The position numbers and the translations under genes are program-made. 64,000 bases of DNA, from NCBI GenBank assembly GCA_030041495.1, contig JASHNT010000092.1, positions 1 to 64,000 of the forward strand. The letters are read 5' to 3'. The DNA is from Bryobacteraceae bacterium (lineage in GTDB: Bacteria; Acidobacteriota; Terriglobia; Bryobacterales; Bryobacteraceae). Below are positions 1-64,000 of the stretch, one piece after another. The notes below the pieces were generated by a model that had not been told where the DNA came from, ran no database searches, and worked only from the letters and a program-made list of their open reading frames with translations. The stretch's first letter is position 1; the number at the start of each line of letters is the position of its first letter.

Positions 1-1352
1 CGGCGGCGGGATCGCAAAGCATATTGTTATCGAATCTCACGGGCTCGGCGGAGGCGTTCGCTACGCAAGCCGTCACCAGCGATGGAGCCAACTGGCTGTC
101 AGTGACGCCGGCCAGCGGCACGGCGACCCCATCACAAGCGACCACGCTTACGGTGAGCGTGAGCAGCACGGGACTGGCCGCGGGCACACGGCAAGGCATT
201 GTTACGCTGTTCTCCCAGGATGGCTCGGTGCGGACAGTAAACGTGATTTATGTGTTGGCGGCGGGCGGGGTCACCAGTCAGCGAACCGCTCCAGCCTACC
301 CAATCCGGGAGACTACAGCTGGCAGTTGCACGCCGACCAAGCTGCTGCCATTGTTGACGTCACTAGGTGAGCAGTTCACGGTCCCCGCAGCCTGGCCCAA
401 TACCCTACAAGCCCAAGTGGTCGACGATTGCGGCAATCCTCAGGTGAGTGGGACGGTGGTCGCTTCCTTCTCCAACGGCGATCCGCCCGTGCCTTTGATC
501 TCGTTGAAGAACGGAAGCTGGACCGGAACTTGGCAGATCACGAACAACGCTTCGTCAAACATCGCGGTGACGGTGAACGCCGATGACCCGACCCTGGGCA
601 TCTCGGGGACGACCTCGGTGTCAGGCAGTCTACAGAATTCCGTCAATGCTCCGGTGATTGCAGCGGGCGGAGTGTTGAATGCGGCGAGCTACGCGCCGTC
701 GGCTCCCCTGGCTCCCGGGGCAATGATCTCGATCTTCGGCTCGAACTTGGCTAACGGCACCACGCCGGTGAACACGTTCCCGCTGCCGGAGCAGCTTTCA
801 GGAACCCTGGTGACCATCGGAGGGGAGCCTGCACCGTTGCTGTACGCCGGCAGCGGACAGATCAACGCGATTGTGCCGTTCGGACTAGCGGCGAACACCA
901 ACACGCAGGTGATTGTGCGGCAGGGCAACGCCTACACGGCTCCGATCGCGATCACGCTGGCCGCCGCATATCCGTCGATTTTCACGACCTCGGGCAGCGG
1001 CACCGGGCAAGGGGTGATCATCCGGCCGGATGGGAACTACGCGCAGCCGGGGACTCCGGCGAACGCCGGCGATGAGTTGCTGATCTACGCCGCTGGGTTG
1101 GGCGTGACCAATCCGCAGGCCACCGATGCGGAACCGGCAACCGGCCCGCCATTGCTCTACACGGCGGGCACGGCGACGTTGACCATCGGCGGGCAGAACG
1201 CGCGGGTGGACTTTGCGGGGCTCGCTCCGGGCTTCGCCGGTCTGTATCAGATCAACGCTGCAGTGCCGCAGGGCGTGCACGGCAATACATTGCCGGTGGT
1301 GCTCTCCGTTGGCACCCAGCCCGGCCCGGCTGTAACCATGGCCGTGCAGTAA
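1..1352 (+). CDS. TIGR03437-type secreted/surface protein, C-terminal part
   Basis: The frame is open to the left edge of the window, so the gene starts outside; the first in-window start-like codon (TTG at 24) is not needed. An N-terminal stretch with the motif NWLSVTPASGT resembles BACON-type Ig-like domains. The last ~220 residues contain GVLNAASYAP, APGAMISIFGSNLA and LLYAGSGQINAIVPF, the pattern of the TIGR03437 domain that is expanded in Solibacter-type Acidobacteria. The function of that domain is unknown; proteins carrying it are usually large and secreted. Family assignment is by recognition; extracellular location is inference because the signal peptide is not in the window. Confidence 0.85.
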   Translation, partial: AAGSQSILLSNLTGSAEAFATQAVTSDGANWLSVTPASGTATPSQATTLTVSVSSTGLAAGTRQGIVTLFSQDGSVRTVNVIYVLAAGGVTSQRTAPAYPIRETTAGSCTPTKLLPLLTSLGEQFTVPAAWPNTLQAQVVDDCGNPQVSGTVVASFSNGDPPVPLISLKNGSWTGTWQITNNASSNIAVTVNADDPTLGISGTTSVSGSLQNSVNAPVIAAGGVLNAASYAPSAPLAPGAMISIFGSNLANGTTPVNTFPLPEQLSGTLVTIGGEPAPLLYAGSGQINAIVPFGLAANTNTQVIVRQGNAYTAPIAITLAAAYPSIFTTSGSGTGQGVIIRPDGNYAQPGTPANAGDELLIYAAGLGVTNPQATDAEPATGPPLLYTAGTATLTIGGQNARVDFAGLAPGFAGLYQINAAVPQGVHGNTLPVVLSVGTQPGPAVTMAVQ

Positions 1353-1468
1353 AAAGTCCAAGAATCCTCGGCTCGCGCCCAAACGTTCCCTCGCTCAGGT
1401 GCATACCTGACTGAGGCGGCCGATGCTAGCGGATGCTGCCTCTAAATCACTTTCAGGGAGCATTCCAC

Positions 1469-1531
1469 ATGTCTAAGCAAGTTCTGCGCAGTTTGATTAT
1501 TTTGGCGGCCGCATCTGTGTTTCCGGCGTAA
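1469..1531 (+). pseudogene. Signal-peptide stub of a gene cut by an IS66-type end
   Basis: An ATG at 1469 has a good ribosome binding site (AGGGAG, 1455-1460) and encodes MSKQVLRSLIILAAASVFPA, a basic N-terminus followed by a hydrophobic core, as in a Sec signal peptide. The frame then stops at TAA (1529-1531), and this TAA lies inside GTAAGCG, the typical outer sequence of IS66-family elements. The rest of the secreted protein is not visible in this frame. The likely reading is a secreted protein gene interrupted by a transposon; the lost product cannot be named. Confidence 0.6.
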
Positions 1532-1585
1532 GCGCCCGGTAAACACCAAGACACACCGAGCGGCTGGGTTTGCGATGGCTGGGAC

Positions 1586-2800
1586 TTAAGGCTGGGCCTG
1601 GGACCAACGATGTGGAAGTAATTCGTCGAGGCGGGTGACGGGGTGATCGGCGATGCGCGAAAGCACGTCGTGGAACCAGGCGAAGGGGTCGATCTTGAGC
1701 AACTCGCAGGAAGCCACAAAGCTGCGCAGCACGGCTGCCGTTTTGCCGCCGCGGTCGCTGCCGAAAAAGGTCCAGTTGGCACGGCCGACCGCCCAGCCGC
1801 GCAGGGATCGCTCGGTATGGTTGTTATCGATCGATAAATCCGGGTTGTCGCAATAACGGGTGAGCGCGGCCCAGTTTTTCAACAGATAGTTCACGGCTTG
1901 GCCGGCTTCGCTTTTGGGCAGCAACTGTTCGCGGATTTCCCGCAAGTACACCGCGAGCTTGTCCAGCACCGGGCGCGCTCCCTGCTGGCGCAACAGGCGC
2001 AGATCTTGGCCCACGATGCCGTGACGCCGCGCCCGGGCCTCCACGCGATACAGTTGCGCGATCAGCAGCAGCACCGTGCGCATGCGCGAAGGATCGTAGT
2101 CGAGCGCTTGATAAATGTGCCGCCGCGCGTGCGCCATGCACGCCACCTCGATCATGCCGCGTTCCGGCTTGATGAAAAAGCTGTCGTAGGCCACATAGGC
2201 GTCGGCTTGCAAGTAACCCCGATAGGTCCGGAGGAACTCTTCCGGCCCGGCGCGTTCCCTGGTTGCCGTGTAATCGTAAATCACCGCCGCATGATCCCGA
2301 TCCCCCACATAGGGCCAGATGCGGCCCTTGCGGGTTCGCTTCAGTTTCCGGTCCAGCACTTTCACTGGCGTGTCGTCGGTGCCCACCACTTTCGAGGCCA
2401 GCACGTGCCGTTTCAATCTTTGATAGAGGGGGGCCAGCAGCACGAACTTCCGCCGCCGCACGCACAGCAGATTGTCGTCGCGCATCAGCCGGTAGACGCG
2501 CTTGGGATTCGCTTGCCAGCCACGACGGCGAAGTTCGGCCGTGATCCGCCGCCGGCCGTAACTGGGCATCTCCACGGCGATGCGCTGGATGGCGTCGCGC
2601 AGATCCATTTCGGCGTCGGCCTCCGGTGCGGGCTCTGCCTCGTAGCGGTAGAAGCCGGACCGGGAAACCCGGCCCAGCTCCAGCATCCGCTCGATCGTCA
2701 GTCCTCGATCCACCTTCACTTCTTCTTGGACTTTCCGGTAGACCGCGGATTTCCAGTCAAGGCCTGCAGCACCCGCTGTTCCTCGATGCGCTGCAAGCAC
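1586..2800 (-). CDS. Chimeric transposase: IS3-type OrfB N-terminus fused to IS66 catalytic core
   Basis: Residues ~30-117 read like the start of an IS3-family OrfB (motifs SRSGFYRYE, MPSYGRRRITAELRRRGW, NPKRVYRLMRDDNLL). From ~120 the protein is IS66 TnpC: VLASKVVGTDDTPVKVLD carries the first catalytic Asp, LQADAYVAY the second, and IDNNHTERSLRG the Glu; the IS66 C-terminal domain follows to the stop. The junction falls near base 2445 and is in frame, with no stop. The IS66 N-terminal and zinc-binding parts are replaced. Both halves are known families; the fusion is seen directly. Whether the product is active is unknown; it may be a fortuitously open fossil. The N-terminal ~25 residues are probably not a natural start. 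Confidence 0.75.
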   Translation of the reverse strand: MLAAHRGTAGAAGLDWKSAVYRKVQEEVKVDRGLTIERMLELGRVSRSGFYRYEAEPAPEADAEMDLRDAIQRIAVEMPSYGRRRITAELRRRGWQANPKRVYRLMRDDNLLCVRRRKFVLLAPLYQRLKRHVLASKVVGTDDTPVKVLDRKLKRTRKGRIWPYVGDRDHAAVIYDYTATRERAGPEEFLRTYRGYLQADAYVAYDSFFIKPERGMIEVACMAHARRHIYQALDYDPSRMRTVLLLIAQLYRVEARARRHGIVGQDLRLLRQQGARPVLDKLAVYLREIREQLLPKSEAGQAVNYLLKNWAALTRYCDNPDLSIDNNHTERSLRGWAVGRANWTFFGSDRGGKTAAVLRSFVASCELLKIDPFAWFHDVLSRIADHPVTRLDELLPHRWSQAQP

Positions 2801-2895
2801 CCCTTCAAAAAATCGATCTCCAGGGCCTGCTGACCGATCTTAAGCTCCGGCTCCGCGATCCGGCCTTCGCTCCAGCGCTGCTTCCCGCTACCAGT
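2716..2895 (-). pseudogene. IS3-type orfA C-terminal remnant
   Basis: On the minus strand a 59-codon frame without a start reads QRWSEGRIAEPELKIG, then ALEIDFLKGCLQRIE, ending in KSKKK and a stop at 2716. This is the leucine-zipper-like tail of IS3-family OrfA, which normally precedes and overlaps OrfB in another frame. It overlaps the start of the chimeric transposase downstream, matching IS3 organisation. The N-terminal helix-turn-helix half of OrfA is missing: the frame meets a stop at 2896-2898. Confidence 0.6.
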
Positions 2896-2970
2896 TCAGG
2901 ATATCGTCAGTAGGGAGCCAAAAAGGCCTTGAGATTGAAGTCCACGGAGACGATTGCCGGCCGGCCCGCT

Positions 2971-3564
2971 CTACAGTTGCGGACGCTGCTTCGCCGTCTT
3001 CGTCAGGAGTACTGGACAGTCAAAGAGGCGGCCGATCTGCTCAAAGGGCTCTTCCGCACTCTTGAGGGCGTGCCGCTGTAACTGGGTGAGGTAGTCGAAG
3101 GCATTGGCGCCCGCCAGTTCACAGGAGTGAATCATCTCTCCCAGCGGACCCTCCCGGAACTTGCGCACCTTTTCGTCCAACGCCGCGCACAACTGGCTCA
3201 CCTGGCCCGCCGAGACACCCGCGATGCCCAACTCTTCCAGGACCGCTTCGATCTTGCGCGTGGACACGCCCTTCACCACCGCTTCCTGGATCACGCTGAT
3301 CAGCGCCTGTTCGCTACGCTTGCGGTGTTCGATGAAGCTCGGCACGTAGCCGCCTTCGCGCACCTTCGGCACCTGCAACTTCAGCGTTCCCAGCCGCGTG
3401 TCCCAGCGCCGCTCCCGGTGTCCGTTGCGATGCGTCGTTCGTTCCGCACTTCGCTCGTGCGCCTAGGCACCCACTTTGGCCGTTACTTCGGCCTCCATCA
3501 CGAAGTCGGTCAGCAACTCCGCCATCGCCCGCAATGGGTCCTCGGCGCTCGCCGCCGTCTCCAT
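2971..3564 (-). pseudogene. Degraded IS256-type transposase fused to an IS66 tail
   Basis: From an ATG at 3564 the frame reads like the N-terminus of an IS256 (mutator-type) transposase: AMAELLTDFVMEAEVTAKVG, then an amber stop (3463-3465) where the family continues into HERSAERTTHRNGHRER. After the stop the frame goes on with LQVPKVREGGYVPSFIEHRK and GVSTRKIEAVLEELG, all IS256-like. Around base 3100 it switches to MIHSCELAGANAFDYLTQLQ, which is the C-terminal end of IS66 TnpC proteins. The IS256 DDE catalytic region is absent. So it carries both a nonsense codon and an in-frame chimeric junction; it cannot encode a working transposase. Confidence 0.7.
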
Positions 3565-3731
3565 TGCTTGCTTGCCAGCTTATTCTGTCTTTGGCCATCC
3601 GTTTTTAGCTCCTTACGTGAAAGTCGGGATACTTCCACTGGAGCCAGCAGCGGCTGGCCTTTGTGAAGCCCTCAATTTACACCCTCAATTTTACGCGGCC
3701 GGATACTTGCCAAAAGCAGCGCCTTGCAAGT

Positions 3732-3896
3732 CTAGCATTTGTGTTCCGCGACGTGGTGGTCCAATTGTTCGCGCGCGCGTTCAACTTGCTCAGCCGCGCA
3801 ATTGTCGGTCTCGGCGGAGGGGTGAGGACGAGCGGCAATGGCCTCGTCGAGTACCAGGAGCAACCGCTGTTTTTCGTCGCACATGAAGTCCAGCAT
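3732..3896 (-). CDS. Small hypothetical protein
   Basis: A minus-strand frame of about 54 codons (longer, 79 codons, if the GTG at 3971 is used) encodes an acidic, Leu/Ala/Glu-rich peptide containing MCDEKQRLLLVLDEAIAA and VERAREQLDHHVAEHKC, likely helical. No family is recognised. It lies just downstream of a two-membrane-segment gene on the same strand. ATG at 3896 was chosen as a minimal start; no clear ribosome binding site decides it, though GGAGGAG lies ~20 bases upstream. Amino-acid composition is protein-like, but the call is weak. Confidence 0.3.
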   Translation of the reverse strand: MLDFMCDEKQRLLLVLDEAIAARPHPSAETDNCAAEQVERAREQLDHHVAEHKC

Positions 3897-3930
3897 AACA
3901 ACCAGATCCGCGAGCTCTCCTCCGTACCAG

Positions 3931-4131
3931 CTACTTGAATGGCCCGGAGAAAAACCAAAGCATGAGAGCACCGATGATCACAATGCTCATGCCGACGTGC
4001 CAGGCGATGCTGGTTTCATCATTTGTGTTGGTCGAAAGGAGAAGCGCCAGGACCGCAATTGCCGCGATCCCAACCACCCATCGTTGCGAGCTGAGTCTGC
4101 GCACCTGGCTGCCGCCCAAGCTTATCACCAT
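3931..4131 (-). CDS. Small two-segment membrane protein
   Basis: The 66-residue product has a basic N-terminus, a hydrophobic segment at ~19-32 (VVGIAAIAVLALLL), a short polar loop and a second segment at ~46-61 (GMSIVIIGALMLWFF), ending in SGPFK. This is the layout of a small inner-membrane hairpin protein. No family is recognised. It lies among transposon remnants, upstream of a possible small hypothetical gene on the same strand. Confidence 0.45.
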   Translation of the reverse strand: MVISLGGSQVRRLSSQRWVVGIAAIAVLALLLSTNTNDETSIAWHVGMSIVIIGALMLWFFSGPFK

Positions 4132-4435
4132 GCGACATGCACTCCATAAGTCTTTCGATTAAACGTTTCGATGGGACGAATCGCGAGGGCATCCGCCTCG
4201 GCCTGGATCGCGGGCCGGTATCAGCTCCAGGGCGGGGCTGCGATGGAAGCAGCCGTCGAAATTCCACCTCGTGCACGAGGAGCGATTTGGATCCCGTGAA
4301 CGGAGCGTGCGGCCGGCTCACCCATCTTCGGAGCACGCGTCTACAATGGCCAAATTACCGGCAAATAACGATCGGTGGGGCTATGGCAGCTATGGCGCGT
4401 TCGGGCCGATCCTAAACGTGATAACATGGCGCGTC
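4132..4435. other. Non-coding stretch upstream of DUF2846 gene
   Basis: No convincing gene is seen. Frames on both strands here lack a recognisable motif or a ribosome binding site. It separates the minus-strand membrane-protein gene from the plus-strand DUF2846 gene, so it should hold the promoters of both; no clear -35/-10 pair could be picked by eye. Confidence 0.3.
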
Positions 4436-4924
4436 ATGAAAGCTACAGTAACTCTGTCGGCTCTTTTGATCGGTATCTTTTCTGCTGTTTCCGTTGCGAA
4501 TGCCCAGCAGCCCGCAGTATCTCAGCAGGCGAGTAGCGCAGAACGTCAACCCACGCCATCGTCCCCATCTGCAGGCAAGGCACTAATCTACGTTTATCGG
4601 GTCGGGAGTATCGTTGGTGCAGCTGGATATGACAGAATTTTCGTCAACACTGATTACTTGGGCGCGTTGCATAACTCCGACTACGCGCAACATGAGGTGC
4701 CACCGGGCACGGTCATTTTCAGTACGCTATCGAGGCTTAACAGCACGTTCATTGGGCAGGCCGAGCTGATGAAATTGCAAAAACAGGCAAAAGAGAAGCT
4801 CCGGATCGAAGTGGAAGCGGGGAAGACATACTATATCAAGTGGTCTGTCGGGGGTAAGATGAAGTTGGTTGATGCGACCATTGGAGCCAAAGAGATGAAG
4901 GGCCTTCACATCGCCAAGGATTGA
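4436..4924 (+). CDS. DUF2846-like secreted protein
   Basis: ATG 4436 is chosen because it begins a clear signal peptide (MKATVTLSALLIGIFSAVSV, cleavage likely after ANA); the frame is open further upstream but that part is not protein-like. The mature part contains GKALIYVYRVGSIVGAA, HEVPPGTVIFST and VEAGKTYYIKW, the pattern of DUF2846 proteins, usually envelope proteins of unknown function. There is no lipobox Cys at the cleavage site. A Gln/Ser/Pro-rich linker separates signal and domain. The adjacent DUF3489 gene starts 39 bases downstream on the same strand. Confidence 0.65.
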   Translation: MKATVTLSALLIGIFSAVSVANAQQPAVSQQASSAERQPTPSSPSAGKALIYVYRVGSIVGAAGYDRIFVNTDYLGALHNSDYAQHEVPPGTVIFSTLSRLNSTFIGQAELMKLQKQAKEKLRIEVEAGKTYYIKWSVGGKMKLVDATIGAKEMKGLHIAKD

Positions 4925-4963
4925 TGTGGAGAAGGCGGGCCCCAAGGTGTTCGGACCCAGAAG

Positions 4964-5218
4964 GTGCCCACGGGCGCGAAGAGAGCCAAACGTGGCAACG
5001 ATGGCAAGGGAGCCCGGGAGGGTAGCAAGACCGCCAAGGTTCTGGACTTGCTGAAGCGGCCAGGCGGCGTCACCGCGGCGGAACTGCTGAAAGCGACCGG
5101 CTGGCAGCCGCACAGCGTGCGCGGATTCCTGTCCGGGACGATTGGCAAGAAGATGGGCTTGAGGGTGATCTTCGCCAAGGGCGAGGAAGGGGAGCGAACC
5201 TACTCCGTCGAAGCCTGA
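4964..5218 (+). CDS. DUF3489 domain protein
   Basis: GTG start at 4964 gives an 84-residue basic protein. A Lys/Arg/Gly-rich N-terminus (~1-22) is followed by the DUF3489 core: VLDLLKRPGGVTAAELLKAT, GWQPHSVRGFLSG and KKMGLRVIF. This family resembles a winged helix-turn-helix and is common next to mobile elements; its role is not established, DNA binding is inference. A paralogue lies at 19653-20057 with the same core and the same kind of terminator. A strong hairpin terminator begins 25 bases after the stop. Confidence 0.75.
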   Translation: MPTGAKRAKRGNDGKGAREGSKTAKVLDLLKRPGGVTAAELLKATGWQPHSVRGFLSGTIGKKMGLRVIFAKGEEGERTYSVEA

Positions 5219-5242
5219 TTCTCCACGGTTCTGCCTACGTCG

Positions 5243-5277
5243 CGCCGCCGAGTTCCGACTCGGCGGCGTTTCTCGTT
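5243..5277 (+). terminator. Rho-independent terminator after DUF3489 gene
   Basis: A perfect 10-bp stem (CGCCGCCGAG 5243-5252 with CTCGGCGGCG 5259-5268), a 6-base loop and a T-rich tail TTTCTCGTT. It lies directly downstream of the DUF3489 stop codon. Confidence 0.8.
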
Positions 5278-5295
5278 GTGGGGCCCCGGATACAC

Positions 5296-5566
5296 TGCGA
5301 AAGTGGCTGCGCCCAGGATGAACAGATTTGGGTCGCGGCTCTCGAATCCGCGATTCGCGCAGTAAGGCGCTGCGCCGCGGCTATGCTGGCCATCGCAGGG
5401 AGCGTTAGATTGGCTCGGCACGGATCCTCGTGGTATTGGTAAAGCGTGGCTCATCGCTCAAGCTGCTGTTGGCCGCTGCTCGGTGAAGGAGCACAGCACA
5501 GCCGATTCCGGTTTAGGAACCCATTGCGAAAGTGGCTGCGCCCAGGACGAACAGATTTGGGTCGCG
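5296..5566. repeat. 42-bp direct repeat, two copies, in a gene-free stretch
   Basis: TGCGAAAGTGGCTGCGCCCA begins a 42-base unit at 5296-5337 and again at 5525-5566. The copies differ at one base (T/C at the 28th position). The 187 bases between them and the flanks (5278-5635 overall) hold no convincing gene. The second copy ends ~70 bases before the IS630 element. Confidence 0.7.
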
Positions 5567-5636
5567 AAGAATCGTATCGAATCGGCCAGTACGAGCTGCT
5601 AGCCGAAAATCCCGGCGTTACTTTTCCGCAGCCTGC

Positions 5637-6615
5637 TAGTGTCCTGACCCAGAAGTCCGCGTAACAACTAGCGATGCCGCCGCGTCTCTCTTACTATGGA
5701 GAACGTTGCGATGCAAACAGGCCGTCCCATTCCGGTGTTGCGTCTGAGCGAGGCGGAACGAGAGACGTTGCAAAACTGGGCGCGGCGGCCGAAGTCAGCG
5801 CAGGCATTGGCGCTTCGGGCGCGGATCGTGCTGCGCTGCGCGGAAGGCGTCACCAACACCGAGGTGGCACGACAGATGGGAGTCAGAAAGGCAACCGCAG
5901 GCAAGTGGCGACAGCGTTTTGTGGACCGGCGCCTGGATGGTCTGCTGGATGAACCGCGCCCGGGTGCGCCGCGCAAGATCACGGATGCCGACGTGGAGCG
6001 TGCGCTCGCGATGACCTTGGAATCGACTCCGAAAGATGCCACGCATTGGAGCACTCGATCCTTGGCCAAGGAGGCCGGGTTGAGCCGAACTACGGTAGGC
6101 CGCATCTGGCGCGCCTTCTCCTTGCAGCCGCATCGAAGTGAGACGTTCAAGCTTTCCAAGGACCCTCTCTTCATTGAGAAGGTGCGGGACATCGTGGGCC
6201 TGTACCTAAATCCGCCGGATCGGGCGCTGGTGCTATGCGTGGACGAAAAAAGCCACGACACCATTGAACAAGCCGTCCCATCCGGCCTGGACGTGCATCT
6301 CATCGTCGACAACTACGGCACGCATAAGACCGTGCTCATCCGCCGTTGGCTTGCCAAGCGTCCCCGCTTTCATGTTCACTTCACACCCACCAGCGCCTCC
6401 TGGATCAACCTGGTCGAGCGCTGGTTTGCGGCGCTTACGGAGAAACAAATCCGGCGCGGGGTCCACCGAAGCGTGCGCGAGTTGGAATCTGCCATCAAGC
6501 AATATCTCGCCGCTACCAACGAGTCTCCCAAGCCCTTCATCTGGACCAAGACGGCCGATGAAATCCTTGCCAGCGTGGCCCGCTTTTGTGCGTGGACTTC
6601 TGGGTCAGGACACTA
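5637..6615. mobile_element. IS630-family insertion sequence with terminal inverted repeats
   Basis: The element runs from 5639 to 6613 (975 bp) and is flanked by a TA duplication (5637-5638 and 6614-6615), as expected for the IS630/Tc1 group. The ends are near-perfect inverted repeats: 5636-5661 matches the reverse complement of 6591-6616 at 25 of 26 bases, starting CTAGTGTCCTGACCCAGAAG. The target is CTAG on both sides. One transposase gene fills the element. Confidence 0.9.
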
Positions 6616-6616
6616 G
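5696..6616 (+). CDS. IS630 transposase with an in-frame internal deletion
   Basis: The N-terminal half holds the helix-turn-helix region (LRCAEGVTNTEVARQMGVRK) and the linker typical of IS630. The DDE triad is visible as D183 (VLCVDEKS), D205 (HLIVDNYGTHK) and E241 (SWINLVERWF). Between S186 and H187 the family normally has a further ~60 residues (from QIQALDRTQP to the PRHRHQEFLRFL region); these are missing, yet the frame is kept. The protein is 306 residues instead of ~360. The stop codon TAG (6614-6616) is made from the TA target duplication plus the flanking G. Probably inactive because spacing of the first two Asp residues is wrong. Confidence 0.85.
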   Translation: MENVAMQTGRPIPVLRLSEAERETLQNWARRPKSAQALALRARIVLRCAEGVTNTEVARQMGVRKATAGKWRQRFVDRRLDGLLDEPRPGAPRKITDADVERALAMTLESTPKDATHWSTRSLAKEAGLSRTTVGRIWRAFSLQPHRSETFKLSKDPLFIEKVRDIVGLYLNPPDRALVLCVDEKSHDTIEQAVPSGLDVHLIVDNYGTHKTVLIRRWLAKRPRFHVHFTPTSASWINLVERWFAALTEKQIRRGVHRSVRELESAIKQYLAATNESPKPFIWTKTADEILASVARFCAWTSGSGH

Positions 6617-6703
6617 GCCGCCATAAAAATAGTTCGCGTTGGCGTCAGGCGGGATGGTGCCGGCGGCAGAGGCCAAACTGGTCAACGGGCCCACTCCCCG
6701 GAT

Positions 6704-7123
6704 TTGCTGCCAGATGTCCAAGGTGAACTCTCGGTGAAAATCAACGGAAAAACGAGCATTCTTCATCGGGGCGAGTCGGCCGTCGTCGAGGCGAATGTAT
6801 GGCACGACTGGTGGAACGAGACGTCCCGCGATGTGCACGTGCGACTGGAGGTCACACCGGGTTTGCGATTCGCGCACATGATTGAGACTTTCTGGGGTTT
6901 GGCTCGGCTGGGGCACACAAACAGAAAGGGCATTCCGTCTCTGCTGCAGCTCGCGGTAAGCGCCCGCGAGTTTAGCGACACCATCGTGCTCCGCAAGCCG
7001 CCGCTTGTGGTGCAGAGGTTGATCTTTGGTCCACTGTCATGGTTCGCTCACTGCCGCGGCCATCGCGCCACCTACCCGCAACTCTCGCGCATCGCGCTGG
7101 CTCCGCGAGTTCCGCGAATTTAG
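6704..7123 (+). pseudogene. 5'-truncated cupin-domain gene
   Basis: From about 6716 the frame reads GELSVKINGKTSILHRGESA and VWHDWWNETS, the second half of a small cupin domain (the metal-site His of the second motif is in VWHDWW). The helical C-terminal tail common to these ~170-residue proteins follows, ending near HRATYPQLSR. The first cupin motif (the HxH...E half) is absent upstream, and no good start exists. The truncation point lies within ~100 bases of the IS630 element, so transposition damage is a likely cause. Confidence 0.55.
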
Positions 7124-7628
7124 TGAGGAGCGAAGAATCACGCAGCACCAAATCAGCGATCGGCATGGGCAAGAAGGTCGTTTCGGACTGTATTCTAAGG
7201 ATTCCAAGGCGCGCCCATCGGCGCCAGCAAGAATCTCAGTGCTCGGCAGTACCAGGGCCTAAAGTGAGACCAGCAGTGCGCGCCGAGCCAGAGCGTTCGT
7301 CCGCAATTACATCCACCGTCTCCCATGGCGGCCGCTCATGCTTCTTACCCAAAAGTTGACCCGCCCCGGTGTTTCTGCGAAACATAACCGAGGAACTCGG
7401 TTTACGCCCTCTAGAGGCGTTATCGGTGCTTCAACCGGCCCCTTGATGTTCCTTCGAGAACGGAGGTATCGTGCACATGAAATAGGAGGCGATATTGCCC
7501 AACATCGGTCGCCAATTCGGAACAGAGGATCTCGCGTTTTGCGCGCTCCCGATGAGGTCGGCAGTCCAAGCAGGCCAGAAGCCTGCCCCAGGTCAATGGA
7601 ACACGCGCCAAAATCTACTGGGAAGGGT
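7124..7628. other. Gene-free stretch between cupin remnant and Wadjet operon
   Basis: No supported gene. At 7386-7420 two hairpins lie in tandem: AACCGAG/CTCGGTT with a 3-base loop (7386-7402), then ACGCC...GGCGT around CTCTAGA (7404-7420). They could end transcription from either side but have no T-run. The stretch lies downstream of jetD, the last gene of the minus-strand operon. Confidence 0.3.
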
Positions 7629-8786
7629 TCAGCAAGCATTCAGGAGATCCCAAGCTTCATCCCACGAGATCCGTTCTTGCTCCAGTCGAACACTGAGACC
7701 CCATCGATGTTGACGCAGCCCTTTGTAGACTGCCTGTTCTGCAGGCGTCAGCAAGGGCAGACTCCCCGTATGTTGGTTGTCCTCCCGCACCCATAGATCC
7801 CGGTTCTTCACAAGCGTAGATTCGTCCATGAGAACAGACCTCAGCTTTGGCAAGATGGCACGCCCGTGGTTCAGGATGGCGAATCCATGTGTATCGAGAT
7901 CACCCCAGTACACGCACTCCGCTGACGCCACCCACGGCACCTCTTCCAGGCTGCTGATACCATATCCCAGCCCCATGAACACAATGGAGCCCGGCCGCTC
8001 GCTGAAACACAAGCCGGTCTGAACGTTTTCCACGATGTACACCCTGGACACAGGAAGCTGCATTTGCGCGATCTCGTTAATTGGAGCGGTTATGTCGCCA
8101 AGCCCCGCAACGTGAAAACGAAGGTCTCCGTGAAGTAGTCGCATCCGCACCGTGGCGGGCGGTTTGCGCAATCCGCACCGCTGATAGAACCCTAGGCCGG
8201 CACAACTCCCGGACTGCAAGGCAGCAATCAGGTCCGCCATGAGGCCCATTCGCGTCTCCAGCCACTTCGTGTCCAGGCCGGGCAAAGGAATTTGGCGCGG
8301 ATACAAATTGGAAAGTGGATGAGACTCAATCCAAGCCACCAACTCTTTGAGCCGGAACATATCCTGATCGGTGTAGTCCGTAAGTGCGTCAGAATGTCGA
8401 GTGACACAAACCGCCAGTACGGGCCAGCGCTGCACGATTTCGCAATACCGGGATAGCGTCTTGTCCCATCTTTCTGCCTCGCCAATGAGCACGGCGACAG
8501 CGCGAGCATCCTTCAGGATCAAACGTTCCGGTGCGGTTTGCACGCCTAGGCTGCGCCATTGGCGCTCGCGCCAGACTAGATCGCCAGGGCTAACCCACGC
8601 ACGCCATGCGGAGACCCAGTCCTGAACCGACTGAGGTTGCATTTGTACGTCCGCCTCGGTCGGACGACCCAGCGGTAGCTCTAGCGGCCAGACACCGTTC
8701 CCGGCCAGCCACTCGCGGTGCTGGTTCCGATACCGCCGCGCGCAGAGCGCTGTTATATCGTCAGGAAACTGCAGCGCCCGCTTCAT
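7629..8786 (-). CDS. jetD: Wadjet system nuclease subunit JetD
   Basis: 385 residues, the usual JetD length. The N-terminal half matches the DUF3322-type region and the C-terminal half the DUF2220 region, which carries a Toprim fold related to topoisomerase VI/Spo11. The Toprim acidic residues are visible: E253 in VYIVENVQTG, and D296/D298 in VYWGDLDTHGF. In characterised Wadjet systems JetD is the nuclease that cleaves extruded circular plasmid DNA. It overlaps jetC by 26 bases and is the last gene of the operon. The reaction is established for the family; activity here is inference. Confidence 0.9.
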   Translation of the reverse strand: MKRALQFPDDITALCARRYRNQHREWLAGNGVWPLELPLGRPTEADVQMQPQSVQDWVSAWRAWVSPGDLVWRERQWRSLGVQTAPERLILKDARAVAVLIGEAERWDKTLSRYCEIVQRWPVLAVCVTRHSDALTDYTDQDMFRLKELVAWIESHPLSNLYPRQIPLPGLDTKWLETRMGLMADLIAALQSGSCAGLGFYQRCGLRKPPATVRMRLLHGDLRFHVAGLGDITAPINEIAQMQLPVSRVYIVENVQTGLCFSERPGSIVFMGLGYGISSLEEVPWVASAECVYWGDLDTHGFAILNHGRAILPKLRSVLMDESTLVKNRDLWVREDNQHTGSLPLLTPAEQAVYKGLRQHRWGLSVRLEQERISWDEAWDLLNAC

Positions 8787-11700
8787 CGTAGGATCTGGTC
8801 GGAAGATTCAGGCGTTTCCGTTCAGCGTCGTATTCGATCATCAGGACGCTCGAGTGACGACGTTCAGTGATGTCCACAAAGCACGCGCCGCCGATAAATG
8901 GCTCCAGTGTCATCACGGACTTCAGAGGCGTGGCCACGATCATCTGAAAGCCGAAACTGGCGAAGATATTCATCACCAGTGCAGTAAACTCGTTGTCCGC
9001 TTTGTCAAAGGCCTCATCGAGAACTACGGGCGCGTACTGCGGCAACCCATGATCGTCACCACCCAACTGATAGCGCAGTGCCGCGGCGAGACAAGTAGTG
9101 GCAAGCTTCTGCCGTTGGCCTCCCGACTTTCCCGAACCGCCTCGATACACTTCCACTTGGACGCCATTGATATCCATCTCACGCCCGATGAAATCAACGT
9201 GCTGCCGGACATCCAGTACAAGTGTGCGCCACCGCTTCTGTTCGGATTCCTGGCCGCCAAGGCGCTCGACTAGCCGGCGCAGGATTAGAAACCGTTCCTC
9301 GGCTTGCTCACGGTCATCGCTCCAGGCGTGACTCAGCGCCCGCTGGATCTCCTGTTTGAATTCGCGAACGTCGTCAAGGTTTCGGTCGGTGGGATCGATA
9401 TGCAAGTACGTCCCCGGCCCAAACTCGGCCTTGCTCAAGCTGTCATTGACGAGATTCAAGCGGTCGAAAATTGTCTTACGAGCCTGGTTGAGGTGAGTTG
9501 AAAGAGCGGCCAGATTTTGATGACTCTGGTTTCGGAGGAGGTCGAAGAAGCGCTCCTCGTAATCCGGCAAGCGGTCGGATTCCAGCCGCCTGAGCTTGGC
9601 GAGAAAGTCTGACGCGGAGGCCAGCGAATCGTCAACATCGGCGGCGTCGGCTGGCCAGCGCCGCTTGAATTCGGAGAAGCGCCGTTCAATGGCTTTGGCT
9701 GCCTGATTGCGCGCCTCGGCCAGTGAATCCATTTCTTCGCTAAGTTTCTTGTCCACTCTATGAGCTTGCTCGTCAAGACGTTCCAAGGTAAGCGACTGGC
9801 CAAGGCCGTCGAAGTACTTAGACAATTCGGCTCCCTGAGCATCGCTAAGTGCGGACGAGTGGTTGCGCAGTGCGCTCAAGTCGGAAGCGTATTTCTTCAT
9901 CTCCTTTTCGGTCCCGCCAACCTGCGATTTTACTTCGATGAGAATTTGACTCGCGCGATTCACAAGTGCCGTTTGTGCCTCGATACGCCTCGCGAGCTCC
10001 CCAAGAACGGTATTGCCCTCCTGCAATTCGCGAAGCTTCTTGTCTATCGCGTTGATCCTCTCCAGCACGGGCCGGGCGTCCAGTTCCTGCCACTGCAAGT
10101 TGACGAGAGTCTGGCAGTTCAATGCCCGCTGCCTGCGATTATCGTCCTCGGCCTTCAAGGAACGCATATCGCTTCTGCATCGTTCGATTCCAACCCCAGC
10201 ATCCTGCGCTTTTCGCTCAAAAAGCGCGCGTTTTGCCCGGTTGTCGAAACCGAGCACCCAACGGCTACGATCATTTAGATCGCGGCGATCGTCCTTTTCG
10301 TGTCTGTCCTTACCGTGACGCACCTGTCCTTGGCGGGTGACCGCTTTTTCTGAGTTTCTAAATGCCTGCATGGAATCGACGCAAGCATAGTCAAAACGTT
10401 GAAGTAAGGTGCTGCGCAGGTAGCCCAGGAACGTGCCTTCCTTGATTTGCAACTTATAGATAAGCGAATTCGGCTGACGAGACTGAACCGGTTGCACCTG
10501 ATCCCGTCCGACACGATTGTAAAAGAGGCGCTCGCCCCTGAGAAACGTTCGGTTGACGTATTCAGACACGGCTGGATAGTGGCGCTCTTCAACGAGCAAC
10601 GAGAGCGCAAATCCGCCCAGCACTCGCTCGATCGCGCCCCGCCATCCCTCCTCCTTAGGCAGTACTTCCATAAGCTCAGCCGCGAACGGCAACGCTGCCT
10701 CGGCAAGCCCCAGTTCCTCCGTAAGGGTGGCGCGAAGTCTCAGCATATTCGCCGGCACGTTCGAGGGCTGCCGAAGTAGTGACTCCACCTCGTCCCTGGC
10801 CTCCGAGAACTCCTTTTCTAGACCGGCAAGGTTCGCCGACAAAGCCGCATACCGATCTCGTGATTTCTCCTGCCATTCTCTCCACTGCTCGATTTCCTGT
10901 TGTGCGGCGTTAACCAACGAGGCGAACTCCGCGGGCTGGTCTGGAAGCAGCCAGCCGAGCTGTTCGCACGTGCGCTGCGCTTTGCCACGTTTGCTAAGGG
11001 ATTCGTCCCGGCGGATCGCGAGATCCCGTCTTTCGCGCTCCAACTGTTCGATCTGCAAACCGCCGGCTTCGAGACGCTGGCGTTGTAGGTCTTTAAGGTC
11101 GGCTTCACGGTTGTTGAGCTCAGCGGCTTTGCTCTGTTCCTCCGCCCTCCTGACGTTAAGCTCATCCTCTAACTCTGCGATGCGCTTCTGGAGAAGACCA
11201 GCCCGAAGCGCTCTCTTATAGCTGTCCAATCCGGAACGCAAGTCGCTCAGTTCCTTCTCGCGACGCGCAAACGCCCCGAATCTTAGATGTTCTTCGCGCG
11301 CCGGTACCAAGATTTGTATCTGTTCGCGCGCAGTGACCACGGCCTGGTGGGCGGCATTGAGCTCAGCGAACTCTGTCACCAGCCGGTCGGCTGCCTCGAA
11401 GGTCTCCGGTCGGTCCAGCATGAAATCTCGCAGGAACGTATTCAAGTCGCCCAGATTCTTCGCGGATTGAGTCCTGTGCAGGAGTTTGAGCGCCAGCTCG
11501 TTCTCGATGCCCAAGCGGCGGCAGAATCGTTCCGCGTAGGGAGCAAAGTCTTCCCGTGCGAAAACGTCGGGAAGCTTTTGCTTCATTTTACGCACGTCGA
11601 GTTGAAAGTCGCTGAGGGCCCTCAAGTCGAAGGGGCGGTCGAAGATTAGGTAATGTCGGCGGAGGTCTTCGCGGTTATTGGACTTCCCACGAATCCAGAA

Positions 11701-12081
11701 GAGCTGAACCAACACCACCGTTTCGGCCGCATCATTGCAATAGGTCAGTGCAAGTGCAGACCATGTGGTACCCGTGCGGAGATACCGTGTGACGATTAAG
11801 CCCGAGTCATCGTCTTGCTGTTCTGCCCAGGCCCCGCGAACGTAGCTGAGCAGGCTTCGATCGCGGCTGCCGCGTTCTCCCTCCCGCGCCGCGGCGTTAA
11901 AGTCCACCCACTTGGGCGGTACCAATAAAGTCGAAAAGGCATCCAGGAGCGTGGTTTTTCCGGTGCCCGACCGCCCTACGAAGAGAAATCCACGCTCCGC
12001 AATCGGAATGTCGTGAATATTTGAGAAGGTGCCCCAATTGTAGACCTGGAGTTTGGCGATACGGAACTGTGCGGTGCTCAC
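8761..12081 (-). CDS. jetC: Wadjet system SMC-like ATPase JetC
   Basis: 1106 residues with MukB/SMC-like layout: Walker A at 36-44 (GRSGTGKTT), long coiled-coil arms rich in Glu/Arg/Leu with a central hinge-like region, an ABC signature at ~986 (SGGQRQK) and Walker B at ~1019-1028 (VVLDEAFDKAD). In Wadjet, JetC with JetA and JetB forms a loop-extruding condensin-like motor that detects small circular DNA. Its start overlaps the end of jetB by 4 bases (ATGA), indicating translational coupling. All ATPase motifs look intact. Confidence 0.93.
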   Translation of the reverse strand: MSTAQFRIAKLQVYNWGTFSNIHDIPIAERGFLFVGRSGTGKTTLLDAFSTLLVPPKWVDFNAAAREGERGSRDRSLLSYVRGAWAEQQDDDSGLIVTRYLRTGTTWSALALTYCNDAAETVVLVQLFWIRGKSNNREDLRRHYLIFDRPFDLRALSDFQLDVRKMKQKLPDVFAREDFAPYAERFCRRLGIENELALKLLHRTQSAKNLGDLNTFLRDFMLDRPETFEAADRLVTEFAELNAAHQAVVTAREQIQILVPAREEHLRFGAFARREKELSDLRSGLDSYKRALRAGLLQKRIAELEDELNVRRAEEQSKAAELNNREADLKDLQRQRLEAGGLQIEQLERERRDLAIRRDESLSKRGKAQRTCEQLGWLLPDQPAEFASLVNAAQQEIEQWREWQEKSRDRYAALSANLAGLEKEFSEARDEVESLLRQPSNVPANMLRLRATLTEELGLAEAALPFAAELMEVLPKEEGWRGAIERVLGGFALSLLVEERHYPAVSEYVNRTFLRGERLFYNRVGRDQVQPVQSRQPNSLIYKLQIKEGTFLGYLRSTLLQRFDYACVDSMQAFRNSEKAVTRQGQVRHGKDRHEKDDRRDLNDRSRWVLGFDNRAKRALFERKAQDAGVGIERCRSDMRSLKAEDDNRRQRALNCQTLVNLQWQELDARPVLERINAIDKKLRELQEGNTVLGELARRIEAQTALVNRASQILIEVKSQVGGTEKEMKKYASDLSALRNHSSALSDAQGAELSKYFDGLGQSLTLERLDEQAHRVDKKLSEEMDSLAEARNQAAKAIERRFSEFKRRWPADAADVDDSLASASDFLAKLRRLESDRLPDYEERFFDLLRNQSHQNLAALSTHLNQARKTIFDRLNLVNDSLSKAEFGPGTYLHIDPTDRNLDDVREFKQEIQRALSHAWSDDREQAEERFLILRRLVERLGGQESEQKRWRTLVLDVRQHVDFIGREMDINGVQVEVYRGGSGKSGGQRQKLATTCLAAALRYQLGGDDHGLPQYAPVVLDEAFDKADNEFTALVMNIFASFGFQMIVATPLKSVMTLEPFIGGACFVDITERRHSSVLMIEYDAERKRLNLPTRSYDEAGAAVS

Positions 12082-12779
12082 AACTCCATCTCCTCACCCT
12101 GCGTTTCCGAGGCAGACGCCAACTTAGGTCCATCGGAGGCTATTTGCCGGTAGATTTCGGTCAGCGCGAGAATGGCCTCAGCGGAGAACAGCAGTTTTAG
12201 TGTGGGCGAGATCTCGAAGCGATCATCCGTCGATCGAACTTTTTGAAGGATACTGTGTTTCTTGATTTTTTCAATCGATGCTTGAATCCGCTTGGTGAAT
12301 CCAGCGCGGTCCGTGTTCGCCGCTCGCTCATAGACCGATAGGTGATCGGTCATTTCATTGGATGAAACGACGGCACGCTCGCTCTGCGCGTCGGCTTCCA
12401 TCAACTTCTGCCGTAAGAACAATAGCAGCGCGGAGTCTAGAAAAGTGAGATGCGCGACCCTTAGCAGCGCGGGCGCTTCCAGGTCGCCTACATCCGCTTT
12501 TCGAGTGAATGCTACTTGAAGATGGTTATCGATAACCAACTCGAGAAATAGCTCGTTCAACCGGCGGCGCACGATCTGTTCGTCCCGGACGAGTGTGGGC
12601 CAGAGTTTGGAATGGCGCCTAGCGTCCAGAAAAGGTCCAGCGAGTAACTGGGCCAGCACTCTGCGCGTATCCAGTGGCAGCTCGCCCGTATCTCCTGCAA
12701 ACAGACCCGCCTCCGCCGCTTCATTGAGCGCAACAGACTCTCCCACAGATTTATGGCGCTCCATATCAGACGAGTTCAT
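12078..12779 (-). CDS. jetB: Wadjet system kite-like subunit JetB (DUF4194)
   Basis: The ATG at 12779 (MNSSDMERHK) is chosen: it overlaps the jetA end by 14 bases, while the longer frame to 12896 would overlap by 131. This gives 233 residues. The body resembles DUF4194 proteins: VLAQLLAGPFLDARRHSKLW and VRRRLNELFLELVID, followed by winged-helix-like segments near LTFLDSALLLFLRQKLM. JetB is the MukE-like partner that bridges JetA and the JetC heads in the motor complex. Confidence 0.88.
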   Translation of the reverse strand: MNSSDMERHKSVGESVALNEAAEAGLFAGDTGELPLDTRRVLAQLLAGPFLDARRHSKLWPTLVRDEQIVRRRLNELFLELVIDNHLQVAFTRKADVGDLEAPALLRVAHLTFLDSALLLFLRQKLMEADAQSERAVVSSNEMTDHLSVYERAANTDRAGFTKRIQASIEKIKKHSILQKVRSTDDRFEISPTLKLLFSAEAILALTEIYRQIASDGPKLASASETQGEEMEL

Positions 12780-14226
12780 GGATTCGTTCTCGCAAAAAGT
12801 AAATGGACGGAATCCTTGCTCTGCGGTCCAGGTCATCTCGACCGCGCCATTCCACGATCTCCTTCCCCCCAGCCGGGACGCCGTGGCGGCTACCAAGTGC
12901 CAAGTACCCTACTACTGTCCCGAGCCCCTGCGAAGCGGGAAAAATCGCGAGTATCTCCGCAATCGATGCCTGAGAGCGCTCCGTCAGAACCGCCCGGATA
13001 CTCGCTTTCAGCCCACCGAAGTCGATCTCGGACTGCGCAACGAGCTCGGCAACCGATTCCAGTGCGATCGTCGGCGCATCGGCATCGCACATTCCATCTG
13101 GGAGGGCTTCGATCGAGGGATCTAAAAGAGACCATTGAGAAAGCGAACTCAATCGGCTGCTCGTCAGCGGAAGGATGAATTTCACTTCCTCCGTCGTCCG
13201 GATTTCATCCTTCAACGATAGGGCCGCACGTTGGGCTTCTTTCAGTAACTGTTGAATACGGCGCTGCTCCAGGTATTCCCGGCTCTGGACAAAGCGTTTG
13301 AGGCTACCAGCAAACTGCTGTAAGACGTCATGCACCATCCCGCCTTGACTTAGGAGGGTTCGGGTCAGCGCCAGTAAAAAGCGCCGTTCCCTCATCTGCA
13401 ACTGGCCAGCGAATCCGCGAGACATTACGTGTTCCAGAGCGTCGTCAAGCACGGTGCTTTGTTCGGGATCAGTAAGCAGCCGCCAAAAAGCGTAAAACGT
13501 ACGCCCAGCTTCGCTTTCCGCGATCAGGTCGACTCCGGCGAAGAGGCGTTCCAAAACGTCACCGCGTCCGGTTTCGTCGTCCATGAGACGTTCGCGCAGT
13601 TCGTGGTTCAAACGCTCAAAATCATCCCGAACGCGACGGAAATCGCCTGTCAGGCCATCGGCCAAGGCGATAATCTCACGTATGCGTTCGAGCGCCTGAG
13701 CATCGGTCAACGATTCCACACGACCGCCGCGAATCTCTTCGATCTTGCGATCCAGCCGCTGCCGCTCTGCCACAAGATTGGCGGCCCGAGACTCCGGATT
13801 CGTATCGGAATCCTCGGCTAGCTTTACCAGTTGCTGAATGACAACAGCCAACCGACTCTCAGTAGCGGCAACGCGCGGCTCAGCAAGCCCCGCCACAAAC
13901 CGGATGACGGTAGCCGAGGCTGATGAGAGTTCGTACTCCTCCTCGGAAGCGCCAGCAGGGAAACGACGTTCGAGAAAACCATCACGTAGCCATTCGGAGA
14001 TATACGCTTGCGGAGGTTGCGGTAAGTCCTCGCCTCGGCCGCGCAGCTCTTCCAGGTCGCGACCAATCCGCTCGTGAAGCACGGAGGCTGGAAGGCGCTG
14101 CTCGGCCTCGAACAGGTGGGCTTGAAGAAGTCCAACGATGATCGGCCCATTCCGGGCAGAGAGTAACCTCCAGACCGGCTGTTCTCGGAGTTGGCGGCAA
14201 GCTGATATGTACTTGTCTGCCTTCAT
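12766..14226 (-). CDS. jetA: Wadjet system kleisin-like subunit JetA (DUF3375)
   Basis: 486 residues, the expected size of DUF3375 proteins. Recognisable stretches are ISACRQLREQPVWRLLSARN near the start, then FEAEQRLPASVLHERIGRDL, and a middle segment DETGRGDVLERLFAGVDLI. JetA is the MukF/kleisin-like subunit that closes the JetC ring. It is the first gene of the jetABCD operon. The 269 bases upstream (14227-14495) must hold the promoter; no clear boxes were identified. An integrase gene lies on the far side on the same strand. Confidence 0.9.
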   Translation of the reverse strand: MKADKYISACRQLREQPVWRLLSARNGPIIVGLLQAHLFEAEQRLPASVLHERIGRDLEELRGRGEDLPQPPQAYISEWLRDGFLERRFPAGASEEEYELSSASATVIRFVAGLAEPRVAATESRLAVVIQQLVKLAEDSDTNPESRAANLVAERQRLDRKIEEIRGGRVESLTDAQALERIREIIALADGLTGDFRRVRDDFERLNHELRERLMDDETGRGDVLERLFAGVDLIAESEAGRTFYAFWRLLTDPEQSTVLDDALEHVMSRGFAGQLQMRERRFLLALTRTLLSQGGMVHDVLQQFAGSLKRFVQSREYLEQRRIQQLLKEAQRAALSLKDEIRTTEEVKFILPLTSSRLSSLSQWSLLDPSIEALPDGMCDADAPTIALESVAELVAQSEIDFGGLKASIRAVLTERSQASIAEILAIFPASQGLGTVVGYLALGSRHGVPAGGKEIVEWRGRDDLDRRARIPSIYFLRERIHELV

Positions 14227-14495
14227 GGTCAGAACTCAGATAGAAGCTACCTCAGCGGTTACATCGGCCGAAATTATATGATCCTGCAATTTGCGATGCT
14301 TTTCTTGAACGCCTCAGTTCAGCTCGACCAATCCTCGGGACTTCGCGGTCACAACGGCGCTATTGAACGCGCCATCCTGGCTATCTCTGTTTACGCGTTC
14401 GTTGCGGCGAGAGAAGGGATGAGCTTTCGCTTTGGTTCGCGTATCCGCAGGCAGAGGACCGTTGTTCCGCATTATCGTAGTCTATTCGGGAGGCG

Positions 14496-15731
14496 TTAGT
14501 TCACCGCCGCGTTGGCGTCTTCTTGCGGCGTAACCGTGTGCCTGTTCATGAAGTCATCCCAGCGACGGGCGGCCTCCTGGTCGCGCCCGCGGAGCGCGTG
14601 GGAGTAGACGTCGGCCGTCACGCGGACCGAGGAGTGCCCCAATCTCTCGGACACCGTTGCCAGGTCCACGCCGTCGGCCAGTAAAACCGAACCGTGGCTG
14701 TGGCGCAGCGTGTGAAGGCTGACCCCCTTCGGCAGACCGAGCTTGCGGCACAGCAGTGAAATAGACGCCGATAACGTATCCGGCTTCAATGGCGTGCCGT
14801 CAGGGTTCGCGAAAATCAGGTCGAGGTCGGAGCGGTAGCCGGCCCCAAGCTTTCGGCGGAACTTTTCCTGCTCCTGGCGGTGCTGCTTGAGTGCGCCCAG
14901 AATTGATTCCGGAAGGTTCACTCGCCGCGAGCGGTCCGTCTTCGTACCTTTGAACTGAAGCCCGGCCTTAGTCTGACTAAGAGACCGCCCGATGACCAAG
15001 TCGCGTCCATCGATGTCCGCCCACCGGAGCGCCAGTGCCTCGCCGCGTCGCGCGCCGGTGGCCGCGAGCAACTGCAGCAACCTCCGCATGCACCAGGGGC
15101 CATTCGCCGAGTTGATGAGCAGCATCTGTTCGGACGGCAATAATGCTTTGCCTTCGCGCTTCCTCGGCACCGGCGGCTCGCTGTTGGTTACCGGGTTGGT
15201 GGTGACCAGTCCCCACTTCACCGCTCGCAAAAACGCGCTGGACACGACGCCGGCCGTGCAGCGGACGGTCTTCGCTGACAACGCGCGTGGAGTTTTGTCT
15301 TTCCGCGTACGGCCGCCAGACTGAAGAAGCCGGTTCCATTCGCGGTTGAGATGCAGCGGTGTAATATCCGCTAGCGGCATCGCCAGCAGCTCCGGATCGA
15401 GGATGCCTGCCCATTGCCGGTATCGCTCCGCACTTTTCGCAGCCAGTTTCTTATCGACGTGTCGAGAGAAAAATTCTTCTAGAAGCATTGCCAGCGTCTT
15501 TGGTGGAGCGGCCGCGACGCCGACGCCGGCCTTGGCCAGTTCCTGTTTCTGCAGTTCCTCGGCGCGCCGCTTTGCCTCGGCTTCCTCGGCATCGCGTTTG
15601 GTCGCGAACCCAAATTGGCGAACCGGCAGAACTCCACGCTTCGCCCCCGGTGGCTGAAATTTGAAGTACCACAGGGCCGTTCCCGATCTGTACTTTCGCT
15701 TGTAGACTGCCATCGGTTCGTTCGACACCAT
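14496..15731 (-). CDS. Tyrosine site-specific integrase
   Basis: The ATG at 15731 is preceded by AGAGG at a good distance, while the frame further upstream is Pro/Arg-rich and unlikely to be coding. The product has an N-terminal Arm-like domain (KRKYRSGTALWYFKFQPPG), a core-binding domain and a catalytic domain with the tyrosine-recombinase residues: Arg in ATGARRGEALALRW, His-x-x-Arg in SLHTLRHSHGS, His in SERLGHSS and the nucleophile Tyr in TADVYSHALRG. All five are present, so it looks active. It reads away from the island genes at 16-24 kb. It most likely inserted that island. Confidence 0.92.
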   Translation of the reverse strand: MVSNEPMAVYKRKYRSGTALWYFKFQPPGAKRGVLPVRQFGFATKRDAEEAEAKRRAEELQKQELAKAGVGVAAAPPKTLAMLLEEFFSRHVDKKLAAKSAERYRQWAGILDPELLAMPLADITPLHLNREWNRLLQSGGRTRKDKTPRALSAKTVRCTAGVVSSAFLRAVKWGLVTTNPVTNSEPPVPRKREGKALLPSEQMLLINSANGPWCMRRLLQLLAATGARRGEALALRWADIDGRDLVIGRSLSQTKAGLQFKGTKTDRSRRVNLPESILGALKQHRQEQEKFRRKLGAGYRSDLDLIFANPDGTPLKPDTLSASISLLCRKLGLPKGVSLHTLRHSHGSVLLADGVDLATVSERLGHSSVRVTADVYSHALRGRDQEAARRWDDFMNRHTVTPQEDANAAVN

Positions 15732-16117
15732 CCATACCTCTGGTCCCGCTCGGAAGTCCACTTCGCTGGCCGAACTTGGGGCCCTCGCACGGCACGCCCC
15801 GGCCACGCGCCCGGCATTACGCCCGCCCCCCGGCGCCGTGTGCCCTGACGGAGGGCCTTCGGGGGCTCGCTCCGACGGAAGGTTTGGCGGCCAGATGGGC
15901 GCAGATGGGTGCAGATGGGTGGAATTTGAAAAAAATTCTGGTAGTCCTGGGGGCGGCAGCGGCCTGGTACCTACCCCGCGCATGTCTATGAAAAACCGTG
16001 CCTAAGAGCGTACAGAGTAAGCCTCAAACCGCCCCGAAAACGTGCACAGAACGCAAAAACCGCTCCCAAACCATCCAAAGAACGCAAAATGCGTTGAATA
16101 ACCGTACGTTCTTCCGT

Positions 16118-17395
16118 ATGGTTGAACACGTGGAACGCCTTTTCTATTCCACCGGCCAGGTCGCCACCCAACTTGGAGTCAGTCTGGCTACCGTCCGCCT
16201 CTTGTGTGAAAACCGCGTCATCGGAGCCGAAATGACTCCCGGCGGCCAGTGGCGCGTGCCAGCCTCCGAGGTCGAGCGCCTGAAACGCGACGGCCTGCCC
16301 ATGGTTCCGCGCCCTCTGCCTATTGAAGCCGCCCCGAACGAAGAGCCGGAGCCCGCGACCGAAGTCTCCGTTGAAGTTCTGTCCGCACAAGACAGTGTGG
16401 CCATCGCCAGGAGCACGCTCGAAAAACGTAGGATTGACCGCGAGATCGAGGAAAACGAAGAGTGGTTCCGCGATCGCCAGCGTCAGCACCAGGCGGCCGT
16501 GGTCTTGGAGCGCCAAAAAGCCGATGCCCAGTTGGCCGCGCAATGGCGTCAGCAGTGGATGCACAAGTGGAAAAAATATGCGCTTGATTCCGTGCCGTAT
16601 GCGGCGCGCAACGAAGTTGAGCTGGAAGTCCACGCCGCGGTGACTTCGGCACTGTCGGTGCTCCACGCCTCCGATCCGGAAGCGATCACAAAACGCCTGG
16701 TTGATGCCGCCGTGCGCAAGGCACTTCGACCCTGGCAACGTAAACAGGACGTCCAGCACGCTCTGAAGTCTGCGATGAACCGGCTGCCGTGGGACGTTCA
16801 GAACAAGCCCGAATGGGCTGGCTTGAAGAAGATCGCTTGGGATGCGGCAGCAGAAGCTGTCGGAAAACTACACGAAGAGGCGACCCATCGGGAGATGGCG
16901 GACGTGGCAGAGCAAGCAGTGCAGCCGGTGATCCGGCTATTTGAGCACGCGCAGACTTGCGAGCGAATAGCGACGTGGGTGTATGTTCTCGGCGCCACTG
17001 CTGAGGAGGCGGAAGCGGCCAAGGAATCAGTACGCAAGGCTCTGTTGGCGCTGCCTGTCGGAACGGCATCACCCGAACTGGAAAAAGCAAAGGAGACGGC
17101 TCTCGCGCCGCATAAGGCGGCCGTGGCTCAACGGAAAGAAACCGCCCGGCTGGAGTCGGAGAAGCAAGCCAGGCGGCGCGCTGCAGAATGCAGGGTCAAC
17201 GGCCAACTCCATCACATCGAGCGATACCTGGATCAGGAGTACGAATTCGATGGTGGCTATGCCGAGTTGCGCGCGGAAGCGAATCGGCTGCGGCTTCCGA
17301 TTTGGAAGGCGCTAATCGAGGAAATCCTAAAAGACCCAGGCATGAGCGACGACGCGATCCGCAATCAGATCGAACGACACATCGACCGTGACTGA
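16118..17395 (+). CDS. HTH/excisionase-headed coiled-coil protein of unknown function
   Basis: From ATG 16118 the N-terminus (~7-55) resembles MerR/excisionase-type winged helices: FYSTGQVATQLGVSLATVRL, then WRVPASEVERLKRDGLP. After a Pro/Glu linker come ~330 residues rich in Ala, Glu, Lys and Arg, probably long helices or coiled coil. The family of the C-terminal part is not recognised. An imperfect inverted repeat (AACCGTACG 16100-16108 and CGTATGGTT 16115-16123) spans the start codon and could be an operator. The frame is open back to a GTG at 15998, so a longer form is possible. It is divergent from the integrase, the place where excisionase or regulator genes usually sit. Confidence 0.6.
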   Translation: MVEHVERLFYSTGQVATQLGVSLATVRLLCENRVIGAEMTPGGQWRVPASEVERLKRDGLPMVPRPLPIEAAPNEEPEPATEVSVEVLSAQDSVAIARSTLEKRRIDREIEENEEWFRDRQRQHQAAVVLERQKADAQLAAQWRQQWMHKWKKYALDSVPYAARNEVELEVHAAVTSALSVLHASDPEAITKRLVDAAVRKALRPWQRKQDVQHALKSAMNRLPWDVQNKPEWAGLKKIAWDAAAEAVGKLHEEATHREMADVAEQAVQPVIRLFEHAQTCERIATWVYVLGATAEEAEAAKESVRKALLALPVGTASPELEKAKETALAPHKAAVAQRKETARLESEKQARRRAAECRVNGQLHHIERYLDQEYEFDGGYAELRAEANRLRLPIWKALIEEILKDPGMSDDAIRNQIERHIDRD

Positions 17396-17444
17396 GTGCG
17401 ATCAACTAAGCTCCGGTTATACTGATTCCCGAAGGACTCAGCAC

Positions 17445-18029
17445 GTGAAGACGAATTCCACTAGCCTGGAGACTTTCATCCGCCGGACACAGAAGCTCAC
17501 TCGCGAACTGCGCGCGTTGATGAACCGGTACCCCGAAGATCACATGGAACCGGATCAAAGAATTTTCAATCGCCTCCTTACGACTGACTGGCGCTACTTG
17601 TCCACTTATCAGGGACCCATCGAAGTGCGGTATAGGGAGGTCGTTGACTGGATCGATCAACTAGAGAGCTATCATGCTGGACTCGTCGAGCTCTGCACGT
17701 ACGAGCTAAATGTCCCGGGGAAGCTGGGGGAGCTGCCAATGAATCCTCGGCTACCTCTTTCTGGACCGCAATGCGTGCACCAACTGGAACTTCAAATCAA
17801 GGTGCTTCGTCGGTGGCAAGAGGCGCTTGCGCCAGCCAATTCCCGGCGCACCCAAATCAGGCACGATCTCCAAATCCTGGTAGACGAGCGCGGGGCCAAA
17901 ACCGTCGCCGCCGAGATCCCGGTTAACATCGATACTCTGCGAGACTTGCTCGCAGAAAAGACGAATCCTCACGGGGAGACGATGAAATCCATCGCCTCGT
18001 ATCTCAAGCGGCAGAAGTCAAATGGCTAG
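17445..18029 (+). CDS. Hypothetical island protein with possible C-terminal HTH
   Basis: GTG 17445 follows GAAGGA at a usable distance; a TATACT hexamer at 17418-17423 could be a -10 box. The 194-residue product is mostly helical, with RRTQKLTRELRALMNRYPED near the start. The last ~45 residues (ILVDERGAKTVAAEIPVNID, LRDLLAEKTNPHGET) look like an XRE-type helix-turn-helix, though weakly. No family is recognised. It follows the coiled-coil HTH gene by 49 bases on the same strand. Confidence 0.5.
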   Translation: MKTNSTSLETFIRRTQKLTRELRALMNRYPEDHMEPDQRIFNRLLTTDWRYLSTYQGPIEVRYREVVDWIDQLESYHAGLVELCTYELNVPGKLGELPMNPRLPLSGPQCVHQLELQIKVLRRWQEALAPANSRRTQIRHDLQILVDERGAKTVAAEIPVNIDTLRDLLAEKTNPHGETMKSIASYLKRQKSNG

Positions 18030-18237
18030 AGCGCGTTGCACGGACCCAGTCCGGCCCCGTGGCGCTTTCACGTCTTAAACAGTCTCCAAATTTCTCCGCC
18101 GGCTCGTCTGATTCCTCCGCAACCTCTCCGTAAAAATCGCGTAGCTTCGCCGGGAACCATTTGAGATTCTCATTTCAGGATCACCGCTGCTGTAACGGCA
18201 GCGCGAGCCAGGAACGAGTTGAACGGCAGACAGCAGG

Positions 18238-19533
18238 ATGAAGGACCTCAGCATTCAAATCGAGCACTGGCCGATCGAAAGGCTGGTCCCGAGCAAGACC
18301 AACCCCCGCACGCACACTCCCGAGCAGATCGCTCAGATCGGCGCCTCGATCGGCGAATTCGGTCTCGTCAACCCGATCCTTGTCGCACCTGACGGCGCGA
18401 TCATCGCGGGTGCGGGACGCTACCGGGCAGCTCTGACGCTTGGCATCCACGAGGTTCCGGTGATCGTGCTTCCGCACCTGTCCGAGACTCAACGCCGGGC
18501 CTTGCGAATTGCGGATAACCAGATCGGACTCAACGCTGGTTGGGATGAGCAGCTTCTCCGGGAGCAGTTGGCCGCACTGGGAAGCGACAGCTTCGATCTC
18601 ACCCTCCTTGGTTTCGAGGACGAGGAATTGGCACGCCATCTGGCCGATCCGGATACCGCCGGGCTTTCCGATGAGGACGATGTTCCAGAGCTTCCCGTTA
18701 ATCCCGTCACCCGCTCCGGCGACCTTTGGATCTTGCGCTCCGGTGGCACTCGAACCCACCGTGTGCTCTGTGGTGATGCCACCAATAAGCAAGACGTGGA
18801 GCGGTTGTTAGAGGCCCATCCCAAGCCTGTCCTCATGGTCACCGACCCTCCGTACGGCGTCGCCGTCGCACCGGAATGGCGGGAAAGAGCAGGTCTTAAC
18901 TCGCGGACCCGTCAGGCCGGCAAGCTGGAAAACGATACCCGAATCGACTGGTCCGAAGCTTGGCTTCTGTTTCCCGGCGCCGTCGTTTACGTCTGGCATG
19001 CCGGCATTCACGCAGTCGAAGTCGCCCTGGGCCTCCAACAAAGCGGGTTTGGCATCCGATCGCAACTTATCTGGGCGAAGCAGCACTTTGCGATCTCTCG
19101 CGGGGCCTACCACTGGCAGCACGAGCCTTGCTGGTACGCCGTGCGTAAAGGTGAAGATGCGCACTGGCATGGCGATCGCACACAGACGACCCTGTGGGAG
19201 GTCGCAAACCTAAATCCCTTCGGCGGCAAAGCCTTCGGCGAAAACGAAGCTACCGGTCACGCCACGCAGAAGCCTGTCGAAATCATGCGTCGCCCGATTA
19301 TAAACCACCTGCGGAAGGGCGAGGCTTGCTATGACCCATTCTTGGGAAGTGGAACGACTCTGATCGCCGCCGAGAGTAGCGGCCGAGTTTGCTGCGGCAT
19401 AGAGATCGATCCGCGCTTTGTAGATGTAGCTGTTCAACGTTGGCAGGAGTTCACGGGCAAACCGGCAGTGCTCGACGGCGACGGCCGAACGTTCGAGCAG
19501 GTTGCCCGCGCGCGACGGAGGAAGCTTGCATGA
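18238..19533 (+). CDS. ParB-like/DNA methyltransferase fusion protein
   Basis: Residues ~8-90 form a ParB/Srx-like domain (PIERLVPSKTNPRTHTPEQI, VNPILVAPDGAIIAGAGRYR). From ~160 the protein is an amino-methyltransferase of the N6-adenine/N4-cytosine group: RSGDLWIL and RVLCGDATN, motif IV DPPYGV at 203-208 and the SAM-binding motif DPFLGSGTT at 366-374, so motif IV precedes motif I as in beta-class enzymes. Such fusions are common on prophages and plasmids, often without a cognate restriction enzyme. No restriction partner is directly adjacent. The target base and site cannot be read from sequence. Likely role: protection of the element's own DNA or regulation. Confidence 0.88.
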   Translation: MKDLSIQIEHWPIERLVPSKTNPRTHTPEQIAQIGASIGEFGLVNPILVAPDGAIIAGAGRYRAALTLGIHEVPVIVLPHLSETQRRALRIADNQIGLNAGWDEQLLREQLAALGSDSFDLTLLGFEDEELARHLADPDTAGLSDEDDVPELPVNPVTRSGDLWILRSGGTRTHRVLCGDATNKQDVERLLEAHPKPVLMVTDPPYGVAVAPEWRERAGLNSRTRQAGKLENDTRIDWSEAWLLFPGAVVYVWHAGIHAVEVALGLQQSGFGIRSQLIWAKQHFAISRGAYHWQHEPCWYAVRKGEDAHWHGDRTQTTLWEVANLNPFGGKAFGENEATGHATQKPVEIMRRPIINHLRKGEACYDPFLGSGTTLIAAESSGRVCCGIEIDPRFVDVAVQRWQEFTGKPAVLDGDGRTFEQVARARRRKLA

Positions 19534-19594
19534 ACACGCTGAGATCCAGAGCGAAAGTCTCCATGGTAAGTGCGGGACCGCAACTCGGCCATGA

Positions 19595-19629
19595 CGGAGA
19601 AAGGCCGCCGAGGCAGAACCTCGGCGGCC
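19595..19629 (-). terminator. Rho-independent terminator of the second DUF3489 gene
   Basis: An 11-bp perfect stem (GGCCGCCGAGG 19603-19613 with CCTCGGCGGCC 19619-19629), 5-base loop, followed on the minus strand by CTTTCTCC. It lies 23 bases beyond the stop of the minus-strand DUF3489 gene and closely resembles the terminator at 5243. Confidence 0.75.
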
Positions 19630-19652
19630 CGCAAACGAGGACGAATGGTGCT

Positions 19653-20057
19653 TCACGCCTTGAGCGCGTAGCGGCGCTGTCCGTTTTCGGTTTCCGAACT
19701 CACCTTGAGCCCCATTCGCCGGCCGAGCACGCCGGAGATGAATCCTCGCACCGAGTGGGCCTGCCAGCCGGTCGCTTTCATCAGGTCCGACCCGGTCGCG
19801 CCGCCGGGGCGCTTCAGCAGGGCCAGACACTTCGCGGCCTTACTACCTGGGCGGGCTCCGGAACCTTTCTTGGCCAGCTTGGCGGAACTCGCCCGGTTGT
19901 GGGCCCTCTTTGCCCGAGTACCCCTCTTTGGCCGCTTTCCCTTGGATGGCGCGACGTGCCGCGCGTGTGCGCCAACGTGCGGCTTTTTGGCCGGGACCGG
20001 CTCCTGCGCTGCCCCAGGTCCCTCCACATTCGCAGATTTCTCTTGAACTTCAGCCAT
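19653..20057 (-). CDS. DUF3489 domain protein (second copy)
   Basis: ATG 20057 is chosen because AAGGAG precedes it at the right distance. The 134-residue protein has a ~60-residue Lys/Arg/Pro/Ala-rich basic tail at the N-terminus, then the DUF3489 core: CLALLKRPGGATGSDLMKAT, GWQAHSVRGFISG, RRMGLKVSSE. The core is closely related to the protein at 4964-5218. It lies in the island, convergent with the ParB-methyltransferase gene. DNA binding is likely from composition but unproven. Confidence 0.75.
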   Translation of the reverse strand: MAEVQEKSANVEGPGAAQEPVPAKKPHVGAHARHVAPSKGKRPKRGTRAKRAHNRASSAKLAKKGSGARPGSKAAKCLALLKRPGGATGSDLMKATGWQAHSVRGFISGVLGRRMGLKVSSETENGQRRYALKA

Positions 20058-20158
20058 TTTGATTTCTCCTTGAGCGGTGATTACCGCGATCACATGAGTC
20101 CCTCACTTCCTGGCGGATTGCAAGCAGAATCTTTTCAACTCGGGGAAGGAGGCACCAC

Positions 20159-20668
20159 ATGGTAGGACACGGCGCAAAACTCAGCCACAAAATGGAGCAA
20201 GCCATCGCCGCTCTGCTGTCGGCGAGAAACGTAGAAGATGCGGCCCGCCAGGCTGGAATCGGAACGAACACGTTGCGGAGGTGGATGAGACTGCCGGAGT
20301 TCGAAGCGGCTCATCGAGAAGCTCGCGAGGCTTTGCTTTCGCAGGCCATTGGGCGACTCCAGGGCGCGAGCGGCGCGGCGGCAAACACGGTGTTGAAGAT
20401 CATGCTGAGCCCAGACGTTCCCGCGGGAGCCCGGCTGCGGGCCGCCGAGATCGTGCTGGAGCAGGCGGCGAAAGCTTCTTCGTTTGAAGAACTCGAAGCC
20501 AGAATCGCGGAGCTGGAGCGACAAGCCGGCTTCAAGAAAGGTGCGCGTCGACCTTCGGCGGCGATCACTCTGGTGAAGACCACATCAGCAGTGCCTTCGT
20601 CTCCGCAACCAGCGCAGACTGAAGCCCAACCAGATCGCGCCGGTTCGAACGAAGCCGGAGGGGAGTGA
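20159..20668 (+). CDS. HTH protein resembling phage terminase small subunits
   Basis: ATG 20159 follows GGGGAAGGAGG. Residues ~8-50 (LSHKMEQAIAALLSARNVED, AARQAGIGTNTLRRWM) form a helix-turn-helix of the kind seen in terminase-small-subunit-like and phBC6A51-type proteins. A helical segment (LSQAIGRLQGASGAAANTVL) and a short coiled coil (EELEARIAELERQ) follow, then a disordered Ser/Pro tail. No large terminase gene is present, so this is probably a stranded island regulator or a phage remnant. Family call is moderate. Confidence 0.6.
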   Translation: MVGHGAKLSHKMEQAIAALLSARNVEDAARQAGIGTNTLRRWMRLPEFEAAHREAREALLSQAIGRLQGASGAAANTVLKIMLSPDVPAGARLRAAEIVLEQAAKASSFEELEARIAELERQAGFKKGARRPSAAITLVKTTSAVPSSPQPAQTEAQPDRAGSNEAGGE

Positions 20669-20672
20669 GACC

Positions 20673-20948
20673 GTGACCGAGCCAGTTCAAACGAACGATA
20701 CGGACATGATCCAATCAGCGAGCGGGCGCATCTCCGTGCCGGAGATTGCGCAACGACTCCAGATCGGACGCCTAGCCGTCTATTCGATGCTGGAACAAGG
20801 CATCATTCCCGGAGTTCGCCTCGGCCGGCGTTGGATTGTCACGCGTCGTGCGTACTTAACATGGGAAGAGACCTGTGGCCTCCATGCTGGTAATGGAGGT
20901 CCCGTTCAGGGGGAGCAGTCGGGTGACGGAGGAGTCGGATTTGTCTAA
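20673..20948 (+). CDS. Excisionase-family helix-turn-helix protein
   Basis: GTG 20673 lies 4 bases after the previous stop, with GGAGGGGAG upstream, so the two genes are coupled. Residues ~20-68 form a MerR/excisionase-type DNA-binding domain: ISVPEIAQRLQIGRLAVYSM, IIPGVRLGRRWIVTRRAYL. Residues after 70 are Gly-rich and probably unstructured. It may act as recombination directionality factor for the integrase at 14496-15731, or as a transcriptional regulator; both are inference. Confidence 0.7.
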   Translation: MTEPVQTNDTDMIQSASGRISVPEIAQRLQIGRLAVYSMLEQGIIPGVRLGRRWIVTRRAYLTWEETCGLHAGNGGPVQGEQSGDGGVGFV

Positions 20949-21211
20949 ATCGCTAGCTCCGATATCTCCAGGCCCGACTCGTTGAGCTTGAAACTCCAAG
21001 TGACGCTGTGGCTTCAGTCACATCGTCACGACTACTCCACACCAGTCCTGGACCGGGGAACCGACCACGGTTCCCAATCATTTTTATCCTTGCCGATGCA
21101 CCAACCGGGAACCAGACGCCGTTGTCTCTCGGGCTCGAACTGCGGGGAGTCTGAAAGCGGCGAATTGGACTCGTGTCCGCGCTAAGTGGTGCCTCGAAGT
21201 TCAGGTCAGTG

Positions 21212-21570
21212 CTAGTAGGAACCCTGGTAATCGCGGCGAAGAGGTTTGAGCCGACCCTCACCGATGATTTGTCGGCCCGAGAAAAATATCACTGTATTGC
21301 GAGAAACAAGGGCGACAATGGCCGAGGAACGACGCGCGGAAGCTGACCGGACGAGGCTAATCGCCTGCTGTTGGTTAATCTGCGCGCAGTAGTCAATGCC
21401 ATCCTTTCGCGTCGATTTGACCTGGACGGCAAACTTGCGCTTACCCTTCTTCGCAACGAGATCCACGGGGCCCCGACTCCCCTGCGCGCGACCCATTCAA
21501 ACCCCCTCCGTTCCAGGAACTCGCCAACCTGAAGTTCCTTGCGGCGGCCGTAACCGTAGTTAGCAGCCAT
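21212..21570 (-). pseudogene. PD-(D/E)XK nuclease-like gene with a frameshift
   Basis: The frame from ATG 21570 reads MAANYGYGRRKELQVGEFLE and RRGFEWVARRGVG, then leaves the family pattern; the next frame continues with GPVDLVAKKGKRKFAVQVKS and runs to the stop at 21212. The join restores a small Holliday-resolvase/restriction-endonuclease-like protein of ~119 residues with D in PVDLVA and the Q-x-K of AVQVKST as likely catalytic residues. One extra G or C in GGGGCCCC (21467-21474) would repair the frame. So it is either a recent pseudogene or an assembly error. Confidence 0.6.
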
Positions 21571-21812
21571 AATCCCGATTCTACTCCAGCGAAGGTTGGC
21601 CTAATCGCGGTTGGTCATCTGCTGCCGACCGTTGTCAGCGAAGTAGGCTTCCGCGTTGACCCGCGCACATGCTACTTCCGCGTGCGATTTCGGGCCAGGA
21701 ATCCGGATGGCTTCCCGTTCTGGGCTTGGCCGGATCGGGAACTAACGCGATGGCGACTTCACGGGAGCGATCCTCCACAACGCGTTTCGGGAATCGAAGG
21801 ACAATCGCGGGA

Positions 21813-22526
21813 TCAAGGCTTGTGGAGCGCACACGCTAAAATGTCCATCACATCGCCCTTTTCGACGCCTACAACAAAGCAGCAATCGCAGCTCTTACAC
21901 CGGACGTGGACATTCCCGATGCTGCGATCGCACGCAACATCGTATTCATCCTGATGGCCGCATTCACCGCACTCGATATGGAGCTTTCCACAGTGGTCGC
22001 ATGTTCCGAAGCGGGGACCGCCTTCCGAATAGTCCCAGTGGATATCGCCAGGACATCCGACCCAAGCTTTGCAGCTGTCTCCAAGATACTCGCCCCAGTC
22101 TGTTTCCATCGCTGACTCGAGCGTCATCACGCTCAAGTCGATGCCGGCGGCCTTCGCCCTTTTCTCTGCGCCGGAGGTGAATCCAGTCGTCGTTATGAGA
22201 ACACCTTTATCCGCGCCGACGTCCTCCAAGAAACCAATGAATGCGTCGACTGTTTTGATGTCGACCTTGGCCTTGTAGAGCTTACATTCGATCGCAAGCT
22301 TTATCTCATGTCCAGCGATATCGCCCGTCACCCAAACGTCGATTTGCCGGGTGACACCGCTTCGCACGCCGGTGATCTTATGGTCCCGAACCACGGTGCA
22401 GTCTGGGTACTTCTCCTGGGTATCGGCGACGACCTTTTCGTAAAGGCGCCACTTTACATCCCCGTCCGCGGGCTCAGGAGTCCAGTCGGGCGACTCCGGA
22501 AAGGGATCCGGCATAAGAAGCGGCAT
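21813..22526 (-). CDS. Mrr-like restriction endonuclease with zinc-ribbon tail
   Basis: ATG 22526 is chosen; the longer frame upstream would run through the neighbouring gene. Residues ~25-135 match Mrr-type PD-(D/E)XK nucleases: D63 in RQIDVWV, E80 and K82 in LAIECKLYK, and the helix GFLEDVGADKGVLITTTGF. The last ~90 residues contain several Cys pairs (CDHCG, CGECG, CKSC), as in zinc ribbons. Mrr-type enzymes cut modified DNA; the added zinc region may bind nucleic acid. No ribosome binding site is visible directly before the start; instead a 20-bp perfect hairpin ends 10 bases upstream. Part of a possible two-gene defence unit with the HEPN-like gene. Confidence 0.75.
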   Translation of the reverse strand: MPLLMPDPFPESPDWTPEPADGDVKWRLYEKVVADTQEKYPDCTVVRDHKITGVRSGVTRQIDVWVTGDIAGHEIKLAIECKLYKAKVDIKTVDAFIGFLEDVGADKGVLITTTGFTSGAEKRAKAAGIDLSVMTLESAMETDWGEYLGDSCKAWVGCPGDIHWDYSEGGPRFGTCDHCGKLHIECGECGHQDEYDVACDRSIGNVHVRCKSCDCCFVVGVEKGDVMDILACALHKP

Positions 22527-22536
22527 CGTCTTATAT

Positions 22537-22620
22537 GAGATCAACACACCGTCACGTCGCCCGCAACCAGCGCTGCGCGTCCGCTCAGGTTGTCGAACGC
22601 CGTGACGGTGTGTTGATCTC
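22537..22620. repeat. Perfect 20-bp inverted repeat at a gene junction
   Basis: GAGATCAACACACCGTCACG at 22537-22556 is exactly the reverse complement of 22601-22620; the spacer is 44 bases. The right arm lies inside the end of the HEPN-like gene, the left arm covers its stop codon and ends 10 bases before the Mrr-like start. There is no T-run after it, so it is not a standard terminator. Confidence 0.85.
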
Positions 22621-23182
22621 CGCCACTTCCGCTTAGGTCTCGCGGCGTTGTAGGCAGGTATCGCCCTCGGAGAGCTCCACCATGTTCCATGCGCTCTCGA
22701 ATGCTCGTTTCGACACGGTGGAGTAGCCAATTGTTTGCGACTTCAAAAATCTCAAAGACTACGTTGAAAACACCCTTTGTAAATTTCACCGGCCTGTCCT
22801 TCGGAGCCAATACTCCCGGATGGACGTAATTCCGCAGACCGCGTAATTCATGGACGAATCCGGCGAGGTTTGTCCGCCTGCCCCAAACGACCATTCTCTC
22901 TGGGGGGAACCAAGAGAGCTCTGCGGCTATGTTGATCAACTCGGAGTAATTGAAGTCGAGAGCCTTGTTTCTCTTCCTCCGGAAGCCCCTCTTTGCCTTT
23001 CTCTGGTATGCCGTCGTTTTCCTGATTTCCCCTGGGTACAGAAAACACATCGCCTGCAAGAGTCCCTCGAGGGCGGCTGCCTGCATGATGCACGCAGCAA
23101 GGAAGGCCTTCCCGCGTAGGCATTTCCGCGCTTCGCGATGGTAGAGACGCGCTGCTTTCTGAAGGCGTTCGGAGATAAACAT
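22541..23182 (-). CDS. HEPN-like hypothetical protein
   Basis: 213 residues from ATG 23182. The first ~125 are helical and resemble HEPN/DUF4145-like domains: CIMQAAALEGLLQAM, YSELINIAAELSWF and ELRGLRNYVHPG. The last contains R114/R117 and H121, fitting the loose R-x(4-6)-H motif of HEPN ribonucleases or their relatives. A basic segment (RKAKRGFRRKRNK) lies at ~61-73. The final ~25 residues are encoded by the inverted repeat and its spacer, so the natural C-terminus may differ. It lies just upstream of the Mrr-like gene on the same strand. Family assignment is tentative. Confidence 0.5.
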   Translation of the reverse strand: MFISERLQKAARLYHREARKCLRGKAFLAACIMQAAALEGLLQAMCFLYPGEIRKTTAYQRKAKRGFRRKRNKALDFNYSELINIAAELSWFPPERMVVWGRRTNLAGFVHELRGLRNYVHPGVLAPKDRPVKFTKGVFNVVFEIFEVANNWLLHRVETSIRERMEHGGALRGRYLPTTPRDLSGSGGDQHTVTAFDNLSGRAALVAGDVTVC

Positions 23183-23419
23183 GCGAGATTTATAGTCACA
23201 CTCGCGCGCGGCAATCGCAACTTGGCACGGTTAAACGGATGGCGACTTGCCAGGACTGATCGACTCGGCCGCTCCCTTTGTTGAGATTCGCGGCAGCCGA
23301 GCGCGTTTGTAAAGAGTCATCTTCAGCTTCTCGCGCTGCGGTCAGGACCTACAGCCGGGTCGCGAAGGTTCTCGTCCGATCTACGATGGAGTTTCAGGGG
23401 TATCGCCTAAGGAGCATAA

Positions 23420-24478
23420 ATGACCTTCCCGATAGTTATCGAAAACACCGAAGCGATTGGCGAACTGCAGGGCCAATCCATCCGGATTTCCACCCTGGCT
23501 GCGACATCGCTGCTCTTGGCAGCCCGCGGCGCTGACAAGATCTTGCTGCCAACTCCATCTGACGCCGACCGGCTCGTAGCCGAAAGAGGCCTCCTTGCCT
23601 TGCCCCCAGACCGACGGGCGGCCGTCGAAATGGTGGATCAGAACGGCGAAATCCTTAATCGAGTGCAGCACCACCTGAGCCCGTTGCGTGCTTGCGCTCA
23701 GAAATGGCCGGAGGACGCATTTGTCGGCTTCCTCGCGGACTTCGCGTATCAGGTCGCATTGGGTGCCCGATTTAAGGCTGCAATAGGTACGGATGCGGTT
23801 TCAGTGGTCCGGGAATTCATACCGATCGTCGATCCTTCCGTCTTCCGAGGCGAGGCTGGATTCCGTTTCGCAGAGCTCGCAGCATTGATCTGCAGCTATG
23901 AGCCCGCAGCACTAAATCATGGCGCACTACGCACGGAGATTGACGCGGGCTCGGGCCTGTCCTGCCGTCTATGGAGGCTCATCGAGACAGCAGAATTCCC
24001 CGAGGTCATCGAAGGTTCCGGCAAGCTGGGCTGGGTCGAACATCCCCTCGTTGCTCTCCGACATTTGCGAAATAGCTGGAGCAGCTACCTCCAAAATAAG
24101 GAGACGGCGGCATTGCTGAAGTCGACCAGTACGATCGCTGGCGTGGGTGCGAAGGTGCATCCCTCTCTCGGGATTGCGAAGGCCGGAGCCGACGTGCTGG
24201 CCAACTTCACCAATCCAAAAGAGGGATACCGACCGCCGTTCTTCCCGCTGGGGCCATCGATCCAAGGCATTTATCGGATGGCCCTCGCAAGCGTTTCCGC
24301 GAACGCCCGCCCCACGCCAGGCACGATCTTCACTTTCGCGACCTGCAAGGGCGGTAGGGACGGTATTTCTTGGCTGAACGCCGGCGAAGAGGGAAAGTTG
24401 GAGCGAGAGGCTGCTGACTTGGACGGCGCGAGGACCCGTTGGGTACAAGCGCAGAAGACGCTCGCAAGGATCATTTAG
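23420..24478 (+). CDS. Orphan 352-residue island protein
   Basis: ATG 23420 follows AAGGAGCATAA, a good ribosome binding site. The product is a soluble-looking mixed alpha/beta protein with no signal peptide or membrane segment. Visible stretches include TLAATSLLLAARGADKILLP, PSVFRGEAGFRFAELAALI and ASTIAGV-like small-residue loops around 230. No family or catalytic motif is recognised. It is the last gene before the tRNA end of the island and has its own promoter region (23183-23419), divergent from the HEPN-like gene. Confidence 0.65.
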   Translation: MTFPIVIENTEAIGELQGQSIRISTLAATSLLLAARGADKILLPTPSDADRLVAERGLLALPPDRRAAVEMVDQNGEILNRVQHHLSPLRACAQKWPEDAFVGFLADFAYQVALGARFKAAIGTDAVSVVREFIPIVDPSVFRGEAGFRFAELAALICSYEPAALNHGALRTEIDAGSGLSCRLWRLIETAEFPEVIEGSGKLGWVEHPLVALRHLRNSWSSYLQNKETAALLKSTSTIAGVGAKVHPSLGIAKAGADVLANFTNPKEGYRPPFFPLGPSIQGIYRMALASVSANARPTPGTIFTFATCKGGRDGISWLNAGEEGKLEREAADLDGARTRWVQAQKTLARII

Positions 24479-24723
24479 TCGCGCCAGGAATAACACGTCG
24501 GCCTCCGTCTCGGGACCGATCCGAGTTCGATGTTAATCCGGTGAAACGCCGGTCACTGAATCAGGGTGACTTTCGCATTCAATGTCCACGTTCGACCATT
24601 CTTCTGGCATGCAGGTACACTGCTACAGCGCGGCCCGGTCACGTCGACGCCTGCGCATGGTTGCCCGCTCCCGACACGCGTCGTCTCTCGTTGTCTCTCG
24701 GGGGCTGTAAGTCGTTGAAAGAT

Positions 24724-24798
24724 TGGTAGCGCTAACGAGAATCGAACTCGTATTTAAGCCTTGAGAGGGCTCCGTCCTAACCGTTAGACGATAGCGCC
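24724..24798 (-). tRNA. tRNA-Glu (anticodon CTC)
   Basis: 75 bases including an encoded CCA. Acceptor stem GGCGCTA/TAGCGCT, D arm as in tRNA-Glu (GTCTAACGGTTAGGAC), anticodon stem GAGCC/GGCTT around the loop CTCTCAA (anticodon CTC, codon GAG), T stem ACGAG/CTCGT with loop TTCGATT. Its 3' end faces the island at 14.5-24.5 kb, the orientation seen when an element integrates at a tRNA 3' end. Confidence 0.93.
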
Positions 24799-24832
24799 AC
24801 TGACAGCCATTATACTCCGGGCGCATCCCTGT

Positions 24833-26566
24833 TTACGGCTGCGGTGTCGAGCGCATGGTGAGCACTAGGTTCTGCTCGATCCCGGCGTTGACGGTGACCG
24901 AGGTGCCGGCGGCGCGGCAGGGGTCGAGGCCTCCCGGGTCGTACACGTCGCAAGGAGCTTGATCCAGCCACGCAACCAGCGTGTAGTTGCCAGGCGGGAC
25001 GCCGTGAAAGATAAAACGGCCGTTTGCATCGGCGTACACGAAGCGATAGTCCTGCAGGCGGTGCTGCGCCGGATCGGGGATCAGCATCAGCGTTGCCCCT
25101 CCCCATAGCGCTCCGTCGGATCCCGCGACGGCGCCGGAGACTCGCCCTCCGCGCGAATCGAGCACGACTTCGAACGGAGTCCCGGAGGCAATGCTGCCTG
25201 GCAAACCGAACGACTTCACGTCCGCGCCGCCCACGCGCACCGCCGAGAGGTAGTAATCGCCGGGGAGATTTTCGGCGAAAACGTCGTAGGTTTCGTCGCG
25301 CGAAACGCTGCAAGTGAATTCGAATTCCCCGGATTCGTCATCGCGCGTGGGATTGACGTTGCACACCTGCGCATCCATGCTACGCGGTTCCAGGCTGATG
25401 CGCGGCGCGGCGCCGGGCGGAAAAACGCCGGGGCCCTCGGTTATGATGCGGCCGGCCCAGGACTTGGGGGGAGTCGCGACCAGATCGAGTCCGGTGACGT
25501 CATCGGATCCCACGGCCAATACCGTGTGCCCGGTGAGTACGGTTTCCCCGGAATCGCCGGCGCCTTTGACGAATACCGCGTAGGATCCTGGCGAAACATT
25601 GGAAATCGAAAAATTGCCGTCGTGATCGAAGCTGGCCACGGCATTGGTGGGCATGGTTCCGTTGCCGGAGGCGTCCACGCGCTCCAGAGTGATGGTGGCG
25701 CCAGAAAGGGTTTCGCCAGTGATTCCGTCGATGACGCGCCCGCTCAGAGTCACCTTGCGCGCCTGGCGCAGGAACAGATCGATGCCGCCCAATTCTTTTC
25801 CGTAATCGAGGCGGATGGGCACGGCCTGGCTCATGAGCTCTGTATTCGGATAGAACGTGGTCATGTAACCCATGGCAGGCAGTTCGCGACCCTCAACGTC
25901 GACCATGGGCTGTTCGCGATAGTTGGCAGGAGTGGGAGTGTCGTTCGACGCGGCCACCAGGTAAGCGCCCGGGACCAGGCCGTAAATACGATACTCGCCG
26001 CGGTCGTTGGCCGCGGTGGTGGCGGCCAGACTGTAGGCGCTGCGCCCTCGAATGTGATCGGTGCGATACACCTGGACGCGCACGCCCACGCCGAATTCGC
26101 CGTCGTCATAGCGTATGCGCCCGGAGAGCACGGCCCAGGGGCGGAGGCGGAACGTAATGTCGGAAATTACTTCGCCGGATTTCAGTTCGAACGCCGGCGG
26201 CATGCGGAGCCCGCTGGTCAGAGGCTGCGCGCTGGTGAGAAATCCATCGCGCTCCGCGGTGAGGTTGTAGGTGCCTTTGGGGATGTCGCGCAGCAGGAAA
26301 TGACCTTCGTCGTCAGCCTCGGAGCCGGTGGAGGGGAGCCCGGCTTCGAGCGGATGCAAGACGACGCGGGCGCGGCGCAGAGGCTCACCCGTCGAGTCAT
26401 TGAGCACGATGCCTTCGAGCTGCGCGGGTTTGTCCGGTTCGGGGGGTGCGGGCGGGGCAGGGTTAAGCGCACCGGGCGGGTTGGCCGGGGCGGACGAAGG
26501 CTCCTGCGCGGCACACACCAGCGCGCACGCCAGAGTCGCGACAACAAACCGGAGCTTGCGGATCAC
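24833..26566 (-). CDS. Secreted carboxypeptidase-regulatory-like repeat protein
   Basis: 577 residues with a signal peptide (RKLRFVVATLACALVCAAQ). A Pro/Ala linker is followed by several transthyretin-like CarboxypepD_reg repeats: LEGIVLNDSTGEPLRRARVV at ~50, LSGRVIDGITGETLSGATIT at ~275, RVSGAVAGSDGALWGGATLM near 480, each ending in a short G-x-Y motif (KGTYNL, PGSYAVF, PGNYTLV). Such proteins are abundant in Acidobacteria and are extracytoplasmic; no enzyme domain is present. It is transcribed away from nothing obvious; the tRNA gene lies 34 bases past its stop. Confidence 0.85.
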   Translation of the reverse strand: MIRKLRFVVATLACALVCAAQEPSSAPANPPGALNPAPPAPPEPDKPAQLEGIVLNDSTGEPLRRARVVLHPLEAGLPSTGSEADDEGHFLLRDIPKGTYNLTAERDGFLTSAQPLTSGLRMPPAFELKSGEVISDITFRLRPWAVLSGRIRYDDGEFGVGVRVQVYRTDHIRGRSAYSLAATTAANDRGEYRIYGLVPGAYLVAASNDTPTPANYREQPMVDVEGRELPAMGYMTTFYPNTELMSQAVPIRLDYGKELGGIDLFLRQARKVTLSGRVIDGITGETLSGATITLERVDASGNGTMPTNAVASFDHDGNFSISNVSPGSYAVFVKGAGDSGETVLTGHTVLAVGSDDVTGLDLVATPPKSWAGRIITEGPGVFPPGAAPRISLEPRSMDAQVCNVNPTRDDESGEFEFTCSVSRDETYDVFAENLPGDYYLSAVRVGGADVKSFGLPGSIASGTPFEVVLDSRGGRVSGAVAGSDGALWGGATLMLIPDPAQHRLQDYRFVYADANGRFIFHGVPPGNYTLVAWLDQAPCDVYDPGGLDPCRAAGTSVTVNAGIEQNLVLTMRSTPQP

Positions 26567-26615
26567 CCTAATATTCTCTGACGCGCGAGCGCGGCCGAGC
26601 GTGCAAACCCGGTTG

Positions 26616-28010
26616 CTAATAGGTTTCCACGGCCGGGGCCTTGGGATCGCGCGATTTCAACCGAAGATGATAGACCAGAGCGCCGGTGGCGATGGTGACT
26701 ACAGCGGCAAGCGATACGAAAGGCTTCTGCTCGACCCCTCGAACGATCATCCACACCCCCACGGCGATGAACAACGCCGGAAAAAAAGGATAGCAGAAGC
26801 TGACGACGCGCAGCTTTTTCCAGCCGCGGCGGCGGCGCAGAAGAAACAGCGACGCCACGCTCATCACGGCGAAGAAGTTCAAGGTGAATCCGATGTAAAT
26901 CACCAGCTCCGGAAAAGGAGTCATGGTCATGAGCATAGTGCAACCGGCTTGCGCGACGATGGCCGCGACGGGAGTGTGCCACTTGGGATGGACTCCGGCA
27001 GCGCTCGAAAGGAAGGCTCCATTCTTGGCCATGGCGTAGTAGACCCGCGGGCCGATGGTCACCATGGCATTGACGGTGGCCATCAGCGATAGCGCCATCA
27101 GCGCGCTGAAAACTCCGGCAATTTCCGGCCCGAACAGGCGCGAGGCCGCGAAGGCTCCCACAGCGAGCTTGCCTTTCATGTCGTTAAGCGGAGCGGCGTA
27201 CACGAACACCAGATTCAAGCCGATATACAGCGCCGCGACCAGCGTTGCGCCGATGGCCAGGGCGATGGGCAGGATGCGGGCGGGATGGCGCAGCTCCTCG
27301 GCGACATATGTAGCTGCGTTCCACCCGCTATAGGCCACGTAGATCCAAAACAAACTGATTGCGAATTGTTCGGCGACGGGAGTGGCGGTGTCGCGCACGG
27401 CAGGCTGCGAGAAGTGGGCCATATCGCCGTGGCCGGCCAGAAAGCCGAGCCCGATAAAGCTGACGATGACGGCGACCTTCAGTACAGTGAGCACGTTTTG
27501 TACACGCGCGGCGCGCTGTAAGCCGAGCACGTTGAGCAAAGTGAACACCAGCACCAGCACGCACGCGGTCCACTGCGCTCCTCCCAGGCGAAAAGTCCAA
27601 TCGCCATGGCCGGCGATGGCGCGCGCGTTATCCGGAAGGACGCCGGGGAAAAAATAACCGAGATAGCCGGCGAAGGCCAAAGCCGCGGCTGCGATGGGCG
27701 CGGAAAATCCGGCGAAGAAAGAAACCCAGCCGGTCATGAAGCCCCAGGTGGGTCCGAAGGCTTCGGTCAGATAAACGTACTCGCCACCGGAGCTGGGAAG
27801 GTTAACGCCCAGCTCGGAATAACACATCGCGCCGAGCAGAGCGCACACGGCTCCCACCACCCAGATCCACAAAAGGAGCGAAGGCGAACCTAGGTCCCCA
27901 GCGAGAAATCCAGTGGTGGTGAAGATGCCGGTGCCGATCATGTTCGACACCACCAGAGCGATGGCGCTGCCTACTCCGAGCTGGCGAAGAAGGGCCGGTC
28001 TCGAATCCAT
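26616..28010 (-). CDS. APC-superfamily amino acid permease
   Basis: Start ATG 28010 is taken so that the protein begins just before the first helix; ATGs at 28037 and 28094 are alternatives. About 12 hydrophobic segments are visible. The first carries GSAIALVVSNMIGTGIFTTT, the conserved APC substrate/sodium-site helix, and later helices have SPSLLLWIWVVGAVCALLGA and ELGVNLPSSGGEYVYLTEAF, typical of the LAT/basic-amino-acid branch. It would import or exchange amino acids across the inner membrane; the substrate cannot be fixed from sequence. Confidence 0.88.
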   Translation of the reverse strand: MDSRPALLRQLGVGSAIALVVSNMIGTGIFTTTGFLAGDLGSPSLLLWIWVVGAVCALLGAMCYSELGVNLPSSGGEYVYLTEAFGPTWGFMTGWVSFFAGFSAPIAAAALAFAGYLGYFFPGVLPDNARAIAGHGDWTFRLGGAQWTACVLVLVFTLLNVLGLQRAARVQNVLTVLKVAVIVSFIGLGFLAGHGDMAHFSQPAVRDTATPVAEQFAISLFWIYVAYSGWNAATYVAEELRHPARILPIALAIGATLVAALYIGLNLVFVYAAPLNDMKGKLAVGAFAASRLFGPEIAGVFSALMALSLMATVNAMVTIGPRVYYAMAKNGAFLSSAAGVHPKWHTPVAAIVAQAGCTMLMTMTPFPELVIYIGFTLNFFAVMSVASLFLLRRRRGWKKLRVVSFCYPFFPALFIAVGVWMIVRGVEQKPFVSLAAVVTIATGALVYHLRLKSRDPKAPAVETY

Positions 28011-28118
28011 TTTCCCGCGCGCCGCAACAGGGTCCATAAACCATGTTACTTTGTCGCGCCACTTGGTTGGCAATGCTGTCCTGCGCGCCGGCACGCGCAG
28101 GCGGGAAACGGCCCAGGG

Positions 28119-28802
28119 TCAGTTGTTGTCGCGGGGCCCGACGGCGCTGGGCGGGAGAGATTCGCCGGGACGCAGCAGCGTCGGGGCCTTCTTCTTCTCC
28201 TCGGCCTTTTTCGCGTCGGCGGCTTTCTGTGCGGCGGCCTCTTCTGGAGTCATATTGGCGAGCTCGGACTCTTTTTCGCGCTTCTGTTCTTCCGCAACCT
28301 GCTGCTTGCGCTCATCCTGAGTGAGTTTGGCGTCGGCGTAGGACTGCGTGGTGGCCTCAATCGCGTCCTTCAGCACGAAATCGAACCGTTCGATGTCCTT
28401 GGGTTGCGAATCGTCGATTTTTTGGAGCAGCTCCAGGTTGGTTTTGGCATCCCCCGCAATCGCCTGGTAGCCCTTGGTGAGATCGATGCGGCGGCGCAGA
28501 CCGTCGTCGGTCACGTCGGCGATCGCGTCCATGATCTTGGTGTAATCCTCCAGCAAGTCGTGAATCAGGGCGGCCCGGCCGGGCTTCTCTTTTTCCATAA
28601 GCTGCGAGATTTGATCTACGCGCTGCTTGGCAAAATGCAAATACAATACGACGCGCGCGTTCGGCTCCTGGATGTTGCGAATCTGGTTGGCTTCGTCGGT
28701 GGTCAGGAAGTCGCGCTTGTTGGTCTGGCCGGAGAGCAAGAACGCCGCGCAGAAGCTGAGCAGCCAGGCGGAAACGACGTATGCGCGCATGGAGAACCTC
28801 AT
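28119..28802 (-). CDS. Hypothetical secreted helical protein
   Basis: 227 residues with an N-terminal signal peptide (AYVVSAWLLSFCAAFLLSG). The mature part is helical with a Glu/Lys/Ala-rich stretch at ~165-205 (KQQVAEEQKREKESELANM, EEAAAQKAADAKKAEEKKK), probably coiled coil or disordered. No family recognised. The start overlaps the previous gene's stop by 4 bases, so it is the third gene of a TPR-protein operon and may act with those proteins in the periplasm. Confidence 0.7.
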   Translation of the reverse strand: MRFSMRAYVVSAWLLSFCAAFLLSGQTNKRDFLTTDEANQIRNIQEPNARVVLYLHFAKQRVDQISQLMEKEKPGRAALIHDLLEDYTKIMDAIADVTDDGLRRRIDLTKGYQAIAGDAKTNLELLQKIDDSQPKDIERFDFVLKDAIEATTQSYADAKLTQDERKQQVAEEQKREKESELANMTPEEAAAQKAADAKKAEEKKKAPTLLRPGESLPPSAVGPRDNN

Positions 28803-29215
28803 TTCTTCTTGGTCCTGGTCATGATACCCGTGAGCAGCTTGTCATGCACGGCGGAGATCCGCGCGCGGACGTTATCCAGAGTTCCGCGGTCGACGCCGGT
28901 CATGCCGGGCGCCAGGCTTTCCAGGCGGCGCAGCAGCTCATTGATGCGCAGCTCGGCGCGCTTGAAGAATTTGGAATCCTTGTGCGGGTCCTTGCCGGTA
29001 TCGGTAAGCGCCTGGTAGGCCACGTCCACCGAATCGACCACTTCCTCCAATTCGCTTTGGGTTTTGTCGACGTTGCCAGCGTTGTAATCGTCGCGGGCGG
29101 CATTCAGGGCAAGGTTAGCCTGATCCAAGGCCAGCTCACTGCGCTTTTCCAGATTCGGCTCGGACTTAACAGCCGCCAAATCGAACGCCAAGGTCAAAAC
29201 CAAAATCCAGTACAT
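28799..29215 (-). CDS. Hypothetical secreted small protein
   Basis: 138 residues; a short hydrophobic N-terminus (MYWILVLTLAFDLAAV) suggests export or an anchor. The rest is helical: SELALDQANLALNAARDDYN, TQSELEEVVDSVDVAYQAL, AELRINELLRRLESL, ending in TRTKKK. No family recognised; the pattern is like two helical hairpins. It starts 9 bases after the TPR gene and overlaps the next gene by 4 bases. Confidence 0.7.
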   Translation of the reverse strand: MYWILVLTLAFDLAAVKSEPNLEKRSELALDQANLALNAARDDYNAGNVDKTQSELEEVVDSVDVAYQALTDTGKDPHKDSKFFKRAELRINELLRRLESLAPGMTGVDRGTLDNVRARISAVHDKLLTGIMTRTKKK

Positions 29216-29224
29216 GTTACCGCC

Positions 29225-30349
29225 CTACCTTTTCCCCAACTCCCTCTCCAGAATTTTCACGCGCTGGCGAGCCTGGAACTCCTGGTTGGGGAAGGCTCCC
29301 TTGCTTACCGCTAGAAATCCATTGTAATTGTCGAGCGCCTGCTTTGCCTGATGGAGCTGATCGTAAGCCGTGGCGCGAAAGAACAAATCGGCGGGCTTTT
29401 CGGCGCCGAGAGCGCGGACATGGTCGAAGGCGTCGATGGCCGCCTCGTATTGGTCCATCATGAGGAGCACGCCGGCCAGCTCATTCCAGGCCGCGGGCTG
29501 ATCCGGCTGGCGCGCCGCGGCGGCTTTGAATTGAGCGGCCGCCTCGGGAAATTTCCTTTGATCGCGCAGCAGGCGGCCGTAGAACATGCGAACATCGTTG
29601 TCGTCGGGTGAGGCGGCCAGGGCCGCGGCGGCAAGAGACTCGGCCTTAGCGGGCTGTTGCTGCTTCGAATAAGCCTGCGCGAGCTCCAGCCGATTGGCAA
29701 CTGTGGGCGATTGAGTGGCGGCGAATTCGAGAGGCGCGATGGCGTCGGCCGGTTTTCCGGATTCCAGCAGCAGCGCGCCCAGATGCTCCTGAGCCGCGGG
29801 ATCCATCGGGAATTCGCGCAGGATGGCGATGGCTTCCTCACCGTGATGGGCGGTTTCTTCTAGCGAAGCCAGCTCCAGCAGGTAGCTTTTATAAGAAGGA
29901 TCGCGGGCGGCGGCCTTGCGATAATGCGGCTCGGCCTCGGCGAAGTTGTTCTGGCGAGCCAGCGAACGGCCCAGGCCGGACTCCGCGGCTGGCGTATCCG
30001 GCTTAAGCTGTAAGGCCGCGCGATACGCGGCACTGGCTTCGGAAAAACGGTTGAGCCGGAACAATGAGTTGGCCAGATTCACCTGCGCCTCATATACACC
30101 GGGATGCAGTTCGAGGGTCTTTTGATACTCGGCGGCGGCATTTTCATCCTGGCCTGCCATCGTGTAGGCAAAACCCAGGTTAAAGTGCGCGGCATAGTCA
30201 TTGGGATCGGCGGCGATAGCCTTGCGGAACGCCTCAATGGCGCGAGGATATTCCTTCTGTTCGAGCGCCTGGCGGCCGGCGGAGGAATCGTCCGCCGGTT
30301 GGGCGCAGGCCAGCGGCGCCAACAGGAGAGTAGACAACAGGAGGCGCAT
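29225..30349 (-). CDS. Secreted tetratricopeptide repeat protein
   Basis: 374 residues with a signal peptide (RLLLSTLLLAPLACAQ). At least eight TPR units are visible from ~25 on, for example YPRAIEAFRKAIAADPNDYA, YQKTLELHPGVYEAQVNLAN and AYRAALQLKPDTPAAESGLG. TPR solenoids bind partner proteins; no catalytic part is present. First gene of a three-gene operon with two helical exported proteins, so a periplasmic complex is plausible but unproven. Divergent from the DUF4159 gene, with 53 bases between starts. Confidence 0.9.
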   Translation of the reverse strand: MRLLLSTLLLAPLACAQPADDSSAGRQALEQKEYPRAIEAFRKAIAADPNDYAAHFNLGFAYTMAGQDENAAAEYQKTLELHPGVYEAQVNLANSLFRLNRFSEASAAYRAALQLKPDTPAAESGLGRSLARQNNFAEAEPHYRKAAARDPSYKSYLLELASLEETAHHGEEAIAILREFPMDPAAQEHLGALLLESGKPADAIAPLEFAATQSPTVANRLELAQAYSKQQQPAKAESLAAAALAASPDDNDVRMFYGRLLRDQRKFPEAAAQFKAAAARQPDQPAAWNELAGVLLMMDQYEAAIDAFDHVRALGAEKPADLFFRATAYDQLHQAKQALDNYNGFLAVSKGAFPNQEFQARQRVKILERELGKR

Positions 30350-30402
30350 CTGACTCCGATTCTAGCGCCCGGAAGCGAGAAAATCTGCTACAGTTTGCCT
30401 AA

Positions 30403-31251
30403 GTGAATCGAATCGCACGCGCGGCGTTGGCGGTGGGTGGAGCGGCGGCGCTGGCCGGGACGCTGTTGGCCTTCCAGATGCCGTTCCGCGAGTATCCGGG
30501 CATCGAATACAACGACTTTCCACTGCCCGCCGACGCCTACGTCAAAGGCGAATTCATGTTCGCGCGGTTGATGTATCCGCAGATGCGGGGCACTCGCGGC
30601 TTCAACGCGGGATTCGCCCGCAACGGCGGCGCGGACTGGAAGCACGGAAATTCCATGTGGACCCAGGATTACCCTCGCGCGGACCGGCATTTCCTGCTGG
30701 CCCTGCGGCGGCTGACGCGGATCAACGCACGCAGCGTGGAGCAGCCGGTGGATCTGGACGACGGCGATGACGTTTACAACTGGCCGTGGCTGTACGCCGT
30801 GCAGCCGGGCACCTGGCTGCTGACCGACGCGCAGGCGGCGAAGCTCCGCGACTACCTGCTGCGCGGCGGTTTCTTCATGTGCGACGACTTCTGGGGCGAG
30901 CAGGGATGGGCCGTGTTCGAGAACAGCATGAAGCGAGTCTTTCCGGACCGCCCCATCGTGGACATTCCCAACCCCGCGGCGATCTTTCACACTGTCTACG
31001 ACCTGAGCGACCGCTATCAAGTGCCTGGCGCGCGCTATCTTCAGACCGGCGTGACGGAGAAATGCTCGGGCTGTCCGGCAGCCTGGCGCGGGATTTACGA
31101 CGACAAGGGCCGCATCATGGCCGCGATGACCTTCGACTCCGATTTGGGCGATTCCTGGGAGTGGGCCGACGATCCGGCCTACGACGAGAAGTTTTCGGCA
31201 TTGGGGATTCGCATCGGCGTGAATTACATCGTCTACGCGATGTCGCACTAA
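30403..31251 (+). CDS. DUF4159 domain protein
   Basis: GTG 30403 starts an N-terminal hydrophobic segment (AALAVGGAAALAGTLLAFQ), an export signal or anchor. The body shows DUF4159 features: FARLMYPQMRG, WTQDYPRADRHFLLALRRLT, and LLRGGFFMCDDFWGE, followed by RPIVDIPNPAAIFH. The family is common in Acidobacteria, Planctomycetes and Bacteroidetes and has a glutamine-amidotransferase-like fold without a known reaction. Usual family genes lie with aerotolerance operons, but no such genes are here. Confidence 0.85.
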   Translation: MNRIARAALAVGGAAALAGTLLAFQMPFREYPGIEYNDFPLPADAYVKGEFMFARLMYPQMRGTRGFNAGFARNGGADWKHGNSMWTQDYPRADRHFLLALRRLTRINARSVEQPVDLDDGDDVYNWPWLYAVQPGTWLLTDAQAAKLRDYLLRGGFFMCDDFWGEQGWAVFENSMKRVFPDRPIVDIPNPAAIFHTVYDLSDRYQVPGARYLQTGVTEKCSGCPAAWRGIYDDKGRIMAAMTFDSDLGDSWEWADDPAYDEKFSALGIRIGVNYIVYAMSH

Positions 31252-31481
31252 GGCAGCAGGTCATACGCCCGGTACGCGCGGCTCGCAAGTACTCCCTCTT
31301 AAGGCATTTTCTAGGAGTTCTTTAGGTGCCGCGGTAAGCATTGCACCTGATTCATCCGTGAGACGCGCGGTGTTAACTTGCATCCAGGCGGTAGCTCCAG
31401 CGCGCCACGCAACTCATCCGCACCTCCGAAATCCGGATTAGTTTGCCGGGCGCGGCAGCACACCAGGATGGAGGAAGTGCG

Positions 31482-32720
31482 ATGACTGCGAGAACCCTGT
31501 TGATCTTGTGTACCTGCGCGGCCAGTTTGGCCGCAGCAAAGAACCGGGCCTGGCAGACCGGCCAACTGCTGGATAAGGCCATGAATCCTTACTTCAAGAC
31601 GCTGCCTGCTTCTGACCGCAGCGGACCGTCCACTAGCAGCGCCCCCTTCGTGTCCGGCGACAACGGATTGCTGGCGATGAGCTCGCGCGGCCCGGAGGGC
31701 AATGTCACCTACGAGAACTACATCATCCAGGGCGCCGAGACTGTATACCTGGTAGAGTTCGCGCATTTCAAAACGTTCCCCACTGCTAATGTTTCGCTCA
31801 GCAAACCGGTTTCCTTCGCAGTGGAGAAGAACAAGCTCATCATTTTGGATCTGGACCACCGTGAGTTCGAGACCACGATTTTGAAGCAGGTGGACCGCAG
31901 CGGAAACGCGGTGGCCTCCGCGCCGCAGCCCGCCCCCGCGACCGAAAAACAGAAGCCGGAAAAGCCCAAGACAGAACAGGCCAAGGTCGAAGAGCCGAAG
32001 GCGGACAAAGTCAAGCCGCAAACATCGAAGCCGGATAATCTGTTCGCCAGGGCGGCCGTGAGCGGCGACGACCTGAACCCGCCCAAGACCAAACCCGCCG
32101 CGCCGCCTGCCACAGCCCAGACGGATGTGAAGCCCGCGGTGCAGACACAGCCTGCGGCTCCCGCGCCGAAGCCGGAACCGAAGGTGGAGGCATCTGTGAC
32201 CAAGCCGGTGCAGAAACCCGAGCCCAAGGTTGAGGCGGCGGTGACCAAACCCGCGCCGAAGCCCGAAGCTAAGCCCGAATCCAGGCCGGAGGGTCCAGTA
32301 GCGCGGGCCACGACTAAGGACCGGGCCTGGCAGAGCGGGCAACTGCTGAGCGTCGCCAGCAACAACTATTTCTTCAACGTCACCTACACCAGCGATCTGG
32401 AGGGTTCGTCCTGGCCATTTTCGCAGGGCAGCGACGGGCGTCTAACGGTAACCGGGCAGATTGCGGCCAACACCAGCAGCCCCTATACGTACGACAACTA
32501 CGTGATTGAATCCCAGTATGTCGCCTATCTGGTGCAGAGGATGCGGCCGAAGACTTCGCCTCCGGTGCGCTTCGCCGGAACCAAACCGCTGAAGTTCGCG
32601 GTGGACAAAGGCAAGATGTGGATCGTTGACGACCAAGGGATCGAATACGAATCCAAGGTCATCAAGCTGATCCAGAAAGACTCGATCGTCGATCCGCTGG
32701 CGCGGGCCGCGGCAAGATAG
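31482..32720 (+). CDS. Secreted protein with a duplicated ~100-residue domain
   Basis: ATG 31482 is chosen because it begins a signal peptide (MTARTLLILCTCAASLAAAK) and follows GGAGGAAGTGCG. Two copies of one domain are visible: copy 1 starts NRAWQTGQLLDKAMNPYF, copy 2 at ~284 starts DRAWQSGQLLSVASNNYF; both continue with a TYENYII/TYDNYVI motif, a YLVEF/YLVQR strand, and SFAVEKNKLIILD/KFAVDKGKMWIVD. A ~140-residue linker rich in Pro, Lys, Ala and Glu separates them. The domain is not a family I recognise. Extracellular or periplasmic; function unknown. Confidence 0.8.
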   Translation: MTARTLLILCTCAASLAAAKNRAWQTGQLLDKAMNPYFKTLPASDRSGPSTSSAPFVSGDNGLLAMSSRGPEGNVTYENYIIQGAETVYLVEFAHFKTFPTANVSLSKPVSFAVEKNKLIILDLDHREFETTILKQVDRSGNAVASAPQPAPATEKQKPEKPKTEQAKVEEPKADKVKPQTSKPDNLFARAAVSGDDLNPPKTKPAAPPATAQTDVKPAVQTQPAAPAPKPEPKVEASVTKPVQKPEPKVEAAVTKPAPKPEAKPESRPEGPVARATTKDRAWQSGQLLSVASNNYFFNVTYTSDLEGSSWPFSQGSDGRLTVTGQIAANTSSPYTYDNYVIESQYVAYLVQRMRPKTSPPVRFAGTKPLKFAVDKGKMWIVDDQGIEYESKVIKLIQKDSIVDPLARAAAR

Positions 32721-32780
32721 GGGTTAAGCGTTCGGATCGGAGGAGCGGTTGAGCGAATACCGCAGGAGATCGCTGCATCT

Positions 32781-33610
32781 TCACCAACCGCGATTCACCC
32801 AGAACTGTTGGGCCTCGATGTTGTCCGCGAGCACATCGATGTGGGTCTTTTCAATTCCCAGGCGCTCCAGCGCGGCAAGGCTGCGCTCAGCCAGCGCGCC
32901 GCCGATGCCGCGGCTGCGCAAATCGGCCTCGACGGCCAAGTGTTGAAGATACCCGCGCCTGCCATCTTGGCCGCACATCACACATCCCACGATCCTGCTG
33001 CCCAGCAGCGCCACAAAACTCAGGCCCGCATTACGCTCAAGATAGAGTTGTGTTCCCTCACGCGAATCGGCCGAGCGCAGGGTGACGCCGGGAACCGAAG
33101 CGAGTAACCCCGGACCGCGTCGTAGTCGCCGAGGGTCATCTCCCTGATGACAACGTTCTCAAGAAGATTGCTTGTACTCGCTCCCCGCGGCGTCGAGCTG
33201 CCCGAGACCCTCCGTTGAAGCGCTTGCAGGACGGCCAACGCCCGATCGCCTTGCGTAGCCGGCACAAAGAGATGGTCGTGAAAGTAACCGGACACGCAGT
33301 TGGCGCTGATGCCGTGCTGGGCCAGTTCGGCCGACACAACCGCCAGCAAGCCAACGGCTTCAAGGCTCGAATGAACCAGCAAAGTGATCCTGCGACAGAG
33401 GAACTTGCAATCCAGCCCATTCCGCTCCGCCTGTGCACGCGAAAGGATAACCGTATCGCCTTCGGCCTCCCGAACCCGGCAGAAAGGAACGCTCAGACCA
33501 CGTGATGCGGCCGAGATTACCGCATACACATAGTCCTCCGGGTCGAGTGCTGGTTGCATCGTAGAAAGCAGGCGATCCAGCCGGGCCTCGGCCTCGGGCC
33601 TCGTACTCAT
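32781..33610 (-). pseudogene. ACT-GNAT acetyltransferase fusion with a frameshift
   Basis: From ATG 33610 the frame encodes an ACT-like domain (~1-120: LDPEDYVYAVISAASRGLSV, ITLLVHSSLEAVGLLAVVSA, RVSG) and the start of a GNAT domain (VVIREMTLGDYDAVRG). The frame then breaks, and the next frame continues LLASVPGVTLRSADSREG, FVALLGSRIVGCVMCG, the acetyl-CoA loop LRSRGIGGALAERSLAAL, ending in QQFWVNRGW. One extra C in the CCCC run at 33108-33111 restores a ~276-residue fusion of a regulatory/ligand-sensing domain and an N-acetyltransferase. Either a young pseudogene or an assembly error. Confidence 0.8.
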
Positions 33611-33629
33611 CTGCGACAGGCCACTGCGG

Positions 33630-36368
33630 CTACGCGGTGCGCATCGATTCCGTCTTGTCTCCGCCCGCGATGGCGGCCTGTGCGCCGGCCAGCCGCGCGA
33701 TGGGCACTCGGTAGGGTGAGCACGAGACGTAGTTCATCCCCACGCGATAGCAGAACTCGACCGAGGCCGGGTCGCCGCCGTGCTCGCCGCAGATGCCGAT
33801 TTCCAGGCCCGGGCGCGCGCTACGGCCCAACTGAATCGCGTACGAAATCAACTTGCCGACGCCGCCCTGGTCGATGCTGGCGAAGGGATCGGCTTTGAAG
33901 ATTTTGAGGTTCTCGTATTCGGGCGAAAACTTCGTGTAATCGTCGCGGGAAAGGCCCATGGTGGTCTGCGTCAGATCGTTGGTGCCGAAGCTGAAGAAGT
34001 CGGCCTGCTGGGCGATTTCGTCGGCGGTGACAGCGGCGCGCGGAATCTCGATCATGGTGCCGACCAGATAATGCAAGTCCTTCATGCCGGCCTCGGATAA
34101 AACTTCGTTGGCCACGCGGATGACGATCTCTTTCTGGTTCTCCAACTCCTTGGCGCTGCCGACCAGAGGGATCATCACCTCCGGGATCACCTTGATCTTC
34201 TTCTTGGCCACCTGAACTGCTGCCTCGAAAATCGCGCGAGCCTGCATCTCCGTAATCTCGGGATACGTGATGCCCAGGCGGCAGCCGCGGTGGCCCAGCA
34301 TGGGGTTGAACTCGTGCAGCTCTTCCACGCGATGCAGCAGATCCGGCAGACGCTTCTTGAGTTCGCCCGCGGGGATGCCGTATTTTTCGGACACCTCTTT
34401 CTTCTGCTTGCCGCTCAAGTGCGGAAGCCGCGCGAGATCCACCATCAGGTCTTCGCGCTTGGGCAGAAACTCATGCAGCGGAGGATCCAGCGTGCGGATC
34501 ACAACCGGGTAACCATCCATGGCTTCGAACAATCCGGCAAAATCCTTGCGTTGCATGGGCAGCAATTTCTGCAGCGCCTTCTTGCGTGTTTTTTCATCGC
34601 GCGCCAGAATCATGGCCTGCATGTGCGGGATGCGATCCTCGGCGAAGAACATGTGCTCCGTGCGGCACAGGCCGATGCCGTGCGCGCCGAACTTGCGGGC
34701 GGCTTTGGCGTCACGTGGAATATCGGCGTTGGCGCGGACGTCGAATCTGCCGCGGAACTCATCGGCCCAGTGCATGAGCTGGCCGAAGTAAGAGGAGTTA
34801 GGATCGGGCTCATTGGTCACGGCCTTGCCCAGGTACACGTTAGCCGATGCGCCGTCAATCGAGATCCAATCGCCCTCTTTCACGGTGATGGTTTTGCCTT
34901 TGGCGGACACGGTGAATTGGCCGGCGCGCTCATTGATCGCGAGGGAACCCGCGCCCACGATGCACGGCCGGCCCATGCCGCGCGCGACCACGGCGGCGTG
35001 GCTCGACTTCCCCCCGACTGCGGTCAGAATGCCCTTGGCGACGTCCATGCCGTGGATGTCGTCCGGGGTGGTCTCCTTGCGGACCAGGATCACCGGACCG
35101 TTTTTCGCCATCTCGACCGCGTCCTCCGCGGTGAAGGACACACGGCCCACCGCGGCTCCGGGCGACGCCGCGATGCCGGTTGCAATGTGCGTGAGTTTCT
35201 TGAGCGACGGAGTATCGAACACCGGATGCAGAAGCTGATCGAGCTGTTGGGGCTGTACGCGCAGGATCGCTTCCTTGGCTTCGATGAGACCCTCCGCCAC
35301 CATTTCCACCGCCACGCGAACCGCGGCCGGACCCGTGCGCTTGCCGTTGCGCGTTTGCAGCATGTACAGTTTGCCGTCTTCGATGGTGAACTCGAAATCC
35401 TGCATGTCGCGATAATGGCGCTCCAAATTTTCGGTGATTTGGCGCAGCTGCTTATACGTGTCCGGCATGAGTTGCTCGAGATCGGACAACGGCTCCGGAG
35501 TGCGAATGCCGGCGACCACGTCTTCGCCCTGCGCGTTAACCAGGAATTCGCCGTAAAAGGTTTTTTCGCCGGTGGCGGGGTCGCGCGTGAAGCCGACTCC
35601 GGTAGCCGAGGTGTTGCCCAGATTGCCGAACACCATCGTCTGCACCGTGGCCGCAGTGCCGATGTCATCCGGGATTTTTTCCATCTTGCGGTAATAGGCG
35701 GCCTTGGGATTCCACCAGGAGCGGAACACCGCGTCGCGGGACATCGCAAGTTGCTGCTGGGCGTCCTGAGGAAATGACTTCTTGGTTTCCTTCTCCACCA
35801 GCTTCTTGTAGTCGGCGATGATGGCCTGCAGATCCTCCGCGCTCAGGTCCGTATCCGATTTCACCTTGGCTTTGTGCTTGCGGGAATCGAAAATATGATC
35901 GAATTTCGTCATGTCGATGCCCAGGGCGACTTCCCCGAACATTTGAATGAATCTACGATAAGAGTCGTACGCAAAACGGGGATTGCCGGTCTTCTTCGCC
36001 AGACCCTCGACGGTCGCATCATTTAACCCGAGGTTCAGAATGGTGTTCATCATGCCCGGCATGGAGAACTTCGCGCCGGAGCGCACGCTCAACAGCAAAG
36101 GGTTTTCCGGATTGCCCAGCCCTTTGCCGGTGCGGCCTTCGAGCGCAGAGAGCGCGGCGAGGCACTGATCGTTGATTTCCTTGGGGACCCGGTTGCCGTT
36201 CTGAAAATAGATATTGCAGACTTCGGTGGAGATGGTGAACCCCGGAGGCACGGGGATTCCGGCTCGGCTCATCTCGGCCAGGCCAGCGCCTTTTCCGCCG
36301 AGGACGTCCTTCATGGTTCCGTCGCCGTCGGCGGCGCCGTTGCCAAAATTATAAACATAGGTCTTCAT
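33630..36368 (-). CDS. ppdK: Pyruvate, phosphate dikinase
   Basis: 912 residues, normal length. It interconverts pyruvate + ATP + Pi and phosphoenolpyruvate + AMP + PPi in the cytoplasm. Domains in order: ATP-grasp nucleotide-binding (GGKGAGLAEMSRAGIPVPPG), the swivelling phosphohistidine domain with the catalytic His at ~455 in GGKSSHAAVVARGMGRPC, and the PEP-binding TIM barrel with GTNDLTQTTMGLSRDD and the catalytic Cys in GICGEHGGDP near the end. Its start overlaps the glyS stop by 4 bases; it is the last gene of the recO-glyQ-glyS-ppdK operon, suggesting coupling to growth rather than to one pathway. Confidence 0.97.
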   Translation of the reverse strand: MKTYVYNFGNGAADGDGTMKDVLGGKGAGLAEMSRAGIPVPPGFTISTEVCNIYFQNGNRVPKEINDQCLAALSALEGRTGKGLGNPENPLLLSVRSGAKFSMPGMMNTILNLGLNDATVEGLAKKTGNPRFAYDSYRRFIQMFGEVALGIDMTKFDHIFDSRKHKAKVKSDTDLSAEDLQAIIADYKKLVEKETKKSFPQDAQQQLAMSRDAVFRSWWNPKAAYYRKMEKIPDDIGTAATVQTMVFGNLGNTSATGVGFTRDPATGEKTFYGEFLVNAQGEDVVAGIRTPEPLSDLEQLMPDTYKQLRQITENLERHYRDMQDFEFTIEDGKLYMLQTRNGKRTGPAAVRVAVEMVAEGLIEAKEAILRVQPQQLDQLLHPVFDTPSLKKLTHIATGIAASPGAAVGRVSFTAEDAVEMAKNGPVILVRKETTPDDIHGMDVAKGILTAVGGKSSHAAVVARGMGRPCIVGAGSLAINERAGQFTVSAKGKTITVKEGDWISIDGASANVYLGKAVTNEPDPNSSYFGQLMHWADEFRGRFDVRANADIPRDAKAARKFGAHGIGLCRTEHMFFAEDRIPHMQAMILARDEKTRKKALQKLLPMQRKDFAGLFEAMDGYPVVIRTLDPPLHEFLPKREDLMVDLARLPHLSGKQKKEVSEKYGIPAGELKKRLPDLLHRVEELHEFNPMLGHRGCRLGITYPEITEMQARAIFEAAVQVAKKKIKVIPEVMIPLVGSAKELENQKEIVIRVANEVLSEAGMKDLHYLVGTMIEIPRAAVTADEIAQQADFFSFGTNDLTQTTMGLSRDDYTKFSPEYENLKIFKADPFASIDQGGVGKLISYAIQLGRSARPGLEIGICGEHGGDPASVEFCYRVGMNYVSCSPYRVPIARLAGAQAAIAGGDKTESMRTA

Positions 36369-38317
36369 GATTTTTGCTCTCCTGACGTTACAATTTCTGA
36401 GAAATCTGCGATGGTGGAAAATGTGCGCAGCATGTGACTCAACATACGGAGCCGGTTCTTGCGGACGTCCGGGTCCGCGACATTGACCATGACCTTGTCG
36501 AAGTAGCGGTCAACATAGGGCCGCAACCCGGCGACCCGTTCGAGCGAATCGGCTTGGCGCTCCTGGTAGGCCTCGTACAATTCCTTCTCTGGCCCGTCTT
36601 CGAGCATCCGTACATTGACCGTGGGATCGGGGTCGGAAAATTCGGCCTGCTTCAAAATATTGTTGACGCGCTTGAAACTCGCGGCCAATGGCTCGAAGTT
36701 AGGCGTGGGACGCACTGCGGCGAGTTGGCGCAGCCGGTTCTCCACATCGTTGACGGTCGAAATTCCCACCTTGAGAACGGCGTTGACCTCGTCGTACTTG
36801 TAGCCGCGGACTTCGCGGAAGTAATACTGGACTCGCTCCAGCATGAAGTCGCGCAGCTCACCGGCGAAGAGTTGATCGAAGTAATAGTCGAGGCGGGCTT
36901 CGGCCAGAATCTTGACCACCCCTTGCGCGGCGCGCCGCAGAGCAAAGGGATCCTTGGAGCCGCTGGGGATCAGGCCGACGGAGAAGCAGCCGCGTAGCGT
37001 ATCCAACTTGTCGGCGAGCGAAACAATTTGGCCCTCCGGCGTTTCGGGGATCGAGTCTTCCATGCTGAGAGGCTGGTAGTGCTGATAGATGGCGCGGCTG
37101 ACGGCTTCGGGCTCGCCCTGGGCTTTTGCGTACAGGCCGCCGATGACACCTTGGAGATCCGTGAACTCCTTCACCATTTCGGTGGTGAGGTCGCACTTGC
37201 AGAGTTCCGCTGCGCGCTGGGCGTGTTCGTTGCCGCCAAGCTCTTTGACGAGATCAGTAATGCGCCTCGTCTTTTCCAGATACGAGCCCAATTTGGCCTG
37301 GAACGTGACGTGCGCCAGATCGTCGCCGCGATCCACCAGCTTCTTTTGCTGATCGACGTTCCAGAAAAAGCGCGCGTCGTTGAAGCGAGCCTTGAGAACC
37401 CGCTCATTGCCGTGCTTGATGAGGCCCTCGGGATCCGCCGAGGTGTTCATGATGGCGATGAAGTTGGGCGCCAACGCGCCGTTGATGCCGTAGACCGAGA
37501 AATATTTCTGGTGATGGCGCATCACGGTGGTGAGGACTTCGGCGGGCAACTCGAGATACGCCGGGTCGAAGTCACCGCGGATCGCCGTCGGGAATTCGGT
37601 GATGAAGGTCAGCGTCTCCAGGAGATCGCTATCGATTTTCGCGCCCAACGCCGCGGCTTCGGTTTCGATTTTGTGGCGGCGTTCGTGCGAGGAGAGGATG
37701 ACGAAGTTCTTGCGGAGCTCGGATTCGTAGTTTTTCGTGGAGACGGGGATCGACGCCGCTCCCAGCTTGCGATGGCCGCGCGTAACGTTGCCGCTTTTGA
37801 CGCCCGCGATTTCGAACGGAATGATCTGGTCACCAAGAAGCGCGACGATCCAGCGTATGGGCCGGATAAAGCGCGGGCCGCTCTTGCCGCCGGTCCAGTA
37901 CATGGTCTTGGGCCATTGGAGACCCAGAATCGAGGCCGGCAGGGATTCGGCGAGAATTTCCGTAGCGGCGCGGCCGGGTATTCGCCTAGTAGCGCCCCAT
38001 CGGCGCCCCCCCTTTTCGGTGTCCTGGATGAAGACCTCGGTAATGTCGAGCTTGTTCTTTCGCATCCAACCTTCGGTCGCCGGATCCATCGGAGGCCCGG
38101 CAGAGAATCCGAGCGCCGCAGGTCCCAGGAGCACCCTTTCGGTTCCCTGGGTCTGCTCTGGAACGCCAGCGGCCTGCACTACCAGTCTGCGCGGCGTCGC
38201 CTCGACGCGCGGCTGCGCGCCCAACAGATCGAGCTTTTCCAATTGCGCCAGAGCGCCTGGAATCATCCAGTGAGGGATCTCCTCTGTTCCGATTTCGAGC
38301 AGGAAGTCGAGGCTCAC
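36365..38317 (-). CDS. glyS: Glycine--tRNA ligase beta subunit
   Basis: GTG 38317 is chosen: it gives the family start [14 protein letters not shown] and overlaps the glyQ stop by 4 bases (GTGA). The 650-residue protein has the B-chain motifs [36 protein letters not shown] and the HD-like region [20 protein letters not shown], and a C-terminal anticodon-binding-type tail. With GlyQ it forms the alpha2-beta2 enzyme that charges tRNA-Gly. Confidence 0.96.
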
Positions 38318-39222
38318 GCGACTCTCTCCTGCGAACCGGGCCCTTGTGCTTCTGTGTGCTGATCGAGCCACAATCTCGCCGTACCGACCGCGAGATCGCG
38401 CACCCGCTTGATCACGCCCACGCGCTCGGTGACCGAAATCGCGCCGCGCGAATCGAGCAGGTTAAAAAGGTGCGAGCATTTCAGCACCTGATCGTAAGTG
38501 GGCAGCACCGGGAAGCGATGCTTATCGGGATACTTGGCGTAGGCAGCCAGCAATCCTTTGCACTCCGCCTCGTGCTCGCTGAATAAGCGCCAGAGGCGCT
38601 CGACCGTGACCATCTCAAAGTTGTAGACCGAAAATTGCAGCTCATCGGCCAGGCGAACGTCCGAGTATTTGAAGCCCGGAGCCCATTGAATGTCGAACAC
38701 GCTCTCCACGTTCTGCAGAAAGGCGACTAGACGCTCCAGCCCGTACGTAATCTCAGCGGGAACCAGCTCCAGATCGACGCCGCCGCACTGCTGGAAATAC
38801 GTGAACTGCGTGATTTCGAGGCCATCCAGCATTACCTGCCAGCCGATGCCCCACGCTCCCAAGGTCGGCGATTCCCAATTGTCTTCTTCCAGTTTCAGAT
38901 CGTGTTTGGAAAGATCGATGCCGATGGCTTCCAGGCTCCCGAGATACTGATCGATGATGTCATCCGGAGTGGGCTTGAGGATCACCTGCAACTGCTGGTG
39001 CTTGTACAGACGATTGGGATTTTCGCCGTAGCGTCCATCCGTGGGCCGGCGCGAAGGCTGCACATAGGCCACTCGATAAGGCTTGGCGCCAAGCACGCGC
39101 AAAAATGTTTCGGGGCACATGGTGCCTGCGCCCACCTCAATGTCGTAAGGCTCCTGAACGATGCAGCCGCGTTCGGCCCAATATTGTTTTAACTTGAAAA
39201 CGGTTTGTTGGAAATTGTCCAT
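38314..39222 (-). CDS. glyQ: Glycine--tRNA ligase alpha subunit
   Basis: 302 residues, the family length. Conserved stretches include [54 protein letters not shown] and [20 protein letters not shown]. This subunit holds the class II catalytic core that activates glycine. It starts directly after recO (the stop of recO is 39223) and overlaps glyS, so the three genes are co-transcribed. Confidence 0.97.
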
Positions 39223-39858
39223 CTAGAGGGCTTCCAATAAAGGCACGGTCATGAATTTGCGTTCCGCGTGCTGCTCCATGGCGCGGATCAGATTGCGCCG
39301 CAGGTCGGAAGCCGTGCTTTTGGTCCACGGCCGCGGCTCCAGAGCCTTCAGCGGCTTGGCGAACATCTCTTCGGCAATCTCAGCGGCCTCACGGCTCGCC
39401 CGCATTTCCGGAAACACGCCGGCCAGACGCACGGCCCACAAGCTGACGTAGAGGACCGCGGTCCAGGTTTCACCGCCGCCGCGCAGATAGTCCAGCGCGG
39501 AGTTGATCAGGCGGAAGAATTTTTCGTTGGGCTCGTGCGGAGGCAGCAGTTGCTCGGCGACTTCGGCGAAATAGTCGAGCGCAAGGCCGCGCGCGTAATC
39601 GGATTGCAAGGCGAACTGCGATTCAATCAGCTCGCAGCCGGAGAGATTCAGGAGTTCACGGTTTTCGCGTTCGTAATACGTCATGTTGACGCGCGACAGG
39701 CGTTCCAGGCCGGAGCCAAACGGGCTTTTAGGCTTGCGAGCGCGGCGCGCCACACCGCGCAGCTTACCCCGGTCACGGGTAAAGAAGCTCACGATCAAAT
39801 CCGCTTCCCGGAAGGGATACGTGCGCAGGACAAACGAATCGCTGACCCGCGCGGGCAT
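39223..39858 (-). CDS. recO: DNA repair protein RecO
   Basis: 211 residues. The N-terminal OB-fold is clear: SFVLRTYPFREADLIVSFFT, RDRGKLRGVARRARKPKSPF. A helical middle follows (LDYFAEVAEQLLPPHEPNEK). RecO helps RecR load RecA and anneals ssDNA. Many RecO proteins are ~240-250 residues with a Cys4 zinc finger after the AGVFPE region; here the chain goes from GVFPEMRASREAAEIAEEM straight to the last helices with no Cys motif, so the finger is absent. First gene of the recO-glyQ-glyS-ppdK operon. Confidence 0.88.
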   Translation of the reverse strand: MPARVSDSFVLRTYPFREADLIVSFFTRDRGKLRGVARRARKPKSPFGSGLERLSRVNMTYYERENRELLNLSGCELIESQFALQSDYARGLALDYFAEVAEQLLPPHEPNEKFFRLINSALDYLRGGGETWTAVLYVSLWAVRLAGVFPEMRASREAAEIAEEMFAKPLKALEPRPWTKSTASDLRRNLIRAMEQHAERKFMTVPLLEAL

Positions 39859-39900
39859 AGAATCGACGCAAACAACTAGCGTAGCATGCTGGAACCACTG

Positions 39901-41309
39901 CTAGACCTGGCAGTGCAGGATGGTTACGCCTGTATGAGCGCCGGCCACGTCAATGCTTCGGAAGCGCTTCGTGCGCTCCAGCGACATCGACAGAGGCTCA
40001 TGAAAATAGAGAAACTGATTGTTCGCGTTCTTCTGTTGCGCGCCCTCGTAGCCGGAAACAATCAGTTGCCGCTTGGTCTTCGATGCCAGGAACTCGATGA
40101 GACGGAAGTAATCCTCCGCGGTCTTCTGGTGAATGGCGACTTCAAAGCAAAGCACGGTGTCATACGGCTCCAGGTTTTCCGCGGGCCGCAACACATCAAA
40201 CAGGCGGAACTTCCAATCCGGGCGGGCGGCGGAAGCCATTCGGATCGCCTCTTCGGATTCATCCAGGCCCAGGTATTTCTTGAGCCGTAGCGGCTTCAAG
40301 ACTTCGAGATCTCCGCAGCCTACGTCCAAGACGCATTTCGCACCCTCCACTTTCAGAGATTTCAGCACGGATCGCTTTAACCGGATATTTTCGCCGCGGG
40401 AGCCCACTCCTGAGCCTCGTTCCGGGAATTGGCTGTAGCGAAAATCCCAAAACACCTGATTGTTGAAGTTCTCGCCAATCTGGCGATTCGCCTGCGCGAT
40501 CGCTTCTGCTGCCTCGGCGGTCACCGGAACCGGCGCTTCAATCAATCCCGTGACGTTGACCGCATTGTGATAATGCAACACCGCAATGGGGAGGTCCGGA
40601 TCGAAGGTTTGGTGCCCGCCCTCCACGTGAATGAAGTAGTTGATATTCGCCGGAAGCGGTTCAAACGGGATTGCGTTGGAATGGATCGTCAGCCACATCG
40701 CCACTTGATCGGTGTGGATCTGCTTGCCCTCCCGGCGCAGCGGTTCATTATGCTCTAGGAGCCAAAGAATCCAGCGCTTCCACTCTTGCGATACTGTTCG
40801 GAAATAAGTTTTTGGAATGACATAGAATCCGCCGTTGCAGTTGCACTCGTAGGTCACGCCGTTCCCTGCATCGGCCGAAATAATCCGGGGCAGGCTGGAA
40901 AGCCCAGCGTTCCGTGCAATCTCCTCGAGGGCTTCGGTGCTTGGATTCGGATAGTGCACGACATTGCCGCCGAACTTACCCGCAGGCGCCGTTTGCCGGA
41001 CGTCCGCCAGCACAATCATGTCCGTGTCGAGCAGAATCGCGCGGTCGAAGTCGAGTTCACACAAGGATTCGAGCTGCGCGGCCTTGTTGCAGTGCCGCCG
41101 ATCGCCGAATCGTTGCATTTCGTGCACTCGATATCCGGCTGCCGCGAAGAGCCGCCTGGTGCGCGCCGGCACCTCAGGCAACATATGGATGTGCACCGCG
41201 CCAGGATCGCTGCCACAGTGCTGCACCAGTGACCGCGCCAGATGAAAACGCTGTAGGCGTATTTGGGGTGGGAGTCAATCAAAAACGAAAAGATCGTTTT
41301 TTCTGCCAT
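39901..41309 (-). pseudogene. Glycosyltransferase-methyltransferase fusion with N-terminal frameshift
   Basis: ATG 41309 begins MAEKTIFSFLIDSHPKYAYS VFIW in one frame; the next frame continues ARSLVQHCGSDPGAVHIHML and is open to 39901 (441 codons). One extra C at 41238-41239 joins them. The N-terminal ~270 residues look like a GT8-type nucleotide-sugar transferase with DxD in AILLDTDMIVLAD. The C-terminal ~160 are a SAM-dependent methyltransferase (KCVLDVGCGDLEVLKPL, YLGLDESEEAI). If the break is real, the GTG at 41226 could still give a nearly complete protein. It belongs to a glycan cluster (39.9-45.3 kb). Confidence 0.75.
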
Positions 41310-41415
41310 CTTGACTCCGCAAAGGTGTCTTTGTTGCCCGCGCGGGCATAGAAGCGGCGCAAACGAGTAGCGTAACATGGGGCTGCGGCGCCCGGTAGAA
41401 CCAGTAAAATAAAGT

Positions 41416-42300
41416 GTGAGGACCTGGAGTGCGGTACTGCTCTCCGAGCTGGACCGGATTGGCGCCGCCCACACCGAAGAGCTGGTTCGTTCCTTGTTGC
41501 CCGACCCCGACGGTCCCGCTACCGCGGCTCCGGTCATGTCTGCCAACGCCGTGAACTATGCAATCTGCTACGTGCAACGTTCCGGCAGCACGCATCTGAC
41601 CAGTCTGCTGCAGAACACCGGCGTGGCGGGTAAACCGGCGGATTTTTTCAATGTGGGCTACCGGGACATGCGGCTCGAGCGCGAGCAGGTTTTCACAAGG
41701 ACCGGAGCGCACACTATCGCATCGGCGGCGACGAAGTACGGATGCCGGAGCGTCGCCGACTATTTGAACGTAATCTCCCGTGAGGCCCGCGGAGTCAACG
41801 GCGTGTTCGGCATGAAGATGGATCTGTGCCACGCCAGTATCCTGATCCGCCGCGGGATGTTTTGGAATCCCGAATGGAAATATATTTACGTGACCCGCCA
41901 AGATCTGCTGATGCAAGCCGTCTCGTACTACATCGCGCAGGAGACCGGCTTGTGGTCCAGCATGTCGGCGGGTCCAGATACGGTGGGGTTCAATCAGCAA
42001 GCCATCGAGGAAAGCATCCTGTACCTGGCCGGCTTGATGAGCCACTGGGAAATGACCTTTGCCCTGTTCGGCATTCATCCGCTGCGCATCACCTACGAAG
42101 AAATCGAGTCTGCTCCCGAAGAAACGCTGGCGCGATGCCTGGGGCATATTGGCGTCTCATTCGCGCCGGCACAATTGGCGCCGGAGTCCTGTTACCGGCT
42201 GCAGCGGGCCAGCCGTTCCGCGGAGTGGGCGGAGCGGATTCGCGCGAACTTGCGCGGCGGCCAGGCAGGCGTCGCCACGGTTGGCCATGCATACCGCTGA
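41416..42300 (+). CDS. Stf0-like sulfotransferase
   Basis: The conserved core starts at ~45 with NYAICYVQRSGSTHLTSLLQ, the PAPS 5'-phosphosulfate loop in the form found in Stf0 (trehalose 2-sulfotransferase-like) proteins, followed by TGVAGKPADFF. The 3'-phosphate region is WKYIYVTRQDLLMQAVSYYI, and the end has RITYEEIESAPEETL. It would move sulfate from PAPS to a sugar hydroxyl. GTG 41416 is the longest start; ATG 41536, just before the core, is equally possible. It sits between two glycosyltransferase genes, so a cell-surface glycan is a likely acceptor. Confidence 0.82.
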   Translation: MRTWSAVLLSELDRIGAAHTEELVRSLLPDPDGPATAAPVMSANAVNYAICYVQRSGSTHLTSLLQNTGVAGKPADFFNVGYRDMRLEREQVFTRTGAHTIASAATKYGCRSVADYLNVISREARGVNGVFGMKMDLCHASILIRRGMFWNPEWKYIYVTRQDLLMQAVSYYIAQETGLWSSMSAGPDTVGFNQQAIEESILYLAGLMSHWEMTFALFGIHPLRITYEEIESAPEETLARCLGHIGVSFAPAQLAPESCYRLQRASRSAEWAERIRANLRGGQAGVATVGHAYR

Positions 42301-42315
42301 ACCCGGAGCCCATAA

Positions 42316-44325
42316 TCAGGGCTGTTTGGCAGGATGCGTCCCGATCATCAGATCCACAACCCGGGCGAGGTTTTGCGGCAGCTTCTTCTGAACCGCCGCG
42401 GCGATCACCTGCATATTGGCGCCGTGGCTAGTGCTTCTGGAAATGCTGTTTGGAGTGACCCGGTACCAGAAGAGGGGCAGCGGCAGGCTGAGCAGTGTTA
42501 GCCCCTCCAAGCTTGCGCGGAGGTGAAGCTGCCAGTCCTCGTAGGCAACGCCGTGAATCTCGTGAAAGCCTCCGATGCGTTCGAACACGCTCCGCTTGTA
42601 GATTGCCGTGGCGTCGCCGAAGCAGTTCTGGATGACGCCCAATTCCACGGGGCCTCCGGAAAAAGCCCACCGCTCTGAGGTGAGTAGCGTGCTCAGCTTC
42701 GGCTCACCAGTTGTCTCATGGAAGAACTGCATTTGACAGGTGACGATATCGGCCCCGGTTTCGAGAGCCGCCCTCCGAAAGACCTCCGTCATATTGGGGA
42801 ACGGAATATTGTCGTCATCCAGAAAGATCACAAAGGATCCATGTGCGCGGCGCAGTCCGGCATTCCTGGCCGCCCCCAAGTACCGGTTGCTTTGCCGGAC
42901 CACGTCGATGTTTAGCCCTGCGATTCCGCGCGCGGCCCGGTCCAGAAATTCCAACGCCTCGGCGCTCTGGCTGCCATCGTCCACCAGGACGACGTCGAAA
43001 CACCGGTCGGTTTGAACGGCGAGGACGCGCAAGGCCTGCTCCGCCAGCCGCGGCCGCTCGAAATGTGTGAGGATCACGGTCGTGTCCGGACTCTGCCGTT
43101 CCGGGCGCGCAGGCGCCGCGGCCGCAGCCTTTGGAGCGTGGTCCGCAAACCAATCCAGCCACCGCGAGGCGATCTCGCCTTCATCGTACGCGGCCCGAGG
43201 TGGATCCCACGAAGCGGCACAGAGCACTTCCCTAAGCTTTGCCGCCAACGGTCCCGGGGCGGGCTCAAACAGGCACCGGTCCCAATCCCTGGAATCAATC
43301 AGCTCCGGAATCCCGCCCGACCGCGCCGCCACAAAACGTAGCCCCAAGCGCAGGGACTCATAGACGACGCAGGGGGAATTGTCGAGCGGCGAGGGTATCA
43401 CGGCAACGCAACCTGCGGAAACCAAAAAGGCCTGTGCCTCATCGGAGGACAAGGCGGGATGAAAATCCACACTTGGGAGCAAATCGGGGCGATGGGCGCC
43501 GAGGAACGCCCGGATCTGCTCGGGAGAAGTAGTCGCCGGGCGGCCCAAAAAGCTGACTTTGAAGCGGAGGCCTCTCAATTGAGGCGAAACCAGTGCGTCC
43601 AGGAATATGCCGATTCCCTGGCGCTCTTCCAGCCGGCCGAAAAACGCCAAATGGGCCGGCTCGACTCCACGCGTCTGTGTTGGAGCCGGCTGGAGCCCAG
43701 TCGCGCCCATGAGTTCCAGCCCTGAAAGCGAAAAAGGAAGAACGCTAACGTCCGAAGGCAGCTTCCAGCCGGCTTCCCGCATCCACTGGATCATGTGCAG
43801 TGAAGGGCTGACGACCGCATCGGCCAATTCAACTGACTGTTGCTCCATATGAAGGATTGCCAAGTCGGCACGGGTAGTTGGGAAAGCGCGGTTCGCTTCC
43901 AGAATCCAACCGTTGCTGGAGTGGGCGATCACCGCCAGTGTAGTTTTGCGGAACGCGATCCCGGCGCGTTTGGCGACCACGCAGGCGTGCCCCAGCGCCA
44001 TCCAATCCTGAAACACAACCACGTCGAAATCCCGGTACTGAAGCTGCTCAAAGATGCCCACGGGTTGGGACATCCACGGCGGATTCACCCGCTCCACTGA
44101 GCGTGGATAGTGACAAACCGAAATGTTGGCCCGCCGATAGGCCGCAGTCCACCGATCCTGGGGCTCCAGCGGCAACCTATCGGCATAGAACAGCGTTACG
44201 GAATGGCCATGGCGAGCCAATAGAAGCGCGAGGTGAGAGGTGACCGCGCCGATGCCGCCGTTGCGATGAGCGCCCAGAATTTCATTCGAGACCAGGCAGA
44301 TGTTCATGTGCCGGCCACGACCCAT
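42316..44325 (-). CDS. Bifunctional GT4-GT2 glycosyltransferase
   Basis: Up to 669 residues. The N-terminal ~400 form a GT-B (GT4-like) enzyme: ICLVSNEILGAHRNGGIGAV, LAFFGRLEERQGIGIFLDAL, SPCVVYESLRLGLRFVAARS. From ~413 a GT-A (GT2) domain follows: TTVILTHFERPRLAEQALRV, VVLVDDGSQSAEALEF, the DDD metal site in FVIFLDDDNIPFPN, and GVAYEDWQLHLRAS. So one chain holds two transferases, likely adding two successive sugars. ATG 44325 overlaps the preceding stop (TAATG); ATG 44307 (MNICLVSNE) is the alternative. The methyltransferase gene directly upstream is coupled. Confidence 0.88.
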   Translation of the reverse strand: MGRGRHMNICLVSNEILGAHRNGGIGAVTSHLALLLARHGHSVTLFYADRLPLEPQDRWTAAYRRANISVCHYPRSVERVNPPWMSQPVGIFEQLQYRDFDVVVFQDWMALGHACVVAKRAGIAFRKTTLAVIAHSSNGWILEANRAFPTTRADLAILHMEQQSVELADAVVSPSLHMIQWMREAGWKLPSDVSVLPFSLSGLELMGATGLQPAPTQTRGVEPAHLAFFGRLEERQGIGIFLDALVSPQLRGLRFKVSFLGRPATTSPEQIRAFLGAHRPDLLPSVDFHPALSSDEAQAFLVSAGCVAVIPSPLDNSPCVVYESLRLGLRFVAARSGGIPELIDSRDWDRCLFEPAPGPLAAKLREVLCAASWDPPRAAYDEGEIASRWLDWFADHAPKAAAAAPARPERQSPDTTVILTHFERPRLAEQALRVLAVQTDRCFDVVLVDDGSQSAEALEFLDRAARGIAGLNIDVVRQSNRYLGAARNAGLRRAHGSFVIFLDDDNIPFPNMTEVFRRAALETGADIVTCQMQFFHETTGEPKLSTLLTSERWAFSGGPVELGVIQNCFGDATAIYKRSVFERIGGFHEIHGVAYEDWQLHLRASLEGLTLLSLPLPLFWYRVTPNSISRSTSHGANMQVIAAAVQKKLPQNLARVVDLMIGTHPAKQP

Positions 44326-45287
44326 TAACGCTTCCGCAATTTGAGCAGTAACGTGCCGGCGGCGCGGAGCGGCGCGGTGATGCGCCAGGAAAGCGAGGAT
44401 CGCAAATCCGCGATCTCTTGATTTGCCAAAGCCGGCGCTTGACAGCGAAACCGATTGATCAGATCCCAGGCCTCACCAAGCATACGTCCGCTGTACTCGC
44501 GCTGAGCCGCCAGTTCGGCCGCCAGGTCCGCGACGCGGCCCTTGACCTCCGGGGGGCCGGAGGTTTCCGGTTCTGTTGCGGGCTTGAGGCGGGCCAACTC
44601 CCGAGCCTGCCATTCAAAAAGATCCGGGTGGGCCCGATGTAGCGGAGCCTGGACCTTCCCAGACTCGGAACGAAGTTGCTCAAGTGTTGACGTGGCCTGC
44701 CGGTCCACGAACAGCAACATGTTCTGGCGATACCATGCAGGGATTCCGGTATCGCACCATAACCTCGGCCGGAGAAGATCGACTACTTCAAAACCGGCTT
44801 GATCGAAGAGCTTCTGCCAGTACTCAGGCGGCTGCTCGTTAACATGATTGAGACCTCCCTGGCCAGGAATGGCCGCCGAAAAGAGGATTACGCCGGAATG
44901 CCGAGTACAGTTCGCCACGAGCTGAGCGGCATCCTCAGGAGGAAGGTGCTCGGCAGTCTCCAGGCACAGAACTAAATCGAACTTGCGTCGAAGGTCAATC
45001 GGCCGGCCTAACGACATGTGAAGTATGGTCGCTTCCGGAACAAGCAACTCATTCGCACTGAAGGTTTCGATTTCGACTCCGAGAGTCCCCCGGCCGGGCT
45101 TGGCTTGCGCGGCCTGCATCCAGGTGCCTATGCCACAGCCGAGGTCTAAAACGGAATCGATCCTCAAAAGCTGGTCAAGGATTTCGAACACTCGCGCTGC
45201 CGCGTACCGATTCTGTTTCAACAACTGCCGATGCTCAGTCAGATGCGAATGAGGCGGGGCAAGGACGACGGTGGACTGTGCGCTCAT
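44325..45287 (-). CDS. SAM-dependent methyltransferase
   Basis: 320 residues. The N-terminal ~180 are a class I methyltransferase: motif I VLDLGCGIGTWMQAAQA, LGVEIETFSANELLVP, FDLVLCLETAEHLPPEDAAQ and VILFSAAIPGQGGLNHVNEQ, typical of FkbM/Methyltransf_23-like enzymes in glycan loci. The last ~100 residues are helical with a coiled-coil stretch (DLAAELAAQREYSGRMLGEA). The stop overlaps the next gene's start. The acceptor is probably a sugar in the same glycan; this is inference from context. Confidence 0.85.
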   Translation of the reverse strand: MSAQSTVVLAPPHSHLTEHRQLLKQNRYAAARVFEILDQLLRIDSVLDLGCGIGTWMQAAQAKPGRGTLGVEIETFSANELLVPEATILHMSLGRPIDLRRKFDLVLCLETAEHLPPEDAAQLVANCTRHSGVILFSAAIPGQGGLNHVNEQPPEYWQKLFDQAGFEVVDLLRPRLWCDTGIPAWYRQNMLLFVDRQATSTLEQLRSESGKVQAPLHRAHPDLFEWQARELARLKPATEPETSGPPEVKGRVADLAAELAAQREYSGRMLGEAWDLINRFRCQAPALANQEIADLRSSLSWRITAPLRAAGTLLLKLRKR

Positions 45288-45490
45288 CGTTTCGAGTCAC
45301 CACCCAGACGGTGCCTGGCGCCGAGCGGGTCTTCTTCCCAGGATAATTCAGAGCGGTATCGAATGGGAATTAAAGCGCAAATAAAACCCCACCCATAGAC
45401 AAACTGGAATGCATGTGATCCCGGGGACGAAAGCCCTCGACTTAGTGGCTTAACATTCCGACGAGCGCATTGGCCATTGAGCAAAGGCAC

Positions 45491-45937
45491 TTACGCCAAT
45501 TTCGCCCGAACGCGCTCGCTCAGGGCCTTGCCGTCGATGCGCTTGCCGGCCAGCTTGGCCTGAGCGGCTTTCATGACCACCCCCATTTGTTTGAGCGACG
45601 CTCCGGGCGTCTCGGCGATAGCGGCGGTGACGGCCGAATCCATCTCAGCTTCGCTGGGCGCAGCGGGCATGTAGGACTCGATGATCTTGATCTCGGCTTC
45701 CTCTTTTTCGGCCAGCTCCGCGCGGCCACCTTTGCGGAACAGGTCGGCCGACTCGTGGCGCTGCTTCACCAAGGTGTTTAGCACCTGCAGTTCGGAAGTC
45801 TCATCCAGAGGTTTCATGGAGTCGATCTCGTGCTTTTTGAGCGCGGTCTTTAGCATACGCAGCGCGCTCAAGCGCAGTTCCTCGTGGCCCTTCATGGCCG
45901 CCACCATGTCGGATTGAATCTGGTCGAGAAGAGGCAT
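45491..45937 (-). CDS. yqeY: GatB/YqeY domain protein
   Basis: ATG 45937 gives 148 residues, the standard YqeY size. Features: LLDQIQSDMVAAMKGHEELR, LRMLKTALKKHEI, VKQRHESADLFRKGGRAELA, IIESYMPAAPSEAEM and GVVMKAAQAKLAGKRIDGKA. The domain is homologous to the tRNA-binding tail of GatB; YqeY itself has no settled function and is often near translation genes or rpoD. The longer frame upstream is not family-like. Confidence 0.92.
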   Translation of the reverse strand: MPLLDQIQSDMVAAMKGHEELRLSALRMLKTALKKHEIDSMKPLDETSELQVLNTLVKQRHESADLFRKGGRAELAEKEEAEIKIIESYMPAAPSEAEMDSAVTAAIAETPGASLKQMGVVMKAAQAKLAGKRIDGKALSERVRAKLA

Positions 45938-46247
45938 GTCTCTAATCAGTTTATCTGCAATCGAGCGGGCAGGGGCCCGGTTACGGCTAAAAGACGCTCT
46001 GCAGCAGCCAGGAGGTGTGCATTCCAAATCGCGCACCGAGGCTGGTCGCGGAAAAAGTGGCCGGGGAACTCAGGGGCACCAAAGCGAGTCCGACGAATCC
46101 GGTGGGAATAGTTGCGTTAGCTCCGGTCGTGGGCAGTTTGGCCATCTCGAACGCAGGCACGCACCACAACGTCAACACGATTGAGGCGGCGACGCTCGCA
46201 AATTGTCGGGAGGAGATGACCGGTTGCGCAATAAAGCGCAACGGCGC
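45938..46247. other. Stretch without a supported gene
   Basis: Two opposing short frames cover this stretch (45987-46241 minus, 46015-46281 plus). The minus one is Ala/Val/Ser-rich and might encode an exported peptide, but it has no ribosome binding site and no family. It separates the phosphatase gene from yqeY. Confidence 0.3.
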
Positions 46248-46870
46248 TTATAACAGCTCGCCCGGCCGGTCGATCCAATAATCCGGCGACCACCTGGCCA
46301 TCTGCGCGGCATCGCCATAACCCCAGCGGACCGCGCAGGTGCGCACGCCGGCACGCTTACCGGCTTGCATGTCGGAGGCAGAATCGCCCAGCAGCAGGCA
46401 TTCTTCCGGCCGCGCGCCGATCGCCTCCATCGCCCGCTGGATCACATGAGGCTCCGGCTTGGCTGGAAAACCGTCCGTGCCTTGCACGTGGTCGAAATGC
46501 CGGATCAAGCCGAACTGCTCCAGGATGGCGCGGGTCGTCGGCGTACCTTTGGTGGTGGCCGTCGTTTTCTTTCCCGGCAATCCACCGAGCATTTCTTCGA
46601 TGCCCGGATAAACCCGCGTGGCCGCGTGCTTGCGCTCGGGATAGACGCGGCGGTAGTGCGCGATCAGATCGTCGATCTCGCCCGGCTCGAAACCCAGGTC
46701 CAGATACATGTCCAACAGATGCACTCCGATGTAACGGCGAAGATCGACCGCGGTGACGCTGGTGCACCCCGCGCGGCGAGTGTTTCGAGAATCGCGCTGG
46801 AGATATCGGCCGCGGAATCGACCAGGGTACCGTCCAGGTCGAAGATGTAGACGCGAAACTGAGGTATCAA
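46248..46870 (-). pseudogene. Phosphoglycolate-phosphatase-like HAD hydrolase with a frameshift
   Basis: The frame from TTG 46870 has the HAD nucleophile motif YIFDLDGTLVDSAADI and breaks near base 46768; the next frame continues TAVDLRRYIGVHLLDMYLDL, then GLPGKKTTATTKGTPTTRAI (motif II Thr), KPEPHVIQRAMEAIGARPEE (motif III Lys) and LLLGDSASDMQAGKRAGVRT (motif IV). One extra C in CCCC (46767-46770) restores a ~207-residue Gph-type enzyme that would remove phosphate from 2-phosphoglycolate or a similar small phosphate. All HAD motifs are intact, favouring an assembly error. It follows ftsH by 12 bases on the same strand. Confidence 0.82.
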
Positions 46871-46882
46871 AACCTGCTAAGG

Positions 46883-48799
<1,917 letters not shown>

Positions 48800-48859
48800 G
48801 CCTACTCCCACAAAGAATGTGCCGCTATCCCTAAAGACGCTGACTGGGGTGTAAATGAT

Positions 48860-50326
48860 TCATAACCCCACTTCTTTTCTCTTCCCAGTGCGCTCTTCCG
48901 GCGTGTGGCCGTCTGGCGATAACCCGGAGGCCGGCTCTTCCCAAATCCGGAGCCACAATCCGGACCCGCGCGCGCCTTGCGCATCCGCAGCCGCGCCGAA
49001 TTCCCTGGTCCACAAGATCTTGGACCCATTCGTAACAATCGGCCATAAATCCCGCTTCCAGGAGGGAATCCGCGCTTTCTGAAACATTTCTTTGAGCTTT
49101 TGGTCTCGTGCATACCCCCAGGGCCGGTAATGGTCGCCATCCTTCCAGCCCCGTAATTCGAGCAGGGCAGAAGCCTGCCCTTTCCACTTCAGCCTAGCAC
49201 AGCCTGCCGGACCCGATTGGCGCTTGCCCCGGCGCCCGTCTAGCTCCGCGCCAAGCACCTCCAGGCAAACCGAGCCGCCATCCCAGGCGTAGCGGGCTAG
49301 CAGACCGGACACGGCTTCGATCCGGATTGCCGCCGGCTCTTCGACCCGAGCGGGAGGCGCGAAGCGCAGCCACCCGAAAGACCGCTGAACCGTCAAGCCC
49401 GGTAGTTCCAGGCATCCTGAGCCTCTTCGGGAACCGGCCAGCTCCAGAACGCGCTCCACATGCTCGAATTCGGCCGCTCTTCCCCCGGCGCGACGGATTA
49501 GTTCTCGGACCAGCCGGCGAGAGACCGCTCGGGGAAGGCGGGCAAGGACGCCCGCTTCAGTCTCGACGCTTCCGCCTCCGAACACCGCCGTCTTCTGGGC
49601 GAGCTTCCGGATCTTGGCGCTCCACCAGCGCTCCTCTTCGCCAGCCAGATCCGCCATCCGGGCCAGAGAACCACGCAGCTCAGGATTCCACTCCCTTTCG
49701 AGCTCCGGCAGCAGAACGTGCCGGATGCGGTTGCGCGTGAACCGGGATTCCTGGTTGCTCGCGTCCTCTCGCCATCGAATCCCTTGCCCGCGCAAAAAGG
49801 CTTCGATCTCGGCGCGCGAAACCTCCAGCAGCGGCCGGATCAAACCCTCCCGCGTGACCGGCAGAATCCCGGCGAGCCCGGCCAGCCCGGATCCGCGCAG
49901 CATCCGGAACAGAACCGTCTCTGCCTGATCGTCCCGAGTATGACCGGTTGCCAGGCAGTCGGCCTTCCCTTCCCGGATCAACTTCGCGAAAAACTCGAGG
50001 CGGGCGCGCCGCGCGGCCTGCTCCAGATTGCCCGCCCCATCGCCGAACCGCTCTTCTTGACGAAATAACGGCAGCCCGCACTGCGCAGCCAGTCGCTCCA
50101 CGAATTTTTCGTCGTCGTCGGAGGCCGCTCCACGCAACTTGTGATTCAGGTGCGCCACTCCCGCGAGCCTTGCGCCCACGCAAGGCGCGACTTCGGCCAG
50201 CGCCAGCAACAAAAAAACCGAATCCGCGCCGCCCGACACCGCGGCGATCACGCGGTCGCCGGGGCGCAGCATGTTATAACGGGAAATCGCCGTGAGTACA
50301 GCCGAAAACACCACGAATGCCTTCAT
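48860..50326 (-). CDS. tilS: tRNA(Ile)-lysidine synthase
   Basis: 488 residues. The N-type ATP pyrophosphatase motif SGGADS is at 31-36; GVAHLNHKLRG and CLATGHTRDDQAETVLFRML follow, and the C-terminal TilS domain contains WKDGDHYRPWG and LKEMFQKARIPSWKRDLWPI. The enzyme puts lysidine on C34 of tRNA-Ile(CAU) so that it reads AUA. ATG 50326 gives the usual N-terminal length but overlaps the divergent kinase gene by 35 bases; ATG 50272 would avoid this but leave only 12 residues before the loop. Downstream is ftsH. Confidence 0.94.
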   Translation of the reverse strand: MKAFVVFSAVLTAISRYNMLRPGDRVIAAVSGGADSVFLLLALAEVAPCVGARLAGVAHLNHKLRGAASDDDEKFVERLAAQCGLPLFRQEERFGDGAGNLEQAARRARLEFFAKLIREGKADCLATGHTRDDQAETVLFRMLRGSGLAGLAGILPVTREGLIRPLLEVSRAEIEAFLRGQGIRWREDASNQESRFTRNRIRHVLLPELEREWNPELRGSLARMADLAGEEERWWSAKIRKLAQKTAVFGGGSVETEAGVLARLPRAVSRRLVRELIRRAGGRAAEFEHVERVLELAGSRRGSGCLELPGLTVQRSFGWLRFAPPARVEEPAAIRIEAVSGLLARYAWDGGSVCLEVLGAELDGRRGKRQSGPAGCARLKWKGQASALLELRGWKDGDHYRPWGYARDQKLKEMFQKARIPSWKRDLWPIVTNGSKILWTREFGAAADAQGARGSGLWLRIWEEPASGLSPDGHTPEERTGKRKEVGL

Positions 50327-51761
50327 TGTAAGCCTCGATGTGGGGACATCCTCGGTGCGCGCGCTGCTTTACGATTCCGGCGCGCGCCAGATGGAAGGCT
50401 ACGGCGCGCATATCGCTTACAAGGTCCGCACCACCCCCGGCGGCGGCGCGGAGATCGATCCGGAGGAGCTCGCCCAGCATTCCATCGACTGTCTGGATGA
50501 GCTGCATCGCCAGGTTCAAGAGGCGGGATTCAAAATCGCCGCGGTCACGGGCAGCGCTTTCTGGCACAGCTTCTGCGGAGTAGATACAGAAGGCAAACCC
50601 ACGCTGCCGATTCTGCATCTGCTGGATACGCGCAGCGCGGCTGAGGTCGGCCGCGTTCCCGAGACCCACTCGGCCACCGGCTGCCCCGCGCATTCCAGCT
50701 ACTGGCCGGCCAAGCTGCTTTGGCTGGAGCGCAAGAGGCCTGCGGAATTCGCGGCCACGCGCCGGTTCTTGAGCTTTCCCGAATATCTGTTCGAAAAGCT
50801 CTTCGGCGAGGCGCGAGTCTCGACTTCCATGGCTTCCGCCAGCGGCCTCTGGAACCAGGCTGACGGCAACTACGACTCCGCCACGCTAGAGGCTCTCCCC
50901 ATCCGGCGCGAGCAACTCGCAGACCCCGCTTCAATGGACCAGCCGCTCCGCAACCTGCGCGGCGAATATCGCAAGATGTGGCCGGCCTACGCGGGTTGTC
51001 CCTGGTTCCCCGCCATCGGTGACGGAGCCGCCAATCACATCGGCAGCGGATGCCTCGCGCCCGGACAGTTTTCGCTGATGGTCGGCACCACGGGGGCGAT
51101 GCGCGCGTTCGTCTCCCCTGCAGCCATTCTCCGCGGCGGCCTGTGGTGTTACCGGCTCGACTCCAATCGCGCGCTAATGGGTGCTGCACTTTCCAATGGC
51201 GGCGATGTCTACGCCTGGTTGAAGCAAACTCTCGCCATGCCGAGGGGGATTGAGGCTCGTTTGGACGCGAGCGAGCCCGGCAGCCACGGCCTGACGTTCC
51301 TCCCGTTCCTAGCCGGGGAACGCTCGCCCTACTGGCGCGCCGACCTGCGTGGCGCGATTACCGGGTTGTCGCTCGCCACTGAGCCGTTCCACATCCTGCA
51401 CGCGGCGCTGGAATCGATTTCGCTGCGCTTCCGCGAGATTTATTGTGCGCTGTCATCCGCCGCGGGAGTTCCTTCGGAAGTCATCGCCTCCGGCGGCGCT
51501 TTACTGAATTCGCCTGCGTGGACCCAGATTATGGCGGATTCGCTCGGCCGGCCCGTGGTGGCTTCTACCGAACGGGAAGCGTCTTGCCGCGGCGCGGCGC
51601 TGTATGCTCTGGAACGCATCGGCGCCATTCCTTCGCTCGATTCGCTGTCTGCTTCGCCGGGCGCGACATTCTCTCCGCACCCGCAATTTGAAGCGGCTTA
51701 CGCCCGCTTGCTACAAGAACAGCGGTCGCTTTATTCCAAACTTTTCGAAACCAATTCATGA
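50292..51761 (+). CDS. FGGY-family carbohydrate kinase (gluconokinase/xylulokinase-like)
   Basis: GTG 50292 is the only start that keeps the phosphate-1 motif FIVSLDVGTSSVRALLYD. Later motifs: DRK-like WPAKLLWLERKRPAEF, the adenosine region VGTTGAMRAFVS, FLPFLAGERSPYWRADLRGA and VIASGGALLNSPAWTQIMAD. 489 residues fits FGGY kinases that phosphorylate sugars or sugar acids. The substrate is not certain; GERSPYW is typical of the gluconate/xylulose branch. Its start lies inside the tilS gene on the other strand. Overlaps the following phosphatase gene by 4 bases, so both are co-translated. Confidence 0.88.
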   Translation: MSTAENTTNAFIVSLDVGTSSVRALLYDSGARQMEGYGAHIAYKVRTTPGGGAEIDPEELAQHSIDCLDELHRQVQEAGFKIAAVTGSAFWHSFCGVDTEGKPTLPILHLLDTRSAAEVGRVPETHSATGCPAHSSYWPAKLLWLERKRPAEFAATRRFLSFPEYLFEKLFGEARVSTSMASASGLWNQADGNYDSATLEALPIRREQLADPASMDQPLRNLRGEYRKMWPAYAGCPWFPAIGDGAANHIGSGCLAPGQFSLMVGTTGAMRAFVSPAAILRGGLWCYRLDSNRALMGAALSNGGDVYAWLKQTLAMPRGIEARLDASEPGSHGLTFLPFLAGERSPYWRADLRGAITGLSLATEPFHILHAALESISLRFREIYCALSSAAGVPSEVIASGGALLNSPAWTQIMADSLGRPVVASTEREASCRGAALYALERIGAIPSLDSLSASPGATFSPHPQFEAAYARLLQEQRSLYSKLFETNS

Positions 51762-52312
51762 CTGAGATGGAACACGCTGATATCGAACGGCGCGCGGCGC
51801 GCGTTCGCCTGCTGCTGATGGATGTGGACGGCGTTCTGACCGACGGCCGCCTGATCAACGTCCCCGGCCCGGATGGGAAAATGGTCGAAACCAAGGCCTT
51901 CGATTCCCAGGACGGAATCTCCTTGCAATGGCTGGGATGGCACGGCATCCACACCGGAGTCATCAGCGGGCGCGTCTCGCCTGCAACCGAGGAACGCGCG
52001 CGCCAGGTCAAGATGCGCTACATCTACCAGGGGCACATCGAAAAGATTCCGATTTTAGAGGAAATTCAACAGGCGAGCGGTATTTCGCCCGGCGAAATGG
52101 CCTACGCCGGCGACGATCTTACCGACGTTGTGGTGATGCGGCGCGTCGGGCTCGCCATCGCCACCGCCAACGCCCGCCCGGAGGTGAAGCGCGCCGCGCA
52201 CTACGTGACCTCCGCTTCCGGCGGTCGCGGGGCGATTCGTGAAGTGGCGGAATTATTGTTGCGCGCGCAAGGCCGTTGGCCCGATATCCTGAAAAAATAC
52301 GAGGTGGAGTAA
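51758..52312 (+). CDS. KdsC-like HAD phosphatase
   Basis: 184 residues, compact HAD without a cap. Motif I LLLMDVDGVLTDG, motif II GVISGR, motif IV YAGDDLTDVVVMRRVG. This is the pattern of 3-deoxy-D-manno-octulosonate 8-phosphate phosphatase (KdsC), which makes KDO for lipopolysaccharide; related sugar phosphatases look the same. The first ATG (51758) overlaps the kinase stop by 4 bases; the kinase partner leaves room for another sugar phosphate as substrate. Confidence 0.88.
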   Translation: MTEMEHADIERRAARVRLLLMDVDGVLTDGRLINVPGPDGKMVETKAFDSQDGISLQWLGWHGIHTGVISGRVSPATEERARQVKMRYIYQGHIEKIPILEEIQQASGISPGEMAYAGDDLTDVVVMRRVGLAIATANARPEVKRAAHYVTSASGGRGAIREVAELLLRAQGRWPDILKKYEVE

Positions 52313-52315
52313 CGA

Positions 52316-52960
52316 GTGTCCAATAAAATCGGCATCGAAGTTACCGCAGCGACCGGACCCGGCATCCTGCACCAGCTCACCGGCGTCATCGCCGCGCATC
52401 AGGGCGACATCACCAGCGTGGAAATCGTCAATCCGCGCCACACCTACTTCGAGATCGAATTCCCGGGCGAGCCGTCCGGGCTCTTGGCTGCCCTGCGCGA
52501 ACTCGCCATCGTCCAGCAGGTTTCGCAGGTCGAGACCATGGAGAAGATCTACGGTAAGCGCATCATCATTATGGGCGGCGGAGCGCAGGTGGGCCAGGTG
52601 GCCATCGGCGCGATTACCGAGGCCGACCGCCACAACATCCGCGGCGAGCACATCTCCGTCGACACGATTCCTCTGGTCGGTGAAAAGCCGTTGGCCGACG
52701 CCGTCCGCGCCTCCGCACGCCTGCCCCGCGTTCGAGCCCTGGTGCTGGCAGGGTCGCTCATGGGCGGTGAGATCGAGCAGGCCGTTCGCGAGGTCCGCGC
52801 CCAAGGCCTGCTGGTGGTCAGCCTGAACATGGCCGGCAGCGTCCCGGAGGCTTCGGACTTGGTTGTGACAGACCCAGTGCAAGCCGGAGTGATGACCGTC
52901 ATGGCCGTCGCCGACACGGCGAAATTCTCGGTGGAGCGCCTGACGCGGAGAGTGTTTTAG
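52316..52960 (+). CDS. ACT-DUF5612 domain protein
   Basis: GTG 52316 starts 3 bases after the previous stop. Residues ~3-75 form an ACT domain (IEVTAATGPGILHQLTGVIA, VEIVNPRHTYFEIEFPG), the rest a DUF5612-like region (KRIIIMGGGAQVGQVAIGAI, HISVDTIPLVGEKPLADAV, LVLAGSLMGGEIEQAVREV). ACT domains bind small effectors such as amino acids. Proteins of this two-domain type are known mainly as uncharacterised; a regulatory role is inference. Third gene of the kinase-KdsC operon. Confidence 0.8.
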   Translation: MSNKIGIEVTAATGPGILHQLTGVIAAHQGDITSVEIVNPRHTYFEIEFPGEPSGLLAALRELAIVQQVSQVETMEKIYGKRIIIMGGGAQVGQVAIGAITEADRHNIRGEHISVDTIPLVGEKPLADAVRASARLPRVRALVLAGSLMGGEIEQAVREVRAQGLLVVSLNMAGSVPEASDLVVTDPVQAGVMTVMAVADTAKFSVERLTRRVF

Positions 52961-52987
52961 GGGCCCACGCCGCCAGCGGGCACCACC

Positions 52988-53196
52988 TCAGCGCGACGCC
53001 AAGCTGAGCCTCGTTTGCTCCGCGTTCCAGTGCTGCCACATGTCATGCTCACGACGAAAAGCATCCTCGTCGACCACGCGGAGCCCGGGGACCCAACCCC
53101 CGCGTCCGGCGTCGGCGCAAGGATCATCCGGTAAGCGTGTTTTGCCAGTGCGTCTCTCGGCATCTGGGCTTCAAGCGGTGGGAACACATCGAGCAT
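52988..53196 (-). pseudogene. Short coding remnant with a frameshift
   Basis: The minus-strand frame from 53196 reads MLDVFPPLEAQMPRDALAKH and AYRMILAPTPDAG; the next frame continues GWVPGLRVVDEDAFRREHD, MWQHWNAEQTRL to a stop at 52988. One extra C in CCCCC (53097-53101) joins them. Both halves are protein-like but no family is recognised. It is upstream-truncated (a stop precedes it) and follows the TIGR03435 gene on the same strand. It could be a short gene or the end of a lost one. Confidence 0.35.
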
Positions 53197-53229
53197 GCCC
53201 CATGTTGGCAGATCTTTGGTCGGTGTCAG

Positions 53230-54045
53230 TCAGTTGGCTGATGGCGTCTGCTCGGCATCATCCACCACCAGCACATCGGCGGTGCCCTTTCGCCGTTCAA
53301 TATGCAGGCCAAGCTTGTCCATTGCATCGAACATCGAAGGTCCCTCTTGGCCTTCCATGCGTTGCTGCTGGGTGATCCATTGGAGCGTGAAATCGTAGCT
53401 GCCGGTAAGGCCGGTTGTGTCAATCACGGGGCCTTCGGGAAAGTACGCCGACGACAAGGTCTGGAGCTGCTGCGCCAATTGAGCGGTAGTCATGTTCTCG
53501 CAAACCGCCGTGGTGACGCCATTCTCGCCGAACATGCTGCGCCTGCACCCCGACTGGCTCCCGCTGCCCGCCGGCACCGGGTGAATCGTAAGCCCGCCCT
53601 TGCCCATCTCAAGCGCGTAAATGGAAATTTGTCTTGGTTCCCGGTGTACGCGAAGCTTGAACCGGTTTGCCAACAAGTTCTGCAACATGGCCGGAACATC
53701 CTCCTGCTTTGCTTCGGATGGAACCTTGGCGACGATGTCAAAACGCGGCACGTCGGCGACGCCACCCCGCGGGTTCATCAGCCATTGCGGCCCGTCCATT
53801 TGGCGCCCGCCGATTCCATAGGCGATCATGATGATCTCTTTTAGCTGCCGGTTGGCGATCCCCAAGGTCGTGCCCGGCGCCACGTTGAGCGTGGGCACAA
53901 AGCTGTCGAGAATCGTATCGGGCGAGGAGCGGCGCACGGTTGCGACTTCAAACTCGGGCCGCTTGGCGTCCTGCGCTTGAGCTGCCAGCGCAGCCAAAAC
54001 CAGCGCCCAGATTGTGACAGATGATTTTGTGGCAAATGATTTCAC
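53230..54045 (-). CDS. TIGR03435-type secreted protein
   Basis: GTG 54045 is chosen because AGGAGG lies 5 bases upstream. Signal peptide: SFATKSSVTIWALVLAALAA. The mature protein begins RPEFEVATVRRSSPD, the hallmark start of the TIGR03435 family of Solibacter-type Acidobacteria, and carries FDIVAKVPSEAKQEDVPAML, LLANRFKLRVHREPRQI and VIDTTGLTGSYDFTLQW, all typical. Family members are often encoded near M56/BlaR-type peptidases, but none is here. Function unknown. Confidence 0.92.
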   Translation of the reverse strand: MKSFATKSSVTIWALVLAALAAQAQDAKRPEFEVATVRRSSPDTILDSFVPTLNVAPGTTLGIANRQLKEIIMIAYGIGGRQMDGPQWLMNPRGGVADVPRFDIVAKVPSEAKQEDVPAMLQNLLANRFKLRVHREPRQISIYALEMGKGGLTIHPVPAGSGSQSGCRRSMFGENGVTTAVCENMTTAQLAQQLQTLSSAYFPEGPVIDTTGLTGSYDFTLQWITQQQRMEGQEGPSMFDAMDKLGLHIERRKGTADVLVVDDAEQTPSAN

Positions 54046-54210
54046 ACACACCTCCTGGCATTTTCATGCCCAGCCTCTGGGCGCACCAGTATCCGTCAAA
54101 TTTGGTTGGAGACAGCGCATCCTCCGCTTGCGCCCGTCATTTGAGTATGACAGAAACCTGCACTCTAGTCCGGTCCAAACGTGATACGGTGTCCTTCAAA
54201 AGGAGTCCCG

Positions 54211-54722
54211 ATGACGGCAAAATATTTGAGCATGGCGTTGCCTATGGTCCTCGCTCTTTCCTGCTTGCCAGCCGCGGCGCAGAAAGTAGTCAACCGGAGA
54301 TTAAGGGATCGCGCACAGATCGAAACGCTGATGTGGCAGTACGTGCGCGCCCTGGACACCGAGAACGCCGATGCCTACGCGGCGCTGTACACTCCGGATG
54401 GGCAGTTCGGCAGCGGGTCGAGCGCGGTCAAGGGACGGGACGCGCTAAAGAAGATGATCAACGATCTCCGCCAGCGTGGCGCGGAGACAGAAGCAAATAG
54501 CGGCCAGAAAAGGCCGCCCATGTATCACGTGCTCACCAACACGTATGTGGAATTCATCACCGGAATCATGCGCGCATGCAAGCGTACTGGATGACCGTGT
54601 TCGGCGCGGGCGCTCAGAATGCTCCGCCTCGCATCGCGGCCGCCGGGCGGGAAGTGGATGAGCTGGTGCGCGTGGACGGCCACTGGCTGATCAAATTGCG
54701 CGACGTCTCGCCCAAGGATTGA
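54211..54722 (+). pseudogene. Secreted SnoaL/DUF4440-like protein with a frameshift
   Basis: ATG 54211 has AAAGGAG upstream and starts a signal peptide (MALPMVLALSCLPAAAQ). The mature part is a SnoaL-like alpha+beta barrel: IETLMWQYVRALDTENADAY, LYTPDGQFGSGSSAVKGRDA, YHVLTNTYVEFI. The frame then breaks at ~54562 and hits a stop at 54594; the next frame continues HARMQAYWMTVFGAGAQN and ends VDGHWLIKLRDVSPKD at 54722. One extra G at 54562-54563 restores it. The product would be a small extracytoplasmic ligand-binding or isomerase-like protein. Confidence 0.78.
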
Positions 54723-54762
54723 GCTTGCGCAGGCAACGAATTACTCGACTATGCCGCCGTGG

Positions 54763-55929
54763 CTAACGGGTCTTCCCTCCGCCAGGACTCGCCACCCGAT
54801 CCAGCCAGCGCGCAATCACTCCGGCGACCTCCACGCTATTCTTCTCGAGCATCATCATGTGCCCGTTGCCATGGATGCCCACGTCCCCGAGCTTGGTCCA
54901 ATTCGCATGCACGCCTGCCTGCTCGAGATATTTCACAGTGCAGTAATCGTAGGTCGCATGATAGGAGGCTTCGGAGGTCAGAATCAGAATTGGGACCTTG
55001 GCGAGATTCGGAAGCTGCCGCGCCGGCGATTTCTGCAGCCAGCAGCGGTCCAGGTCCGGCGCGTCGGCCTTCGACTGTTGCTCGATCGCCAGATCTGACG
55101 GCTTTTCGATGGCCGGCAAGTAGACCAACGGAACCGCCGTGACGCCGTAGGGCCGGCTCAGCCCTTCCCGATAACGCGACCAATTCGGCGATTCCACGGT
55201 GGTGCTCGCGCCGGTTTCGAGGTCGTAGAAGGGAGGGCCGCTCGGCTCGACGGCGATGACGGCTTTCACCCACTCAGGCCGAGCGTCCGCCACCGGCCAA
55301 CCATACGCGCCGGATTGCGAATGCGTCATCAAAATGGCCGGCCCGGTTTTTTCGAGCAGGGCGATAAGCGCATCCCGATTGAGCTCCTGCGTCAACAAGG
55401 CGTTCTGAATGTAGGGGACCTGAGACGCATAGAATTGATCGAACACGGTGTCGCCGGGCTGGCCTTTGCCGGGCCATTGGGTGTGTAGATGCGCCTGCGG
55501 CCAGAGATTGTAGCGCTCCGGCGCGATAAAGAAGCGCAGCGCATTGTCGAGACTGAACTGCGTGGTGGGGCCGTAAAGATCGGCCTGATACGGCGCTCGC
55601 CCGCGGCCGGGCTGATCGACCACGTAAACCGCATAGCCGCGGCGAAGGAAGAATTGCGCCCAGCCTTCGCGGCCGTCCGGAGTTCCGGTGAAATTGGTGC
55701 CCGTCTGCCCCGCGCCATGGACCATGACGATGGGCCAGGGATGGGTTTGCTTGACGGGTATTTGAAACTCGGCATAGATCTGGCCGCTCATCACCTGTTT
55801 GCCGCTTACGGTCGAGTATTTCCCCCCGGCGAACACATAGCCCTCACGGGCGATCGGCAATGGGGGCTGAGCCGCCAACTGTGACAAAGCAAAGAGAAAG
55901 GCTGCAAATGGACGCCAATGCAAAGGCAT
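54763..55929 (-). CDS. Secreted alpha/beta-hydrolase
   Basis: 388 residues with a signal peptide (FAAFLFALSQLAAQ). Alpha/beta-hydrolase features: oxyanion strand PIVMVHGAGQTGTNF, AVYVVDQPGRGRAP, nucleophile elbow THSQSGAYGW (H-S-Q-S-G, Ser nucleophile), and the late His in IHGNGHMMMLEKN; the acid is likely in the KVPILILTSEAS region. Similar proteins are annotated as esterases or dienelactone-hydrolase-like enzymes. Substrate unknown. Divergent from the gene at 55984, with 54 bases between. Confidence 0.85.
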   Translation of the reverse strand: MPLHWRPFAAFLFALSQLAAQPPLPIAREGYVFAGGKYSTVSGKQVMSGQIYAEFQIPVKQTHPWPIVMVHGAGQTGTNFTGTPDGREGWAQFFLRRGYAVYVVDQPGRGRAPYQADLYGPTTQFSLDNALRFFIAPERYNLWPQAHLHTQWPGKGQPGDTVFDQFYASQVPYIQNALLTQELNRDALIALLEKTGPAILMTHSQSGAYGWPVADARPEWVKAVIAVEPSGPPFYDLETGASTTVESPNWSRYREGLSRPYGVTAVPLVYLPAIEKPSDLAIEQQSKADAPDLDRCWLQKSPARQLPNLAKVPILILTSEASYHATYDYCTVKYLEQAGVHANWTKLGDVGIHGNGHMMMLEKNSVEVAGVIARWLDRVASPGGGKTR

Positions 55930-55983
55930 GAATGTAGTGTAACTTCAGCGGGAGCCGGGCGAGTCTAAGTAAGCGGAGGTCAA

Positions 55984-56715
55984 ATGGCTTCCCGAATTCT
56001 GTTGCTGCTGACTCTGCCAGGCACGTTGTTCGCGCAAATGAAAATCCTGGTCCACCTCCCGCCCGGGACCAACACGGCGTTCGACAAGTACGTTGGCAAG
56101 GCCGAATCCCAGATGGGCAAGCCCCTGACTGCGGCCAAACCGGGTGGCGAAGTGGATCTCGCAGCGGTCGGCGGCAGCCCCATCAGCGTCGATGGCGGCA
56201 TGATCCATGACTGGGCCGGAGGCGTGTTGGTCAAGGGTGCGACCGTCGAAAAAGCGCTCGCGATGTTCCACAATTACGCGGATTACAAGGGCATTTTTGC
56301 TCCCGACGTGCTCGATTCGAAAGTATTGGCGCACAACGGAAACCGCTGGACCACGTCGCTTCGCATCAGTCGCAAAAACGTGTTTACGGTGACCTTCGAC
56401 ACCCAGTACGCGGTTGACTACCGTCCGCTCGACGGAGGCCGCTGGGAGATCGACGCGCGGTCTACGAAAATCAGCGAACTCGACGACGACAACAAGCCTC
56501 TTGCCGATGGCGCCTCGCAAGGCTTCCTATGGCGGCTGAATTCCTATTGGCTGATCGAGCCAAGGCCGGGGGGAGTGTATCTGGAGTGCCGGGCGATTTC
56601 TCTTTCACGCGAGATCCCCACCGGCCTCGGCTGGATCGTCAAGCCGATGATCGCGAACGTGCCGCGCGATTCGCTGCGCGCTACTGTGGAAGAAGCCCGC
56701 AACGGGCTAAGATAG
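55984..56715 (+). CDS. Hypothetical secreted protein
   Basis: 243 residues with a signal peptide (SRILLLLTLPGTLFAQ). The mature part has FHNYADYKGIFAPDVLDSKV, TVTFDTQYAVDYRPLDGGRW and WRLNSYWLIEPRPGGVYLEC, which together look like a START/SRPBCC-type fold with a long ligand-binding strand pattern. No named family. The end, WIVKPMIANVPRDSLRATVE, is common to similar acidobacterial proteins. The next gene starts 46 bases later. Confidence 0.75.
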   Translation: MASRILLLLTLPGTLFAQMKILVHLPPGTNTAFDKYVGKAESQMGKPLTAAKPGGEVDLAAVGGSPISVDGGMIHDWAGGVLVKGATVEKALAMFHNYADYKGIFAPDVLDSKVLAHNGNRWTTSLRISRKNVFTVTFDTQYAVDYRPLDGGRWEIDARSTKISELDDDNKPLADGASQGFLWRLNSYWLIEPRPGGVYLECRAISLSREIPTGLGWIVKPMIANVPRDSLRATVEEARNGLR

Positions 56716-56761
56716 AGACGCCGGCGACGGATTAAGATAAAGACACCCGCAGCGGGCGCGC

Positions 56762-57472
56762 ATGCGGCTCGCCATTGTTTCCGACATTCACGGCAATCTG
56801 CACGCCCTCGAGGCCGTGCTGGCGGACCTGCGGGACGCCTCGCCGGACCTGATTCTTCACGGCGGGGACCTGCCGCATGGAGGGGCGCACCCGGCGGAGG
56901 TGGTCGACCGAATCCGCGACTTGGGTTGGCCTGGAGTCCTCGGCAACACGGACGAGCAGCTCACTGAACCACGTGCTCTCGCGGAGTTCCTCCGCGAAAC
57001 ACCGGGGCTGGCGCCCATGTCGCAAGCAATGGTTGAAATGGCGCAGTGGACTGCGGAACAGATCGGAACGGAGCGGATCAATTGGCTGGGCGGGTTGCCG
57101 CGGATGCAGATTGTGGAGGGAATCGCGCTGGTGCACGCCCGGCCGGAGGATACGTGGCGGTCGCCGGGCGCCGAGGCGAGCGATGAGGAACTCGAATCCG
57201 CGTACGGAGGGCTCGAACGGGCAATTGCGGTGTACGGTCATATTCACGTGCCTTATGTGCGCCGGGTTGGCGGAAAAGTCGTCGCCAACAGCGGAAGCGT
57301 AAGCCTGTCTCTCGACGGCGACTGCCGCGCGGCTTATCTATTGGTGGACGATGGTGCGCCGGCAATCCGGCGGACCGAGTACGATGTCGAGCGCGAGGTA
57401 CGAGAGGTTGCCGGGTGCGGCATGCCGCATTCGGACTGGATCACACGGATGCTCAAAACCGCGCGACCCTAA
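56762..57472 (+). CDS. Metallophosphoesterase (YfcE-like)
   Basis: 236 residues. Metal-binding motifs in order: SDIHGNLHALEAVL (D-x-H), ILHGGDLPHGGAHP (GGD), VLGNTDEQ (GN-x-D), and VYGHIHVPYVRR (GH-x-H), as in YfcE-type and protein-phosphatase-like calcineurin-fold enzymes. The classical second motif is GD-x-x-x-x-G; here LPHG follows the D. A histidine is also present in LVHARPED. Substrate unknown; cytoplasmic. Confidence 0.9.
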   Translation: MRLAIVSDIHGNLHALEAVLADLRDASPDLILHGGDLPHGGAHPAEVVDRIRDLGWPGVLGNTDEQLTEPRALAEFLRETPGLAPMSQAMVEMAQWTAEQIGTERINWLGGLPRMQIVEGIALVHARPEDTWRSPGAEASDEELESAYGGLERAIAVYGHIHVPYVRRVGGKVVANSGSVSLSLDGDCRAAYLLVDDGAPAIRRTEYDVEREVREVAGCGMPHSDWITRMLKTARP

Positions 57473-57616
57473 ACGGCTTCGCGCAGATCGAAAACCGCCG
57501 GTCGCCCTCGCCAAAGAGTTCATGCGCAACTTGAGATACAGCGCCGAAGCCGCAAGTTAACTCAAGTACCTGCAATACCTATAGCGCGAAATCCCAGCCA
57601 GTGGATCATGTGTCCG

Positions 57617-58315
57617 TCAGGGTTTAATGGTCTCGAGTTTATACAGCGCCCGCGTGTGCTCGATCACGGCATAGGTAAGGGTCGCGGCGAGGCCCAGCGT
57701 TCCAACTGAGAATCCGACATCGAACAGCAGGAAGCGATGGCCGGCGATCAGTGCGTAAGGCTGCCAGAGTGCGACCGCGGTACCAACAGCCAGCAGCACC
57801 CGCAGCTCCGTCGGGCCGAAGCTCCAGAAGGAGAGATGAAAGGTGCCGATCGTGTATGTGGCCAGGTAGATTTCAATGGACAGCAGGAGGTAAAGAATCA
57901 GAAAAGCGTAAGCTACGGCGGGTGTCATATATCCGGAAAAAGCCAAGCCGGAGATAAGGAAAAAGCTGCCAAGCGCATCCAATACATGATCCACGTAGAA
58001 GCCGTAGCGCGGCCTCTGGCGATTGCGGACTCGAGCCAGAGTGCCGTCAAGCGAATCGCCGAACCAGTTGAGGATCAGGAAGAGGATCGCGGCGGCCAGC
58101 GCGGCGCGATGCGCTCTTGCGTGCCAGTACAGCACACCGGCAATGGCCACCGAAATCGACCCAAGCGCGGTCAGATGGTCGGAATTGACCCACGCAGGGA
58201 GCCGGTGCGCCATCCAGATGAGGCATCGTTTTTCGAGCGCAGCGAGGAAGCTGGAATTCGAGCGGTTCGCCTGTTGAAAATGTCCTACCGAAGAGAAATT
58301 TTTGATGGCCGTCAT
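57617..58315 (-). CDS. CDP-alcohol phosphatidyltransferase
   Basis: 232 residues with five to six hydrophobic segments. The catalytic motif D-x2-D-G-x2-A-R-x9-G-x3-D-x3-D is complete: D87, D90, G91, A94, R95, G105, D109, D113. The enzyme moves a phosphatidyl group from CDP-diacylglycerol to an alcohol in the membrane; the alcohol (glycerol phosphate, inositol, serine) cannot be told. It is monocistronic, with a 144-base gap from the convergent metallophosphoesterase. Confidence 0.93.
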   Translation of the reverse strand: MTAIKNFSSVGHFQQANRSNSSFLAALEKRCLIWMAHRLPAWVNSDHLTALGSISVAIAGVLYWHARAHRAALAAAILFLILNWFGDSLDGTLARVRNRQRPRYGFYVDHVLDALGSFFLISGLAFSGYMTPAVAYAFLILYLLLSIEIYLATYTIGTFHLSFWSFGPTELRVLLAVGTAVALWQPYALIAGHRFLLFDVGFSVGTLGLAATLTYAVIEHTRALYKLETIKP

Positions 58316-58503
58316 CGTCTGCTAAGACGTGTGGCGAGGAATTAAAATTACATAACCATTTAAAAACCACTTGAATTTTTGTTGGCTAACGACGGGCGCG
58401 CAGCCGCGTCTTACTTACAATCGGGCCGCGCGGGAACGGCGGCGGTCGGGCCGAACGGCTTGAGGTATCATGGATCGGACGCGAGCCCCGCGCCCGCAAC
58501 CGC

Positions 58504-59871
58504 ATGCCGATCGCCACCATAAATCCCGCCACCGGAGACATCCTCCGCACCTTTCCCGCCCTTACGGACGCGCAGATTGAAGAGAAGCTCGCGCTGGCTG
58601 CCAAGGAGTATCTCTGCTTCCGCAAACTCTCCTTCGCCCAGCGCGCGGCCATGATGAGTAAGGCCGGCCAGCTTCTGGAATCCGAAAAGCAGGAGCTTGG
58701 CAAACTGATGACCACGGAGATGGGCAAGACGCTCGCCTCCGCCGTCGCCGAAGCCGAAAAATGCGCGTGGGTCTGCCGCTACTACGCCGAAAACGCGGAG
58801 CGATTCCTCGCGCCGGAGGAAGTGAAGCTCGGCCCGGCCAAGACGCGCGTCATCTATCAGCCCATTGGGCCGATTCTCGCGGTGATGCCCTGGAATTTTC
58901 CGTTCTGGCAGGTGTTTCGTTTCATCGCGCCGAATCTGATGGCGGGCAACGTGGGTTTGCTCAAGCATGCGTCAAACGTGCCGCAGTGCGCGCTGCGGAT
59001 CGAGCAACTAATGCACGAGGCCGGATTCCCGCAAGGCGTGTTTCAGACTCTGCTGGTCGGCTCGGACAAGGTTGACGGCATCGTTAATGACGTTCGTATC
59101 GCCGGAGTCACTCTGACCGGAAGTGAGGGCGCGGGTATCCAGGTCGGCATCTCGGCGGCGAAGCGCATCAAGAAGGTAGTAATGGAGTTGGGCGGGAGCG
59201 ATCCCTTCATCATCATGCCCAGCGCGGATCTGGACAAAGCGGTCAGCACGGCGGTGACCGCCCGCACCATCAACAATGGTCAATCCTGCATTGCGGCCAA
59301 GCGATTCATCGCCGCCGAGCCCATTGCAGAGCAATTCCAAAAGAGCTTCGTGGAGAAGATGCAGGCTCTGCGCGTCGGCGATCCCATGGACCCTGCGACC
59401 GAACTCGGGCCGCTCTCGAGCGCAAGCGCGGTTGCCGATCTCGAAGCACAGGTGGATGCCGCGGTGAAGGCTGGCGCGAGAGTGCTCACTGGCGGCTATA
59501 AGCTCGATCGGCCGGGGTGCTTTTACGCCCCCACAGTATTGACCGATATTTCCAAGAATTCGCCTGTCTATGGAGAAGAATTATTCGGCCCCGTGGCGTG
59601 CGTATACAAAGTCCGGGATGCCGGCGAAGCGATCGAGGTCGCCAATGACAGCAAGCTGGGTCTGGGGGCCAGCGCATGGACCAATGATCCTGCGGAACGC
59701 GAACGCTTTGTGAACGAAATCGAATCGGGGATGGTGTTCATTAATAAGATGGTGGCCTCCGACCCGCGCTTGCCTTTCGGAGGAGTGAAACGATCCGGGC
59801 ATGGACGCGAGCTGGGTGTACTCGGCATTCGCGAGCTGGTGAACGCGAAGACGATTTGGATCGAGGACTAG
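58504..59871 (+). CDS. gabD: NAD(P)-dependent succinate-semialdehyde-type aldehyde dehydrogenase
   Basis: 455 residues. Motifs: [26 protein letters not shown] (dinucleotide loop), [13 protein letters not shown] with the general base Glu, [12 protein letters not shown] with the nucleophile Cys, and [15 protein letters not shown] at the end, all as in SSADH of the short (Sad/YneI) branch. It oxidises succinate semialdehyde or a related semialdehyde. The start of a plus-strand operon: the next gene begins directly after its stop. The gene name is by family and is not proof of substrate. Confidence 0.9.
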
Positions 59872-60768
59872 ATGGCGAATCCTTCTCAAGTCAAGCTTGG
59901 ATACGTTGGATTGGGTGTGATGGGCGGGCAGATGGTGGACCGTCTGCTCGAAAAGGGCCACACGGTCACTGGGTGGAACCGGACCAAGTCGAAGGCGCAG
60001 TGGCTGATCGACAAGGGGATGAAGTGGGCCGATTCGCCGAAAGCCGTGGCCGAGGCTTGCGACATCGTTCTTTCGATGGTCACCGATTCCGAAGCGCTGA
60101 AAAAGATCGCGAGCGGCGATAGCGGCATCCTTTCCGGTCTCAGCAAAGGGAAAATTTGGGTGGAGATGAGCACGGTGAGCCCAGCCGTGAGCAAAGCGGT
60201 GGCCGAGCAGGCGCGCAGCGCGGGCGCGGACATGGTGGACGCTCCGGTCTCGGGCAGCGTGATCACCTTGCAGCAGGGCAAGCTCTCCATCATGGTCGGC
60301 GGGCACGCCAAAACGTTTGAGCGTGTAAAGGCGATGTTGCTGGACATCGGGCCCAAAGTCACGCACGTGGGTGAGAACGGACTGGCGCTGGTGATGAAGA
60401 TCGCGGCCAATCTCAGCTTGGCAACGCAGATTCTGGCGTTCTCCGAAGGCGTTCTGCTGGCCGAAAAAAGCGGCATCCCGCGCGAAGTCGCAGTGGATGT
60501 GTTGACGCACAGCGCCGTGGCTTCGCCGATGATTCAGTATCGCGGGCCGTTCGTACTCAAGATGCCGGACGAAGCGTGGTTCAATGTGAACATGATGCAG
60601 AAGGATCTGCTGCTGGCCGGCGAACTGAGCCGGCAGTTGAACGTGCCTCTGCCCACCGCCTCCCTTTCCAACGAATATCTGACGGCGGCTCGCGCGATGG
60701 GGCTGGCGGACCAGGATTTCGCGATCATCTTTGAAGTATTAGCGAGGATGTCAGGAGTTTCGAAATGA
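59872..60768 (+). CDS. NAD(P)-dependent 3-hydroxyisobutyrate-dehydrogenase-like reductase
   Basis: 298 residues. Rossmann start GYVGLGVMGGQMVDRLLEKG with NRTKSKA after it, substrate motif DAPVSGSVITLQQGKLSIMV, and the catalytic-Lys region GLALVMKIAANLSL (K near 176). This is the beta-hydroxyacid dehydrogenase family: 3-hydroxyisobutyrate, glyoxylate/succinic-semialdehyde or tartronate semialdehyde reductases. Adjacent to an SSADH-type enzyme, so both could act on one semialdehyde, one oxidising and one reducing. Overlaps the E1 alpha gene by 4 bases. Confidence 0.9.
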   Translation: MANPSQVKLGYVGLGVMGGQMVDRLLEKGHTVTGWNRTKSKAQWLIDKGMKWADSPKAVAEACDIVLSMVTDSEALKKIASGDSGILSGLSKGKIWVEMSTVSPAVSKAVAEQARSAGADMVDAPVSGSVITLQQGKLSIMVGGHAKTFERVKAMLLDIGPKVTHVGENGLALVMKIAANLSLATQILAFSEGVLLAEKSGIPREVAVDVLTHSAVASPMIQYRGPFVLKMPDEAWFNVNMMQKDLLLAGELSRQLNVPLPTASLSNEYLTAARAMGLADQDFAIIFEVLARMSGVSK

Positions 60769-61757
60769 CCACCGCTCCCGTCCAGCCCGGCGTTTCCGAA
60801 GATCAGGCTCGGGCGCTGCGCTTGTATCGCAAGATGCTGGCCATCCGCCTGTTCGAGGAGCGTGTCAACGATCTTTACACACGCGCCCTGATGCCAGGCC
60901 TCGCCCACCTTTATATAGGTGAGGAAGCCGTCGCCGTGGGCGTATGCGAGGCTCTCCATCGCGACGACTACATCACCAGTACGCATCGCGGCCATGGGCA
61001 TTGCCTGGCGAAGGGTGCCGCGCTGGACCGGATGTTCGCGGAGCTGCTCGGCAAGGAAGCCGGCTATTGCAAGGGCAAGGGTGGTTCAATGCACATCGCC
61101 GATCCGGACACCGGCAATCTGGGAGCGAACGCGATTGTCGCGGGCAGCGCGGGCATCGCCACCGGCGCGGCGTTTTCGGCAAAGCGCCTGGGAAATGGGC
61201 GCGTGGCCGCGTGCTTCTTCGGCGAAGGCGCGCTCGGACAGGGAGTGGTTTACGAAGTGATGAACATGGCCGCGGTGTGGAAGCTGCCTGTGATCTACGT
61301 GTGCGAAAACAACCTGTACAACGAGTACACGCACATGTCCGAGACTACGGCGGGCGATCCGATGGTGCGCGCCGCGGGGTTCGGAGTGCATGCGGAAAGC
61401 GTCGACGGGCAGGACGCTCGCGCGGTGTATTCGGTGACGGCGAAGCTGGTCGAGCACGCGCGGCGCGGCGAGGGGCCGGTATTTCTCTGGGCAAATACGT
61501 ATCGTTTCGCCGGCCATCATGTCGGCGACATCAGCCGCGAGTATTATCGCGCCAAGCAGGAAGAGACACTGTGGAAGACGGAGCGCGACCCGCTGAAGAT
61601 CATGACCGCCTGGCTGACCGCGAATCGCGTTGCCGACGCGACTTGGCTGGATCGAGCGCATAGCGAGATCCAGGCGGAAATAGAAAATGCCGTGCAGTTC
61701 GCGCTAGCGGCTCCCTATCCGGCGCCGGAAAAGGTAGTCGAGGACGTGTATGCCTGA
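60765..61757 (+). CDS. pdhA: Thiamine-dependent 2-oxoacid dehydrogenase E1 alpha
   Basis: 330 residues, fits pyruvate/acetoin dehydrogenase E1 alpha. Features: FEERVNDLYTRALMPGLAHL, STHRGHGHCLAKGA, GKGGSMHIADPDTGNLGAN, and the diphosphate site CFFGEGALGQGVVYEVMNMA, followed by PVIYVCENNLYNEYTHMSET. The motif is usually GDG-x-NQG; here it is GEG-x-GQG, a Glu in place of the Mg-binding Asp. With E1 beta it decarboxylates pyruvate or a branched oxoacid and passes the acyl group to E2, but no E2 or E3 is in the window. Confidence 0.9.
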   Translation: MTTAPVQPGVSEDQARALRLYRKMLAIRLFEERVNDLYTRALMPGLAHLYIGEEAVAVGVCEALHRDDYITSTHRGHGHCLAKGAALDRMFAELLGKEAGYCKGKGGSMHIADPDTGNLGANAIVAGSAGIATGAAFSAKRLGNGRVAACFFGEGALGQGVVYEVMNMAAVWKLPVIYVCENNLYNEYTHMSETTAGDPMVRAAGFGVHAESVDGQDARAVYSVTAKLVEHARRGEGPVFLWANTYRFAGHHVGDISREYYRAKQEETLWKTERDPLKIMTAWLTANRVADATWLDRAHSEIQAEIENAVQFALAAPYPAPEKVVEDVYA

Positions 61758-62754
61758 AGTGGCGGTTGCTGTACGAGAACTGACTCTCGGCGAGGCGGTG
61801 AAGGAGGCCCTGGCCGAAGAGATGCGCCGCGATCCTCGCGTCTTCATCATTGGCGAGGACGTGGCCGAGGCTGGGACCACATTCAAAGTCCTCACCGGTT
61901 TAGTTCAGGAGTTCGGACCGGAGCGGGTGCTGGATACACCCATCTCCGAGCCTGGCTTCACGGGCATCGGCGTGGGCGCGGCGATGACTGGATTGCGGCC
62001 GGTGGTCGACATTATGTTCGGCGACTTCGCCGGCCTGATTATGGACCAAATGGCCAATCAGGCCGCGAAGGTTCACTATATGTCCGGAGGCCGCTGGAAG
62101 GTGCCGATGGTCCTGCGCACCACTTTGGGCGCGACTCGCCGCAGCGCCGCGCAGCATTCGCAATCCCTGCACGCGTGGTTCTGCCACATTCCGGGATTGA
62201 AAGTGGTGCTGCCTTCCACCCCGTATGACGCGAAAGGGTTGCTAAAATCCGCCATTCGCGACGACAATCCTGTGGTGTTCTACGAAGACAAGATGATGTA
62301 CAAGCTCAAGGGCCCGGTTCCGGAGGAGGAATACACGATTCCCTTGGGCATCGCCGAAGTGAAGCGCATGGGCGAAGACTTGACCATCGTCGCAACCAGC
62401 AGCATGGTGCAGGTGGCCCTCGGAGCCGCGAAGCTGCTGGAAGAGTACGACGTGAGCGCCGAAGTGGTCGATCCGCGAACCTTGTGGCCGCTGGATGAGG
62501 AAACTCTGATCGAATCCGCTCGCAAAACCTCCCGCGTGATGGTAATCGATGAAGGCTACGAACGCTACGGCGCAGGCGCGGAATTAACGACCGTCATCCA
62601 AGCCGGCGCCTTCTACGACCTGGAGGCTCCGGTGAAACGCATCGGTGCGATGCATGTGCCGATTCCATTCTCACCACCGCTGGAAGACGCGACCGTGCCG
62701 ACCGAAGCTTCCGTCTTTCAGGCTGCCATGGCCCTGTGCGGCCGCAAACTCTGA
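61750..62754 (+). CDS. pdhB: Thiamine-dependent 2-oxoacid dehydrogenase E1 beta
   Basis: 334 residues starting ATG 61750, overlapping E1 alpha by 8 bases. Motifs: LGEAVKEALAEEMRRDPRVF, IIGEDVAEAGTTFKVLTGL, TPISEPGFTGIGVGAAMTGL, FGDFAGLIMDQMANQAAKV, and the C-terminal domain motif AEVVDPRTLWPLDEETLIES. It is the second half of the E1 alpha2-beta2 heterotetramer; its Glu residue of the IGEDV motif assists thiamine activation. Confidence 0.93.
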   Translation: MPEVAVAVRELTLGEAVKEALAEEMRRDPRVFIIGEDVAEAGTTFKVLTGLVQEFGPERVLDTPISEPGFTGIGVGAAMTGLRPVVDIMFGDFAGLIMDQMANQAAKVHYMSGGRWKVPMVLRTTLGATRRSAAQHSQSLHAWFCHIPGLKVVLPSTPYDAKGLLKSAIRDDNPVVFYEDKMMYKLKGPVPEEEYTIPLGIAEVKRMGEDLTIVATSSMVQVALGAAKLLEEYDVSAEVVDPRTLWPLDEETLIESARKTSRVMVIDEGYERYGAGAELTTVIQAGAFYDLEAPVKRIGAMHVPIPFSPPLEDATVPTEASVFQAAMALCGRKL

Positions 62755-62755
62755 C

Positions 62756-63280
62756 GTGGATTCATTTTGGAAAGCGGCCATCCGGCACCAACTAGGAGCT
62801 GCGCTGGACACGGTGGAAAACGCGGTTCGAGCCTGCCCCAGCGAACTTTGGGGCGATCCGTCGGCAAAACCGGCCTGGAAGGAAAGGGATGTTGCGGGTT
62901 TCTGGTACGTCGTCTACCACACGCTCTTCTTTCTGGATTTCTACATGTCCGATTCGCCCGCAACTTTCGAGCCGCCGGCACCCTTCACCAAGGATGAGTT
63001 GGACCCAGCCGGCCTTCTGCCTCCTCGGCTGTACACGAAAGACGAATTGCTGATCTACCTTGATCATTGCCGCAAGAAGTTCCACAGGGCGATCGCAGCA
63101 TTGACGGAGGAACATGCTCGCGGGTGCTCCGAATTTAAAAACACCGGGCTCCGGCGCGGGGAGTTGCTCCTGTACCTCACGCGTCACGTGCAGCACCACG
63201 CTGGTCAGTTGAATTTACTGTTGCGGCAGCACACCGGCTCGGCGCCGCGATGGGTAAAGTCGGCCACAGTGCGGATGTAG
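62756..63280 (+). CDS. DinB-superfamily protein
   Basis: GTG 62756 lies 1 base after the E1 beta stop; the longer frame inside E1 beta is not used. 174 residues, four-helix-bundle pattern: AAIRHQLGAALDTVENAVRA, GFWYVVYHTLFFLDFYM and YLTRHVQHHAGQLNLLLRQ. His residues (H in YHTLFF and in QHHAGQ) fit a DinB metal site. DinB-fold proteins include thiol transferases and unknown enzymes. Function unknown; likely coupled to the operon. Confidence 0.78.
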   Translation: MDSFWKAAIRHQLGAALDTVENAVRACPSELWGDPSAKPAWKERDVAGFWYVVYHTLFFLDFYMSDSPATFEPPAPFTKDELDPAGLLPPRLYTKDELLIYLDHCRKKFHRAIAALTEEHARGCSEFKNTGLRRGELLLYLTRHVQHHAGQLNLLLRQHTGSAPRWVKSATVRM

Positions 63281-63303
63281 AATCAAGAAACTGGAGATTT
63301 TGT

Positions 63304-64000
63304 ATGGCTCTGAAAACCTACGGAACGATGGCGGTGGATTGGGAGCAGCGGGTCGATATGGAGCGGCTCCGCCGCCAGAGGCTCGACCGGATTAAAACGT
63401 TGCTGGCGAGATCGGAGCTCGGATCGCTGCTGTGCTTCGACATGAACAACGTGCGGTATATCACGGCGACGCACATCGGCATGTGGGCGCAGGACAAAGT
63501 CAGCCGCTTTACGCTGTTGCCGCAAAGCGGCCGCGCCGACTCGGAAATGGACGAGCCGATCATGTGGGATTTCGGTTCGGCGGCCAAGCATCACCAGCTC
63601 TATTGCCCGTGGATGGGCGAGCGTTCGCGCGCCGGCATATCGTTGCTGCGCGGAGCAATGTCGCCGGAGATGGGCCGCGCCGAGGATGTGGCCCGCAAGA
63701 TCAAGGTCGAGCTGGAAATGCGCGGCCTGCATAAGGAGCCGGTCGGCATCGATGTGATCGAGCCCCCGGTTCTGTTCGCGCTTCAACGCGAAGGACTCAC
63801 GATTGTCGACGGGCAGCAATTGATGTCCGACGCCCGCGCCATCAAGACCGAAGACGAGATTACTCTGCTCAATACTTCGTCGATGATGGTCGACGCCGCC
63901 TACGATGAGCTGTATCGCGCCATGAAACCGGGCATGAGCGAGAACCAGTGCGTGGGCCTCGCGAGCAAGGTTTTGTACGACCTCGGCTCCGAATACGTGG
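63304..64000 (+). CDS. M24-family (creatinase/Xaa-Pro peptidase-like) protein, partial
   Basis: ATG 63304 opens a frame to the right edge (232 codons seen). Sequence: YGTMAVDWEQRVDMERLRRQ, SLLCFDMNNVRYITATHIGM, then an N-terminal creatinase-like domain, and from ~195 IKTEDEITLLNTSSMMVDAA, YRAMKPGMSENQCVGLASKV, the beginning of the pita-bread catalytic domain. Metal-binding residues lie beyond the window. Family members split X-Pro dipeptides or guanidine compounds. It is partial at the 3' end. Confidence 0.85.
   Translation, partial: MALKTYGTMAVDWEQRVDMERLRRQRLDRIKTLLARSELGSLLCFDMNNVRYITATHIGMWAQDKVSRFTLLPQSGRADSEMDEPIMWDFGSAAKHHQLYCPWMGERSRAGISLLRGAMSPEMGRAEDVARKIKVELEMRGLHKEPVGIDVIEPPVLFALQREGLTIVDGQQLMSDARAIKTEDEITLLNTSSMMVDAAYDELYRAMKPGMSENQCVGLASKVLYDLGSEYV

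Follow-up and report, generated by a model that had tools for sequence, protein, structure and literature searches.

A type I Wadjet operon, complete and probably functional, beside an integrase in a Bryobacteraceae bacterium and most likely acquired by horizontal transfer

Organisation of the locus

Inspection of the open reading frames in the window, by which we mean the whole 64,000-nucleotide stretch of DNA analysed, revealed four overlapping genes on the minus strand at 7629–14226, arranged in the canonical Wadjet order jetA–jetB–jetC–jetD. These genes and the features to their right are as follows:

12766–14226, minus strand: jetA, MksF-like kleisin with a DUF3375 domain, 486 residues (PADLOC PDLC00460 JetA1, 635 bits; PF11855, 507 bits; PDB JetA 8dk1/8q72)
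12078–12779, minus strand: jetB, MksE-like KITE subunit with a DUF4194 domain, 233 residues from ATG 12779 (PADLOC PDLC00501 JetB1, 300 bits; PF13835, 152 bits)
8761–12081, minus strand: jetC, MksB-like SMC ATPase, 1106 residues, GTG start (PADLOC PDLC00518 JetC1, 1378 bits; PDB JetC 8dk2/8as8)
7629–8786, minus strand: jetD, MksG-like Toprim nuclease, 385 residues (PADLOC PDLC00530 JetD1, 438 bits; DUF3322 and JetD_C; PDB MksG 8b7f, JetD 8q72)
14496–15983, minus strand: tyrosine integrase of an adjacent mobile element, outside the Wadjet system (PF00589; phrog_1 integrase)
15998–20668, plus strand: phage-like remnant, not part of Wadjet, with an HTH_17 protein, a ParB-N/N6_N4 methyltransferase (18238–19533) and a terminase small subunit-like gene (20159–20668)
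21813–22730: Mrr_cat gene (Mrr-type nuclease)
24724–24798, minus strand: tRNA-Glu(CTC) (ARAGORN), predicted integration site that bounds the island on the right

The Jet genes share one strand, and jetA overlaps jetB by 14 bases, jetB overlaps jetC by 4 bases and jetC overlaps jetD by 26 bases, so that about 6.6 kb is occupied by overlapping reading frames without a stop codon or frameshift. The first of these overlaps holds for a jetB gene that starts at ATG 12779. The mechanically called jetB reading frame is longer, spanning 12078–12896 and encoding 272 residues from TTG 12896, and the PADLOC JetB1 profile match begins at residue 44 of this form. Because the same 14-base overlap with jetA is seen in relatives such as locus L039, the start codon is most likely ATG 12779 rather than TTG 12896. 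A simple scan for promoters, of the sigma70 type only, returned 4 sites against 2.6 expected by chance, none of them a convincing promoter for the operon, and terminators found by a simple scan were at chance level. An open reading frame of 110 residues on the minus strand (7307–7639) overlaps the jetD stop codon; it matches no family and has no relative beside other Jet operons, and it is probably not a Wadjet gene.

Assignment to type I Wadjet

All four type I Wadjet profiles in PADLOC match the encoded proteins over nearly their full lengths, with E-values from 1e-90 to 0. Searches with Pfam identify DUF3375, DUF4194, AAA_29 with SbcC_Walker_B, and DUF3322 with JetD_C, all far above the cut-off. 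JetA, JetB and JetC have sequence matches to chains in solved Wadjet structures, and JetD can be aligned with solved MksG and JetD chains (8b7f and 8q72). Judged by these comparisons, a four-gene match to type I Wadjet is far beyond chance.

The catalytic motifs are likewise intact and lie where the sequence-only reading of the locus had placed them. In JetC, these are the Walker A motif GRSGTGKTT (residues 36–44), the signature SGGQR (986–990) and the Walker B motif PVVLDEAF (1018–1025, with D1022/E1023); in JetD, they are E253, D296 and D298. The Walker A Gly, Lys and Thr residues, the SGG of the signature and the Walker B Asp–Glu pair are kept in essentially all aligned JetC sequences (n = 85), and the three JetD residues are conserved in 56 of 56 aligned JetD sequences. 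JetD E253 aligns with E248 of Escherichia coli JetD, the residue mutated in the 8q72 structure (E248A). The N-terminal motif through which JetB contacts JetD is IFDR in studied systems (PMC10586767); in the window and its relatives, the JetB N-terminus has a related 'LF.GD[ST]GEL' stretch, not IFDR. With type I profile matches for every subunit and none failing, and with the motifs intact, the earlier proposal of a complete Wadjet operon in the order JetA–JetB–JetC–JetD is borne out.

The operon resembles the type I Wadjet systems of E. coli GF4-3 and Pseudomonas aeruginosa PA14 in its four subunits, their A-B-C-D order, the DUF3375, DUF4194, SMC and Toprim domains and the catalytic residues. 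It differs from them in being divergent in sequence, the window JetD scoring only 42–52 bits against 7til and 8q72 in phmmer. MksBEFG of Corynebacterium glutamicum is the same four-gene system under another name, and the window JetD matches its MksG (8b7f) with an E-value of 6e-31, although the host lineages differ. Closer in sequence are the type I operons of Stutzerimonas, Comamonas, Burkholderiales and others (L039–L057, L067 and L074), with identities of 64–66% for JetA, about 58% for JetC and 50–53% for JetD and the same gene order and overlaps; these lie outside the species group of the window and do not share its flanking genes. The locus is thus another instance of a well-studied system and not a new one, and it leaves knowledge of the Wadjet system itself unchanged.

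Relatives and origin of the operon

When JetC was used to scan 84,980 species genomes, the best matches, at about 58% identity, were found in Pseudomonadota with a full A-B-C-D operon adjoining. The best JetA relative, at 66% identity, is also from Pseudomonadota, and nearly all of the closest relatives share this gene order and its overlaps. Within the phylum of the window, JetA matches are rare: a search of about 395 genomes gave 4 full-length ones, and 6 of 120 close relatives have a DUF3375/JetA match; the same-phylum JetA proteins are only 26–31% identical to that of the window. No DUF3375 match was found among the other genomes of the genus that were searched. In the JetC tree, the window sequence groups with sequences from Pseudomonadota, Thermodesulfobacteriota and Spirochaetota, and a branch of length 1.16 (SH-aLRT 100) separates this group from ten same-phylum JetC sequences. 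JetD accompanies every member of the group except one on a cut-off contig. The exact sister group of the window JetC is unsure because its end branch is long (0.63). The G+C content of the Jet genes is 0.55–0.59, against about 0.60–0.62 for native genes in the window, and their GC3 is 0.60–0.65, against 0.71–0.81.

Since the close relatives lie in Pseudomonadota, the same-phylum JetA proteins reach only 26–31% identity and the same-genus genomes searched yield none, the operon was most likely acquired horizontally from a distant bacterial lineage, although the donor cannot be named. We considered contamination of the assembly unlikely: the contig carries a permease/tRNA-Glu neighbourhood common to the genus and is therefore taken to be host chromosome. 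The suggestion that the novelty of the locus lies in its acidobacterial context is weakened, since type I Wadjet also occurs, rare and divergent, in other genomes of the phylum. An attempt to place the host phylum by 16S found no 16S gene in the assembly, and the 'Acidobacteria 31F' pattern gave a single site with one mismatch, which is not a 16S gene. With this locus, the record of probable transfers of a whole Wadjet system between phyla grows by one, the recipient being a genus that apparently lacks the system otherwise.

The flanks and the tRNA-Glu site

A tyrosine integrase gene does lie beside the operon, as the earlier reading had it, with 270 bases between the integrase stop codon and the operon. 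The tRNA-Glu gene further to the right adjoins, in genus relatives, the same amino-acid permease gene as in the window. In several of these relatives, a related integrase ends about 60–100 bases from the tRNA-Glu 3′ end, and the first 20 bases beyond the tRNA are similar to window positions 24705–24723, the element-type sequence that follows the tRNA 3′ end here. Because related integrases lie near the tRNA and the bases after it are similar in genus relatives, we take tRNA-Glu, by sequence comparison, to be a site of integration in this genus, with one such junction present in the window. The phage-like gene set is also found in genome G005 (L146), where it sits differently with respect to the integrase, indicating that the window and G005 copies of the element are mutually rearranged. 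Sequence matching window 20723–20855 adjoins the integrase start in G005 (L146) and in G003 (L149); it is about 5 kb away in the window.

Transposase genes of IS66 and IS630 type lie on the operon's left side. Sequence at 4946–5311 occurs in several copies in the genome (71–83%) and is related, in inverted orientation, to the element reading frame 19389–20165. No syntenic flank that would mark the island's left boundary was found in genus relatives, and the matches to window 1–7600 are scattered repeats and transposase pieces. Contig C96 ends in a stretch (12715–12911) identical to window positions 1–197, and its other end is 86% like window 1120–1494; a junction between the two contigs or a repeat common to both could account for this.

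The locus had also been read as a defence hotspot in which the operon lies next to an island with more nuclease-like genes. This has weak support: the island does hold one Mrr_cat gene and a phage-type ParB-N6/N4 methyltransferase gene, but most of the flanking reading frames scanned in relatives match no PADLOC family. When 20 large reading frames beside the same tRNA-Glu in genus relatives were scanned against PADLOC, 16 matched no family at 1e-5; the remainder comprise one TIR/ThsB-like gene (L024), one AbiEii gene (L025) and two weak matches (mad8 and PDC-M43B). The TIR-domain gene (L024:1767–2471) directly follows a related integrase at tRNA-Glu. A defence hotspot proper is possible and weakly supported, and these comparisons argue for a hotspot at which mobile elements integrate and defence genes are sometimes found. 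The Wadjet operon lies among mobile-element debris near this hotspot.

Proposed function and carriage

Overall, we conclude, with a probability of about 0.93 and from sequence comparison, that the locus is a complete and probably functional type I Wadjet (JetABCD, equivalent to MksBEFG) operon that arrived by horizontal transfer. From what is known of its homologues, the SMC ATPase JetC, the kleisin JetA and the KITE subunit JetB would form an ATP-driven loop-extruding motor. On a small closed circle, extrusion would run to completion, whereupon the Toprim nuclease JetD would cut, and the expected outcome is elimination of plasmids up to roughly 50–100 kb. Work on studied systems (PMC10586767, PMC10123090) describes JetABC as a sensor of DNA shape, which in the current model acts through ATP-driven extrusion, and JetD as the subunit that cuts small DNA circles. 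Nothing that we see in the genes argues against this mechanism operating here, and expression, extrusion, cleavage and plasmid restriction in this host are inferred from the homologues. Low uptake of plasmids by this organism could be explained in part by such an operon.

Two other accounts of the genes can be weighed against this one. That the complex serves mainly as an MksBEF-type chromosome condensin, with JetD vestigial, is very improbable: a sister lineage (Stenotrophomonas, some Xanthomonas and Dyella) has indeed kept JetABC without JetD, but here jetD lies intact directly after jetC, with the 26-base overlap and E253, D296 and D298 retained, and, unlike a housekeeping condensin, the operon is absent from the genus relatives searched. 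It is a little easier to imagine that the island is degraded and the defence operon within it dead, through silencing or through an inactivation that the sequence does not show, given that the operon's neighbours are transposase genes and rearranged phage genes; sitting among such decayed elements, the operon could be silent. The unbroken frames across some 6.6 kb and the retention of all invariant residues nevertheless make this account unlikely.

A further proposal concerns carriage and is compatible with a functional, horizontally acquired Wadjet: the operon may be cargo of the integrase-bearing phage-like element at tRNA-Glu, protecting that element against competing plasmids and integrative elements, rather than an independent acquisition. 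The 270-base spacing from the integrase, the fragment at 4946–5311 related to an element reading frame but lying on the operon's other side, and the element-type sequence at the right junction all favour it. We regard it as doubtful, since neither the window nor C96 has a further copy of the tRNA 3′ end beyond the operon, an 83%-identical integrase piece in G008 loses similarity at the stop codon, so that the element may end between the integrase and jetA, and Jet genes occur in none of the related elements seen (L146–L150). In a search for a second attachment site, the window matched the 3′ end of tRNA-Glu only at the tRNA itself (24724), and C96 did not match it at all; window base 1 is the start of the contig, and a lost or more distant copy is therefore possible. 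No long direct repeats flanking the operon were found. The broader idea that Wadjet travels on a phage-derived family of tRNA-Glu integrative elements in this genus and keeps out rival circular mobile DNA on their behalf is more speculative still.

JetABC operons without jetD

Operons with JetABC, intact JetC motifs and no jetD were observed in Stenotrophomonas, some Xanthomonas and Dyella, and Coralloluteibacterium (L079–L118). In these MksBEF-like operons of Stenotrophomonas maltophilia and its relatives, JetA and JetC are about 50–54% identical to those of the window; the window operon, with its intact jetD, does not belong to the class of JetABC without JetD. The S. maltophilia case has already been published, and the system described as probably inactive (PMC11680222). 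No JetD_C match was found in the seven JetD-less genomes or records tested. The JetC tree needs at least six changes between JetD-present and JetD-absent states, which suggests that jetD has been lost repeatedly. Most tblastn matches to possible JetD remnants in the JetD-less loci were discarded, the query reading frame from L107 overlapping jetC in another frame. In Dyella flagellata, 25 residues directly after jetC (L089:12242–12316; 68% identity, E 0.004) may be a remnant of the JetD N-terminus, consistent with a recent loss of the gene.
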